Source: Platanthera guangdongensis
Lineage: Eukaryota > Streptophyta > Magnoliopsida > Asparagales > Orchidaceae
Direction of reading: 5' to 3'
Length of the DNA stretch: 64,000 bases
Assembly: GCA_039583875.1 (NCBI GenBank)
Contig: CM077153.1
Coordinates: forward strand, 118,168,568 to 118,232,567
Shown: positions 1-64,000 of the stretch, piece by piece
Numbering within the stretch: the first letter of the stretch is position 1
Layout of the letters: each line of letters begins with the position of its first letter
The notes under the pieces: generated by a model
Seen by the model: only the letters and a program-made list of their open reading frames with translations
Told to the model about the DNA's origin: nothing
The model's database searches: none
Translations under genes and position numbers: made by a program

Positions 1-2
1 AA

Positions 3-899
3 AAGTTTGCAAAACTTATGCAAGGTCAATTTGAGATGAGTAGTATGGGAGAGCTGAAGTTTTTCTTGGGTCTCCAAGTTAAACAGACTGAGAGTGGTTT
101 ATCCATTTGTCAGTCTAAGTTCACCCTAGAACTCATAAGGAAGTATGGTATGGATTCATCCAGTACCATGAAGACTCCTATGGGGTCAAGTATGTCTCTT
201 AGCAAGGATGATACAGGGAAACCTGTAGATGAAACCTTGTATAGAGGGATAGTTGGCTCCCTATTATACTTGACTGCTAGTAGACCAGATATCATGTATG
301 CTACATGTGTCTGTGCTAAGTATCAAGCCTGCCCTAAAGAGTCTCATTTGACTGCAGTCAAGAGAATATTGAGATATCTAAAGGGCACTCCCTATCTAGG
401 CCTCTGGTACCCTAGGAATGGGGATTTTGATCTAACAGGTTATTCAGATGCAGACTTTGCAGGATGCAAAGAAGATAGAAAAAGTACTACTGGAACCTGT
501 CAATTCCTAGGTGAGAGACTAATTTCATGGAGTAGTAAAAAGCAAACAAGTGTGGCTATCTCCACTGCAGAATCAGAGTATGTGGCTGCAGGAAGTTGTT
601 GTGCTCAACTTCTTTGGATACAACATCAGCTAGAGGACTATGAATTTCAGGTAAGTAGAACTCCACTCTTTTGTGATTCTACTAATGCTATTTCAATAGC
701 TAATAATCCTGTATCTCATAGTAGAACAAAACATATTGAAATTAAATATCATTTTCTTAGGGAGCATGTAGAAAGAGAAGATATTTTACTTGAATATGTT
801 AAAACTGATAATCAAGTAGCTGATATGTTTACTAAGCCCCTAGAAGAAGCTAAGTTCAATAGGTTTAAGATTGAACTAGGAATGATAAACTTAGAGTAA
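3..899 (+). CDS. pol: Copia-1 pol, C-terminal part: end of reverse transcriptase and RNase H
   Basis: The frame is open from the left edge of the window to the stop at 897-899, so this is the 3' end of a polyprotein gene. It starts in the RT connection region ([19 protein letters not shown]) and continues through [18 protein letters not shown]. The copia-type RNase H follows, with the motifs YSDADFAGC, DRKSTTGTCQFLG, STAESEYVAA, FCDSTNAI and TKHIEIKYHFLRE, and it ends in DMFTKPL. In this family the domain removes the RNA strand during reverse transcription inside the virus-like particle. No stop or frameshift is seen in this part. The family assignment is secure; activity cannot be judged because the catalytic RT core is outside the window. 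Confidence 0.93.
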   Translation, partial: KFAKLMQGQFEMSSMGELKFFLGLQVKQTESGLSICQSKFTLELIRKYGMDSSSTMKTPMGSSMSLSKDDTGKPVDETLYRGIVGSLLYLTASRPDIMYATCVCAKYQACPKESHLTAVKRILRYLKGTPYLGLWYPRNGDFDLTGYSDADFAGCKEDRKSTTGTCQFLGERLISWSSKKQTSVAISTAESEYVAAGSCCAQLLWIQHQLEDYEFQVSRTPLFCDSTNAISIANNPVSHSRTKHIEIKYHFLREHVEREDILLEYVKTDNQVADMFTKPLEEAKFNRFKIELGMINLE

Positions 900-932
900 G
901 TTTATATTATTGGAAATTGGCTAAGTCAAAAG

Positions 933-1262
933 GTGTCGACACATAGAGGTTTCTGTGTCGACACAGAAAAGTGGTGTCGACACTTCAGGAAAAAGGTGTC
1001 GACACATCTAGGAAGTTGGTGTCGACACTTCTGAATATTAGTGTCGACACATGTCAAGTAGGTGTCGACACATCCAAAGTGGTGTCGACACTTAAGTTTT
1101 ACTCAGAATTCTCTAAGTAAAGTCTCGACTATGTGTCGAGTTATGTGGTGTCGACACATAAACAAGTGTCGACACATAAAATCTGTTGACTAAACTTGTG
1201 TCGACACATATGTGTTGAGACATTATAAGTCAGTGTCGACACTTATTGCCAGTGTCGACACA
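933..1262. repeat. Array of the palindrome GTGTCGACAC between pol and the next ORF of Copia-1
   Basis: The 10-nt perfect palindrome GTGTCGACAC occurs about 13 times (for example 933-942, 955-964, 974-983, 996-1005, 1019-1028, 1041-1050, 1062-1071). The spacing is about 20 nt over the first eight copies and looser after that. Two more copies or near copies lie at about 1331 and 1371. The same word fills the upstream part of this element's LTR. The array ends about 45 nt before a TATA box. It contains no coding signal. Confidence 0.95.
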
Positions 1263-1307
1263 ATTTAAGTTAGCTGTCCCGCCTGTTCATCTTCAAAATT
1301 AGAAAGG

Positions 1308-1315
1308 TATAAATA
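1308..1315 (+). promoter_or_regulatory. TATA box (TATAAATA) upstream of the Copia-1 downstream ORF
   Basis: TATAAATA lies in a good context (AGGTATAAATAGGG), 98 nt before the ATG at 1413 and just after the palindrome array. The array plus TATA layout repeats that of the LTRs in this window. This suggests, as inference, a private promoter for the downstream ORF. Confidence 0.6.
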
Positions 1316-1412
1316 GGGTTTTGCCTTTGTTTGTCGACACGCTTTCAAAGTTTCGAGACCAAACTTCTGTGTCGACACCTCTCTTCTCTCAAGACAAATT
1401 CTACAAACCCTA

Positions 1413-4241
1413 ATGGCGCCTAAGCTTGAGGAGAATGTCAACGAAGGATACGAGCTGGTGCGCGGTGCTTTTGAGGATGCCGATCAAGAAATTAGGGCTG
1501 TCGTAACCCTAGTTGCCGATTCAGGATTGGAATATCTTGTTTCTGAACCTTCTAAGATATGGAAGAAAGAGGTACTTGAATTCCTCAATGGAGCTGAAGT
1601 GGACGAATCTGGATACAAGATCAAATCCAGAGTTCATGGAACAAAGGTTAAGATTTCACCAAAGAGCTTGAGGAAGGTGCTTCAATTGCCAAGAACTAAA
1701 GAGGAAGATGAGGTTACTGCTACAAAGACCAGGGAAGCTCTAACCTGGTGTGGACTAGACTCTAAGATGAAGATTGGTTCTGTTTTCAATAGAAAAGGCA
1801 TGAACAATCAAGGCAAATTCATGTCTGAGATAGTTGACAAGGTAATTTTAAGCAAGCCAGGAGGGCATGACAGAGTGTCTGCCTCTATGTTTAATATTAT
1901 GACCAGAATTATCTTCACTCTAAGAACTGATTGGTCTGTTAAAGTATTTGAGAAAATCAAGGAAAGCTTGAAGAAGCCCAACCTGGGCAGAATTTTAAGT
2001 CTATACCTTGCTGGCAGTATTCCAGAGGTAATGAGTACTGCTGCTGGAAGCAAAATAAATCACATGAGAAAAATGGACATGAGGTTATTCTCTAGATGGG
2101 ACAGGGTGTTGACTAAGGAGATGCCAACCCCTGAAAAGATAGTTTCTGAGAAGGAGATTCCACCAAAGAAGAAGAGGAAGACTGCTCCAGTGGCACAAGA
2201 GTCCACTAGCAGCTCTGAAAGTGAAGAGCATGTTGTCTTCTCATCTGATGAGAATGTAGAAGAGCCTGCTGTGAAATCTCCTGCTCCTCAAGATGCTGCT
2301 GAGATCCAGGGGGAGCTACCTCAAGCAAACCCCATACACAAGGATCAAAGCCAGGGGGAGCTTCCAGTTGTAGATGAACCCACTACACTGGAAAGTGAAC
2401 AAGCAACCAACATTATCCTAGAGGTAATCACTGAACTCAATACTTTAGAATTTCCTATGGAAGATACTGATTTGTCTGATGTTCATCAGCAAACTCAGCT
2501 GGATAACCAAGTCCCAGATGCTGTCTTGGAAGACACATCTGTTGCAGCTCCAATAGTTCCTGATCCAGTGGTTGAAGAGCCAAGAATTTCTCCAGCTCAG
2601 TCTCCAACAGAATACACAATGGAAGATTTGTTTCTCAATCTAGATCAAGAGTATTTTGATAAAGAAACTGCTGCTGAAAAGGAGAATGCTCCAGTTGAGG
2701 GGGAGCAAGTTATACTTGTTGAAGAGCCTGTAAGGCATGAGACTGACAAGCCCCAACCTGTTGAAGAACTACCAAAGGAAAGGGTCGATATAGCCAGCTC
2801 CTCAGCATCTGAAGATGAGGAGGCTGTAAGGGCTAGGAAAAAGAAAATTTATGTCTTCAAAAGAAGGAGTCAAAGTTATAAGAAGGCTCTACAATCTATT
2901 GCACCACAGCCTATAGTTCAGCAAACACCATCAGTTAATAATAGTGCTTTAATGGTGGCAATGCAAATTAAACTGGATGAGCACAGATAGGCAATTGAGA
3001 AGTATGTAGATGAAGGGCAGAAATCTTTGCAATTTGATCTGGCCCAAGATATCAAGTCAATAAGATTTGAAATGAATCTTAACAAAAAGGATATGACAGG
3101 CTGCTTCCACAAAGGTGGAAATGCAGTGGTGTACTTGGCCACACACCAGGAGAAGATAAAAGCACAGGTGGATGACATAGCTGTGAAGCAAGGTTATGTT
3201 CTTGAAAATCAGATAAGAATGAATGACAACCTTACTGCATCCCACAATGCAATAGTCACAGAACTGAAGAATCTAGCTACAGGACAGACTCCAGCTATAG
3301 CAAAGGCAGAATTTGACAAAGTATTCCAGGAAGAACTCACTGCTGTTAAGACTGCCATTCAAGAATCTCAGAAGATCATCTCTGAAAAACTCCAAAGGTT
3401 AAGACCTTTCTACAGGGATGGAGTTAATTATCTCAATGCTCAAGTGAGATTTCAAAAAGATGACTTAAGGGATCATATTGAAAGAGAAGTCATAAAGGGG
3501 GAGAGGGTTTTAGTCAAGGCCAGCTCTGATCATGCCAAATGGATATCAAATTCTATCAGAGCTACCCTGGGTTATCCTCCTCTTTGTGATGATGATAATG
3601 TGGCAGAATCTGGAATTCATCCTGCCTATCTAAGAGGGGAGCAAGCTGAAGTGGCTCAAGTCATCTACCCTCCTCCAGATTTTGACATGATACATGCTGA
3701 TGTACAGTCTATGTATAGCCCACCTAGGGGCAAGGACAATATTATTATTGAAAAATTTGTTCAGCCTGTCTCTGAAGCTTTACAGGAAGCCATCTTGAAG
3801 GAGCAAGCTGAAGAGGAAACCAGATTATCTAAGAAGAGGTTTAGGGAACAAGCTGAACAAAGACCAGATTTTGAGCAATGGAGCCCTACCTCTAGAAACA
3901 TTATATTAACTGCCTGGAAAGCTGCTAAGGATAACATTCAAGACAGGAACAAATGGTTTTCTGAAACTGAATGGAGGAAACATGAATCAAGACAGGAGGC
4001 AATAATTCAATACAGAAGGAAGGCCAAGATGGGAAAGCTACCTCCTACTGCTCAGGAGCCTAGCAAGTACTTTCCAAAGCCATACCATTATTTTGAAAGG
4101 CAGAAGATTAAAGCAGAAGAGCTTAAGAAGAAAGACTTGAAAGGCAAGAAGCCTGCTGATGCAAAAGTTGCTGATGCTCCTGTTCAAGCTAAGGTTCAAC
4201 CTGGCAAAGGAATAGTGATTAAGGAGCCAGAACAGAATTAG
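1413..4241 (+). CDS. Copia-1 ORF after pol (env-position protein), interrupted by one in-frame UAG
   Basis: The ATG at 1413 opens a 525-codon frame ending in UAG at 2988-2990. The same frame then stays open to 4241, so the whole product would be about 940 residues. The first 230 residues form a folded domain (KIWKKEVLEFLNGA, KISPKSLRKVLQLP, LFSRWDRV). It aligns by eye with the start of the Copia-2 ORF at 18519 and resembles the domain known as putative plant transposon protein. A basic stretch (PPKKKRKT) that looks like a nuclear localisation signal follows. After it come long acidic, Pro/Glu-rich sequence, a coiled-coil-like segment, and a Lys-rich tail. I see no signal peptide or convincing membrane helix. 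SIRE literature calls this position envelope-like, but the sequence gives no direct support for an envelope. Confidence 0.8.
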
Positions 4242-4550
4242 ATTTAAAATTTTCTTGAAGTTTATTTTGTAACCTTTTTGATGTAAAACATTTTGTGAAC
4301 TTCTGGAAATAAATATGACAGATATTAGAACAATGTGTTATATGTTAAAAATATTTCATATTTGTTATGTGATGATGTCTATGTCTATTTCATATTTGTT
4401 CTGTGATGATGTATTTGTATACATGTGTGATTAATACATGTTTATGTTTACCCTGCTACATATAATCCTGCTTTACATCATTTTGTAATTTAATTATGAA
4501 TGATGTATATCATTGACTAAGGGTTATGACTTCTCCAAATAGGGGGAGAT
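4242..4550 (+). other. Copia-1 3' untranslated region and polypurine tract
   Basis: This is an AT-rich non-coding stretch between the last ORF and the LTR. The polypurine tract AGGGGGAGA is at 4541-4549, one T before the LTR start TGTTGG. It is the expected primer site for plus-strand DNA synthesis. Copia-2 and Copia-3 have the same tract and the same one-base spacing. Confidence 0.9.
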
Positions 4551-4688
4551 TGTTGGGTATATTGGTCCAAATGTACCTGATTTGAAGAAGCCTCACCAAA
4601 CTCAATGATATACATCAAAATGTATTTGATGTATTTTGAGTTACTTGTGCAGGTTAAGTATTTGCAGGACTGAAGCAAAAAGTTTCTA

Positions 4689-5578
4689 AGTCCATATGTC
4701 GACACCCAGATGGAAAGTGTCGACACTTAAGAAGACTTGTGTCGACACCCAGGCAAGCAGTGTCGACACTTGGAGTCATTGTGTCGACACCAGGGATGCT
4801 GAGTCGACACCAGACAGAAAGTGTCGACACAAGGAGCTGTGTCGACACTCAGTGAAGAAAAGACTGTGAAGTTGTGTCGATACTTAACAGTTGTGTCGAC
4901 ACCCAGTGAAGCTGTGTCTACACCAGAAAGTGTCGACACTTGGAGGTTGTGTCGACACTCAGCAAAAGTCTGCAGAGACTAAGTACAAGTGTCGACACCC
5001 AGAACAATGTGTCGACACTCAACAGAAGAGTCAACACTGGAAGTAAGTGTCGACACCCAGAACAATGTGTCGACACTTAGCTGAAGACTCAACACTTGAA
5101 GAAAGAGTCGACACAAGGAGCTGTGTCGACACTTAGCAAAGAACAGCAAAGTTCAACAAATTATTCTAAGTACAAGTGTCGACACTATGGGAATGTGTCG
5201 ACACTCAGCTGAAGTCTCAACAAGAAGAAGAATGTGTCGACACAAGGAGCTGTGTCGACACTCAACAAGTATCAACATGAAGATGTGTCGACACCAAGAA
5301 GCAGTGTCGACACTTAACAGATTCAACATAAGGAGATGTGTCGACACAAAGGTGTTGTGTCGACACTTAGAAGAATTCAGCAAAATTCTGAAGAACAAGT
5401 ACTTGTGTCGACACTCAATCTCAGTGTCGACACATGAAGAAGAAGTAGTGTCGAGATAAAGAATCAACAACACAAGGAGTTGTGTCGACACCTTGTAGAC
5501 TAGTGTCAACACTTAGACAACATGTGTCGACACTTGGTCTATAAGTGTCGACACTTAAAGACAGAAAGTCTCGACACT
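4689..5578. repeat. GTGTCGACAC palindrome array in the Copia-1 LTR
   Basis: I count about 27 exact copies of GTGTCGACAC plus several one-base variants in 0.9 kb, roughly one every 30 nt. The DNA between copies is variable and often A/G-rich (such as AAGGAGCT or CCCAGAACAAT). The centre of each copy is the six-base palindrome GTCGAC. Long reading frames that cross this block are translations of the repeat, not genes. Confidence 0.95.
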
Positions 5579-6142
5579 ATCAGACAGTTAGAGAACTTTC
5601 AAGAACTGACTGGATGACTTGACAGCTGCCATTCCAGCCGGTCTACAGCACCTGTCAGAGTTGTCAGAATTCAGTTATGGACCGGACCAGCCGGTTACCA
5701 TGAAGAAGGCCTACAAATAGGTCTATGCTGTCTACAGAAGTGATTGATCAACAAGTTGTTGAAGAGATTGAACACAAGTCCAAGTTCAGATTTAAAGTAG
5801 ATCTAGCTATCAAGTGAAGATCTAAGAAGTTGGAGAGAGAGAGCTCCATCCAAGAAATCAGCTGTTGGAACCCAGCTGAGAAGAAGGGTTGAGAGTTATT
5901 CTGGATCTTAAGAAGCAGAGATCAAGGATCAAATGCAGAAGGAGTCAGTCTTATTGAGTTCTACTTTCAAGAAGCTTTGAAGAAAGCTAAGTTAGATTGA
6001 TTCCAGCTGAGTTCTTCCAAGAACTCATCAAGAAACTCACAACTCCCCTCTCTAGTCTTTGGGTTGCTGAGTTAACAATTATATAATCATTTTTATCTTG
6101 TAGGATCCTTTGGATCTGAGTTTTGTACGCCTGTAATTATAA

Positions 6143-6255
6143 AGGCTGAGTGTAGGGCTTTAAGAGCCTGAGTGTAGTAGATTGGAATCTCTGAGTGTAG
6201 GCCTTTTGTGGCTGAGTGTAGGCCTTTGTGGCTGAGTGTAGGCTTTGAGGAAAAG
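6143..6255 (+). repeat. Short tandem repeat, unit about GGCTGAGTGTAGGCCTTTGT
   Basis: CTGAGTGTAG recurs five times at about 20 to 30 nt spacing in the downstream part of the Copia-1 LTR. A related but diverged GCCGAGTGGTAGG series is found in LTR fragment H at about 33930-34200, so the repeat is an old trait of this LTR lineage. Confidence 0.75.
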
Positions 6256-6561
6256 CTGAGTTATAGGGCCTTGGGCCTGAGGTGTAGGAACCTGTTTTGG
6301 GTTCTGAGTTAGTGAAGAAGTTTGGCCGAATCTAGTACACTGCTAGATAGGCGAAGGGGGAAAGTGGATGTACCCAAAGCTTGGGGAACCAATATAAAAC
6401 GCTGTGTCTGCTGTGTGTTTGTGAACTGCTGTGATTGCTGCATATGTGCTGTGATAAATTAGACATAAGTCTATGTTATTAACTGATTGCTGCCATAAAA
6501 GTCAAAAAGAATTTGGTCACCTATTCACCCCCCTCTAGGTGTTTAGGTACTATATCTTTCA

Positions 6562-7385
6562 GCAAGGGAAGGAAAGGAGGAAGGTGGAAATCCGCTGCTG
6601 AAAGAGCTGCGGAGTGTGGATTGAAGATCCGAGTTCGGATTCGTGGAGGCAACGCTGATACGGTGATTTCCATCCGGCTGATTCATGGCTCCGTATCGAT
6701 CTTCAAGGGTAACGATCTCATTCTTGGACATCGAAGTCCTTGCTTTATGCATGTGCATGGAATCCTCCACCAAGAGGTGGATCTTGGAAGTGATTTCTTA
6801 GTTGTGTCTGCATCTAGAGCCGAAAGACCATCAGGATTTAGGGGAGTACGACATAGACATGCTGTGTGAAGCCCATCTGGACGGGTAGTCTGGATTGTTG
6901 ATGATCATCGGTAAACCGGGGAAGACTCCATGGATTTGATGATATGAGATATATACTTTGCTTTGGATTGGATGGCTAATTGCAGGTGTTGATGCTTGAA
7001 TTGATTTGCTTGAGCGAAATGGAGGCTTGCTGCTAAAGGCCCTTGAAGGCCGTGCGAAGAAACATGGTTGGATTTCATGTGTGGTCGGTCTGTGTGCCGA
7101 TGTACGAAAATGTATTTGTGTAAAGAGAAACCTGTAAGGCCTTAAGGCCAGTGTGTGAGTTGTATACATTCCTGGTTTGGCTAAATAACTATGGAGTTTA
7201 TATAGTAGTGGAAATTCTCTGAGTTGAGTTCATGTTAACGTAAAATGCTGTGCTAGAATGGATTGAGTTAGGATTCAAGTAGATTTTGATTTCCACAAGT
7301 AATTCCGCCGCTTGTCTGTGATATATGGCGTGCGGCCCCGGCCGGATCAACCGTTATATGCCATGTGACAAGTGGGGGCATTACA
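6562..7385 (+). repeat. Gypsy-A 5' LTR, 3' portion only
   Basis: These 824 bp match 9794-10611 of the 3' LTR, with scattered substitutions and small indels (a few percent by eye). The LTR ends GGGGGCATTACA at 7385. The first half of the LTR lies to the left of Copia-1, outside the window. Confidence 0.93.
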
Positions 7386-7388
7386 AAG

Positions 7389-7400
7389 TGGTATCAGAGG
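7389..7400 (+). other. Gypsy-A primer binding site, initiator tRNA-Met type
   Basis: TGGTATCAGAGG starts three nucleotides after the LTR end. It matches the standard plant initiator tRNA-Met complement (TGGTATCAGAGC) except for the last base. It would prime minus-strand synthesis. Confidence 0.9.
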
Positions 7401-7550
7401 CAGGTTGAGATTGTTTGGGAGGAAGAACATAATTGAACTCATGAATGTCCACTAGGAATGTATGTCATGCACGTAAGGGGCATGAGTGTGTAGTCAATGT
7501 GTACTTACCATTATGACGTGGTTGATTAATGGTGTTTTGTATATTGCTAG

Positions 7551-8668
7551 GTGGCGAGGAGTGGTGCTGGGCAGTCAGAGCCCCAGCGATCTGCTGAGGG
7601 TGGTGATGGAGACGGTGCTTGCAGTGCTACAGGCAAAGCCTGCAGGAGTACCAGTACAGACTGGTGCAAGGCAAGAGCGTGCTGCAGTTGTGGCAGAGGA
7701 GCAAGCAACAAATAGGACATTAAAAAGCTTTATGGAGTTTCATCCACCTACGTTTGGTGGGGCGATATCCCCAATGCATGCGAAAGACTGGTTAGCTCGA
7801 GTAAAGAGGATCCTGACTGCAATCAGGACTGCAGAGGAGCAGAAAGTGACCTTAGCCACTTTTCTGCTGGAAGGAGATGCAAGACTGTGGTGGGATGAGA
7901 TGGAGATACATCACTTGGCAGGTCGAGGTTTAGCGGAGGTTGCAATCGAGGAATTCTCCATATTGTTTCTCGCCAAGTATATGCCGGTGTCGCAGTGGAT
8001 TGAGATGGAGAATGAGTTTCAATGCCTGGTACAGTGTGAGGCTGATATTGATACGTACCTGCATGAGTTTACCAAACTGGGGAGATATGCGGGGTATACC
8101 TTCGCGGAGGAAGCGCGAAAGGCGAATCGCTTTTATGAGGGACTGCGGGATGAGTTGAGGTTGGTCCTCCCGAGTTTAGTGAACCAAGGCTTCCAAGCGT
8201 TGGTTGATACAACCCGTGCCTTGGAAAACGATTTGAAGCGGGTACAGGAGATAAATAGACTCGCTATGGAAAAGCCAGTGTTTAAAGTACCACACTCGGA
8301 GCAGTCAGAGTTTAGAAGACAAGAAAAGAAAACGTTTCGACCTGTTGAATCAACTCCGTCGACTGTTTCTTCGGGGGCAACGCATGGGCAAGGATTTGTT
8401 GATACACATATATCTTATAACTGCGGGGAAGCATGGACATATTGTTAAATTTTGTTGGAAGACTCCTGCGGGAAGTGAGAAAAGGATAGGTGTGTCGTAT
8501 AAAGACAACGGGAAAGCAGTGGCCGAATCATCTACATCCTGGATGCAACCTCGATTGCATAATTTAGAAGTGCAAGAGCTGCAAAGCTCACTTAGTGAAA
8601 TTCAGCCTCGAGTGTTTAATTTGGCTCTTACGCGAGAGATGCAAAATCGGGAGGCTGAGCGAAAGTAA
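7551..8668 (+). pseudogene. gag: Gypsy-A gag, frameshifted
   Basis: The main readable frame (about 7600-8448) holds a retrotransposon gag domain. Its motifs are FHPPTFGGAISPMHAKDWL, RLWWDEM, FLAKYMP, FLHEF-like YLHEFTKL and the FYEGLRDELR segment. A CCHC zinc knuckle follows but is split by a one-base frameshift at about 8422-8430: YNCG is read in one frame and KHGHIVKFC in the next. The frame from about 8430 then stays open to 8668. The natural start is probably the GTGGCGAGG at 7551, where families of this type have ATGGCGAGG, and this stretch is in yet another frame from the main domain. So the start codon is lost and at least two frameshifts are present. Gag would form the particle and bind RNA. 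Confidence 0.85.
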
Positions 8669-9025
8669 GGATAGTGACTTGTATCACTTGGATGATGTGC
8701 ATATTGGATATGATGACTAACTAGTAATGTGAATCCAGAGAATGTACCTATTGAGGATATTCTTATACATATAATGTTGTATATGTTGTGTTCCATGTTG
8801 AAATGTTGGTGCACGCTTGGTGAAATTGAAGTGATCGATCGCTTGTTTGAGGGTATTTATAATGTTTGTAGCTAGAGATCACTAGATAAAACTGTGGATT
8901 CTTTGGTATATGTGGAGGTTGTCCAATACAAAGGTTATTGTAACCTATTAGTTTGCTGTCATAATAGTTTGGTTGCTCTTTTCTGTGTAATTTCGTGGAC
9001 GAAATTTCTTGAAGGAGGGTAGGAT
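8669..9025 (+). other. Non-coding remnant with 3' purine-rich tract of Gypsy-A
   Basis: There is no coding signal. This is where pol should be, so it marks the internal deletion. The last part (GACGAAATTTCTTGAAGGAGGGTAGGAT) is the gypsy pre-LTR sequence with a purine-rich tract at about 9011-9024, next to the LTR start at 9026. Confidence 0.75.
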
Positions 9026-9061
9026 TGTAACAGCCCAAATTCGAGAAACAGGAAAATAATA

Positions 9062-9635
9062 GGTGACACGGCCTGTGATACGGGCGTGTTCCAGGGTGTG
9101 TCCTGCTTGGGTTGAGTGGTCGAGCGTGTGGTCGACGAATTTCGGTCAACGAATTCTTCGGGAGGTACACGCCCTGTGACACGTCCGCGTCGGGGTGCGT
9201 GACCTAGGGCGTGTCCTCCCCTGGTCGACGATTTTCTCTCGAGTAGTTGAGGTTGACGAATACTCGAGAAAGAGGGTACACGGCTTGTGACACGGGCATG
9301 TCACAGGACGTGTCCCGCTCATACATGAGTAGCTCTCATGTAGGTCGAAATGTACTCGAGTAGGTGGAAAAGTACTCGAGTAGGGGGGGTGACACGGGCG
9401 TGTCATCCCTGTGATACGGGCGTGTCCTATCTGGGTACTCGAGTAGTTGGTTTTCTCTCGAGTAAGTCCTCTCGAGTAGGTCTCAAGTGGGTTACACGCT
9501 CGTGTCACGGGCGTGACTAGGCTGACACGGGAGTGACATGGGCGTGTCACCTTGACGTGGATAAGTTTGGATGAGTCGGTTCATGTACCGCTTAAGGAAC
9601 ATGCCCTGTGACACGGACATGTCACAGGGTGTGTC
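9062..9635. repeat. Inverted-repeat array with core CACGGGCGTG in the Gypsy-A LTR
   Basis: About ten imperfect copies of TGTGACACGGGCGTGTCACA are present (arms TGTGACACG and CGTGTCACA around GG). They are mixed with ACTCGAGTAG-type palindromes and GTCGACGAAT words. Many copies show C-to-T or G-to-A changes in CG steps (ATACGGGCGTG, CACGGGCATG), as expected of methylated DNA. Confidence 0.9.
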
Positions 9636-9718
9636 GAGGCCGAAAGGTGATTTTTCAGAGATTTTGTGGCCATTCATTTCCCTATCCTGAATCCAAGGGC
9701 TGGGCTTTGTCCAGGTGC

Positions 9719-9726
9719 TTATATGG
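9719..9726 (+). promoter_or_regulatory. Gypsy-A LTR TATA box
   Basis: TTATATGG lies about 85 nt downstream of the palindrome array, in a position fitting the U3/R boundary of the LTR. No transcript data are available, so this is a sequence call only. Confidence 0.55.
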
Positions 9727-10611
9727 ACGAGAGCTGAGAGTAATTCCCCTTTATCTTCATCTTCTTCTTCTCCATCTTATTTCCAGAGAGAGGGCAAGGG
9801 AAGGAAGGAGGAAATCTGCTGCTGGAAGAGCTGCGGAGTGTGGATTGAAGATCCGAGTTCGGATTCGTGGAGGCAACGCTTAGACGGTGATTTCCATCCG
9901 GCTGATTCATGGCTCCGAAGTGATCTTCAAGGATAACGATCTCCTTCTTGGACATCGAAGTCCTTGATTTATGCATGTGCATGGAATCCTCCACCAAGAG
10001 GTGGATCTCGGAAGTGATTCCTTGGTTGTGTCTGCATCTAGAGCCGGAAGACCATCTGGATTTAGGGGAGTACGGCATAGGCATGTTGTGTGAAGCCCAT
10101 ATGGACGGGTAGTCTGGATTGGTGATGATCATGGGTAAACTGGAGAAGACTCCATGGATTTGATGCTATGAGATATATACTTTGCTTTGGATTGGATGAC
10201 TAATTGCAGTTGTTGATGCTTGAATTGATTTGCTTGAGCGGAATGGAGGCTTGCTGCTAAAGGCTCTTGAAGGCCGTGCAAAGAAACGTGGTTGGATTTC
10301 ATGTGTGGCCGGCCTGTGTGCCGATGTACAAAAATGTATTTGTGTAAAGAGAAACCTGTAAGGCCTTAACGCCAGTGTGTGTGAGTTGTATACATTCCTG
10401 GTTTGGCTATATAACTGTGGAGTTTATATAGTAGTGGACATTCTCTGAGTTGAGTTCATGTTAACGTAAAATGCTGCGCTAGAATGGATTGAGTTAGGAT
10501 GCGAGTAGATTTTGATTTCCACAAGTAATTCCGCCGCTTGTCCATGACATATGGCGTGGGGCCCCGACCGGACCCACTGTTATATGCCATGTGACGAGTG
10601 GGGGCATTACA

Positions 10612-11130
10612 TTGTGTCTGCCTGTAAGTATCCGGGATGGGTGAGTAATGTTATAATGGTTAAAAAGTGGGAGGGAAATTGGAGAATGTGTGTAGACTTC
10701 TCTCTTTTAAATAAAGCGTGCCCTAAGGATTGTTACCCGCTGCCTCGAATCGAAGCGCTAGTTGACTCAGCCATCGGTTTCTCTCTTATGAGTTTTTTAG
10801 ATGCGTTTTCAAGATATCATCAAATACGCATGCATCCTCCGGATGTTAAGGACGTCACCTTCGTCACGTAGGATGGGTGCATCTGTTTTAATATGATGCC
10901 CTTCGGGTTAAAAAATGCGGGGACAACCTACCAAAGAATGATGGATTGGATCTTCCGAGAGCAGAAATGAAGGAACCTCGAGGTCTATGTGGATGACTTG
11001 ATGATCAAAAGTCGAGACCTAGGATCTCATGTCTTGGACCTTGAAGAAACCTTCAGAACTTTGAGAAAATATTAAATGAGGCTCAACCCCCTCAAATGTG
11101 TTTTTGGAGCCAATATGGGTAAGTTCCTAG
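10612..11130 (+). pseudogene. pol: Gypsy-B reverse transcriptase, first part (Tat lineage)
   Basis: The reading begins abruptly after the Gypsy-A LTR with YPGWVSNVIMVKK. It continues through RMCVDFSLLNKACPKDCYPLPRI, SFLDAFSRYHQIRM, MPFGLKNAGTTYQRMM and the catalytic YVDD (in EVYVDDLMIKS). These are RT motifs of Tat/Athila-type gypsy elements; the Lys-Ala-Cys-Pro-Lys-Asp motif is typical. In-frame stops occur at about 10869 (UAG), 10968 (UGA) and 11074 (UAA). The gene is cut at KFL by Copia-2 and resumes at 23236. The upstream gag, protease and RT start lie outside the window. Confidence 0.9.
11126..11130 (+). repeat. Target site duplication CCTAG of Copia-2 (left copy; right copy 23236-23240)
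   Basis: CCTAG directly precedes the LTR start at 11131 and directly follows the LTR end at 23235. With the element and one copy left out, the Gypsy-B RT frame runs on without a break (KFL then GHLLTPSGVEPNPDK), which proves the insertion site. Confidence 0.96.
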
Positions 11131-12648
11131 TGTTGGAACACCCTATTACTAATTTGGGTCAGGATCACTATGTCTCTAGGAACCTTTGTTTGACCTTCTG
11201 TATAGCTTAATAGGTCAATTAGAATTGAGTCTAAGGGTTAGAAGTCTAGGATTGGAAGCTGCCCTGAAGACCAAGTTTTTCAGACTGGAGACTAAGTCTG
11301 ATCGTCGAGCTCAGCATGACGATTCGTCAAACTCAGATCGACGATCGTCGAGCTCAACTTCGACAGATCGTCGAGCTCCACTCGACGATCGCTGAGCTCA
11401 ACTTCATAATATCGTCGAACTCCATTCGACGATCGGTGAGCTCAGTTCGACGATCTTGACTCTGCTTTGGATCTTTATCTCTGAGCTCAGTTCGACGATC
11501 TTTGAGCTCAGATCGACGATTATTTTTGCTGCTTGAGTTTTCCAGTTCGCTGAGCTCAGCTCGACGATAGCAGAGCTCAGTTCGACGATTTCAGATATCT
11601 TCCAGAATTCAAATTCAAATCAGACAGGAGTTATTCTGCAATTAATTCAGAGATTTGCTAGCCGTTTTCATTTATTTCTGAACCAAGTTTCAAGGGATCT
11701 TTCAAGGAATAATTCTGTGAACTTTCCTCCAGAAGAGTTTTTGCAATTAAGAATGCAATCAATGCAGGCCAACGGCTATCTTTGACAGAGAATGATATTC
11801 TATTCTGGAACAGAGAATAAAAGACAGAATGTTTTTGAATCAATATAGATGATATACAGAGATTAACAAGAAGAGTATACACAACAGAGATTACAGAGAC
11901 TCTTTCAAAATCTTCTGTCAAAAAGAATTCTGAAGAACACTCACTCAAGAGATCAAGCTTTCAAAATCTCTTCATCTTTCAAAGTGTTCAAGGCCAACAT
12001 CATTTCAAGACTCCAGACACTCAACATTTCAGCTTGCTGAAATTATCTATTGCTGGAGCTCTATCTTTGAAGGCCTATCACCCTCAAGCAAAGCTTTTAT
12101 TCCTGAAGATTTCAAGGATTCAGGGAGAGCTTTGACATCAATCCACATAGTCTTCTCAGTTGTTTGAGAAAGAGAAGACTGCCATCACTCTCTCACCCCC
12201 AGTTTGTAAAGGGTTTCTCAAACTCCCTTCAAAAGTTTGAATCTGGTTTTTGAGCACCTTGTCAAAAGCTCATTGGTGGCAAGACACCTGATCAAAAAAT
12301 CTGCTTTGGTTTTTGAGCACCTTATCAAAAGCTCATTGGTGCCCAGGACACCTGATCAACTCATCCTGCAGTGGATTCCTACCTAGGGTGGTAGAAGAGT
12401 GGATGTACCCAAGTTTGGGGAACCACTATATTTCCTTGTGTCCTCTGGCTCTGCTTGTTTACTTTTTGTTTCTGGCCTTGATTTGTCTGTGCTTAGTTTT
12501 TGCATAGTTTAGTTCTGTGATTAGATTTATATTTGCTTCCCTGTTCACACTTATTACAATAATTGTTGTAAAAGTATTTAAAAGTACTAAAACACCATAT
12601 ACTCTATTCACCCCCCTCTAGAGTATATCAGATCTAGTTGCACTTTCA
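11131..12648 (+). repeat. Copia-2 5' LTR
   Basis: It starts TGTTGGAACA and ends GCACTTTCA, giving 1518 bp. It holds TCGTCGA-type hairpins (11296-11592) and the CACCCCCCTCTAGAG motif near its end. About 85 bp close to the start are absent from the 3' LTR. The related Copia-3 LTR has similar sequence there (AATTTGGG, TTTGACCT, TATAGC), so the loss is in the 3' copy. Confidence 0.95.
11296..11592. repeat. TCGTCGA/TCGACGA hairpin array in the Copia-2 5' LTR
   Basis: Repeated units have the form ATCGTCGA-[6-7 nt]-TCGACGAT or the variant GAGCTCAGTTCGACGAT, about ten in 300 nt. The same array is at 21885-22175 in the 3' LTR. Differences between the two LTR copies inside the array are mostly transitions at CG steps (for example CATGACG against CACGACG). 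Confidence 0.93.
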
Positions 12649-12650
12649 AT

Positions 12651-12663
12651 TGGTATCAAAGCC
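12651..12663 (+). other. Copia-2 primer binding site
   Basis: TGGTATCAAAGCC starts two nucleotides after the LTR. It is the initiator tRNA-Met complement with one change in the standard sequence. The sequence from 12664 to the gag ATG at 12782 is an untranslated leader with no other feature seen. Confidence 0.9.
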
Positions 12664-12781
12664 AGGTTGGTTAAACATACCATACCTGATTGGTTGTACA
12701 GGCTAACACCTGAACCCCAAGATCCTAAACTAGATCTGTTTTTCTTTTGTATTTTATTATTAGTTTTTGTTTGCACAACTC

Positions 12782-14857
12782 ATGGCCCAAAACAAAGATT
12801 ATGCTAGCACCAGACCTCCAGTGTGCAATCTTTCAAAGTTTGCACTTTGGAAAGCAAGGATTATACTTTACATGAATTCCATTGACGAAGATATTTTCAA
12901 TTCTGTTTTGACAGTGTGTCCAAGACCCCCAGAGAGCACAAGCACAAATGTTGTTCCACCTCCATCAGGAACAGATGCTGACATCAAAAAATGGAAAGTA
13001 GCTGATGCCAAGGCTATGAACATCCTAGCCTAGACAATGTCAGATGACATATTCCAAAAGGTAGCTGAATGCAACTCAGCCAAGGAGATTTGGGACAAGC
13101 TCTCAGAAATTGTCTCAGGCTCAGCTGATGAGAGAAAGGACAGAAGATCCCATCTCATCTCCCAATATGAGAACTTCAAGAAGGGAGAGACTGAGTCAGT
13201 GGGAGACATGTACAACAGATTGAGTCTAATTGTCAGTGAGCTAAGGACATTGGACAAAGAGATTTCTCTGACAGAACTTAATGACAAGATCCTAATGTGC
13301 TTCCGCAGCACTTGGGATTCAAGAATCTGGCCAATTAAGGATGCCAGAAGTCTAAATGAGATCACCACTGAAGCCTTGTTGGGTAAGCTCAAATCTTATG
13401 AGCTACTCATCAAGAATAGAGAGGAAGAATAGAAGGCTGCTTCACCAGCCACAAGGAAAGAGAAAACCATAGCCTTTAAGGCAACTGAGGATATGCCTGA
13501 AGATAAGAGCACAGGCAATGATGAACTTCTCAGCTTGTTGGCCAAAAGATTCTACAAGATGGCCAGAAAGGACTTCAGAAGAAGATCATACAAGGAGCAG
13601 GACAAGCCAAGGTATGACAAGTCCATTAGCAACAATAAAGACATTATCTGCTTTGGTTGCAGGAAACCAGGGCACATAGTTCCTGACTGTCCAGAGAACA
13701 AGAACAAGGACAGAAGGGATAGAAAAGAAAGAAGAAAGGAGAAGGACCCCAAAAGGAATGGAAATGGCAAACCTTCTTCAAGCAGGAATAAGCATACAAG
13801 AAAAGGGTTTGTTGCTGAATCCTGGAGTGAGACAAAAGAGGAATCAGAAGCCTCATCCAGCTCCAGTGATGATGAGGATGATGCAGAAGAAAAGGAATTC
13901 TGCATGATGGCAATTAATGCCTCACAGCACAATTCAGAGGATGAAGAGTCAGAGTCAGACTCAGAAACCCAACCTGAAGAAGATCAGGTAATTAGTTCTT
14001 TTGATTTTACTTCAGAAGATTTTAAATCTGAATTTAAAGCACTGTGTTTAGACCTGCTAAAGTCTGAGAAAGAGATTATCTCTCTCAGAAATCAATTATC
14101 TGAACACAATGTTTTAAAGTCAGAAAACCTCAAACTCTCTCAGGAGTTGGAGAACTGTAGGGAACAGATAGCTACACTGAAAAGTGAGCTCTCTGAGGCC
14201 AAGAAGCTTGAAGAATCCCTTAATGGGAGAAGCATCAAGCTGATGGACATCACAAGCACAATGAACTCTAGATTCAACAGTACACTGGGCTTGGGTGCTT
14301 CATCCAGCCAACCTATAGTCCTAACAACTCCCATCAAGTTTATTTCTAGCAAGGGAAAGGGAGTTGTAGAGGTTGCCAGGAAAAATTCTGATCTGCCTCA
14401 GAAAACTAAGTCCCAGCAAAAATCGTCGAACGGAGATCGACGATCGCCGAATGAAGATCGACGATCGCCGAACGCAGCTCGACGATCTCAGGAAAAATCG
14501 TCGAACGCAGATCGACGATCTCAGCCAAAGTTGTCGAACGCAGCTCGACGATCTCATATACCTGACTTCAGTCATAGTCGACCGTCGAACGGAGCTCGAC
14601 GATCTGACCCAAGATCGTCGAACTCAGCTCCAAGATCGTCGAACAGAGGTCAAAACTCTGGAAACTTTTTCAAAGGCAAATCAAAATTGAATCCTAAGGG
14701 TTCTTCATCCCAAACCTTTAACCCTTATACTGAATGGATTTTACCTCCAAGGAGATATCATCCTGAAGGATATAAGAGTCAGCCAGGGATGTCTTTCATT
14801 TCTGAATTTAGAGGTTATCAACCTAGGCCCAAGGTAAACTGGGTCAAAAACAAGTGA
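12782..14857 (+). pseudogene. gag: Copia-2 gag with two in-frame UAG stops
   Basis: One frame runs from the ATG at 12782 to UGA at 14855-14857, about 690 codons, with UAG at 13031-13033 and at 13430-13432. The N-terminal half is a copia gag domain (FALWKARIILYMNSID, KEIWDKLSEI, SLIVSELRTLD, ILMCFRSTWDS, LLGKLKSYEL). A CCHC zinc knuckle CFGCRKPGHIVPDC is encoded at about 13652-13693. Next come a Lys/Arg-rich stretch, a very acidic Ser/Glu/Asp stretch, a coiled-coil-like region and RSIKLMDITS. The C-terminal part is made of SSNxxRRS peptide repeats that translate the DNA hairpin array at 14424-14645. Gag would build the particle and package RNA. As it stands the product would be truncated. Confidence 0.92.
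14424..14645. repeat. TCGTCGA hairpin array inside the gag coding region
   Basis: Six to eight units of the form TCGTCGAACGGAGATCGACGA sit in frame within gag. Arms are 7-8 nt and fully complementary, with 6-7 nt loops. The protein reads SSNGDRRS, SPNEDRRS, SPNAARRS, SSNADRRS, LSNAARRS and so on. The word matches that of the LTR and of the spacer before the last ORF. Copia-3 has the same array at the same place in gag (62928-63180). Confidence 0.92.
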
Positions 14858-14873
14858 ATTGTTTCATGTGTAG

Positions 14874-17800
14874 GTGAAGACCTATCCAACATCTAACCAG
14901 CAATGGTATTTGGATAGTGGGTGCTCTAAGCACATGACAGGGAATAAGGACAACCTCATATCCTTCAGAGCCAAGCTTGGACCCAAAGTTATCTTTGGTG
15001 ATTCCAACTTTGGACAAACTAAGGGATATGGTGCAGTACATATTGGATCAGTAACCTTCAAGAAGGTAACATATGTGGAAGGACTGAATCACAACCTGAT
15101 CAGCATCAGTCAGCTATGTGATGAAGGCTACCAGGTGACCTTCAGCAAAACCTTATGCAAAATCAAGTCAGAGGACAACACAACTGTATTGACAGGTAAA
15201 AGGAAAGGTAACATCTATTTAGTAGATTTTCTTTCAACTGATATAGATATTTGCTTGTTTAATTCAGTTTGTAGACCAAATGTTTTATGGCATAAGAGAC
15301 TAGGACACCTAAACCTTAGAACTATTGCTAGGCTATCCAAGGACAACCTTGTTAGAGGACTACCTTCTGGCCCCTACAAGAAGGAAGGACTCTGCAAGGC
15401 TTGTCAATTAGGCACGCAAACTAAAAATAGTTTTAAGTCACTTAATAAGAGTGATTCACCTAGGATATTGTATCTGTTACACATGGATCTATTTGGACCC
15501 ATCACAGTACAAAGCCTAGGAGGGAAATCCTACACTTTAGTAATTGTAGATGACTTCTCTATATTCACTTGGGTGTTCTTTATAAGGAAGAAGTCTGATA
15601 ACTTTAAGTGTCTGACAGAGTTTCTCAAATGTATACAGATTGAGTTCAATACTCACATTGCCCTGATCAGAAGTGATCATGGGACAGAGTTTGATTCTCT
15701 TCTTATGCAAGAGTTCTGTCAGAGTGAAGGGATCAGGCATACTTTCTCAGCTCCTAGAACTCCTCAACAAAATGGGGTAGCTGAAAGGAAAAATAGAACC
15801 CTTATTGAATCTGCCACTACATTGTTGTCAGATGCTCATCTACCTCTATCCTTTTGGGCAGAGGCAGTGAACACCTCCAACTATGTGCTGAACAGAAGTC
15901 TGATACATAAACTGAAGGGAAAGACTCCCTATGAATTACTCAAAGGGAAGAAACCTAAAGTTGACTATTTTAGAATTTTTGGTTGTATTTGCTATATTCA
16001 CCATAATGACAAGAAATATTTAGCAAAATTTCAAGCCAAAGCTGATGAAGGAGTATTTCTGGGATACTCCATGATCAGCAAGGCTTATAGGGTCTATAAT
16101 AAATCATCTTTGAAAATTGAGGAATCTATTCATATTTCATTTGATGAAACTAACATGTCTTTCAAGGAGAAGATTTCTTCTACCATAGAACCTGTGCAGG
16201 AACACTCTCTAGTTGAAGATATGAACAAGTTACAGGTTGCTCAAGAAGAAGAAAGTAGTGAAGAGGAAGGGAATGCCCCACACATTGAAGCACCACTTGA
16301 AGAGCCAGTTGTTGTACCACAAGAGGAAACAACAACACAGGTTGGTGAACAATCAACACCCCCTATTGATTTAGTAATATCAAGAGACCATCCAATTTCC
16401 CAAATAATTGGAGAGCTCTCAGCTGGTGTGCAAACCAGAAATCAGGTCAACCAAAACCTGTTGCACACCTGCTTCCTTTCTCAAATTGAACCTCAGTCCA
16501 TTCAAGATGCAGAGCAAGATCCACACTGGATCATTGCAATACAAGAGGAGTTGCATCAATTTGAGAGGAACAAAGTATGGGAACTAGTGCCAAAGCCTAA
16601 GGATCATTCCATTGTTGGAACAAAATGGGTATTCAGAAATAAACTGGATGATCAAGGAGTAATAATAAGGAACAAGGCAAGGCTAGTTGCCCAGAGATAT
16701 TCTCAAGAAGAAGGAATTGACTACGACCAGACTTTTGCACCTGTTGCAAGATTGGAAGCCATCAGGATATTTCTAGCTTATGCAGCTCATAAAGGCTTCA
16801 AAGTCTATCAGATGGATGTCAAAAGTGCTTTCTTGAATGGAGACATCAAAGAGGAAGTTTATGTCAGACAACCTCCAGGTTTTATCTCTCCAACTTATCC
16901 TGATTATGTTTTTAGACTGAACAAAGCATTATATGGTCTCAAGCAAGCTCCTAGAGCATGGTATGAGACCCTAGCATGCTTTCTCTTGGAAAATGGTTTT
17001 ATAAGGGGTAGAGTAGACCAAACTCTTTTTATTAGAACCCATAAGTCCCATACCCTACTAGTGCAAATTTATGTAAACGATATCATTTTTGGTTCTACTG
17101 ACTCAAAATTGTGCAGAAGGTTTTCTAACCTGATGCATTCTAAATTTGAGATGAGTAGCATGAGTGAGCTATCCTTCTTCCTAGGATTGCAAGTCAAACA
17201 ACATGCTGAAGGCATCTTTATTTCTCAAACCAAATATGCTAATGAACTGGTTAAGAAATTTGGTATGTCTGAGGCATCTTGTATGAAAACACCCATGCCT
17301 ACCAATGCTGTATTGGATGCTGATAAACATGGAAAACCTGTTGATCAGACAACATATAGAGCAATGATTGGCTCTTTACTGTATCTTACAGCTAGTAGAC
17401 CAGATATAATGTTTGCTACATGTATATGTACTAGGTTCCAGGTAAGCCCTAGAGAGTCACACCTAACATTAGTAAAGAGGATTCTCAGGTATGTTAAAAG
17501 TTGTCCAAATCTAGGTCTCTGGTATCCAAAAGATTCAGCATTTGATTTAACTGGATTCTCTGATGCTGATTATGCTGGATGCAGAATTGACAGGAAAAGC
17601 ACCAGTGGAACTTGTCAGTTCCTTGGTGACAGACTTGTCTCTTGGTTTTGTAAGAAACAAACATCTGTGTCAACCTCAACTGCTGAAGCTGAATATATGG
17701 CTGCAGGCAGTTGTTGTTCACAAATATTGTGGATTCAAAACCAACTCCTAGACTATGGTTACAACTTAGAGAAGTCTAAAATCTTTTGTGACAATACAAG

Positions 17801-18023
17801 TGCTATTTATATAGCTCAAAATCTAGTCCTCCATAGTAGGACAAAACACATAGAGATAAGGCATCATTTCTTAAGGGACAATGTTGAAAAAAACAAAATT
17901 GAATTGCAATATATTTCAACTGATTTACAAAGGGGAGATATTTTCACCAAGCCTTTGGATGAAAAGAAACACACCTTCTTCCTAAATCAGTTAGGAATGT
18001 TAGATGGAGGAAGCCTTAAATAA
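14874..18023 (+). CDS. pol: Copia-2 pol: protease, integrase, reverse transcriptase, RNase H
   Basis: The open frame of 1049 codons begins 16 nt after the gag stop in a different frame. It has no ATG at its start, so it is probably reached by a frameshift or is part of a gag-pol fusion. The protease has WYLDSG (residues 11-16). The integrase has a zinc site (H140, H145, C174, C177) and the DDE residues D205, D268 (RSDHGTEF) and E304 (NGVAERK). The RT has [34 protein letters not shown] and, at 733-736, YVND instead of YVDD (AAC at 17076-17078). RNase H follows ([26 protein letters not shown]). The Asp-to-Asn change hits a metal-binding residue and should abolish polymerase activity. Otherwise the frame is intact. 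Confidence 0.95.
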
Positions 18024-18112
18024 TATCCAAGATTTTGAAAGCTAAAAATTGACCAAGACTAGGCAAAAATTCTGATTTTTCTTAGTGTCTAGAATTTTTC
18101 TGATCTCTGAAC

Positions 18113-18376
18113 TGCGCTCGACGATTTCCCCTAAGATTGTCGAATGGAGATCGACGATTTCCAGAATCGTCGAACTGAGTTCAACGCCTCTTAGATAGTA
18201 TGAACTATCTCTTCCGGTCAACGATCGTCGAACGGCGCTCGACGATTATGTTCACTGAACGATCGTCGAACGGAGCTCGATGCCTTCCAAGATCGTCGAA
18301 CGGAGATCGACGATGTTGGAGTCTCTTCAGATTCCTTTAGAAGCCTCGATCGTCGAACTAAGTTCAACGATCTTTC
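18113..18376. repeat. TCGTCGA hairpin array between pol and the last ORF of Copia-2
   Basis: About seven units such as GATCGTCGAACGGCGCTCGACGAT occur between the pol stop (18023) and the TATA box at 18395. They use the same word as the LTR and gag arrays. The stretch has no coding signal. Position and make-up match the GTGTCGACAC array at 933-1262 in Copia-1. Confidence 0.92.
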
Positions 18377-18394
18377 CAATTCTGCGTCGAACCC

Positions 18395-18404
18395 TAATAT
18401 AAAA
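18395..18404 (+). promoter_or_regulatory. TATA box (TAATATAAAA) before the Copia-2 last ORF
   Basis: TAATATAAAA lies directly after the hairpin array and 115 nt before the ATG at 18519. Copia-1 has the same arrangement (TATA at 1308, ATG at 1413). It is a candidate internal promoter by position and sequence only. Confidence 0.55.
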
Positions 18405-18500
18405 CTCATTTTTCGCCGTCGTTCTCTCTTGCGCTTTCGATTTCTCTGCAAGAATCTTCTTCCCTCCAAACAGTTCTACGCTTGGTCATTTTGTTTGTTG

Positions 18501-18513
18501 AATTTTTTTGCAG
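18501..18513 (+). promoter_or_regulatory. Candidate 3' splice site just before the last ORF of Copia-2
   Basis: AATTTTTTTGCAG, a pyrimidine tract followed by CAG, ends five nucleotides before the ATG at 18519. Copia-3 has the equivalent CTTTTTTTGCAG before its ATG (44385-44397 on the - strand). The matching donor is not identified. Confidence 0.45.
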
Positions 18514-18518
18514 GTACA

Positions 18519-21500
18519 ATGGCTGTATCAGTTGCTATTCTAGCCGCAATGAAGTTTGATGCAGGCTTCGACATTGATATGGAATCATTCAGCACTACTG
18601 ACCAAGTTTTCCAAGACATTCTGAGTTTATTCAAGGATCAGAACTTGTCTGCCCTCATGACCACCAGGATAAAGCTGGCCTCAGATGAAATCAAGGAATG
18701 GGTTTACACTGCTCACAATCTAGACAACAACACAATAGTTGGGTCCATTGCTGGAACTCAGGTACCTCTGACCCCCACCATTCTAATAGAGGTTTTTGGA
18801 CTAAGGAATGGAGATGTTTCTGCTGAGTTATCTGGAGAGGAGTTTGCTGACATACTTGCCAGGATGGGTCATCCAGAGGGAAACCCTAGCAAGTTATTCA
18901 AAAGGAACTTGTCTGTTGAGTACAGGTTCCTAGCAGATGTTGTAGGAAAAGTGCTGCTGGCAAAGCACTCAGCTCATGATACTATCTCCAGACATCAGCT
19001 CTGTCTCATGGGAGCTCTGGTGGATAAGAAAAGTTTGAACTGGGGAGAGGTCTTCTTTGACCTAATCAAGAAGAAAATCAACAAAAGCTTTGTTAATTTT
19101 GGAAGGATTATTGGAGTCTTCCTGCAGAACAAGTGCCCCGCTTTGCTGGTCTCCTCTGGAGTGCACATCAATGCCTCCAAGAGACTCACATGTGCCCTCT
19201 TTGGCAAGTGGGACAGGCAAATAAGCAAGCCCAACAGGCCCTCCTCTAGTGCTCCTTCAGGCACCAGGACTCACAGAGTCACTCCCCCACAGGTCTCTGC
19301 TCCTGCAGAAGACCTGGCTGCTGCTGTTGCTGCCTCTTCTCCTCCTCCAATTCCAACCCTACCTCTTCCATCCACCATTCCATCTTCAACCCCCATTACC
19401 ATATCCAGCCCATCTCCAACCTCAACTCCATCTCCAGACCCAATTCTACCTCCACCTGCAGACCACTTCCACCCATTATTTTCTTACCCCCCACCAGATA
19501 TCACATCATCACCTTCAATACCATCTTTCACCCTTCTGGATGACTCCTACATGGATGATTCCCCCTCATCTCCTCCTGAGATACCCTCCTCCTCCACATC
19601 TTTTCAAGATCTCCTCCTCCACATCATTGACCAACCAACATTCACTCCACCCATATCCATCCCCTTGTCCTCCATATCCACCATCCCCACACCTGAGCCA
19701 TCCATCCCTCCACTATCCAGCCCTCCTCTTCCAGCATCCTCAGCTATCCCTACTCCATCTACCTCTGCTCCTGTGATTGAGCAAGTAGACCTCTCAGCCC
19801 TAGCTGACAGGTTGTATGAGCTCATTGCCCCCAGGCTATCTCTATTGTTAGAGACCTCCTTAGCTCCTCTACAACTGTCAGTGGCAGCTCTCTCTGCCAG
19901 GCTTTCCTCCCTCCTTCCTCAGGCAGCACCTCCAGCAGTGTGCCTTGATACAGATGTATCTGTATCTAGGCAGGGGGAGATGCCATATGAAGCAAGCCTT
20001 CATGCTGTTGCTGTTGCTGCTTCTACTCCTGCTGCTGATGATATTGCTGCTGCTGCTGAGATTTCTGTGTCTGCTGCCTCTTCTGCTACTGTTGCTGTGC
20101 CTCCAGAATGTCAGGCTCCTACTACAGTTCTGGCAATAGACCTACAGTCTTTGCTTTCTGCCTTTGATCCTACCTTCTTCAGCCATCTCCCAGAGGTTAC
20201 TGCTGTCCAGCCCTCAGAAGACCTATCTAAGGCACTGGTGCCTTTTTCTGGCTGTGACCCCAGCATCATCTCTTCTTTTGTACACTCAGTGATTGCTGCT
20301 GCTGCTGCTGTTGAAGAAAGGACTGCCTTTGCTTCTGAAATTGCTGTTGCTGCTGCTGAAGATGTTCTCACTGCTGCTGAAATCCCAATTGTTTCTGATG
20401 AGCAGACATCCAAGGATTTTCTGATGTCAGAGGCCACTGTTTTTGAGCCTGCTGCAGTTTTTGATGTTACTGAAATTTCTGCTGATAGTGAGACTGTTAC
20501 AGTTACTTCTGCTGTCACTACTCCAGTATCTGTTGCATCTGCTGTACTTGTTCCTGTTGCACCCTCTCCATCTGCTGCTCCATCTGCTGCTGTCACCTCT
20601 GCTGCTGCTGTTGTTGTTCCTGCTTCACCTCCTGTATCTGCATCTGTTCAATTAAAGAAAGATCTTATGAAGAAGATAGATGCTATATATGATGACCAGA
20701 GTTCTGAGACTGATGAATTCAAAACAGACTCTGATGATTCAGCTGCTACTATTGCAAGAAAAAGGAAAGCTAGGAGCAAGGCTATGAAAAGGGTTCCTCC
20801 TGCAAAAGTCAAGGATAATAATGATATTCCTTATTATATTCTGCATAACTGCCAAATTACTGAACATTGGATGCAGTATTCCAAAAACCAGTTGAAAGCC
20901 ATGAAGAAGAAGAGAAAGTATGAGAAGGGCTCATCCCAGTTCCAGCACCCTCATCCTCCTCCACCACCTCCTCCTGATGCAGGTGCAGGTGGCAGCTCTG
21001 CAAGTCAAGCCCCAGCTAGAAGCCAGGCTCCCTATCAACCCCATGCCAGATCCTACCAAAGGGAAAGCCAGTCTAGGGGTTCTTATTCTAGGAGAGGAGG
21101 ATACAGGGGAAGTCAAAGAGATTTTTAGGTTTATTCTAAAGGGCATTCCAGGCAGCACCCATACTCCAGGGGAGGACATGTTTCAGCTGATACTACTTCT
21201 GGTCCCTTCCCCTACAAGCTCAAAGAGACAGTGTCTGCTAGGCCTCCTCAAGACAATTCTTCCAACAGGTATGAGCCACCTGTACCATTTGAGGACCCTG
21301 AAAAGAATCCATCTGCTTGGACTGCTAGGATGAAGGAAATGGCTGCATTAGATCAGATAAAGAAGGCCAAAGAACAAGGGCTAGACACTTCCAATATTTC
21401 TACTATGTCAGAACAAAGACAAAAGGAGTTAGAGAGATATGCTTCCAGCAAATTCTTTGATGCAGACAGATATATGGAATTGCATCCTGCTGCTGTGGTT

Positions 21501-21614
21501 TCCAGGCCTGCAAAGCAAACTTACTTGGGTGCAGCAGATGACACCAGATCCAACAAGGAAGCCCAAAACCCTAACAGAGAAATCAAGATGGTTAAAGGCA
21601 AAGAGAAGAAATGA
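18519..21614 (+). CDS. Copia-2 ORF after pol (env-position protein), one in-frame UAG
   Basis: I chose the ATG at 18519 because Copia-3 has the matching start and a splice-acceptor-like sequence just before it. The frame runs to UAG at 21126-21128 and then stays open to 21614, about 1030 residues in all. Residues 1-230 match the folded domain of the Copia-1 ORF (EIKEWVYTAHNL, LTPTILIEVFGL, FLADVVGKVLLAKHS, CALFGKWDRQ). A Pro/Ser/Thr-rich region follows, then an Ala/Val-rich region. A basic segment (ARKRKARSKAMKRVPP) and a tail rich in Arg, Gly and Ser (SRGSYSRRGGYRGSQRDF) come just before the UAG. An RGG-like tail fits nucleic-acid binding better than an envelope; I see no signal peptide or clear membrane anchor. 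Its function is unknown. Confidence 0.85.
19972..19980 (+). promoter_or_regulatory. Internal copy of the polypurine tract (AGGGGGAGA) inside the last ORF
   Basis: The nine bases are identical to the true purine tract at 21793-21801. They encode part of SRQGEM. Copia-3 keeps the same nine bases and a matching SRQGEM at the homologous site (43011-43019, - strand). It is a candidate second plus-strand priming site. Confidence 0.5.
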
Positions 21615-21802
21615 CTTTGTAAGGTGAGAATCTTTGGATTTTCTGACTGCTATCTGGATGCCATATACATATATATATATATATATATATCTGTGATGTT
21701 TCTGCAATGTCTAGCTGTTGTTTTTATGCTTTTCTGATTGTATGTTGTTATTTGATTTTCCAAAGTCTGTAAATAGTTATCCTAACCCAAATAGGGGGAG
21801 AT
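21615..21802 (+). other. Copia-2 3' untranslated region, TA microsatellite and polypurine tract
   Basis: The region holds a TA dinucleotide run at about 21668-21690 and the tract AGGGGGAGA at 21793-21801, one T before the LTR start. Nothing else is seen. Confidence 0.9.
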
Positions 21803-23235
21803 TGTTGGAAAGCCAGTCTAAGGGTTAGAAGTCTAGGATTGGAAGCTGCCCTGAAGACCAAGTTTTTCAGACTAGAGACTAAGTCTGATCGTCGAGCTCA
21901 GCACGACGATTCGTCGAACTCAGATCGACGATCGTCGAGCTCAACTTCGACAGATCGTCGAGCTCCACTCGACGATCGCTGAGCTCAACTTCATAATATC
22001 GTCGAACTCCATTCAACGATCGGTGAGCTCAGTTCGACGATCTTGACTCTGCTTTGGATCTTTATCTCTGAGCTCAGTTCGACGATCTTTGAGCTCAGAT
22101 CGACGATTTTTTTTGCTGCTTGAGTTTTCCAGTTCGCTGAGCTCAGCTCGACGATAGCAGAGCTCAGTTCGACCATTTCAGATATCTTCCAGAATTCAAA
22201 TTCAAATCAGACAGGAGTTATTCTGCAATTAATTCAGAGATTTGCTAGCCGTTTTCATTTATTTCTGGACCAAGTTTCAAGGGATCTTTCAAGGAATAAT
22301 TCTGTGGACTTTCCTCCAGAAGAGTTTTTGCAATTAAGAATGCAATCAATGCAGGCCAACGACTATCTTTGACAGAGAATGATATTATATTCTGGAACAG
22401 AGAATAAAAGACAGAATGTTTTTGAATCAATATAGATGATATACAGAGATTAACAAGAAGAGTATACACAACAGAGATTACAGAGACTCTTTCAAAATCT
22501 TCTGTCAAAAAGAATTCTGAAGAACACTCACTCAAGAGATCAAGCTTTCAAAATCTCTTCATCTTTCAAAGTGTTCAAGGCCAACATCATTTCAAGACTC
22601 CAGACACTCAACATTTCAGCTTGCTGAAATTATCTATTGCTGGAGCTCTATCTTTGAAGGCCTATCACCCTCAAGCAAAGCTTTTCTTCCTGAAGATTTC
22701 AAGGATTCAGGGGGAGCTTTGACATCAATCCACATAGTCTTCTCAGTTGTTTGAGAAAGAGAAGACTTCCATCACTCTCTCACCCCCAGTTTGTAAAGGG
22801 TTTCTCAAACTCCCTTCAAAAGTTTGAATCTGGTTTTTGAGCACCTTGTCAAAAGCTCATTGGTGGCAAGACACATGATCAAAAAATCTGCTTTGGTTTT
22901 TGAGCACCTTATCAAAAGCTCATTGGTGCCCAGGACACCTGATCAACTCATCCTGCAGTGGATTCCTACCTAGGGTGGTAGAAGAGTGGATGTACCCAAG
23001 TTTGGGGAACCACTATATTTCCTTGTGTCCTCTGGCTCTGCTTGTTTACTTTTTGTTTCTGGCCTTGATTTGTCTGTGCTTAGTTTTTGCATAGTTTAGT
23101 TCTGTGATTAGATTTATATTTGCTTCCCTGTTCACACTTATTACAACAATTGTTGTAAAAGTTTTTAAAAGTACTAAAACACCATATACTCTATTCACCC
23201 CCCTCTAGAGTATATCAGATCTAGTTGCACTTTCA
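21803..23235 (+). repeat. Copia-2 3' LTR
   Basis: It starts TGTTGGAAAG and ends GCACTTTCA, giving 1433 bp. It is nearly identical to the 5' LTR but lacks about 85 bp close to its start. It carries the hairpin array at 21885-22175. Confidence 0.95.
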
Positions 23236-24346
23236 CCTAGGACACCTCCTCACCCCATCCGGAGTAGAGCCCAATCCTGATAAAGTGAAGGCAGTTCTAG
23301 AACTGGAGTCTCCCAAAAATGCTAAGGAAGTCCAACGTATCAACGGCATGCTGGCCGGGCTAAGCAGGTTTCTCTCTTGAGCTGGGGAGAAATACTTGGC
23401 TTTCTTCCAGGCATTAATAGGGGGCAAGAAATTCGAGTGGACCCCCGAATGTGAGAAGGCTTTTCAGGATCTAAAGCAACAGCTCACCCAGACGTCTTTA
23501 CTCCAGGGGCCGAGGGAAGGAGAGATCTTGTTCTTATACTTAGGAGTAGGGACGGGGGCCGTGAGCTCGGTTCTGGTGCGAGAGGAGGGGAGGAAGCAAT
23601 TTTCGATCTATTACGTGAGCACGGTCCTAAAGAAGGCGGAGCTCAGGTACCCCATTCTTGAAAAATTAGCATTTTCCCTCATCGTCTTTGCCAGGAAGCT
23701 CAGGCAGTATTTTAAGGCTCACTCTATTCAGGTGGTGATGGATGACCCCCTCCATCGCATCTTGGAGGGGGAGGAGCACTCTGAGGGGCTGGCCAAGTGG
23801 TCAATAGAGCTCAGTGAATTCGACCTTGCTTTTATTCCTCAGCTTACCATCAAGGCACAAGTGGTGGCTGACTTCCTGGTGGACTACATAGTTGAGGTCC
23901 AAGAGACTGAAGCTCCCCCTCGAGTGGCTTGGAAGATGTTGGTAGATGGGGCGTCAGGAAGAAATTCCTTTGGAGGGGGAATGATCTTGGTAAATCCGGA
24001 GGGGACCAGGATTGAGCAGGCCTTGAAGATCCACTTCCCGATCACCAAAAATCAAGTGGAATATGAGGCGATCATAACAGGGCTCAGGTTGGCCCGGGAG
24101 CTGGGAATATAAGATATTCAGGTCACGACGGACTCCATGGTGGTCGCGGGTCAGATCAAAGGGGATTTTGAAGCAAGGGAGCCCACCCTCCAGCTGTACC
24201 TAGGGAAGGTCAAAGACATCATCTGGAAGTTCCAAAGCTTTTCAATTCGACACGTCCCGAGGGAGGAGAGCGCTCAGGCAGACCAGCTCGCCAAGTATAG
24301 CCCTCGAGCTGGAGGAAGAATGACGGAACTTTTTAGGCCTCCATAG
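23236..24346 (+). pseudogene. pol: Gypsy-B RT end, RNase H and second (archaeal-type) RNase H
   Basis: This continues the RT from 11130 in frame after the CCTAG duplication (GHLLTPSGVEPNPDKVKAV). The first RNase H follows (FEWTPECEKAFQDLKQQL, YYVSTVLKKAELRYP). A second RNase H-like domain then follows (MLVDGASGRNSFGGGM, NQVEYEAIITGLRLA, VTTDSMVVAGQIKG, ADQLAKYSP), with its acidic residues present. Two RNase H domains in a row are the mark of the Tat lineage (Ogre, Retand, Grande). Stops interrupt the frame at about 23378 (UGA) and 24110 (UAA), and it closes at 24344 (UAG). The gene is inactive. Confidence 0.9.
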
Positions 24347-24360
24347 ATGAGGGAGAGCTC

Positions 24361-25676
24361 ATGGAGATAAGCCAGCATGGGTCTTGCATAGACCCCTTCA
24401 TCACCTTTTTGACCTCGGGGAAACTGCCCGTGGACGATCTCGATAAGAAGCATGCTAGGTACAAATCAACGTATTACCTGTTAAAAGATGGGGCTTTGTA
24501 CCGTAAGAAACTGTCGGGTCTGCTGGCCCGATGTGTATCAGAGGAGGTGGTCCCAAGGGTTTTGAAGGAAATTCACTCAGGAGAATGTGGCAGTCATTCA
24601 GGAAGCCGGACTTTGGAGGGGAGAGTGCTGAGGCAGGGGTACTTCTGGCCTACCCTCAGGAAAGATGTAGAGGAGTTCGCAAAAAGATGCTAAAAGTGTT
24701 AGGAGTTCCTCCCCCCCTCTAACTCCTTCCAACCCAGAGGTTACGAGCAATCACGGCTCCCTGGCCCTTCGCGATCTGGGGGCTAGACCTGGTGGGTCCT
24801 TTTACCTAGGCTAGCGGGCAGAGGAAGTTGATGTTGGTCATGATAGATTACTTTTCAAAATGGCTGGAGGTGAAGGCATTGGCTATGGTGACATCGCAGG
24901 TGCTCAGGAATTTTGTCTGGGTAGAAATCATCTGCAGGCATGGGCTACCGCTGGCCTTTGTGACTGATAATGAGCCGCAGTTTGCTAGTAGAGAATTCGT
25001 GGACTTTTGCATCCGTCTGGGTATAGATCTCCGCTTTGCCTCGGTTCATCACCCGCAGATCAATGGACATGTGGAAGCAGCAAATAAGATCATTGTTAAC
25101 CTTTTGAAGAAGAAAGTGGAGAACCTGGGGGAGCTGGGTGGAATAGCTCCCTTCAGTCCTATGGGCCTTGAGAACCACACCAAACACTGCCACAGGAGAG
25201 ACCCCCTTTAAGCTCTCGCACGGCTCGGAGGCTGTGCTACTAATAGAGTTCGAGGTCACGTCACCAAGAGTATCTATTGCAAGGGAGGGAGATGAAGGAT
25301 GGATGACAGAGATCATAGAAGAACAAAAACTCTCTCTTGATCTCGTGGAGGAGCTCAGGGATTTGGCAATGATCCGATAGGAGGAGGTCAAGAGCCGGAT
25401 GGCAAGATACTTTGACAAGCATATAAGAATCAAACAGTTCCAGAAGTGTGATCTGGTTCTCAAGAAGGTAGATGCAGCAGGTAGAGGGGCCTCCGTAGGA
25501 AAGCTCAATCCAAATTGGGAGGGTCCTTTTGTAGTAAGGGAGGTCTTAAAGTCAGGAGGGTACAACCTCCAGGACGTGGACGGGGTACCCCTTGATCACG
25601 CCCGAAGTGGCGATGACTTGAAGAGATTTTATCCGCAACACATTTTGTTCATTGCATTTTTATTGTTCAATGCTTG
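24361..25676 (+). pseudogene. pol: Gypsy-B integrase, frameshifted
   Basis: Pieces of a gypsy integrase lie in several frames. The zinc-binding part is GALYRKKLSGLLARC ... HSGECGSHSGSRTL ... GYFWPTLRKDVEEFAKRC. The catalytic core starts at about 24750 (PFAIWGLDLVGPF, then a UAG, then MIDYFSKWLEVKAL, FVTDNEPQF, HHPQINGHVEAANK). The C-terminal part reads TPFKLSHGSEAVLLIEFEV, LVLKKVDAAGRG and LNPNWEGPFVVREVL. At least two frameshifts and several stops are present. In active relatives the protein inserts the cDNA into chromosomes. The sequence after about 25640 is no longer coding. Confidence 0.88.
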
Positions 25677-25763
25677 CAATTTGGATATGACCTTAGGATG
25701 AAATCACGGGTGTCCCTTTTCATGACATTAAAGGTGAAGTGTGGAGATAGCTGTGTGGAGACA

Positions 25764-27332
25764 GCTCTCATCTAGCTGGCAGGGATATAGGCTCACTCGG
25801 TGGTTGGAGGTGCTTTGGAGAGGAGACCCCGAGCAGACCCGCTGACCAGGCTCTCATCTAGCTGACAGGGTTGTAGGCTCACTCGGTGGTTGGAGGTGTT
25901 TTGGAGAGGAGACCCCGAGCAGAACCGCTGACTAGGCTCTCATCTAGCTGGTAGGGTTGTAGGCTCACTCGGTGGTTGGAGGTGCTTTGGAGAGGATACA
26001 CCGGGCAAACCCGCTCACCAAGCTCTCATCTAGCTAGCAGGGCTGTAGTCTCACTCGGTGGTTGTAGGTGCTTTGGAGAGGAGACCTCGAGCATACCCGC
26101 TGACCAGGCTCTCATCTAGCAGGCAGGGTTGTAGGCTCACTGGGTGGTTGGAGGTTCTTTGGAGAGGAGACCCCGAGAAGACCTGCTGATCAGGCTCTCT
26201 TCTAGCTGGCAGGGCTGTAGGCTCACTCGGTGGTTGGAGGTGCTTTGGAGAGGAGACCCCAAGCAGACCCGCTGACTAGGCTCTCATCTAGCTGGAAGGG
26301 CTATAAGCTCACTCGGTGGTTGGAGGTGCTTTGGAGAGGAGACCCCGACCAGACCCGCAGACCAGGCTCTCATCTAGCTGGCAGGGCTGTAGGCTCACTC
26401 GGTGGTTGGAGGTTCTTTGGAGAGGAGACCCCAAGAAAACCTGCTGACCAGGCTCTCATTTAGCTGGCAGGGTTGTAGGCTCACTCGATGGTTGGAGGTG
26501 TTTTGGAGAGGAGACCCCGGGTAGACCCGCTGACCAGGCTCTCATCTAGCTGGCAGGGCTGCAGGCTCACTCGGTGGTTGGAGGTGGTTTGGAGAGGAGA
26601 CCCCGAGCAGACCCGCTAACTAGGCTCTCATCTAGCTAGCAGGGCTGTAGGCTCACTCGGTGGTTGGATGTGCTTTGGAGAGGAGACCCCAGGAAGACCC
26701 GCTAACCAGGCTCTCATCTAGCTGGCAGGGCTATAGGCTCACTCAGTGGTTGGAGGTTTTTTGGAGGGGAGACCCCGAGCAGACCCGCTGACCAGGCTCT
26801 CATCTAGCTGGCAGGGTTGTAGGCTCACTCGGTGGTTGGAGGTGTTTTGGAGAGGAGTCCCCGATCAGACCCGTTGACCAGGCTCTCATCTAACTAGCAG
26901 GGCTGTACGCTCACTCGGTGGTTAGAGGTACTTTGGAGAGGAGATCCCGAGCAGACTCGCTGACCAGGCTCTCATCTAGCTGACAGGGCTGTAGGCTCAC
27001 TTGGTGGTTGGAGGTGCTTTGGAGAGGAGACCCCGAGCAGACCCGCTGACCAGGATCTCATCTAGCTGGCAGGGCTATAGGCTCACTCTGTGGTTGGAGG
27101 TGTTTTGTAGAGGATACCCCGAGCAGACCCGCTGACCAGGCTCCCATTTAGCTGGCATGGTTGTAGGCTCACTCGGTGGATGGAGGTGTTTGGAGAAGAG
27201 ACCCCGAGCAGACCGGCTGACCAGGCTCCCATCTAGCTGGCAGGGATGTAGGCTCACTCGGTGGTTAGAGCTGTTTGGGAGAGGATACCCCGAACAAGCC
27301 CGCTGACCAGGCCCTCATCTAGCTGGTAGGGC
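25764..27332 (+). repeat. Tandem repeat, 86-bp unit, about 18 copies, in the 3' region of Gypsy-B
   Basis: The unit starts GCTCTCATCTAGCTGGCAGG, continues through GGCTCACTCGGTGGTTGGAG and GAGAGGAGACCCCGAGCAG, and ends CCGCTGACCAG. Starts at 25764, 25850 and 25936 fix the period at 86 nt. Copies differ by scattered substitutions. The last copy is partial (from 27310). The array lies between integrase and the accessory genes. Known Tat elements often carry tandem repeats at this place. Apparent reading frames across it are repeat translations. Confidence 0.95.
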
Positions 27333-27852
27333 AAGTGGTAAGAGCTCAAGGGGAGATGTCCATATTTGTCAGAAAATTGATAGAGAATTCCTTGGAAAAG
27401 GAAGAATTGGAGACACGGCCAAGGAGAAGGAGCATCTCTGACTGGCACTCAGCATGGGTGGTCTCTCCCATAGCAAGCGGGTGGTCTCTATCAAAGGCAC
27501 ATGCCTAGCGTAAAAATGAGGGACCTATCAGGAGGAGCGGTTGGTCTCCAAGGTTTATGTCACTGGGCCAATCTCGCGACGAGAGGGAGCAAAGGGGCAG
27601 GCGGCCTCGTGCGCGGCAAGGGCGAGGGGAAGCCCAGGGACTAGCATTTTTTGAAATAACTAAACAAGAGAGATGGTAGGATAAAGCGCAATGAAGTAAG
27701 AAATGCGGGAGGTTATAATAAAATTCCCTTTGTTCATTACAGAAAAGAAACACTATCGCAGGAAACATTTCACTATCACAAGAAATTGAAATATTTATAT
27801 GTACAAGAGAAGACAAAAAAGTGGCGGGAAGGTCCCAGACTTCGACATCTTT
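27333..27852. other. Non-coding stretch of Gypsy-B between tandem repeats and antisense genes
   Basis: No gene is seen. GGTGGTCTC-like words recur at about 27449, 27480 and 27540, which may be decayed repeat copies. The part just before 27853 would be the 3' untranslated region of the antisense gene. Confidence 0.6.
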
Positions 27853-29153
27853 TCACTCCTCTCCACCGGAGGAGGAGCTGTCATCTATCTCGCCATACAG
27901 ATGGGGGACCAAGTCGCGGATGGTGACCATCTCGGCATCGTCCCGGTCCACCCCTAGCTCCTTCATCATCTGGAGAACGAGCAGAGGGTGTCGACCTCGT
28001 CTGAGGAATAGCGAGGTGGTGGGGGAGCCTAGAATGGATCCGGATGGAGCGCGGTGCTGTCTACAAGACAGGCGTTTTCAACATTCAACTTCTTGATCTC
28101 TCCCTCCAAAGACGCAATGCGCGAGCGCATGCGATCGACAGTCTCGGCATCCTGTGAGAAGGTCGTCAGTCAGTATATGTTTATGAAGAGCTAGCATGCG
28201 AGACTAGCGAGTGATAATTAAAAAGCTTATCACCATGCCTAGGCTTTGCGTGAGGAGGTTGTCGGCAACGGCCAGCCGCTTCTCGAGGTATTTGGACTTC
28301 TCGCGCTCCTCTGCAAGGCTGGCCTCGGCCTCCTTCCACTTCTTGTTGTTGTAGACCAGCCGCCGCGAGATCCGATGCGAAAGCTCCATGGAGCGAAACT
28401 GGGCATGGGCGGACTTCAGAATGAGGTCTCGTGACGCCTCATTATCTGCAGGCTTCGTTCCAAGGCCGCCGTATAGCCCGTATGCGAGGGAGAAGGCATG
28501 ACTGGTGGGCGGGTCTTGCTCCTTCCAGGAGGGATGGAGAGTAGACACCGACACGCGGTTGGCATCCTCTCCCACAAGAGTACTGGATCGCCGGTGGCAT
28601 CGTCCGTCACGGGCCCCATGTTGTAATTTGGATGCGAGGAGGGGGTTGGGTGGCTGGAAGAGCCCTCCTCGTGAGGGGGAAGATCGGTGGGCTGGACAGT
28701 GGTAGTGGCAGTTTTATTAGGTAGGGCCATCTCGCGGGCAGGCGAGACGGCTTGATGGCGAGGTGAGGGAGACTTTTCCACAAAAATGGGGGTCAGGGAC
28801 CCCGACATTTCCTTCCTTTCCTTAGGAGCAGTTCTTTTCTTCTCCTTCGAGAAGGACACCGCCTTCTTCACCTTTTTCTTCGTGCTGTGGCGAGAAGCGG
28901 CATCCTCGCCCCCAGGCCTTTTCTTTGGGGCGGGGGTCAGCGTCTCCTTTGCCGCCTCCGCTACCATATTCACAAGGGCGAGACCCCTGTTGCTCGGGTA
29001 AGGTCTGCAAACCGCCTCCCGCAGCGGATGCGGCCCTCGCCTTCTTCTACCTTCTTCTTCCACATAGCCGGCGAGAAGGCAGAAATTGAAGAGGAGAAAA
29101 GATGGAAGGGAGAGCGGGAAGCGAGAGGTGTTAAGTGAAGGAGGAGCAGGCAA
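27853..29153 (-). pseudogene. Gypsy-B antisense accessory gene 2 (coiled-coil protein, spliced, degenerate)
   Basis: Reading leftwards from a TATA box at 29231, the frame opens at about 29153; the exact start is unsure. It shows a basic, nuclear-localisation-like stretch (KKKVKKAVSFSKEKKRT), a Pro/Ser/Thr-rich part, and a shift of frame near 28570. A coiled coil (ISRRLVYNNKKWKEAEASL...KSKYLEKRLAVADNLL) then follows. An 81-nt intron fits well at 28232-28152 (GTGATAAG to CTTCTCACAG). It joins SLGM in phase to DAETVDRMRSRIASLEGEIKK, which continues the coiled coil. After an in-frame UAG at 28031-28029 and a further shift, the protein ends MVTIRDLVPHLYGEIDD-SSSSGGEE at 27853. Grande, a Tat element of maize, has an accessory gene on the opposite strand at this place that codes for a nuclear protein. 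Confidence 0.62.
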
Positions 29154-29223
29154 GAGCTCTGATCACGAAAAATAGCGAAGAACAATGATGCAGGCGTGGA
29201 AGTATCCAGATCCAGGAGATGAG

Positions 29224-29231
29224 TATTTATA
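29224..29231 (-). promoter_or_regulatory. TATA box (TATAAATA) of antisense accessory gene 2
   Basis: On the - strand the sequence reads CGCTATAAATACTC, about 70 nt before the first ATG at 29153. The same TATAAATA serves antisense gene 1 at 30620-30627. Between here and 29611 I see no other feature. Confidence 0.6.
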
Positions 29232-29611
29232 GCGAATAGAGAGTAGAGAGGAGATTGGGAGGGAAAATGAAAAGGTGGAAGCCGAAGAGGTGACCTGACG
29301 GTTCATCTTCTCTCCCTCTCTCTCACTCCAAAATCCAGGGATCGGAAGCGTCGCGGCGATTCATCTGAGGAGCCCAAAATATCATGATAGACTGATTAAA
29401 CACAGTAATGATGAAAGACCCGGCATGACACGACGGGTTGGCAAGAATATCATAATAATAAATTGTCATCATAAATTAGTTCATCCTGCACGTGGCGGGC
29501 ATCTCGTCCAAGAGGATCTAAATAACAAATTAATGATTATCCAGGCGGGTGGCCGATTGATACATGAAGTTACAAGGAAGCCTTAAGTAGGCGAGACGAC
29601 CCCTGGACCCC

Positions 29612-30557
29612 TCAATTTTTGTGCCACTTCCAGCGGCCACCCCGACCTCCCGCGCTTGGAGGGCGACCGGGCAGATGGAAAGTGCGGGTGGCGTCTAGAC
29701 CGCGGTGTGCGATATGGAGGTGTTCGTCCGTCTCGTTTATGATGGTCTGGGGGTCGGTCCCATCCATCACGCCGTCGGCCTTGATCTCGGTAGAAAGGCG
29801 ATTGCACTCAGTTTCCAGCCAGTCCATGTGCCGATTAGAAGCCTGCTTCTCCAGCTCCATCTTGCAGATGGTATGTGTGTACTTTCGAAACATCCTGGCT
29901 GTCCGGCGCTTCAACTCCAGGTTGTCCATGGGATTGCCTAGGTAATCTTCGATCTCATCAGGGCAAGGAAGAGGCGAGAGGGGCGGTGGCGCGGAAGACC
30001 CCTCGGTACTTGACTCAAATTTAATACCTGCGTAAAGAAAGGAAAGGCGAAAAGGCATAAAGAAGGAGCCGGAATGTGTGAAGCAAAAAAGGCGGGATGA
30101 GTTTTCTTACTCGGTATGCGAGGATTTCCCACAATTAGTGAGAGGTCTTCTCTCCTCGTAGTTGGGGGGGGGGAGATTACTCAGGCGAGTCAGGGCGCTG
30201 ATGAGTTTGGTTGGGGACATCTGGAGGATTCGTGGGCATATGGGAGTCGGTGAGGTTTCCCTGAAAGGGCATGGTCAATATGCGAGATGATAAGAGGAAA
30301 GAGAGGCGAGAAGAAGAACCCAGAATCCTCTGTCTCTCCCTGAAAGTTGCGGGAGGAAGCGTATCAGCTGTCGATGGTGTCGAGGTGGTCGCGCCGGCCG
30401 AGAGGGCAGAGCCGGCGGCCTTCGTCTTCTTTGGGCGAGTGGTTGATGGCGCCGATATCGGGGTACGCCCCACAGGAAACATCAGGGCAGCCACGTTGGC
30501 TTTGTTTTGTTTGCACACCATCGCGAGACGTTCGTGAAAGCTCTGGCTGTAGGACAT
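29612..30557 (-). CDS. Gypsy-B antisense accessory gene 1 (putative, spliced)
   Basis: The ATG at 30557, 63 nt after a TATA box, opens MSYSQSFHERLAMVCKQNK. A basic and Ala/Ser/Thr-rich part follows (RPKKTKAAGSALSAG), with a stop at 30179-30177. A second coding block ends at 29612. It contains IKFESSTEGSSAPPP, DEIEDYLGNPMDNLELKRR and a coiled-coil-like ICKMELEKQASNRHMDWLETE. The block starts after a good acceptor (TTTCTTTACGCAG at about 30031). A strong donor (CCGAGTAAG) lies about 80 nt before it, so at least one intron is likely. How the first block is joined to the donor exon is unclear; a run of ten C at about 30165 lies between them. General build (basic N-terminal part, then coiled coil) matches gene 2, which suggests a tandem pair. 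Confidence 0.5.
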
Positions 30558-30619
30558 GTTGAGGGTGAAAGAGAAGCAGAAATGAGAAAGGGGGCATTCT
30601 CTGTTGAGGTGGGGGCTCA

Positions 30620-30627
30620 TATTTATA
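30620..30627 (-). promoter_or_regulatory. TATA box (TATAAATA) of antisense accessory gene 1
   Basis: On the - strand the sequence reads GAGTCTATAAATATGAG, 63 nt before the ATG at 30557. Spacing and sequence fit a plant core promoter that is separate from the LTR. Confidence 0.62.
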
Positions 30628-30949
30628 GACTCCAGGGGTGGGCCCCGACAAAGATTCCTGCAAATGAACCCCGACAACCGCGAGCCCCGGTTGGACTTTC
30701 TTTTCGAGCTTGGGTCAACCTCGAAAAAGCGGGAATTATGTACAACCTAGGGCTCGCGAGAGGTCTTTCCAGCAGTTGTGACTAGAGAAGCTTGCAAGAG
30801 GAACTTGGTTAACGATTAGGACTGGGTGGTCCACTCGCAGGTAGCGAGACAGGGGGTTCTCTGTTGTAGGCGAGACCTCCTTTGGGGCGCGAGCTGGCCT
30901 TAGAAGGCGAGATGGCCAGTAGGGCGAGAGGCCGGCGAGATGGAAAAGT

Positions 30950-31451
30950 GGGACCGTCTCGGCCGCCAGTCACTTCCTCCACTCGCCTCCTGAGAGGAAA
31001 GTTATTTTTACCCTTTTACCCCCAAGGGGGATTTTACTCTTCTGCCCCAGGTAATTTTATAGTTCTACCCCAGGTGGTCTGCATATAACTCTTCAGGACA
31101 GCGGGGTCTGGCTATTGGGAGACCCGACTCAGGGTATTTTGGTAATTTTTGGTCAGTTCAATATGGATATTTGCAGATCAGACTCAGAGGCCTATAAATA
31201 GACCGATAAGGTGCCTGGATCACATTGTTGAACCCTTCTGTATTCTTCCTCATAGGCACCTAGCTCAGCATTTGGCTAAGGAGGGGAAGGACTTCAGTTT
31301 CATCCGGGTAAGAGGTGGTACCTCCGAGCTGAGACCCCACGGTCTATTTCTAGGCATGCGACTCTCGTCGGGTGGGTGGTTCAAGAAGAGTAGGTATGAG
31401 CTGCAACCTCAGGTCCGAACTTTAGGCGGGATCAGAAAGCTGGTTCCAACA
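30950..31451 (+). repeat. Probable Gypsy-B 3' LTR (start not fixed)
   Basis: The end GGTTCCAACA at 31451 matches the usual 3' end of Tat LTRs. A TATA box (CCTATAAATAG, TATAAATA at 31193-31200) lies inside, followed by a leader-like sequence. The left border is uncertain; a purine-rich GGCGAGATGGAAAAG followed by TGGGACC near 30949 is one option. The 5' LTR is outside the window, so no pair can be compared. Confidence 0.5.
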
Positions 31452-32329
31452 CCCTTGTTCTTTTTATTTTCTTGTTAGCTCATATGTCACGGGTATAAGA
31501 GGATAAAATTCATTATCCCCTGGTGCACATATGCAATTTTTTTTCTTTTTGCATAGATTATATGTCATGAGAATCAAATATTCTTTTGTACACATATGCA
31601 ACCCCAAAAAAGGAGTAAGAGAATAAAATTCATTACTTCTAAGCAATTTGGTTTTTATTTGAAGAGAAAAATATATATATAAAAAAAAATATTGTGCGGG
31701 GTGAGTGGATAAAATTCATCACCCCCAATCTAAGATCTCTTCAATTTTCTTGTTCCCAAAGCCTAAAATCCAATATAATTGCTTTAGATTTAAATTAAAA
31801 TTGTAAGAGAGCATAAGTAGAAGTTTGAAATTTCCTTGCAGTTTCTTTTTAGAAAAAAAGTGTCTATAATTTTTAATCTAACTTTGTTTGCTAAATACTT
31901 AATTTTGAGTTCTAATTATTTTATTAGAGAAAACTTTGCTAAATATTTAGCTCTTCACATTTTTACTTTCATATTTTAGGACTTAAAAAATTTGAATCCC
32001 TGAAGTTAATTTTTAACTTTCTTTTGATTTGATAAATTTTTAGTTTGATTAAAAAATTATATTAATTTCTTAAAATTACTCCCATAGTTTTGCTCTAAAA
32101 TAGTAAAATCTTAAGTATGGAGATATTTGATAAATAATTATTTATAGTTATTTATATATAGATTTTATTTAATAAATAATAATATTTTATTTAGTTTATT
32201 TTAATATTTGTATTAAAATGCTTTATTTTCTAATTTCAGGTCAATCTGGGCTGCTAATAGCAAATTGTAGCTTACGGGATTGATCAGGAGATGAAACTGA
32301 AGATTGCTGGAAAAATAAACTTTTCACGG
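31452..32329. other. AT-rich DNA without gene
   Basis: No ORF, LTR end or RNA gene is recognised. ATAAAATTCAT recurs three times (about 31502, 31623, 31709), each preceded by a purine-rich GAGGA/GAGA/GTGG word. It may be the upstream part of LTR-like block G or old flanking DNA. Confidence 0.5.
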
Positions 32330-33720
32330 CCAGGACACGGGCGTGACCCTTAGGTCACGGTCATGACATGTGGCCGTGACCCATAAAGGAGGTCCAGAGT
32401 ACATGCCACGTCGGATTAAAGTTACACACCTCAGTCACGGGCATGACCTATGGGCCACGGGCATGACTAGTAGGCGTGACTTGCTGATGGTTCTTCAGTT
32501 TCGATGTCAGGCAGTTTTAAAGCTACACGCCCTAGGTCACGGGCGCGATCTTCAGGTCACGAGCATGTCATGCAGGCGTGATGTCCAGACATGCCGCGCT
32601 TGAAGTCGCCAGTTTCAGATTCTGACGGTTCTCGGCTTACACACCCTAGGTCACGGGCGTGAACTAGGGCGTGACTTCCAGCAACAACCAGAATTTACTT
32701 CCCGCCATTTCTCCTTCCCTCCATTTCCAGTAACCGACGTGACACGCCCTAGGTTATGGTTGTGACCTAGGGGCGTAACCCGAAGAACAGCGACTTTTGG
32801 CAGTTTTTCTCCAACGTTCCCGGGCTTTCAAGATATTAGTTTTCGAGCCTTACACGCCCTAAGTCACGGGCGTGACCTAGGGCGTGACCTTCCAGAAATT
32901 TTACTATAAATTCCAGAGAAAGCCAGGAGCTGGGAGAGCATCTAGGGAGCAGAATCTAGGAGTAGTTCAGTAGCTTAGTTTTCTGTTTTTATGCATTTCC
33001 TTTATGTAATTTTCAATTTCATAGTTAGTTAATTTTTATTTCTAGCACTTTTATTTCAAGCTTGTATTTGATTATTTTTACATGTATCCCTCTTTTTACT
33101 AGCACTTGATTTTGACAAGTTTTTGAATAAAAATAATGTTCATTTAGTCAAACTCTTTTATTTTCTTTACTTCGATCTATCTTTGATTTAATTATTTCAG
33201 ACCTTAGTTCTGTATCCTAGAATTACCGAGAGGTTGTGGATACGGTTTGAACGCTCAAAGTTAGAAGGAGCCACATGCACTCCTCGAGAGAGGATGACAC
33301 AGATCTTCCGGATTGGAGTCAAATCCAATAGCGGGGTTCACCGCATAAGGCAAGCTTAGGGGTTTCGACTGGCCGAGAGGTCTTATTCGATCAACCTAAG
33401 TTTAGTCGAGAGTGTATTCTCGAGAGAGGCGCTTTTGTAATTTAGGAACCTTCACGGTCGAAGTAGGTAATTTAGAAGTTTGCTTTTATGAAAAGTTTAT
33501 TTTATTTTAAAGAGAGTCTACATCAAGTGCTATCTTTTATTTTATTTTCTAGCTATAGTTTAATTCACCCGCTAAATTATTATTAGATGAAATAATACTA
33601 ATTCACGTGAGTAGAAGTACTCAACAGGCCCCGAGTCTAATACGACAATTTCTATACTATATTTCGAAAGGTACGTCTGCCTATTTCGAGATTTTAGTTT
33701 GAAATTATTTTTAAAACTAT
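32330..33720 (+). repeat. LTR-like block G: hairpin array, TATA box and leader
   Basis: A block of GTCACGGGCGTGAC-type inverted repeats (32335-32895) is followed within about 10 nt by a TATA box, CTATAAATT at 32904-32912. An AT-rich, leader-like stretch with GAGAG and CGAGAG words comes next, ending near 33720 (TTTCGAAAGGTACGTC at about 33663). The layout is that of a U3-R-U5 LTR. No primer site, partner LTR or target duplication is visible, so element family and borders are open. Confidence 0.5.
32335..32895. repeat. Inverted-repeat array with core CACGGGCGTG in block G
   Basis: About nine units such as CTAGGTCACGGGCGTGACCTAG occur. The arms CTAGGTCACG and CGTGACCTAG around GG are complementary over 10 nt. 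Several units show TCACGGGCATGAC-type changes at CG steps. The 10-nt core is the same as in the Gypsy-A LTR and solo LTR D, but the outer arms differ. Confidence 0.85.
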
Positions 33721-33724
33721 AAAA

Positions 33725-34478
33725 TTCTTCATCAAAGCTCTACAAGAGAAGGTTGCTGACTGAAGAAGATTCTAACTGTCAAATCCAGTTTCTTCATTAT
33801 CAAAAGCTTGGATAGAAATCTGCTCTATCTAGGAAGTAGTGGACACCGAGTACTTACTCTTGTGTTAAATTGAAAACAAACACCTTTTAATCTTTCTGTA
33901 GGATCCTATCTAGGATCTAAGTTGTAAGCCTTTCTATATAAGGCCGAGTGGTTGGATTCAGTGTTGAGTTTGAGGTTGTAGGCCTGATTTATAATGGCCG
34001 AGTGGTAGGATTCAGTGAGGAATCTGAGTGGGTAAGACTTCGTTATAAAGGCTGAGGGTAGGAACCATTTTGGATCTGACTGTAGGGCTATCCTCCCATC
34101 CTGAGTGGTAGGGTCATTGTCCCGAGGTAGGTGGTTGTTTATCCACTAAGTGTAGGGCCTTGTGTCTGAGAAGAAAGTCTTGGAGGAGACTGAGTACTCT
34201 TGTGGGATCGAGTTGTATGCTCATAAGGTGCCGAGTTTTGGGGGAATAGCTTGATCTAATAAACTGTTAGAAAGGCACAGATGGACAATGGATGTACACA
34301 AGATCGGGGAACCACTGTAAACAGCTGTGTCGTCTGTGATTACCTTGAAAGATATAAATAACCTAATTAATAAGTACAACAATAGGGTAAAAGTCAAAAA
34401 GACTTGAAGTAAGACCAAAAACATATTCACCCCCCTCCCCCACTAGGTGTTTAGCTGACCTTGAAAACCAGACTTTCA
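33725..34478 (+). repeat. LTR fragment H, 3' part of a SIRE/Maximus-type copia LTR
   Basis: The sequence matches the downstream half of the Copia-1 LTR in layout and wording: GGATCCTATCTAGGATCT, GCCGAGTGG repeats, GGATGTACACAAGATCGGGGAACCACT, and CACCCCCCTCCCCCACTAGGTG. It ends TTTCA at 34478 directly against the Gypsy-C RT gene. The upstream half is missing, and the DNA on its left is not Gypsy-C, so a deletion or rearrangement has removed one side. Confidence 0.75.
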
Positions 34479-35368
34479 GAGGGGAAGGGCTACCTTCAAG
34501 AATCTTTTCACGAAATTGCGATAATACCCAACAAGTCCAAAGAGGCTCCATACATCGGCCGCTGACTTCAAAGGAGACCATTCCTTCATGGCACGCACCT
34601 TGGCTGGGTCCATGACTAGTCCTGCTCCACTAATCACATGGCCCAAGAAGGCAACTTATTGGAGCCAAAATTTGCATTTGCTGAACTTAACAAACAGGGC
34701 ATGCTCTTTTAGCTTCTTTAAAACTAGGGCCAAGTGTTCAACATGCTCCTCTTCCGTCTTCGAATAGACCAAAATGTGATCGATGAAGATGATGATGAAG
34801 ATGTCTAAATATGGCTCAAACACCCTGTTCATCAAACTCATGAATGCAGAAGGGGCATTTGTGATTCTAAACGACATTGTCATGAACCCGTACAGACCAT
34901 ATCTCAAGCTAAATGTTGTCTTCGGGATATCTTCCTCTTGTATTCTTAACTGAGAGTACCCCGAGCACAGATCCAATTTGTAAAACCATTACGCTCCCAC
35001 TAACTGATCGAACAACTCGTCGATCCAGGGTAGAGGATAGGTGTTCCGCACCGTTAATTGATTGAGTTCCCGATACTTATGCACATCCGTAGTGACCCAT
35101 CTTTTTTCTTAAAAAATAATACAGGGGTTTCCCAAGGTGATGAACTAGGGCAAACAAACCCTGATTCTACGAACTCCTGTAATTGAACTCTAAACTTGGC
35201 AAGTTCCTTTGGAGCCATTCGGTAAGGGTTTTGAGAGACGGCCTTGGCACTTGATACTAATTTAATTTGAAATTCCACCTCTCTATGTGGGGGTAATCCT
35301 GGCAACTTCTCAGGAAATACCTCAAGGAAGTTCAGCACTACCCTCATATCTTCCACGCCGGTCTCCAT
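34479..35368 (-). pseudogene. pol: Gypsy-C reverse transcriptase fragment
   Basis: Read on the - strand, the RT begins EVFPEKLPGLPPHREVEFQI and runs through [30 protein letters not shown] and [20 protein letters not shown]. It continues through [18 protein letters not shown] and FKVALPL-like sequence, stopping at the LTR fragment H. The catalytic FIDD of gypsy RTs reads FIDH here (at about 34770), which would kill activity. A frameshift near 35060 and a stop near 34656 add to the damage. RNase H and integrase are absent from the window. It resembles Tekay/Del or Reina-type chromoviruses. Confidence 0.85.
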
Positions 35369-35803
35369 CTATTTTTGTCCAAAGCATATAATATATACTT
35401 CGTCCCCTCCCATATGGGCGTCAAGGGCCGAAATCGAATACAATAACATACAGTGTGCAAATTTGATATGTTGGAAAATCACCTCTGAGTCTCCATGCCT
35501 CAAGGTGATTTGCTTCGCCGCACAATCTATCTTGGTATGGTGCCAATCCAACCACAACATGCCCAGAATGAGATCAAAATCTGGGATTCTCAAAACCGTC
35601 GCTTTCAAAGAATTTTCCCTATGAAATACTTCCAAATCACACGTTGCGGAAGAAGTCATCTCGGAGCCATCCGAGAGACGTACTCTCTGAGCAACATCGG
35701 TGAAGTATTGCACTCCATCTAGTTCTTTAACAAAGTCTGCCGAAACGAATGAGTGAGTTGCACCAGTATCAAATAGTGTATGAGCTGGTTTCCCACAAAC
35801 CAT
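35369..35803 (-). pseudogene. pol: Gypsy-C aspartic protease region
   Basis: The frame reads MVCGKPAHTLFDTGATHSFVS, with the protease active-site motif DTGATHSF, and goes on with VRLSDGSEMTSSATCDLEV and ILGMLWLDWHHTKIDCAAKQI. This is the usual retropepsin-like domain between gag and RT of gypsy elements. The frame closes with a stop at 35369, just before the RT part that starts in a frame of its own. Confidence 0.85.
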
Positions 35804-35818
35804 TACGATGCCTAAGTA

Positions 35819-36143
35819 TCAATTATAAAGACTAAAAGCTAGACTCCTAGCATATCTTAAGAGAACAAAGGACAAATGCTTAAAATGTATTAATTTCCTT
35901 CTCATGGTCATCATCCCGAAGCTGGGTCTTGCTTCCATTACTCCTTCAGCGGGGTTCTTATTACTAGCCTGGAACCCCAAGTGGTCCGCTTCCAGCCTCT
36001 TTTCCATATCTATTATCTCTGCCATGCTCAAGTCCGCTATAAATAGAAGTGCTTGCCCAAGGGAATCTGTCATATCGATTATCTCCGCCAAATTCCAATA
36101 TGCTATAAACAAAAGTGCTTGCCCTAGGGAATCTTGCGAGCCA
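35819..36143 (-). pseudogene. gag: Gypsy-C gag remnant with a 66-bp in-frame tandem duplication
   Basis: The segment SMAEIIDMEKRLEADHLGFQ is a known gag signature of chromoviruses. A 66-bp stretch (36005-36070) is repeated next to itself (36071-36134), so the 22-residue block DSLGQALLFIA...AEIIDM occurs twice with substitutions. The zinc knuckle is not seen. The upstream part of gag is cut at 36144 by LTR F. Confidence 0.75.
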
Positions 36144-36214
36144 TTGTTATAACATCCCGTTTCTCTAGGCCCCTCGCACGTGTTTTGAGTCAAAAGAATT
36201 GACTCAGGCTCAGG

Positions 36215-37155
36215 AAGCGTCGAGTGAGTCTACTGGACTCGACGAATAGAACAGATTTTTATTCAAAATAATTCTAGAACCTAAAGGTATCGAGTGCATT
36301 GAATGCACTCGATGCCACTCAACAAATTAAGATGAGGCGTTGAGTGGACTTAGCACCACTCAACGAAATTGGACTTAGAATATTTTCTAGATTCAGGGTG
36401 TCGAGTGTGTTGAGTGCACTCGACGCCATTCAGCGAATTATGTTGATCCGTTGAGTGAACTCAACAAAACCCAACGTATTTTACTTAGAATATTTTCTGG
36501 AAGTGAGGCTTTGAGTGAATTCAATGCAGCGTTGATTGGTCTCAATGCCACTCAATGCTTTTAACTTAGAATAATCATGGATACTATTGGTGTTGAGTGG
36601 AGTCAATGTGGAGTTGAGTGGTCTCAACGCCACGAAATGCTTTTAACTTAGAAATATTCTCGATGACTGTTGGCATTGAGTGAAGTCAACGCGGTGTTGA
36701 GTGGTCTCAACGCCACTCAATGCTTTTAACTTGGAATTATTCTGACTGTTGTTGGAGTTGAGTGAATTCAACGTGGCGCTGAGTGGTCTCAACGCCACTC
36801 AACGCTTTTAGCTTAGATTTATTCCGGCTGATGTTGGCGTTGAGTGAAGTCAACGCAACATTGAGTGGTCTCAACACCACTCAATGTTATCCTGGCTAAT
36901 GTTGGCGTTGAGTGAAGTCAATGTGACGTTGAGTGGTCTCAACTCTTTTTTACTTAGAGTTGTTCTGAGGCTTGTAGTCATCAAGTACGTTGAGTTCACT
37001 CGATGCCACTCGACAATTCGTCGAGTGAAAGTTGCTTACTTAACGATTTTTGACTTAGAGTTATTATTTAGGCTTGTAAGCATTGTGTTTGTTGAGTCAA
37101 CTCGATACCACTCGACAATTCATCGAGTAAAGGGGGCACACTCAACGATTTTAAC
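36215..37155. repeat. GTTGAGTGG...CCACTCAAC hairpin array in LTR F
   Basis: About ten units of GTTGAGTGGTCTCAACGCCACTCAA type occur, at roughly 90-nt spacing, often followed by TTTTAACTTAGA. The arms GTTGAGTGG and CCACTCAAC enclose 8 nt; the inner GTTGAG and CTCAAC can also pair. At the edges the word changes towards TCGAGTG/CACTCGA. No CACGGGCGTG core is present, although D, the relative of F, has it. Confidence 0.9.
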
Positions 37156-37335
37156 TTAGTGCATTTTTGGCTCATTCTGCTTGCTGCCACATGCACGGTC
37201 TGAGCCGAAATTTCAGGATGGGCGCCAAATGACTTAAATTGGATGCATCAATTCAAAAGGACATATTTAATGTAATAATTGGTGGTCCATTGTTAGGACG
37301 ACACGTGGCGGGGCAACCTAACCCTAATTTCTCAA

Positions 37336-37342
37336 TATAAAA
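37336..37342 (+). promoter_or_regulatory. LTR F TATA box
   Basis: TATAAAA (CTCAATATAAAAGGAG) lies about 180 nt after the hairpin array and before the part homologous to D. It is the likely start of the transcribed LTR half. Confidence 0.6.
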
Positions 37343-39290
37343 GGAGACTTACGGAAAACCTAGCCGTCACTTCGCCATTTTTGACGAATAGTTACTTTTG
37401 TCGAACCCGACGAAGAAGCAGATCGTCGGTGTCAGATTCTCAGGAGGAGAGTCTTCCCTTTCTCTTTCCCCGTAAAGAATAACACCGATAAGGAGAAAGA
37501 TGACAGCAAGGAGAGTGACGAGATCCACGGCCGGAAATTCCAGAAATGAGGTGCGCTTCCTACCCTCTTGCTTGGTGATAGATCTGTAGTTATTTTCTAG
37601 GAGAGATGTCGACTCGAAAGAGTTTGACTTGTGAGATGAAGATCTCCTAGGTAGAGACCATGCTAGGGCTTGTGCCCTAGGTATTATATATATTCAACCT
37701 ATCCTCTCTTCCATGTGAAGATGGTGGACATGGTTTCGTGAAGAGAAATGGTGTATTGAGGGTGAATCGGGGAGGAGGAAGTTTTGTATATAATTTTGAT
37801 TAATTGTTTAAGTGAAGAAGATGAACCGATGTCGTTCATCTTACTTTAAGATGAGTGCAAAAAACTATTTTCTATGTGCACCGAACTTCAAGGCCATTTT
37901 TGGGTATGTTACGGCCAGATCTGGGCTTTCAACTATACACAAAGTCATAGACCTTGGAAAGGCCTTTCCAACGGATGGTTACACGTCTTTATACGAGTCC
38001 TGTAGACTCGGGAGTGTCCTGTCAAAGTTGTCGTACAGTCAAGTATTATGCACATGTTGTTCTCGGGTTAGTGTGGATCCGGTTTTTATTTTGGTATAGA
38101 GGTCATTGTAAATTTACATTGAGAATTATTGAACTTAATTTATGGATATTTGTGATTAACAAAGGACTGATGTGATAGATCCTTAAGAAAGTAAATAAGG
38201 TTGAGGTTTTGGTAGACTTAGCCAAAATGTAATCATGATGAACGAATAGTTTGGTGGAACACGATTGTATCAACGGTTTGAAGGAGGATGACAAACAAAT
38301 GGTTTTGGTAAGCTAGTGGACATCTAAATTAATACGTTTGATTGGGCAAATGATATTCTTGTGGAAGAATAATTGATTGGGGACGCTTGACTTTAAGAAG
38401 GGATTGGATTAGGTTAATACATGGCCATTGGATAGGATGATTAATGGAATGTGTATAATAGTCCACTGCCTAGAGTTGTGTCTCGCTACAGGAAGCAGTG
38501 TGGGATTCATATGTTATATGAGGTGGCTTGCCACCTGTGTAAATGATGGCCCTTTTGTGGTAGGGAAATGTGGAACAGTTGGAAGTGTGTGTGTGTTTGT
38601 CGCACTAGAATGATGTCTTGATAAGGGACTCGGTGTGGAGCCCTTGCGTGTGGTTGAGCATGAGATGTGAATAATAAGAAGGGACTCAGTGTGTAGCCCT
38701 TGGGTGTTGTTGAGCACTGGATTATTGATGGCAAGGCCATGTGAAATTATATGTGGTGTAAGTTGACACGCGTTGTCATAATCTTGGGTTAAGGATAATG
38801 TGGCAGGTCTACGGGCTCGCGAGTCATCACACCGACGGGAGTTGATAGATAGACTTTGTGCGGTTGGGCTTGTTCCTTGGTGCTTTTTCCCTGGGATCCT
38901 TCCATGCCAAGTGGATGGATTGGCTGTCTCCTCGGTGCTCATTCACGAGGCCCTTTCCGTGCCACATCGGTAGGCCAATTTGGGCTTTGTTCTTGGCGCA
39001 CATCTACCCAAGACCCCTATGAGCCGAAGTACGCATATGAAATCTGCTGTTGTGTTCTCAGCGTTGAGGTATACGGAGGCCTAGGCTTGGTATTGTGGAT
39101 GCCTGCCTAGTAGTGGAAAGCCCATTTCACTGTCACTGTCTGGCTAGGACGGATGACGCCTGAGAAGTTAGCTACCAGCTTGAAAATGGGGACTACAAGT
39201 CTGTGTCGACATAGCAATTGCATGTGTGTGAGTATGGGTGAGTCATCATAGTGCATTTATAACATTGCATTGCAGTACATACACAAGATC

Positions 39291-39391
39291 CTCATCTTAT
39301 AAGTTTGTATGGGAACTCTTATGTGATGAGTTACTTTATTGTTAAGCCAATCCTTAACTTTTATGTCTGTATGGGATTCATATAAGTTAAG
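39291..39391 (+). other. Two stem-loops with GTATGGGA loops in LTR F
   Basis: Hairpin 1 has CTCATCTTATAAG (39291-39303) pairing with CTTATGTGATGAG (39318-39330) around TTTGTATGGGAACT. Hairpin 2 has CTTAACTTTTATG (39353-39365) pairing with CATATAAGTTAAG (39379-39391) around TCTGTATGGGATT. Both stems hold apart from one or two mismatches. LTR D has both hairpins at the same place with altered stems that still pair. Confidence 0.7.
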
Positions 39392-39851
39392 TTACTTCAT
39401 GTGATATATTCATACTTGTACACTGCTGTTGATAGTAGAACTGCTAGTATATATTGGTGTAGTTGCCTTGATATACTCTGATATAGTTTAACACTTTGCC
39501 ACTTGTTTTGTACTACAACTATTATATATATTGTACCCTCTTATTTTCTGTCTGGTACCTAAGAGTCGCCTGGGGAGCGGATGTGATAGCCATTTAGTCT
39601 TTATGACTAACAGTTGATATGTCTTCCTTTTTAGGAGGAAACCCCGCAGATAAAGCGGCAGCAGATTATGCAGGAGGGCAGCCAGGCCAGGGCGATAGGG
39701 CCTGATGTGATGGTACCATCGCTACCATTTGTGCCTGATGTTAGTTTTTGAGGGACTCAGTTTGTATCCTTTTGGCATTTCATATATACTCTGATATTAT
39801 AGAAGGCTCGATTGCTTCTTTTATTTCTTTTACTAATTGGACATTATATAC

Positions 39852-41406
39852 TGAAAGATAGGGGATAGATCTAATATACTCTAGAGGGGGGGGGGTGAAT
39901 AGAGTAATTTAAAATCTTTTGGCTGTTTTTATAATTTATCAGAGAAATTAGTGATAGTAGTAGTAGTATAAAATGAAATAGAAATTCGGGTAAACTACAC
40001 AATCACAACACATCAAAACAAAGAAGAATGAACACACAGACAACACAAGAATTTATAGTGGTTCCACAAATCTCGGTAAATCCACTATTCTACCACCCTG
40101 GTAGGAATCCACTAACAGTTTTTTCATCGTGTGACTGCCACTATAGGTTTTTGCTCAGGTGTCCTGTCACCACAAGATTTATTTGATGGGAGATCTAACA
40201 ACACTTTAGGCTTTTGATCAGGTGCCCAAAAACCAACAAAAACTTTTAAAGGGACTTAATAAACCCTTTATACATGAGGTTAAGAATGTGATGTTATATT
40301 CTCCTTCTATAAACAACAGAGAAGACTATAGTGGATTGCTTGTGTCAAAGCTTCCCCTGAGATGTTGAAATGTTCAGGAAGACTGGAGCTTTGCTCAGGG
40401 TGTAGGTCTTCAGCCTTAACTTGTTGAAATCCAAGAACTTGTAGACTGATCTAGAAGTGTTGTCTTTGAGGATTCCTGGAGTAGAAGTTGAGAGGACACT
40501 TGATATATGCTTGATTTTCTTCTTCAATCTTCTGTAAGATCAAGGGGAAAATAACTTGTTTTTCTACACAGAGAAGGAGCAGAGTTCTTCGGTATATTGT
40601 TCTGTGTAGGTGTATCTCTTCTACTTATTCTGATTATGCTACTTGGCCGTCAAAAAAAAATCTCTCTCTTATATCCTACTGTCTAATTCTGTCTTTGAAT
40701 TTTAAATTATAAGCATTAATTGCTGATTAGATTTTGGAAATTAAAACGGATGGAATATAGTCTTTAATGAGTTTCCCCAACTGTCTCAGTAAAATAAGCG
40801 AGTAATTAAATCTGATGAAATCCATAATTAATGCTGCCATGAACAGCTATATTCTTGAGAATATGAGCATTAATTACTCAGAGAATTACTGCAAAGAATA
40901 GAATGAATTAGGGACAAAAATATGAAAAACTTATCATTCTGACTCAAAATAGAGTTCATTGACCTCTAGGCAGATTTCGTCGACCAGAGTTCCAAGTTAG
41001 TCGAGCTGAGAGATCCTTTTCATCAACCTAAGCTCACCGAACCTCAATTTGGAAATATCTTGTTATTCTGAGCTCCAAGTTCGTCCATCAGAGAATCTGT
41101 CTTAAGGAATAAATCGTCGACCTGAGCTCAAATATCATTGAGCTAAACACAGAGAAAGAACTCTGAGTTCGTCGATCTGCGATCGACGATTGTTGAGCTG
41201 AGTTCGAAGAACTTCGAACTAATAATCTGAACTCTGAAATCTTCTAAGTCTCTAGTCTCTTGAAGTCCACTGCAGGCTGGTCCATGAAGATTGATTCTAA
41301 TGACTAGCCTAAACTCTAGTACTGACAAACTTGACCCTGGCTATACATGGTAGGTCAAACATCCTAATAGTGAACCTTAGCCCAAATCCAAACGAGGGAT
41401 CCAACA
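39852..41406 (-). repeat. Copia-3 3' LTR
   Basis: On the - strand it starts TGTTGGATCC at 41406 and ends CTATCTTTCA at 39852, giving 1555 bp. It carries the CACCCCCCTCTAGAG motif, a hairpin array of the TCGTCGA type (about 40976-41215, much decayed), and a TATA box GGATATAAGAG (40668-40676). The purine tract AGGGGGAGA is at 41416-41408. Confidence 0.93.
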
Positions 41407-41579
41407 ATCTCCCCCTATTTGGTTGAGGTCACTAAACAAAATATAAAATACAATACAATCACAAAGCAAAACAACAGATATCTGGCAGAGAATAAAAATC
41501 TTGCAAAAATATAGAACAAGTGCTTTATGATGAATAAATAGTTCAGAAAATATACTATTCAAAAAGTTATTTAGGCTTC

Positions 41580-44378
41580 TTGCATTTGTCTTTCTCAGCT
41601 TTCTCAGAATACTGTCTGAATATGATTCCCTGTTAGGATTAGCAGCTTCTCTCTTGGACATTGTCATATCAGATGCTCCAATGATGTTGCAAGAGGTTGC
41701 ACTTGGGACAATAGCTTCTGGGTGAATACTCATGTAAGCATCAATATTGAAAAACTGATTTGCTTTATTATACCTTTTTAACTCTTCTTTCCTGTAGGAA
41801 AACATGGTAGAGTATTGAAAGGGATCCTTCCCTTCTGCTTTACCTTTATTGATCAGAGATAGTCCAATTAGTTCATGAAATCTGGCCATTTTGGCAGTGT
41901 TCTCTTGTTCAGGATCAACAAAGGGAATTGGTGGAGATTCAGGCCTTTCAGAACTATTCTCTTTTTCAGGTTCAACTGGAGATTTTGGAGGACTTGCTGG
42001 TTTTGGAGGAAGATGAGAACTGCTTCTTGAAAATTTATGATGTTGATGCTGACTGCTTCCTTGAAAATAAGATCTTGAAGATTTGTCTTGCCTTTGGTAT
42101 GTTTGGGTGTATGAGGTATATCTCTGTGATACATTTCCTAAAGCATCTACTGCTGGAGGAGGAGGAGGACCTCTCCAGTTCCTTTTAGAAGGAGAAGGAG
42201 GAGAGACCTTCTGCTCTTCTTCCTTGCTTTTTGCTCATTCTTTGACAAACACATCCAGTTAGGCATCCCTTTATATGGAGTTAATTTGTTCAAAATGTAA
42301 TAGGGAGTGTCTGATGTTGGATTAGGCTTAGGAACAGTCTTAGCAAGAGCTTTTCTCTTCTTGGATTTTGCCTTTTTAGAATTTGATTCATCAGAATCAT
42401 CATCATCATCAGTGTCATTAGAAGATCCAGGAGGATTATTATACAAATCATCAATCTCTTATAGAATTTCCTTAGAGATCTGCTTTTCAGGCTGGGGTTG
42501 TTCTGGAATTTCTGGCTCTACAACACTTTCAATAACAGTTTGATTTTTTTTCTTCTATATCTGCAAGCATGATATCATCCATATTTGGTATAGGACTTTC
42601 ATCCATCTTATAAGTTGGTGGAGAGAAAGCCTTGGGCTCAGAAATAAATACTTGCTCAACAATGGATACAACTGTCTCTGTAGTAACTTTTGTGACAACT
42701 GGTACTGCAAAGCTTGCCTTTAGTTGCTTTGCAACCTCATGGCTTATTGGAGAAGTATAGTAGATAATAACCTTTGACTGCTCTTGAATAACTTCCGGTA
42801 AATAATTAAGATATGCAGAATCAAAAGAATGTAATAAACAAATTTAATCTACTGTGGGATTGATAATACAATCACTAACAGCCATGATCTCTGGTAGATC
42901 TTCTGTTTCATCTGTACAAACCATTTCAATCTCAACTACTGCAGGAACTGTTGATATTGAGACTTATGCTGCTGCTACATCTGAAACTATTGCTGCTTCT
43001 TCATTGAACATCTCCCCCTGCCTGGATTCAGAGGGTACTGAAACCAGGCCCCTGATAAAAGAAGGAGGGATAGAGAACATAGCAAAGAGGACAGTAAGAG
43101 ATGAGAGGGAGGCAACAAGAGTTGTGATTGCCTCTGCAATGAGTTGCCAGATGACTAGAGTGATGTGCTCCAGGAGGGTGGTAATGGAAGGAGAATCCAT
43201 ACCGATAAACTCAGGAGGAGCCTCAGTGGATACATATGGATGGATGGAGATGGAGGGAATAACCAAATGTATAAACTCAGGTGGGATCTGAGTAGATACA
43301 GATGAAGGAAAGGGAGGAATGATATCAGATAGAATAACATCTTGCATGATGTCGTCTGGAGAAGGTGATGCAGGAGGAGATGGAATAGGAATTGAGATGT
43401 CATGTTGAGGTGAATTGGGTGTAGATGGTATGGAGGTTAGCAAATCAAAGGATGGGGATGACATGAATGTATGAGGATGTATGTCAGTAAGATGAGGTGG
43501 GGGAGGAGATGGAGGAGCTGGTGACTAAGGAGGTGAAAGAGTTGTTGTTGGAAGAAGTGTTGTTGAAGGAGGTGGAGGAAGGGGGATGGAGGATTCTTCA
43601 ACATGGTGGGGAGTGGCTGGAATAGCCTTTGTGCGCTCAGAAGGTCTTAAGGAGGAGGAAGCCATGGATGACTTGATAATAGTCCTCTCCCATCTGCCAA
43701 AGAGGGCAGAGGTTAACCGTTTAGAAGCATTAATGAAAACTGTCTGAGAGACCAATAAATCATTTGCCTTCTCCTGCAGAAAAATTCCAAGTATCCTTGC
43801 AAAAAAAACTTCCTTCTTGGAGTTCTTTCTGATTAAGTCAAATAAAACCTGACCCAGTTAACCTTTTTCTTATCCACCAAGGCACTCATAACCAGAAACT
43901 GGTGCCTTGTGATGTAGTCGTGAGCGGTGTGCTTTCCCAGCAGACTTTGCCCACTACATCAGCCAAGAATTTATATTCAGCTGATAAATTCTTCTTCAAT
44001 AACTTGTTTGGGTTTCCTTCAGAGTGACCCATTTTAAGAAACATCTCATTAAATTTAGAGCTATCTATTTCATTATCTTCTTCCCCATTCACAAAATCGA
44101 AAATCTCAGATAAGACGGTAGGAGTTAGAGAGACCTGAGTTCCTGAAATTGTTCCTGTCATCTTCTAAGCATCAGAAGTGGTTGAAGAATATACCCATTA
44201 TTTGATCTCAGTCGCTGGTAGTTTGATTCTGGTTGTCACAGTCATTTTTCAATTGTTGATCTTCGAAGAGTTTCATAATATTCTTGAAAACCTTGTCCGA
44301 ATGACCGAAGGAGTCGAAGTCGATATCGAACCCTGTGTCATATTTCATCCCAGACAGAGAGATCGTTGAAATCGCCAT
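41580..44378 (-). pseudogene. Copia-3 ORF after pol (env-position protein), frameshifted
   Basis: The ATG at 44378 starts MAISTISLSGMKYDTGFDID, homologous to the Copia-2 protein. Further pieces in different frames follow: GTISGTQVSLTPTVLSEIFDF, SAEYKFLADVVGKV, NASKRLTSALFGRWERT, a Pro/Ser-rich part, SRQGEMFNEEAA, and a C-terminal part (YNKANQFFNIDAYMSIHPEAIVPS, SKREAANPNRE). At least four frameshifts and several stops are present. The C-terminal match to the part of Copia-2 that lies after its UAG shows that this tail belongs to the family protein. Confidence 0.85.
43011..43019 (-). promoter_or_regulatory. Internal copy of the polypurine tract in Copia-3
   Basis: On the - strand this is AGGGGGAGA, identical to the true tract at 41416-41408. 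It is at the site homologous to 19972-19980 in Copia-2, in spite of heavy decay around it. Confidence 0.5.
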
Positions 44379-44384
44379 GGTTTC

Positions 44385-44397
44385 CTGCAAAAAAAGA
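44385..44397 (-). promoter_or_regulatory. Candidate 3' splice site before the Copia-3 last ORF
   Basis: On the - strand CTTTTTTTGCAG ends six nucleotides before the ATG at 44378. The position matches that of the candidate site in Copia-2 (18501-18513). Confidence 0.45.
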
Positions 44398-44504
44398 GAG
44401 ATCAAGTGCAAAAGAACAGAAAGCGCAGGACAGAGCTCGAAGAAAACCTAGTTTTAAAGTTTTCAGAATGTGAAGCATCGGGCTCTGTCCGGCAAAAATA
44501 AAAA

Positions 44505-44780
44505 TTCTTTGATCTCAGGTCGAAGAATGCTGAAAATTCGTCAATCTCAGCTTGAAGAGGAGGGAAAATAGTTCGTTGATCTTAGGCTGACAAAATATAT
44601 TTTCGGAAGCAAGTTCGTCGATCTCAGGTTGACGAAATATTTTCGCAGGCAAGTCGTTGATCTCAGGTCGACGAAAAAGACATCATACTGAGATATCGTC
44701 GATCTCAGGTTGACGAAAAATCTCAAGAAAATTTCTCAGTTTGTCGATCTCCGTTCGACGAACTTTGAAAAATTCTTCGA
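44505..44780. repeat. TCGTCGA hairpin array between RNase H and last ORF of Copia-3
   Basis: Units such as TTCGTCGATCTCAGGTTGACGAA recur about seven times, many with one or two arm mismatches. Position and word match the Copia-2 spacer array. A clear TATA box after it is not seen; the best AT-rich stretch is on the - strand at about 44510-44495. Confidence 0.85.
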
Positions 44781-44793
44781 CCACAGACAAAAA

Positions 44794-45398
44794 TTAAATT
44801 AAAGCCTCTCCATTGATCATTTCTAGCTGATTCATAAAGAACAGATGGTTCCTCTCATACAAGGGTTTGGTGAAACTGTCTGCTCTTTGCAAATCAGTGT
44901 AGATATAGACAAGCTTAATTTTATTTTGGTCGACACAATCTCTAATGAAATGATGCATTGTTTCTATATGCTTAGCTCTACTATAATGCACTGGATTTTG
45001 TGCAATGAAAATTGCACTTGTATTATCACATAGTAAGGTTAAATTATTTAAGTTGAAACCATAATCTAGGAGTTGGTTCTGAATCCAGAGTATCTGGGAA
45101 CAATAACTGCCAGCTGCTATGTATTCTGCTTCTGCAGTTAAAGTAGAAACAGATGTCTGTTTTTTGCAAAACCAGGACACTAGTCTAGCACCAAGGAACT
45201 GGCACGTCCCTGAGGTGCTTTTTCTGTCCACTCTACATCCAACAAAGTCAGCATCTGAGTATCCAGTCAACTCAAACTCGGACTCATTTGGATACTAGAG
45301 TCCTAAACTAGGACAACCCTTTATATATCTTAAAATCCTTTTTATAAAAATAAGGTTGGATTCTTTATAGAACCTAGTAAAAAGACATGTAGCAAACA
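44794..45398 (-). pseudogene. pol: Copia-3 RNase H, 3' part of pol
   Basis: The reading resumes after the D insertion with FATCLFTRF and runs through FIKRILRYIKGCPSLGL. A UAG follows, then TGYSDADFVGCRVDRKSTSG, STLTAEAEYIAAGSYC, LLCDNTSAIFIAQNPV and ADSFTKPL, with the stop at 44794. The RNase H motifs are well kept, with one stop codon at about 45296. The part upstream is at 60168 and beyond. Confidence 0.9.
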
Positions 45399-45403
45399 TT
45401 ATG

Positions 45404-48143
45404 TGTAAGACCCCCTCCCGGATCCCAAAACACGGCACGAAGGGGATCTTATGCCCAGAACAGTCGCCTTGCGGTAGCATTAGCACACGGGCTAACCTGT
45501 ACCACAAGACGCCTATTCAGCCGGCTACAACCAATATCAATATATGCCAACCCAACAAAAATGTAAACTAGAAGTCAAATCCACACAAATCATAATAGTC
45601 CAAAGTACATAAAAATAGAGAAGCTACAACAAGCTTCTACAAAGTATCAGAGTACAACTAACATATGCCCAAAAGAGCTACATCAAATCGCTCAACAAAA
45701 CTCACATCGGTAACCGACGGTAGCGACGACACCGTCCCTTCAGGACTAGTCGTCCTGGGCTGGCTGTCCTGCTGCAAAGTCTGCGTCTCCTCTACCTGTG
45801 GGGTGACCTCCTGAAAATGAAGACGTATCAACTGTTAGTCAAAAGACTAAGTGGCTATCACATCCGCTCCCCTGGCGACTCCTCGGCATTGGGCGGAGAA
45901 AGGACAAGGGTACAATATATAATAAGTGATTTAAGCAGGTACAGGCAGGTGGAATAAGTACAATATGATTAACAACATTTTATCTAGCAGTTCTACATGA
46001 GGTATAACAATCCATCAAGTATAAGTAACTACAGCAGGAAAGTAACTTAACTTATAAGGATGCTCATACAAGCTTATAAGTTAAGGATCGGTTTAACATA
46101 AAGTAACTCATCGTCTAGGAGTGCCTATACAAACTTATACGATGAGGATCTTGTTTGTTCAATGTAATGAAATGGTATGTATGCTATGCAATGACTCACC
46201 CATGATCACACACATGCAAATGCTATGTCGACACAGACTAGTAGTTCCCACTTTTCGAGTAGGTAGCTAACCTCTCAGGCATCAACCGTTGTGGCCAGGC
46301 GGCGATAGTAGAGCGGGCTACTCTACTACTAAACGGGCATCCACACTGCTTCACTTAGGCCTCCGTACACCTCAATGCTAAGAACATAACAGCGAAGCCC
46401 CCCTTCACGTACTATTGTCTTGCGGGATTCTTGGGTAGATGTGCACCGAGAACCAAGCACCGAACTGGCCTTGTGTGACCTGTAAGGATCCTCAGAAGAA
46501 AGCACGAGGACCAAGCCTAACTGTTCACTTAGCACGGAAGGAGCCCCGTGACATGAACACCGAGGACCAAGCCCAACCGCCCAAGGTCTAATTGTCAACT
46601 CCCGTCGGTGTGACGACTGGCGACCCCGTAGACCTGCCACACTATCCTTAACCCGGGATTACGACACCGCATGTCGACTCACACCGCATGCAATTCCATA
46701 TCATCGTGGCATAGAAGGAGCCTCAGAGAAAACACGAGGACCAAGCCCAACAGTCCACTTATAACTCATCTCAACACTAACCAACTCAGTGCGATCAACA
46801 CTCGCACTTACACCCTTTCACAGTGCTACCCGTAGGGAGATGCCACTCTAAGCATTGGACTACTAAATTCATTCAGTTAAACAATCATTCATATGGCCAT
46901 AGATTATCATCCTATATTTCATTCCAAACGATTTCAACACATTATTGACAAGATGCACATTTCTATTAGTTTATCAATTTCTATCGAATCATTTCGTTTA
47001 AGTACGCTTCACTTCACAAATCAATTACATAGGATCCTATAATTAAACTTCATCATTCATAAATCTATGATGGTTAACATAAAATACTTCACCAAACCTC
47101 AAGTTAATTTGCTACATTATCTCCACCGAGTCCAAATCCGACTCTACTCCAACCCAGAATTTTAAGTATAGAAATAATCTGGACATCAACTTCAACCAGA
47201 GATTTCCCAAGCTACAGAATTCGGTGAAGGCGTGTAACCCCTCGATGGAAAGCTCTTTCCATGGGCTACAACTTTCATGTTTATATGACAACCCAGATCC
47301 GAGAGTATCATATTAGAAATCGGCTTCAAAGTCCGCTACGTACAGAACACAGTTTCTGCATGCTTGGTTTGTCAGCCGTCAAATTCATTCAGACTTTCCT
47401 ATGGCTACATACTTTGCCCGAAGTCGTGCAACCACTCGTTGGAAAGGAATTTTCAAGGGCTTCGACTTTTGTGTTTAGTCAAAAGCCCAGTTCTGAACAT
47501 ATCACACCTGAAAATGGCCAAGAAGGTTACTGCGTGCAGAACACAGATTCTGCTCGCATCTTAAGGCGGAATGAACGACATCAGTTCATCTTCCTCCTCA
47601 AGTCGATCTTCCAAAATTACCTCCGGAAATTCCTCCTCCCTTATTCACCCTCATGAGGCCATTTCTCTTCACGAAACCATCCCCCATTTTCACATAGAAG
47701 GTTGGAGAGGTTGAAGACACCACTATCCTTAGGGCACAAGCCCTAGAATGGCCTCTACCTAGGGAAATCATCATCTCGCAAGTCTAGACTCTTTTGAGTC
47801 GACATCTCACCTGGATATATCTACAGATCTAGCACCAAGGGAGAGGGGAGGAAGCTCACCTCATTTCCGGCGTTTCCGCCATTTCCGGCTAAGGATCTTG
47901 TAACTCTTCACGGCGGCATCTTCTTCTCCTCGACGGCGGCGGTTCTTCTCCTCTTGGACTTGCTCCAGCAGATTCTCCCTCTCTACAGTAGTTTCTCCAG
48001 GAAGAAGGGTTGGAATGAGGAGTGAAAACGGATAGGGTTTTCACATCCCATATAAGTGAAAAGTGACACGGGCAGGGACACGCCCGTGTCCTTACCCATA
48101 TCCTGCTTGGGTGAAGCGTTACAGGCGGTTACCTGACGTTCCG
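45404..48143 (-). mobile_element. Solo LTR D, left part (3' half in its own orientation)
   Basis: D is bounded by TTATG at 45399-45403 and 60163-60167. Its ends are TGTAACGTCCCG (60162, reading -) and GGGGGTCTTACA (45404). Without Gypsy-E it is about 3.4 kb and holds no gag or pol, so it is a solo LTR. This left part has a TATA box (CTTATATGGG, 48056-48047 on the - strand) and the downstream LTR half shared with F. One hairpin unit of the upstream array remains at about 48066-48095. Confidence 0.88.
46046..46146 (-). other. Two stem-loops with GTATGAG/GTATAGG loops in LTR D
   Basis: One stem is perfect over 13 bp: CTTAACTTATAAG (46046-46058) and CTTATAAGTTAAG (46073-46085). Its loop reads CTTGTATGAGCATC in the sense of D. 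The other pairs 46107-46119 with 46134-46146 (CTCATCGT with ACGATGAG, then partial), around a loop holding TTTGTATAGGCACT. They correspond to the two hairpins of LTR F at 39291-39391, with base changes on both sides of the stems. Confidence 0.7.
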
Positions 48144-51094
48144 TGTCACAACCCGCATTTTTCTCCGAATTCATGGAGTATCAGAGTATGAGAAAAAACA
48201 CGCGTCGTGATGCCACATCGAGCAGGGGATAACTGTCGACGCTCAGGCGAACACCATCTAACAAGACTATGAAAGTTTCTTAAGTTTAATGATTAGAAAA
48301 TCAGATATCTTTTAGAGGCCGCATCCCTCGGCTCAGTGGATCATCTAGTCCACAGTTTAAAACTATATTTATACGTAGCGGAAAATACTTTATTTATTGC
48401 TTTGACATCCTAAGAGAGTGCATAAGTGACCCCCGGGGTCAGTTTATACTATGCAAGACACTAAATTTATATCATATTATAAGTAGGGAAAACGTTCTTT
48501 TTACGTTACTTGGGAAGTAGTGTATGAGTTTATAAAATATGCTGATCATGAGATATATATATAGTAGTGTTTTAGGTTTAAAAGTAACTAATAACCTAGC
48601 ATAAAATTTCCCAAGAACAAGTAGACTATCGCCAAAAAAGGTAGCAGTAAAAGAAACATATTTAGTATCATAAGTTAAAACTACCAGAGGGCGCCAACAA
48701 ACTGACACGAACCCACTGACAAGTATGTATGTCTGTAAGAAAAAGCAGGAAAACTACCTCACAAAAGTAAGAGAAAGATCCCTACATCTCAAGGGATCAC
48801 CACCAACAACACAGCAAATCTAGCCGCCCACCCGGCTACTAATCAGAACCAGAGGCATTCAGAAAAGGAAAGAATTCCTCAGCAAGCGAAACAAGAAAAT
48901 CTGAACTATGACATTAAATTTCAATGGAATAAGAGAGTAAGTAAACAAGACAGTAAAAAGCAAACACTGTCCAGAGTAAACCAAAAGTACACAAAACACC
49001 AAGCAATAACATCAAGCCCTGCTCAAATCCTACAGTGGCTACAAGGCAAAAGGCAAAGAAAAACTTGCCACCATATGCTGCATTCTACCAGGAAGAAACA
49101 CCTAACAATCCTAATTTGTGAGTTAATGACAGTGGTAAACAGTAATGGTCCTTGGTTGGTGACCAAAAATAGTCCCCCAAACAAACAGTTCCAACAAAAT
49201 CATAAGTTTCCACTGTCGGCACAAAACCACCACAAATCCAGCTCGTACCTGGAATAAAAAGGGTGGCGGCCACAGCAAATGCCCAGCCCGTACCCGGGAC
49301 CAAAAAAACGTGGCGGCCACGGCTCGCACACAAAACATCCCGCTCCTTTAGAGCGTCAAAACACCACTACCTGCCATAACCCACGATTCGGCCCTCAAAA
49401 TAAAGGAAGAATGAAAGGCCAACAAGACATTTACCCTAGGAGGTAATCACTCGGGAAGAAAGATAATTGAAAAGAAATAAAAATTCTGCCTACAGGAATC
49501 GTCGAACGCAGCTTGACGATTTTCATCGAGCGCTGGAACAAAATCGCCGAATGAAGCAAAATCGTCGAGCGCAACTCGACGATTTTCGTCGAATCACGGG
49601 ACACAGGCAATCGTCGAACTCCATTCAACGATTTCCCTTTCGCCTAACATAGGTCACGGGAAAAATCGTCGAACTCCGTTCGACGATTTTCCGATAAACG
49701 TAGGCCAAGGGAAAAACAGACCACGTGGAAATTATCGTCGAACGCCGTTCGACGATTTTTCCCTTCGTCGAACAGAGGTCACGGGAAAGTCGTCGAACTC
49801 CGTTCGACGATTTCCGTCAGACCCAGAACTAAGGCTTGTCGTCGAGCTCAGTTCGACGATAATCTACGAACCCAGATCGACGATTTCCGTCGATCTGGCT
49901 GCAATGAGTGCACAGTAATTATGAACCTCCTACTTCGTTTCCGTCCAACTTCTTAGCCTAATTCAAACCTATTATTGGCGATTTAAGTATAAAATCTCAA
50001 TGTTATTGGATTCTAGGGTTGAAAGGCTAATGTCTAACCAAATAGAGGTTTTAACAGGGAACCATTTGAATGATTAACAGGAAACAGTTTGATAAAACAA
50101 ACAAGGTTACAACACTCCAGCCAAAGGCATGAGTTTTAGAACTTGAGAGAATGCAAACAGAAACTTAAGGGGGCATTATGGTTAATGATTTACATGCTTT
50201 TGACGGAAAAACATAGTAAGATATCAATCTCAGGAAAACAGGGAAAATTATAGCAATTATGACCATAAATAGGAGAAGAAAACTTGGCAAGGGCAAGAGC
50301 ACCACTTGCCTCAAATCCAAAGATTAACTCGCACAGCCCTTCCTCTCTCTCTCGGCTCCAGCCGTAACAGCACCTAAACAGGATCTAAGGTTTTAATGGA
50401 GGAAAAGGTTCAAACCAAAAATATTGAGTTCTCTAAAAACACCACGAAAATTGAATCGCTTACCTTAGGAATGAAGGTCTAGGCGAGAGCACTCCAAATC
50501 CGCTTTCGAAATCGAATTCCATCAACTATCGCTCCCAAAATCAGCGTCTAAAGGGTACAGGGTTGACGGTTTTCTTCCTCTCGATCAGGCAGCGGTTTCT
50601 CTCTCACAGAAGGAGACAATGAATAGTCTCGTTTATTTCTTAAGGCTATATATATGATGCATGGATACGTCTTTTCAACCTAACTGCCACCTAAAACCAC
50701 TCATTTCAAACTTTATAAATTAATTAATCATTACATCCATTATTATTAACACACCAAAACGACGCAAAAATCGAACCACCTCAGAATCCGACGAAATTCG
50801 CACCGTAGTTAAACACCCACACTACGAACGCAACGACGAAGTCGAAATCAACATTCGATGAACAAAACTCGGGTTATCACTACCCTAAGCCAAAACACAA
50901 GCATCCCCCGAGAGGCCTCACCGGTCACCAAAACAGACCCGGCTTGCTAGGAGATCTTGCCAAAAAGGCTACCAATAGCCATACAAGGAACCAAAAGAGC
51001 TAAGACCATGCTCTAACAAACAACACATGCCGGAAATGCGTCAATGTAACGCCAAACGAGAATTAAATAATCGCAGAAAATCGGGGGCGTTGCA
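48144..51094 (-). repeat. Gypsy-E 3' LTR
   Basis: In the sense of the element it starts TGCAACGCCCCC at 51094 and ends GGGTTGTGACA at 48144, giving 2951 bp. It has a TATATATAG box near 50650 and a hairpin array at 49496-49885 that lies downstream of this box. The purine tract AGGGGGAGTGAC (51106-51095) precedes it. Confidence 0.94.
49496..49885. repeat. TCGTCGA hairpin array in the Gypsy-E 3' LTR
   Basis: Eight or so units occur, such as AATCGTCGAA-CTCCG-TTCGACGATT (arms of 10 nt). In several the pairing extends into flanking GGAAAA/TTTTCC. The matching array in the 5' LTR is at 57922-58312. The word is the same as in Copia-2 and Copia-3, which belong to another superfamily. Confidence 0.92.
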
Positions 51095-51202
51095 GTCACT
51101 CCCCCTAAAAGAAAGTTTCGTCCCGAAACTTTATATACGCTACTTCTACAATAGAAGGAAAGTAACAAACAAGAGTACTAGAAAGAAAACGTACCAAACA
51201 AA

Positions 51203-52408
51203 TCAAAGGAAAAGATTAGGGTGGGCCTCCCTCATAGCCGACTCTAACTCCCAAGTCGCGCTTTCCAAATCCTGATTCTTCCATAGAACTTTCACCATCG
51301 GGATAGACTTCGTCCGCAGCACCCGATCTTGAGTATCCAAGATGCGGACCGACACCTCAACATATGAGAGATTAGGCTCCAACTGGGGCACAACATCCAA
51401 GACTTGCCCACTGCTTTGCACACACTTCCACAATTGGCTTACATGAAACACATTATGAATACCTGGGAAATTTGCTGGCAAATCCAATCTATATGCTGAC
51501 ACGCCAATCCGTTCAACAATCTTAAATGGGCCCACATACCTCGGATCCAATTTCCCATTCTTACCGAACTTCTTAACACCAACCATTGGGGAAACCTTAA
51601 GAAACACAAGGTCCCCTACAGAAAACTCCAAGTCAGACCTACGTCGGTTGCCGTTCTTCTCATATCTCTCCTGAGTAATACGAAGCTTTTCATGAATAAG
51701 CTTCACAGCAGTTTCCATCTCCTCGAGCGCATTCGGACCCAACATAGGCCTCTCACAAACCTCGGTCCAAAACAAGGGAGTTCTGCAGCGCCTCCCATAC
51801 AAGGCTTCAAATGGAGCCATTTGCAAGCTCTCCTGGTAACTGTTATTGTAAGCGAATTCCATAAGCCGCAAACGCTCATCCCACACTCCTCCGTGGTCCA
51901 AGATGTAGCACCTGATCATATCCTCAACTATCTGGTTCACTCGCTCAGTCTGACCATTGGTCTGCGGGTTGTAAGCTGTAGAATACCTCAAATCTGTACC
52001 CAAATCCTCTTGCAGACTCCTCCAGAAGTGAGATGTAAAACGGGAGTCTTGATCCGAAATGATGCTAACTGGTACCCCGTGCAATCTGATGACCTCATTC
52101 AAATACAGCTCCGCTATCTTTTTCATCGGATAATCAATCTTATATGGCACAAAGTGAGCACACTTCGTCAGTCTGTCCACTATAACCCAAACAGAATCAA
52201 AACCTCTAGGAGATCTCGGCAAGCCCGTAATGAAGTCCATAGAAATACTCTCCCACTTCCAAGTAGGGATCTCCAACGGAGTCAACTTGCCACCAGGCCT
52301 TCCATGATCGGCCTTCACACGCTTGCAAGTGTGGCACTCAGCAACAAATCGGGCTATATCACCGTTCATCCCATACCACCAGGCAATCTGCTTCAATTCA
52401 TGATACAT
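51203..52408 (-). CDS. pol: Gypsy-E integrase with C-terminal chromodomain-like region
   Basis: This 401-codon open frame starts within the integrase zinc domain ([33 protein letters not shown]). The catalytic core follows, with [26 protein letters not shown] and [13 protein letters not shown], which carry the D, D and E residues. The gypsy GPY/F-type segment comes next ([12 protein letters not shown]). The last 50 residues ([41 protein letters not shown]) resemble the chromodomain found at the end of chromovirus integrases, which steers insertion to marked chromatin. The stop is at 51205-51203. The frame differs from that of the RNase H upstream, so a frameshift lies near 52400. Confidence 0.93.
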
Positions 52409-54002
52409 CTTTGTGGATCCTGGATGGTAGGCACACTAGATCCATGAGCCTCTCTGCAAATCATAACCCTGATGTCTCCAACAGCGGGAATGCAGAACCT
52501 GCCGCGGTACTTCAAAGTACCCGCATCATCAATAGAGAAATCCGACAACTCCCCTCTCTCAGTCCTGAGGTACAAGTGCAGAAGATCCGGATCATCCTTC
52601 TGGTGAAACCTGGTAAGTGCAATCCAAGACGGCTCTGCCACTGCCAAACTGCTCTGCAAGTCACAGCGTCCCACGAAAATATCCAACTTGAGGAATTCTT
52701 CCACTAAACGATCGGCGGTGAGATTAAAGATCTTCCCCGTCTTCCAGCTCAGGGCATCGACAACTATATTGGCCTTGCCCGGATGATACTGTATATCCAC
52801 ATGATAATCGGCCACATACTCTAACCAACGCCGCTGGCGCAAATTCAGCTCTTTCTGGGTGAAGACATACTTGAGGCTTTTATGATCGGTGAAGATCTTG
52901 CACTGAGCACCATAAAGTAAATGTCTCCACAACTTCAGGGAAAAGATCACTGCCGGGAACTCAAGATCATGCGTAGGGTAGTTCCTCTCATGAATCTTCA
53001 GTTACCTCGACCCATACGCAATAACCTTCGCTTCTTGCATCAACACACCTCCGAGCCCAACATGCGAGGCATCCACATACACATCATAGTCCATGCCCTC
53101 CGTAGGCAATGCCAAAACAGGAGCAGAACACATCCTGCTTTCCAGCTCCTGAAAAACCTCCTCGCATTTCTCGCTCCAAATGAACGCCGCATTCTTCTGT
53201 GTCAGCTTAGTCAAGGGTGCTGCCAGTGCAGAAAATCCCTCCACGAATCTTCTATAATAGCCGGCCAACCCCCAGAAGCTCCTAATCTCCTTGGGTGTGC
53301 TCGGCCTATGCCAATCCATCAGTGCAGAAATCTTTTCCGGGTCAACCGAAATGCCGTCTTTGTTCACCACATGACCCAGGAAGGAAACCTGGGACAACCA
53401 GAATTCACCTTTACTCAGTTTGGCGAATAACTGATGGTCTCTCAAAGCAGATAGAATCAATCGCAGATGCTGCTCATGCTCCTCAGCACTGCGTGAGTAG
53501 ATCAACACATCATCAATGAATACCACAATGAACTTGTCCAGAAAATCCTTGAACACCCGGTTCATCATGTCCATGAATGCTGATGGCGCGTTGGTCAAAC
53601 CAAACGACATAACCAAAAATTCAAAATGCCCATGTCTCGACCTGAAAGCAGTCCGTGGAATGTCCGACTCACGGATCCTAAGCTGATGATAGCCGAACGA
53701 AGATAAATCTTGGAGAACACCGTGCTACCATGCAACTGATCAAATAAATCATCGATCCTCGGTAGAGGGTACCTGTTCTTTATGGTAACTTTGTTCAGCT
53801 CCCTATAGTCGATGCATAGCCTCATCGACCCATCCTTCTTCTTCACAAATAGAACAGGAGCACCCCAAGGCGACGAACTCGGCCTAATAAAACCTTTAGC
53901 CAACAACTCGTCCAATTGGACTCGCAACTCCTCCAACTCACGAGGGGCCATCCGGTAAGGCGCCTTAGCAATAGGATGCGTACCCGATTCCAAATCAATC
54001 AC
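52393..54002 (-). pseudogene. pol: Gypsy-E reverse transcriptase and RNase H, frameshifted
   Basis: The RT starts [20 protein letters not shown] and includes [19 protein letters not shown]. After a frameshift near 53640-53600 it continues as [21 protein letters not shown], then [13 protein letters not shown] with the catalytic FIDD intact, and [16 protein letters not shown]. RNase H follows: [19 protein letters not shown], a UAA at about 52999, [20 protein letters not shown] and [13 protein letters not shown]. The end contains the spacer towards integrase ([21 protein letters not shown]). The family is gypsy chromovirus by order of domains and wording. Confidence 0.92.
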
Positions 54003-54550
54003 AAACTCAACATCCCGCTCGGGGGGGGGAGACTAGGAAGGTTATCAGGAAAAACATCAGAGAAACCACGAACCACGGGAATCTCCTCCAGGCGCGGTAT
54101 GCTAACTGTAGTCCCAACCACCGAGACTAAACAAGCAAAACAATCAGAATGAAACAGCTTCTGAGCACATACCGCAGAAATGATAGGAAAATCCTGGCAC
54201 GAATCAGCATACACACTTCCAGGCTGACCGTTATCCTTGATGAAGTCCAAGCGCTTCCCTTTGGACTGAATAACCGCATCATACCTAGACAATCAGTCCA
54301 TGCCCAGAATAACGTCGAAGTCCTCTAGATCAATCATCTTCAAGTCTGCCTTCGCAAGAAAGTCCCCCAACAAAACAGGGCAATCCAAAATGCCCATATC
54401 TGACAAAACAGATTCACCAGAAGGGAACTTGATGCGGAAGGTATCACAAACTTGATCTAGAATCAACCGATACCGCTCTACAAAGGCTCTAGCTACAAAT
54501 GAGTGGGTATCGCCAGAGTCGAATAAAACACGCGCCCAGCGGTTCTTCAC
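54003..54550 (-). pseudogene. pol: Gypsy-E protease region
   Basis: The frame reads VLFDSGDTHSFVARAFVER, in which the usual DSGATHSF has a Gly-Asp change. It runs through ILDCPVLLGDFLAKADLKM and ILGMD, then a UGA where relatives have Trp, then LSRYDAVI and the linker [21 protein letters not shown] run of nine G (on the + strand, at about 54021-54030) marks a frameshift into the RT frame. A spacer of about 100 nt without coding sense separates it from gag. Confidence 0.88.
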
Positions 54551-54648
54551 CTTAAATTTCCCTATAGGAGTACATAAGCAACTAATGCACTACCAGAACA
54601 AAACTAAAACCCTGCTAGCAAATAAAACTTTCAAGCTAGGAAAAACGA

Positions 54649-55878
54649 CTAACCTGAGATGACCTCAGTCGAAGTCTGAGCCTCCTCGGAAGAGATCACG
54701 TTAAGCTTCCCTTTGCCATTGTCCACACGCTGAGGCGGAGGTAAAGCCTGAAGTGGAACTGCCTGAAGAATAGGCTGGATCTGAGGACACGTAGCCTTGA
54801 TATGGCCCTTCTGGCCACACTGAAAGCAGACCTTATCCTTGGACCAGCACTGGGCAGCATCATGCCCGAGTCGCTTGCAAACAACACAGGAAACATCCCT
54901 CCTAGGAGCACCTTGAATGGCATGAACTTGCTCCTTGCTCTGAGCTCCCGCCTTCTTGAAACACCTCTCAACAGGGTTGCCTGACCGGCCACAGAAGCTA
55001 CACACTACCCGGCTCTTCTTTCCTGAAGCAACATCAAGTACCTGGGGGTTCTTCTCCTCAGCAGACTTTCTCTTGTCCTTCCTCATTTGCTGGCCTCTGC
55101 TCTTAGCGGTCTCAATTGCCTCCACTTTCAAAGCAGCCTCCACAACTCCTACATAAGTCACTGATCCATAAGCACTGGCTAACTGCTGAACCTCGCTCCT
55201 CAAGCTACCAAGGAACCGCTTGACTCGATCTGCTTCAACACTCACCAACCCAGGGGCAAACCTGCTCAACTTGCTGAACTCTATCTCGTACTCACTGACC
55301 GTGAGTTGTCTCTACTTCAGGTGAAGGAAGTCGTTCATAAGTCGGTCACGCTCGACCGAAGGCAAGCACTTCCTCAACAGCATCTCCTTGAACAATGTCC
55401 AAGAGCAACCAGCCACCAAGCTCTCCTTTTCCCTAAGCCACCAGCTCTTAGCCAAACCCTTTAGCTGATAGACGGCTATCATCACTCTCTGATCATCTGC
55501 CACACCGGAGTACGAGAACATCTCCTCCATGGAGATCAGCCAATCATCTATGACCATGAAATCTGCCTTCACATCATATGTAGGAGGGATAAGTCTCTAA
55601 AACTGAGAAATGAAGGCCATCTCCGCTGGCACCACCACTGGAGGCCTCATGGGAGTAGGAGGGGGAGGGGCAGCTGAACCCCCTACAGGGTCTTGCACTC
55701 CATGAGTCTGTCCCGCCTCAACTACCGCCAGAGACTGGATCTGGACCTGCATCTCCACCAACTGCCTGGTCAGGGAATCATTGCTCAATCGCAAGCTCTC
55801 GATCACCACATCACTCTGCGCTCCAGAAGTCTCACCCTCAGACAGGCGTGTCGATCTCGTCGAAGGACGTCTCGCCAT
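54649..55878 (-). pseudogene. gag: Gypsy-E gag with two in-frame UAG stops
   Basis: One frame runs from the ATG at 55878 (MARRPSTRSTRLSEGE) to 54649, about 409 codons, with UAG at 55599-55597 and at 55314-55312. The gag domain is clear (DDWLISMEEMFSYSGVADDQ, QLKGLAKSWW, LFKEMLLRKCLP, VSEYEIEFSKLSRFAP, VKRFLGSLRSEV). It is followed by a Lys-rich part and zinc knuckles: CVVCKRLGHDAAQC and CFQCGQKGHIKATC are complete CCHC motifs, and CSFCGRSGNPVERC is a variant. Two to three knuckles are common in this group. The N-terminal part before the first stop is a coiled-coil-like, Pro-rich leader. Confidence 0.93.
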
Positions 55879-56192
55879 CCTAAAATCATATCAACATTAG
55901 CCAAATCCTGGTACAATAGTTGGAACTAACTACAAGTACAGATAATACATACATAAATATGATCTTAAAACTGCTAAACTTGCTCTGGGAGTTTATTTGA
56001 ACCAAAAATGATGTTATGCCTAACCTAGGATGGTTAACCACCACCGTCTAACTCTTGTGCCTAGATCGGGAATGCATGAATTTATATTCTTTTTTTTTCT
56101 GATTTAAAACCATGTGTGTACATATGTCATCCTGCAAGTCTTTAACTTGGCACGTTGTGCTTATGCAATGTTATGCTATGCATGATTGTGCT

Positions 56193-56410
56193 ATGCATTC
56201 TAAAAAGGCCCTAATGCATGTCATGGGCGGCATACACATGAAAATGTTATCCATCCCATACTACATAACATTCTCATGCAACGAAAAGAAATGTGCTAGT
56301 CGCATTCATGTGGTGAGGTTATGCATCTCATACTACATAACCCTCACATGTTGCCCCTATGGTGGATCCATATACAGACACATATTATGCATCCCATACT
56401 ACATAATATG
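56193..56410 (-). other. Stem-loop cluster with a shared loop in the Gypsy-E leader
   Basis: Three stem-loops lie between primer site and gag. Pairs are 56237-56250 with 56265-56278, 56307-56322 with 56337-56350, and 56382-56389 with 56402-56409 (+ strand limits). All have a 14-nt loop that reads GTAGTATGGGATGC or a one-base variant in the sense of the element, while the stems differ. In stem 1 the only imperfect pair is G-U when read as the element RNA. A further hairpin, ATGCATT with AATGCAT (56193-56199 and 56213-56219), has another loop. The rest of the leader (55879-56192) shows no feature. Confidence 0.72.
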
Positions 56411-56555
56411 CCCCGTATACTTCATGTTATGCCATGAGTGTAGTGTTCGTGCTTCAGCCAAGACGTGCTGATGACATACCGGTGTGTGTATGATATGATG
56501 CTAAACTCCTAATACCTATAAGGAAAGGTTGCCCGACAAATTGTCAAGCAACCTC

Positions 56556-56567
56556 CCTCTGATACCA
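56556..56567 (-). other. Gypsy-E primer binding site
   Basis: On the - strand TGGTATCAGAGG begins two nucleotides after the 5' LTR end. It is the initiator tRNA-Met complement except for the last base, and this fixes the orientation of the element. Confidence 0.93.
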
Positions 56568-56569
56568 AC

Positions 56570-59491
56570 TGTCACAACCCGCATTTTTCTCCGAATTCAT
56601 GGAGTATCAGAGTATGAGAAAAACACGCGTCGTGATGCCACGTTGAGCAGGGGATAATTGTCGACGCTCAGGCGAACACCATCTAACAAGACTATGAAAG
56701 TTTCTTAAGTTTAATGATTAGAAAATCAGATATCTTTTAGAGGCCGTATCCCTCGGCTCAGTGGATCATCTAGTCCACAGTTTAAAACTATATTTATACG
56801 CAGCGGAAAATACTTTATTTATTGCTTTGACATCCTAAGAGAGTGCATAAGTGACCCCCGTGGTTAGTTTATACTATGCAAGACACTAAATTTATATCAT
56901 ATTATAAGTAGGGAAAACGTTCTTTTTACGTTACTTGGGAAGTAGTGTATGAGTTTATAAAACATGCTGATCATGAGATATACATATAGTAGTGTTTTAG
57001 GTTTAAAAGTAACTAGCAACCTAGCATAAAATTTCCCAAGAACAAGTAGACTATCTCCAGAAAAGTTAGCAGTAAAAGAAACATATTTAGTATCATAAGG
57101 TAAAACTACCAGAGGGTGCCAACAAACTGACACGAACCCACTGGCAAGTATGTATGTCTGTAAGAAAAAGAAGGAAAACTACCTCACAAAAGTAAGAGAA
57201 AGATCACTACAACTCAAGGGATCACCAGCAACACCACAGCAAATTTAGCCGCCCACCCGGCTACTAATCAAAACCTGAGGCATTCAGAAAAGGAAAGAAT
57301 TCCTCAGCAAGCGAAACAAGAAAATCTGAACTATGGCATTAAATTTCAATGGAATAAGAGAGTAAGTAAGCAAGACAGTAAAAAGCAAACACTGTCCAGA
57401 GTAAACCAAAAGTACACCAAACACCAAGCAACAACATCAAGCCCTGCTAAAATCCTGCAGTGGCTACAAGGCAAAAGGCAAAGAAAAACTTGCCACCATA
57501 TGCTGCATTCTACCAGGAAGAAACACCTAACAATCCTAATTTGTGAGTTAATGACAGTAGTAAACAGTAATGCTCCTGAGTTGGTGACCAAAAACAGTCC
57601 CCCAAACAAACAGTTTCAACAAAAGCATAAGTTTTCACTATCGGCACAAAACCACCACAAATCCAGCCCGTACCTGGAATAAAATGGGTGGCGGCCACAA
57701 CAAATGTCCAGCCCATACCCGAGACCAAAAAAAAAGTGGCGGCCACAGCTCACACACAAAACATCCCGCTCCTTTACAGCGTCAAAACACCACTACCTGC
57801 CATAACCAACGATTCGGCCCTCAAAACAAAGGAAGAACGAAAGGCCGACAAGATATTTCCCCTAGGAGGTAATCACTCGGGAAGAAAGATAATTGAAAGG
57901 AAATAAAAATTTTGCCTACAGGAATCGTCGAACGCAGCTCGACGATTTTCGTCGAGCGCAGGAACAAAATCGCCGAACGAAGCAAAATCGTCGAGCGCAG
58001 CTCGACGATTTTCGTTGAATCATGGGCCACGGGCAATCGTCGAACTCCGTTCAACGATTTCCCTTTCACCGAATGAAGGTCACGGGAAAAATCGTCGAAC
58101 TCCGTTCGATTACTTTCCGATAAATGCAGGTCAAGGGAAAAACAGACCACGGGGAAAGTATTGTCGAACGCCGTTCGATGTTTTTTTCCCTTCGTCGAAC
58201 AGAGGTCACTGGAAAATCATCGAACTCCATTTGACGATTTCCGTTAGACCCAGAACTAAGGCTCGTCGTCGAGTTCCGCTCGACGATAATCGACGAACCC
58301 AGATCGACGATTTCCTTCGATCTGGCTACAATGAGTGCACAGTAATTCTGAACCTCCTACTTCGTTTCCGTCCAACTTCTTAGCCTAATTCAAACCTATT
58401 ACTGGCGATTTAAGTATAAAATCTCACTGTTATTGGATTCTAGGGTTGAAAGGCTAATGTCTACCCAAACAGAGGTTTTAACAGTGAACCATTTGAATGA
58501 TTAACAGGAAACAGTTTGATAAAACAGACAAGGTTACAGCACTCCAGCCAAAGGCATAAGTTTTAGAACTTGAGAGAATGCAAACAGAAACTTAAAGGGG
58601 CATTATGGTTAATGATTTACATGCTTTTGACGGAAAAACATAGTAAGATATCAATCTCAGGAAAACAGGGAGAAGAAAACTTGGCAAGCGCAGGACCACC
58701 ACTTGCCTCAAATCCAGAGATTAACTCGCACAACCCTTCCTCTCTCTCTCGGCTCCAGCCGCAACAGCACCTAAACAGTATCTAAGGTTTTAATGGCGGA
58801 AAAGGTTCAAAACAAAAATTCTGAGTCCTCTAAAAACACCACGAAAATTGAATCTCTTACCTTAGGAATGAAGGTCTAGGCGAGAGCACTCCAAATCCGC
58901 TTTCAGAATCGAATTCCGTCCACTATCGCTCCCAAAATCAGCGTCTGAAGGGTATAGGGTTGACGGTTTTCTTCCTCTCGATCAGGCAGCGGTTTCTCTC
59001 TCATAGAAGGAGACAATGAATAGTCTCGTTTATCTCTTAAGGCTATATATATGATGCATGGATACGTCTTTTCAACCTAACTGCCACCTAAAACCACTCA
59101 TTTCAAACTTTTTAAATTAATTAATCATTACATCTATTATTATTAACACACCAAAATGACGCAAAAACCGAACCACCTCGGAATCCGACGAAATTCACAT
59201 CGTAGTTAAACACCCACGCTACGAACGCAATGACGAAGTCGAAATCAACTTTCGACGAACAAAACTCAGGTTATCACTACCCTAAGCCAAAACACAAGCA
59301 TCCCCCGAGAGGCCTCACCAGTCACTAAAATAGACCCGGCTTGCTAGAAGATCTTGCCAAAAAGACTACCGATAACCATACAAGGAACCAAAAGAGCTAA
59401 GACCATGCTCTAACAAACGGCACATGTCGGAAACGCATCAACGTAATGCCAAACGAGAATTAAATAATCACAGAAAATCGGTGGCGTTACA
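56570..59491 (-). repeat. Gypsy-E 5' LTR
   Basis: In the sense of the element it starts TGTAACGCCACC at 59491 and ends GGGTTGTGACA at 56570, giving 2922 bp. A TATATATAG box is near 59048. The hairpin array (57922-58312) lies 730 to 1130 nt after this box, thus inside the transcribed part if this box is used. It is a direct repeat of 48144-51094. Confidence 0.94.
57922..58312. repeat. TCGTCGA hairpin array in the Gypsy-E 5' LTR
   Basis: This is the counterpart of 49496-49885. It has the same units, with several single-base differences, mostly at CG steps (for example TTCGATTACTT against TTCGACGATTT). Confidence 0.9.
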
Positions 59492-59496
59492 TTCCG

Positions 59497-60162
59497 ATAC
59501 ACAAACATGGGTAGGGACACGCCCGTGTCCCTACCCGTGTCCACATGATACGGCCGTGTTCTCTGGTCGTGTCCTCCTCTAGACACGCCTCGTCGAGCTC
59601 AACTCGACATACACGGGTAGGGACACGCCCGTGTATCTACCCGTATCCTTCTCGGGGTACACTTCGTCGATCTCAACTCAACGCACATGGGTAGGGACAC
59701 GCCCGTGTCTCTACCTGTTTCATCTTCACACGGTAGTGACACGCCCGTGTCACTACCTGTTTCCTTCTCTGGGACAACTCGAGTCATCGACTCAAGAGTT
59801 GGTTGGATAGACACGGGTAGGGACACACCCGTGTCTCTACCCATGTCCTTCACGGGAATAGTGGTTTTGCTTACACGGGTAGGGGCATACCGTGTCCCTA
59901 CCGTGCCATTATGCACACGGGTAGTGACACGCCCGTGTCACTACCCGCGTCCTTCTCTGGACATACTCGAGTCATCTACTCGAGAGTTGGCCTCTCCCAC
60001 ACAGGTAGGGACACGCCCGTGTCTCTACCTGTGTCCTATTCTGTACTGATTTCTCCTCCAATTTTCAAGTGCATCCCTGTTGCCAGCACTTCCCTGAACC
60101 CAAGTCAGCTCTCCTGACTCAAAAATGCGCACAAAGGTCCTGGTGTGAATCGGGACGTTACA
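59497..60162 (-). mobile_element. Solo LTR D, right part (5' part in its own orientation) with hairpin array
   Basis: This part starts (in the sense of D) with TGTAACGTCCCG at 60162. Eight hairpin units lie between about 59505 and 60040. The best has 13-nt arms GGGTAGGGACACG and CGTGTCCCTACCC around CC, and its inner core is CACGGGCGTG read on the - strand. ACTCGAGT-type palindromes lie between units. No gene is present. Confidence 0.88.
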
Positions 60163-60167
60163 TTATG

Positions 60168-61115
60168 TATGGCCTACTTACTGTGAGATATAACAGGGAC
60201 CCAACAATGCCCCTATATAGTTTTTAATCAACAGGCTTGCCATGTTCATCAGAGTCAATCACAGCATTAGAAGTCATGGGTATTTTCTTTGCTAAGACAT
60301 CTAACATCCCAAACTTTTTGATTAGCTCCTTAGCATACTTGGACTAGGATATGAAGATGCCATCAGTACGTTTCTTCACTTGGAGGCCAAGGAAGTAAGA
60401 GAGCTCACCCATGCTACTCATTTCAAACTTGGAATGCATTAGGTCAGAGAACCTCTTGCATAGTTTGGAATCAGTAGAGCCAAAAATAATGTCATCTACA
60501 TAAATTTGTACTAATAAGATTTGATCCTTATGAAGTCTAGTGAACAATATCCTATATACTATGCCCCTAGAGAATTTATGCTCTAGAAGAAAGCTAGCTA
60601 AAGTTTCATACCAAGCACTTGGAGCTTGTTTTAGACCATATAGAGCCTTATGCAATTTAAAGACATAAGAAGGATGGGTTGGAAAAATAAAACCTGGTGG
60701 TTGCTCCACATAAGCCTCCTCTTTAAGTTCACCATTTAAGAATGCACTCTTAACATCCATTTGATATACTTTGAACTTCTTTTAGGCAGTATAAGCAAGG
60801 AAGATTCTTATTGCTTCCAGCCTTACAACAGGTGCAAATGTCTAGTCATAGTCAATGCCTTCCTCTTTTCTATAGCCTTGAGCAACTAGCCTTGCCTTGT
60901 TCTTGATGATAATACCTTAGGTATATAATTTTATTTCTGAATACCCATTTAGTTTCAATGACTGGGTAGTCTTGGGGTCTTGGAACTAAATTCCAAACTC
61001 TACATCTCTCAAACTGGTTGAGCTCCTCGTGCATTGCAATAATCCATTGTAGATCTTGCTCAACATCTTTTATGGATTGGGGCTCAGTTTGAGATATGAA
61101 GCAGGCATGCATCAA
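60168..61115 (-). pseudogene. pol: Copia-3 reverse transcriptase
   Basis: Reading leftwards, MMHACFISQTEPQSI and WIIAMHEELNQFER lead to ETKWVFRNK. After a frameshift near 60900 the RT continues with [35 protein letters not shown], the intact catalytic [11 protein letters not shown] and [23 protein letters not shown] at about 60344 and a stop near 60225 follow. The gene is cut at SRPYIM by solo LTR D and resumes at 45398. Unlike Copia-2 it keeps YVDD. Confidence 0.92.
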
Positions 61116-61250
61116 GTCTTGGTTGAGTTGATGCCTGGTCTACACACCTGCTGACATGTCTCCAATCACCTGAGATATATGATGATCTCTAAGTGTGACA
61201 AACTCAGTAGGTGGAGTTAGCTCAGCAACAGCTTCGTGAATTAATTCCTC

Positions 61251-62364
61251 TTATGGAATTATGGGAGCTGTTATTTGTTCAAAATCCACTTTAGTGGATT
61301 CATCTTCACTGTATTCATTTATATGTGGAGAGGGATTTGCAACAGTCTCATTTGTGAGGGTCAACTCATCCAACTTCTCACACAAGTGTGGTACTTGCAA
61401 AGTTTCACTGGTAGAAGGATTCTTCTCCTTGTAAGACATGTTAGTTTCATCAAATGATATATGTACAGTCTCTTCCATTTTCATAGTAGATTTATTATAT
61501 ATCCTATATGCCTTACTGACTTGGAAAAATCATAGAAAAATTCTCATTGTAGCCTTGGCTTCAAACTTTCTAAGATAATTCTTGTCATTGTTATGAATGT
61601 AGCTTAAACAACCAAAAATTCTAAAGTAATCTACTTTAGGTTGTTTCCCTTTAAGTAATTCATAGGGAGTCTTGCCTTTAAGCTTATATATCAGGATCCT
61701 ATTCAGTACATAATTTATTGTGCTTACAGCCTCTGCTCAAAAGGATAGTGGCAAGTAAGCATCTGCAAGTAATGTGCCTACAGCTTCAATCAGGGTCCTG
61801 TTTTTCCATTCTGCACCCAATTTTATTGAGGAGTTCGAGGAGCAGAGAGATAATGCATGATACCTCATAGAATTCTTGCATGGGAAGAGACTCAAACTCA
61901 GTACCATGTTCAGTTTTGATCAATACGACTAGAGTAGAATACTCAATCCTTATGCTCTTAAAAAAATTTGTAAGAACCTTAAAGTTATCAGACTTGTTCC
62001 TCAAGAAGAACACCCAAGTGAACCTTGAGAAGTCATCAGCAATCATTAAGGTATAATACTTCCCTCCCAGGCTCTGTACAATAATGGGTCCAAAAAGATC
62101 CATATGGAGCAAATATAGAATCCTAGGTGAATCACTCTTATTAAGTGACTTAAAACCGTTTTTGGTTTGCTTGCCTAATTGACAAGCCCTGGAAAGGCTT
62201 TCCTTCTTGTAGAGGCAAGAAGGCAATCCTCTAACAAGGTTATCCCTAGAGAGTTTAGCAATATTTTTCAGATTAATATGTCCTAATCTCTTATGCCAAA
62301 GTTCATTGTTGTTGCTAATTTGATTAAACAGACATATTTCTGACTTCGCAAACTTAAAGTTCAC
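61251..62364 (-). pseudogene. pol: Copia-3 integrase
   Basis: The zinc domain ([32 protein letters not shown]) is followed by the core with MDLFGPIIVQSLGGKYYTL. The second catalytic site reads KTEHGTEF instead of SDHGTEF, so Asp is replaced by Glu. The region of the catalytic Glu is shifted out of frame (about 61810). Further pieces include [28 protein letters not shown] and [15 protein letters not shown]. An acidic linker with HINEYSEDESTKVDFEQ leads to the RT. The gene has several stops and is inactive. Confidence 0.88.
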
Positions 62365-62378
62365 TACATAAATGTTTA

Positions 62379-62663
62379 CTACTCTAGTCCAATTAACACA
62401 ACTTGGTTATCTACTAAAGTAATAATACAGGAGGATTTATTAAATGATACCTGAAACCTTTCATCACATAATTGACTTATGGATATTAGGTTGTGATTCA
62501 GTCCACTTACATATGCTATCTTCCTGAAAGTGACAGCTCCAATTTTAACCTTCTCATATCCTTCAGTTTGGCCATAATTGGAGTCACCAAATATTACTTT
62601 TAGACCTAGCTTGGACTTATAGTTGATTAGGTATCCTTGATGCCAGTCATGTGCTTTGAACAA
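62379..62663 (-). pseudogene. pol: Copia-3 protease
   Basis: The protease downstream part is readable ([39 protein letters not shown]) and matches the Copia-2 protease. The active site region (WYLDSGCSK in Copia-2) is just upstream at about 62680-62660, in a broken frame. Confidence 0.85.
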
Positions 62664-62699
62664 CCACTATCCAGGTACCATTGTTCCTCTGTGGCGGGA

Positions 62700-63549
62700 T
62701 AGTCTTTCACCTACATTTAAACAAATTAGATATTCTTGAACCAGGTTACCTTAGGTCCTTGTTTCTTTTCATAATTAAAACTAGAAATATAAGAATTTTC
62801 AGGTTGGTTCTTATATCCAAGGGGATGAAATTTTCTTGGTGGAATTATCCACTGATTAAATTGGTTAATGAAAGATCTTGGTTGATTATAAGTTGTAAGA
62901 AAATTTGAGTTTCAATTAAATTGAACTGGGATCGACGAATCTTGATAAGTTCGTCGATCTATGTTCAACGGAAAGGGATGAGTTCGTCAAACTCCGCTCA
63001 GAGAATGAAGGTATTCATTTTCTGTGCCCCAAAATCGTCGATCACAGTTCGAAGAAGTGTATTGGTTTCGTCGATCGTAGTTCAACGAATAATTATAGCA
63101 GAATTCTGCGTTCAGAGTACGTCGATTGGAGTTTGACGAACTGTATGCATTTCGTCGGTCTGAGTTCGATGAAAACTGTTGAACACAGTTTTTATAAGAT
63201 TTCTTATTTTTCTTTCTCTTTTTCTTGGTCTTCTGAGTGACTTTAATTGGTTGATTATCTTCATTTAGCTTTTCTTTACCCTTTTCTGTTATGAATTTTA
63301 TAGGGGTTGTCAGAATGTTTTTTTGAAGGAGATGAGGTTGGCTTGATGAAGCACCTAAGCCCAGCTTGCCAATTAGTCTGTCATTTACTATGCTTGTGAT
63401 GTCCATCAGCATGATGCTTCTCCCATTTTGGGATTCTTCAAGTTGCCTTGTCTCAACTAATTCTGATTTTAGTGACATGATTTGTTCAGTTGCAATAGTT
63501 AGTTCATCCTTTAATTTGATGTTTTCAGATAGAAGATTGTCTTGTTCAG
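62700..63549 (-). pseudogene. gag: Copia-3 gag, C-terminal part
   Basis: The readable part starts SITEQDNLLSENIKLKDEL at about 63549 and contains the coiled-coil-like segment and RSIMLMDITS, as in Copia-2 gag. A Lys-rich stretch (KKKRKKNKKSYK) and SSNSDRRN-type peptide repeats follow; the repeats translate the hairpin array at 62928-63180. The N-terminal gag domain and zinc knuckle are missing, since unrelated sequence starts at about 63550. Confidence 0.85.
62928..63180. repeat. TCGTCGA hairpin array inside Copia-3 gag
   Basis: Units such as TTCGTCGATCTATGTTCAACG and TTCGTCGATCGTAGTTCAACGAA occur about six times. The place in gag is the same as in Copia-2 (14424-14645), although the arms have decayed. 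Confidence 0.85.
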
Positions 63550-64000
63550 TTATTGATGGCGATGGCCACCACGACGGCCAACTGGGTGAAGATGATGACG
63601 TCCATGGCGGTGTTGCCGTGGCAAAAGATGACGACGTCCATGGCGGTGTTGCCGTGGCAGAAGATGACGACGATGCTCCTCCAACAAAAGACTTGCGGCG
63701 CCGTAGCGGGCACGGCTACAATCTTCGCCCACGCAACAAAAATTAAGAGTTAAATTTATTTTACTAGTGGTCTGCATTTATCTTTTATATGTGGTATTTG
63801 AAACTATGTTGTTTTCTATCATTTCATTTTGGAACAATATTTTATTTTGGGCTGCTAATAGCCACATGATTGTAAGCCTTATATAAGCCCAAGTTTTCAT
63901 TTGTTATGAGATTATTATTGAGATCAAAGAAAAATTGCTTGCCTAACCCTAATCCTCCTTCCCTCCTCCTCTTGGCCGCCGCCCCCCTCTAGGCTCCACC
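63550..64000 (+). other. Unrelated sequence joined to Copia-3: short Asp/Gly-rich frame and LTR-like end
   Basis: From 63550 a + strand frame runs to a stop at 63746 with a repeated DDVHGGVAVA block and the end GHGYNLRPRNKN. The block repeat is 33 bp (DDDVHGGVAVA twice). After it come an AT-rich stretch, TTATATAAGCC at about 63880, GAGATTATTATTGAGATCAAAG and CTAACCCTAATCCTCC...GCCGCCGCC. The latter part looks like a TATA box and leader of another copia-type LTR that continues beyond the window. I do not recognise the protein. Confidence 0.4.

Follow-up and report, generated by a model that had tools for sequence, protein, structure and literature searches.

Tandem palindromic units with a shared core and covarying arms in promoter-proximal LTR arrays of the orchid Platanthera guangdongensis

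We have found that a 10-nt word, CACGGGCGTG, is the core of tandem palindromic units in three LTRs that share no detectable similarity outside these units. The LTRs lie in a window of 64 kb (the whole stretch of DNA that was analysed), which is made of nested LTR retrotransposons. The units carry CACG half-sites on a 12-bp lattice, and their outer arms, in a wider sample of the genome, covary beyond what is expected from the composition of the arrays. We read the units, with about even confidence, as promoter-proximal U3 regulatory boxes of dyad DNA sites whose arms are kept complementary by selection and/or template-switch copying.

The window contains 22 matches to the core (at most one mismatch) against 0.84 expected, and 100 shuffles of the window never gave more than four. 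The matches are at 9079-9546 in element A, at 32336-32874 in block G and at 59518-60021 (minus strand) in solo LTR D, with one more at 48079; the array of element A has an additional decayed unit at 9604-9629. The first-pass annotation had proposed one core for three unrelated LTRs, and this was confirmed: with the units masked, clades A, G and D show no mutual similarity (E<=1e-4, same strand). The features are as follows.

9026..10616 (right end approximate), plus strand: 3′ LTR of Ty3/gypsy element A, with its TGTAACA start at 9026
9072..9640, plus strand: U3 array of CACGGGCGTG units in A, with TATATGG downstream at 9720
32330..32890, plus strand: block G array of CACGGGCGTG units with CTAGGT/ACCTAG-like arms; TATAAAT at 32905, 30 bp downstream
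36286..37159, plus strand: U3 array of CGTTGAGT/ACTCAACG dyad words in LTR D2, the downstream part of which is a relative of D
45404..60162, minus strand: solo LTR D, 3,406 bp of its own (45404-48143 and 59497-60162), with TG...CA ends, split by element E
48060..48100, minus strand: further D unit (core 48079) left of the nested insertion, followed by TATATGG at 48048-48054 on the minus strand
48144..59491, minus strand: nested Ty3/gypsy element E, with LTRs 48144-51097 and 56570-59491
59505..60045, minus strand: U3 array of D, with CACGGGCGTG cores at 59518, 59624, 59698, 59740, 59824, 59928 and 60012 and a degenerate unit near 59886
59716..60040, minus strand: module duplication of ~188 bp in D, which unites the TAGTGA units 59740 and 59928 and their neighbours 59824 and 60012

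Solo LTR D had been placed at 59497..60162 only; it proved to be larger, since it also spans 45404-48143, with the unit at 48079, and is split by E. The 5-bp target duplication TTATG flanks D at 45399-45403 and 60163-60167, and TTCCG flanks E at 48139-48143 and 59492-59496. D itself sits inside a copia pol gene (homology at 62868-60160 and 45402-44799). Among the three core-bearing LTRs the Ty3/gypsy assignment covers A only, by its gag gene at 7486-8445 (Retrotrans_gag, E=3.3e-12, Ty3-type), while G and D are unclassified LTRs. The best of the three proteins found for the A gag comes from another orchid, Platanthera zijinensis (76% of the query aligned, 50% identity). The LTR repeats of A are 6565-7385 versus 9787-10611, at 93%, and 7151-7390 versus 10377-10616. 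The 5′ LTR of A is cut at ~6565 (6562-6565), which is why the matching U3 array is missing on that side; the sequence preceding the cut matches sampled stretches L132, L136, L138 and L140, which are rich in another word, GTGTCGACAC. The palindromes CTCGAG and ACTCGAGTA occur as spacer words in both U3 arrays, at 9340-9480 in A and at 59964-59985 in D. Elsewhere in the window, at 25764-27332, an 86-bp unit is repeated in tandem (18.3 copies, 88% matches).

LTR D2 (about 36.1-40 kb) is 77% identical to D over 37532-37989 and 73% over 38739-39847, and for its array region no match to D was reported in the comparison. D2 and D are thus related downstream of the promoter and differ in the words of their arrays, so the palindromic form may outlast the word. 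In the aligned spacers of sampled arrays L142b and L146, too, one dyad word seems, by eye, to have been swapped for another.

To see the core beyond the window we used 28 stretches, each of 10 kb, from this assembly: 20 are evenly spaced along one 184-Mb contig and one comes from each of eight other contigs. With the window they make up a 344-kb sample. The exact core is present in 9 of the 28 stretches and GTGTCGACAC in 14. The sample holds 78 core matches in 15 groups, two of which are the two parts of D and one a lone opposite-strand core within the L146 array. The motif is many-copy within one LTR: D has seven cores plus the one left of the insertion, and there are 5-11 core matches each in A, G and six sampled arrays. 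Masking the units leaves a clade A of A, L127, L128, L133, L139, L142a, L142b and L146 (L151 joined via L133 only), a clade G of G and L152, and D and L131 each alone, with no match between clade A, clade G, D and L131 (E<=1e-4, same strand). A scan of the window and the first 20 stretches (264 kb) for 10-mers present in at least six of these 21 stretches, against a second-order Markov expectation, ranked GTGTCGACAC, CACGCCCGTG, ACGATCGTCG and words overlapping the first two as the 11 most enriched. The enriched 10-mers are mostly pieces of dyads; perfect palindromes account for 3 of the 60 in the top list.

The architecture of the unit is strict. Pairs of the form ACACG-Nk-CGTGT number 48 at k=2, 68 at k=14 and 25 at k=26, against 5, 9, 1 and 6 at the off-lattice lengths 13, 15, 25 and 27 (21 in total); k=11, 22 and 24 give 1, 3 and 6 (10 in total), and the remaining values of k within 0 to 30 give none. 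CACG-N8-CACG occurs 37 times on the strand read. The half-site spacing of 2+12n thus defines the unit as CACG-N8-CACG-GG-CGTG-N8′-CGTG. When three related arrays (L133, L142b and L146) are compared in pairs, cores are 94.3% identical, half-sites 95.5%, arms 87.8% and the remaining sequence 79.1%. Cores were located by a pattern in L146, which biases their identity upward, and the remaining sequence takes in further dyad words as well as DNA outside the array.

In A and D the array follows the LTR start and precedes a TATA-like box; in G, too, a TATA-like box follows the array. For 14 of 15 rows of the sample the main strand has either TGTAAC, the word that starts the LTR, upstream of the cores or a TATA-like word after them, in a scan whose TATA-like patterns include two added after the sequences had been seen. 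None of these TATA-like patterns occurs within 400 bp in L128, L133, L142a and L151, and beside A, G, L128, L131 and L142a the other strand has TATA-like words as well. The seven CACGGGCGTG arrays measured have a CpG observed/expected ratio of 0.93-1.30 versus 0.64 for the 344-kb sample, and are island-like by this ratio alone. Where the units lie, how their half-sites are fixed and how these are spaced all favour a DNA site for a dimeric or multimeric protein. Of the readings offered in the first-pass annotation, the paired protein-binding site would fit best, judging from half-site spacing and from conservation in the one trio of arrays.

The same annotation had described family-specific, self-complementary arms around the core, which holds broadly, with one mispair each in G units 32652 and 32865 within CTAGGT/ACCTAG. 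For D it had contrasted two arm types. The units at about 59731 and 59917 (cores 59740 and 59928) do read TAGTGACAC paired with GTGTCACTA. The alternative pairing of TAGGGACAC with GTGTCCCTA is complete in unit 59518, while the units at 59624, 59698, 59824, 60012 and 48079 carry mispairs, so that 59518, 59740 and 59928 are the only D units fully paired over the inner eight arm positions. The mispair is one-sided at arm pair 3 in 59624, 59698, 59824 and 60012, with 59624 mispaired at pair 2 as well; in unit 48079 pair 4 is mispaired, also one-sidedly, and pair 6 is a G-T.

The annotation had taken the two-sided change in D as evidence of covariation, and here we disagree with that conclusion: it is what tandem duplication gives, an outcome that the annotation itself had named as a refutation. 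The two segments with TAGTGA units are identical at 112 of 132 aligned positions, the highest among the six pairings of four D segments (the remaining five have 75-89 of 99-114 identical). A spacer common to both TAGTGA units is absent beside the other D units, and the one-sided neighbour unit was duplicated along with them; a self-BLAST aligns 59505-59849 with 59685-60037 at 72%. The TAGTGA units are therefore paralogues of one ~188-bp module duplication, and the paired change inside D is one event. Swapping right arms among the five distinct D units, a test of low power, gives no significant covariation (P=722/3000).

The wider sample gives a different result. Canonical units were defined, blind to the arms, as the 37 of 78 matches with both outer half-sites at the 12-bp spacing (at most one mismatch). 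Over arm positions 1-7 of these units 214 of 259 positions are in Watson-Crick pairs, while exchanging right arms between units of an array gives 199.7 (0 of 5000 swaps reached the observed value); for the 29 units with unique arms the figures are 160 of 203 against 150.3 (6/5000), and at arm position 3 alone 19 of 29 against 11.4 (2/5000). An ungapped alignment of 30 distinct units (the core counted in removing duplicates, clades mixed) has 83.8% of arm cells in standard pairs, G-U included, against 66.2% after shuffling; with the partner offset by one, two or three columns the figure does not exceed 53.8%. Two-sided changes occur at all seven arm pairs in this alignment, against 4.9 in shuffles (seven reached in 17 of 500), and in 32 cells against 10.0 (0/500). 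Clade A alone, with arrays pooled, has 94 of 119 positions paired against 83.7 (3/10000), from 17 distinct arm pairs among 28 canonical units and 57 matches. With bulges allowed, the score over the 78 matches is 4.24 for own arms and 3.35 after swapping within arrays (0/3000); over 64 distinct pairs it is 3.76 against 3.06 (0/3000). When units were grouped by single-linkage clustering, 66 of the 78 chained into one of 10 types, and with one member per type own arms score 2.82 versus 1.96 for swapped ones, with overlapping ranges.

These controls preserve the composition of arrays, and the statistics ignore the relatedness of units. The covariation is significant but based on few independent events: clade A contributes five paired two-sided states, in four kinds of unit, and D adds one. 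Of the 33 cells of clade A that differ from the commonest arm pair (ungapped, 17 distinct arm pairs), 8 are paired and 25 unpaired, some of the latter belonging to units that pair with a bulge. The proposal that arms change together through selection or a copying process thus stands in part, for the sample covaries within arrays and across clades, but many changes are one-sided. A copying process acting on the arms is plausible, and some unit types may have spread between positions via exchange. At arm pair 3 the paired alternatives among the 37 canonical units, some of them related, are five T-A, four C-G and one A-T, mostly double transversions with no wobble step from the common pair, as template switching in one step would give. 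One unit, 5712 of L128, shows two adjacent two-sided changes.

Arm covariation in arrays of transposable elements does not by itself prove RNA structure. Still, transcripts of the array might fold into short stem-loops with a role in the element RNA itself or in the supply of hairpin-derived small RNAs and in silencing, an interpretation that we hold to be possible, if on the unlikely side. The D array folds far better than its shuffles (z of -11.8 sense and -15.6 antisense), the arms covary, and 46 of the 47 exact cores lie on the main strand of their array, which looks transcribed in 14 of 15 rows; a small-RNA excess over palindromic regions of Sireviruses is also described in the accessible text of PMC10760457 and PMC5311732. 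Any DNA palindrome, however, also folds as RNA, and no Rfam family matched the window at gathering scores. On the core strand of the 37 units, with pair 8 omitted, the mispairs are 15 G-U, 18 A-C and 26 other, so that the asymmetry expected of sense-strand selection is absent; this, together with the better folding of the D antisense strand, argues against selection on the sense transcript, and the sense RNA hairpin of the first-pass annotation is not favoured. Nor do the double transversions at pair 3 follow a G-U route, and stem-loops are not needed for a 12-bp half-site lattice or for fixed words such as GTGTCGACAC with non-complementary flanks.

A mutational origin without function, in which template switching and unequal exchange create and spread inverted repeats and dyads in U3, appears unlikely to us. 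Whole modules are duplicated in D (~188 bp), and arm types differ, by eye, at aligned positions of L133, L142b and L146, as exchange of units could give. A single template switch can make or repair a stem (PMC8794818), and template switching can homogenise the arms of inverted repeats (PMC8604942). Against a purely mutational origin stand the strict half-site spacing, the same core in LTR clades with no detectable similarity, and cores and half-sites at 94-95% versus 79% in the rest, with an upward bias from a core pattern taken from one array. A last reading, that the arms do not covary, that D holds a duplicated ancestral variant and that the shared core reflects common descent of a U3 fragment, is very improbable. 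The duplication part of that account does hold for the D array by itself, and the controls keep array composition and not unit relatedness, but the sample shows covariation within arrays and within clade A.

Two further dyad words bear on the protein-site reading. GTGTCGACAC is exact in 299 of its 439 array copies (at most three mismatches). The flanks of the exact copies have C on the left in 2 of 299 and G on the right in 0 of 299; extended arm complementarity around the word is absent, with flank pairing at or below shuffles. Symmetric double changes were seen in 6 of 36 two-mismatch copies, two of them complementary, with no clear excess. Successive copies of the word less than 80 bp apart are spaced 18-22 bp in 148 of 275 cases. 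The dyad TCGTCGA-Nk-TCGACGA, in copia LTRs and in the LTRs of gypsy element E, occurs 31 times with k=7 and once each with k=16 and 17, and at no other k from 0 to 24, N6 and N8 included. Judged by sequence, GTGTCGACAC and TCGTCGA-N7-TCGACGA thus appear to behave as fixed dyad sites in the same U3 style. In the window the GTGTCGACAC and TCGTCGA arrays are in or beside copia elements. Dense GTGTCGACAC arrays stand at 933-1261, between the end of a copia pol (3-896) and two long ORFs, and at 4716-5587, on the far side of those ORFs; Sirevirus boxes are described in similar linker and LTR positions. TCGTCGA-N7-TCGACGA is found at 11300-11520, 14422-14625, 18225-18320, 21887-22042, 49558-49898 and 57925-58290, in copia and gypsy elements and mostly in LTRs.

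Correction of arms after insertion was considered and set aside on these words, which differ from CACGGGCGTG. The LTR pair of E has 10 one-sided and 0 two-sided changes in 56 pairs of TCGTCGA-type dyads, that is, one-sided decay after insertion, and a copia LTR pair has 1 one-sided and 0 two-sided changes in 50 dyad pairs. By analogy, whatever keeps the arms of CACGGGCGTG units paired probably acts in the active lineage.

Returning to regulatory dyad sites in U3, we propose that the tandem CACG half-site dyads would be sites for a putative dimeric or multimeric host DNA-binding protein which, once bound, would drive transcription of the element. The units would be maintained only while the element lineage is active, because copies losing them would stop transposing. 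The arms between half-sites would be free in sequence while their complementarity tends to persist; the likeliest cause would be one-step copying of an arm via template switching in the inverted repeat during element replication, alongside which selection would keep workable dyads. While position, spacing, conservation of core and half-sites (in one trio) and arm covariation are direct observations, and one-sided decay after insertion is observed for another dyad word, it is from these that we infer the host protein, its effect on transcription and the template switching. Two causes, selection and template-switch copying, may both contribute to arm complementarity. Against our reading, covariation over 7-8 bp per side is not expected for a simple dimer site, and a frequent G-G mispair at pair 8 (15 of 37 units) is not expected from a copying process. 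More tentatively, and against our own leaning, different LTR superfamilies of this genome might share a small dyad vocabulary (CACG-GG-CGTG, GTGTCGACAC, TCGTCGA-N7-TCGACGA and CGTTGAGT/ACTCAACG) of constant half-sites and spacing, placed in U3 arrays, with arms re-copied by template switching during the replication of each element. If true, the palindromes would be a self-templating, host-read promoter code in which words swap and dyad symmetry stays.

The closest known systems are palindromes of other LTR elements. The accessible text of Bousios et al. 2010 (PMC2829016) describes, in 13 Ty1/copia Sireviruses, high-copy palindromic RM boxes upstream of the LTR TATA box, with a CGG-CCG core in 12 of 13; it calls them absent from classic copia elements, and reports a conserved symmetric core with further symmetric sequence that differs, CpG islands, and boxes that are nearly identical in elements with otherwise very little homology. 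In kind, therefore, symmetric arms that differ between elements around a common core are already known. By that description the CACGGGCGTG arrays resemble RM boxes in being many-copy within the LTR, before a TATA-like box and CpG-rich; unlike them they have a CACG-GG-CGTG core, belong to a Ty3/gypsy element (A) and to unclassified LTRs (G and D), and have half-sites placed on a 12-bp lattice and arms tested for covariation. A 2016 Genome Research study, as relayed in the available parts of PMC10760457 and PMC5311732, reports clusters of regulatory palindromes in LTRs with strong predicted structure and rapid evolution, and a hairpin-derived role (RNA, small RNA or silencing) has been proposed for maize Sirevirus palindromes. 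There the element family and the words are other ones and small RNAs were mapped, whereas our analysis is of sequence only. One palindrome common to copia elements and Helitrons (PMC10760457, in its accessible part) is a precedent for sharing across groups of transposable elements.

In the open-licence literature, no retrotransposon paper, by title, was among the matches listed for CACGGGCGTG, GTGTCGACAC or 12-14-base extensions of the core. Nor did any paper listed by topic deal with arms that covary, judged by title and the start of the abstract; this word, its exact spacing and the paired changes look new. Template-switch mutation is described, for RNA genes and for DNA replication, as creating and maintaining hairpins (Monttinen and Loytynoja 2022, PMC8794818), and would explain simultaneous changes on both sides of a stem; LTR arrays and reverse transcription are an extension beyond that work. 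Our results add a Ty3/gypsy LTR and two unclassified LTR clades to the Sireviruses as carriers of promoter palindromes, give the unit an exact architecture and make the origin of the paired changes testable as pairing selection, protein-site selection or template-switch copying.
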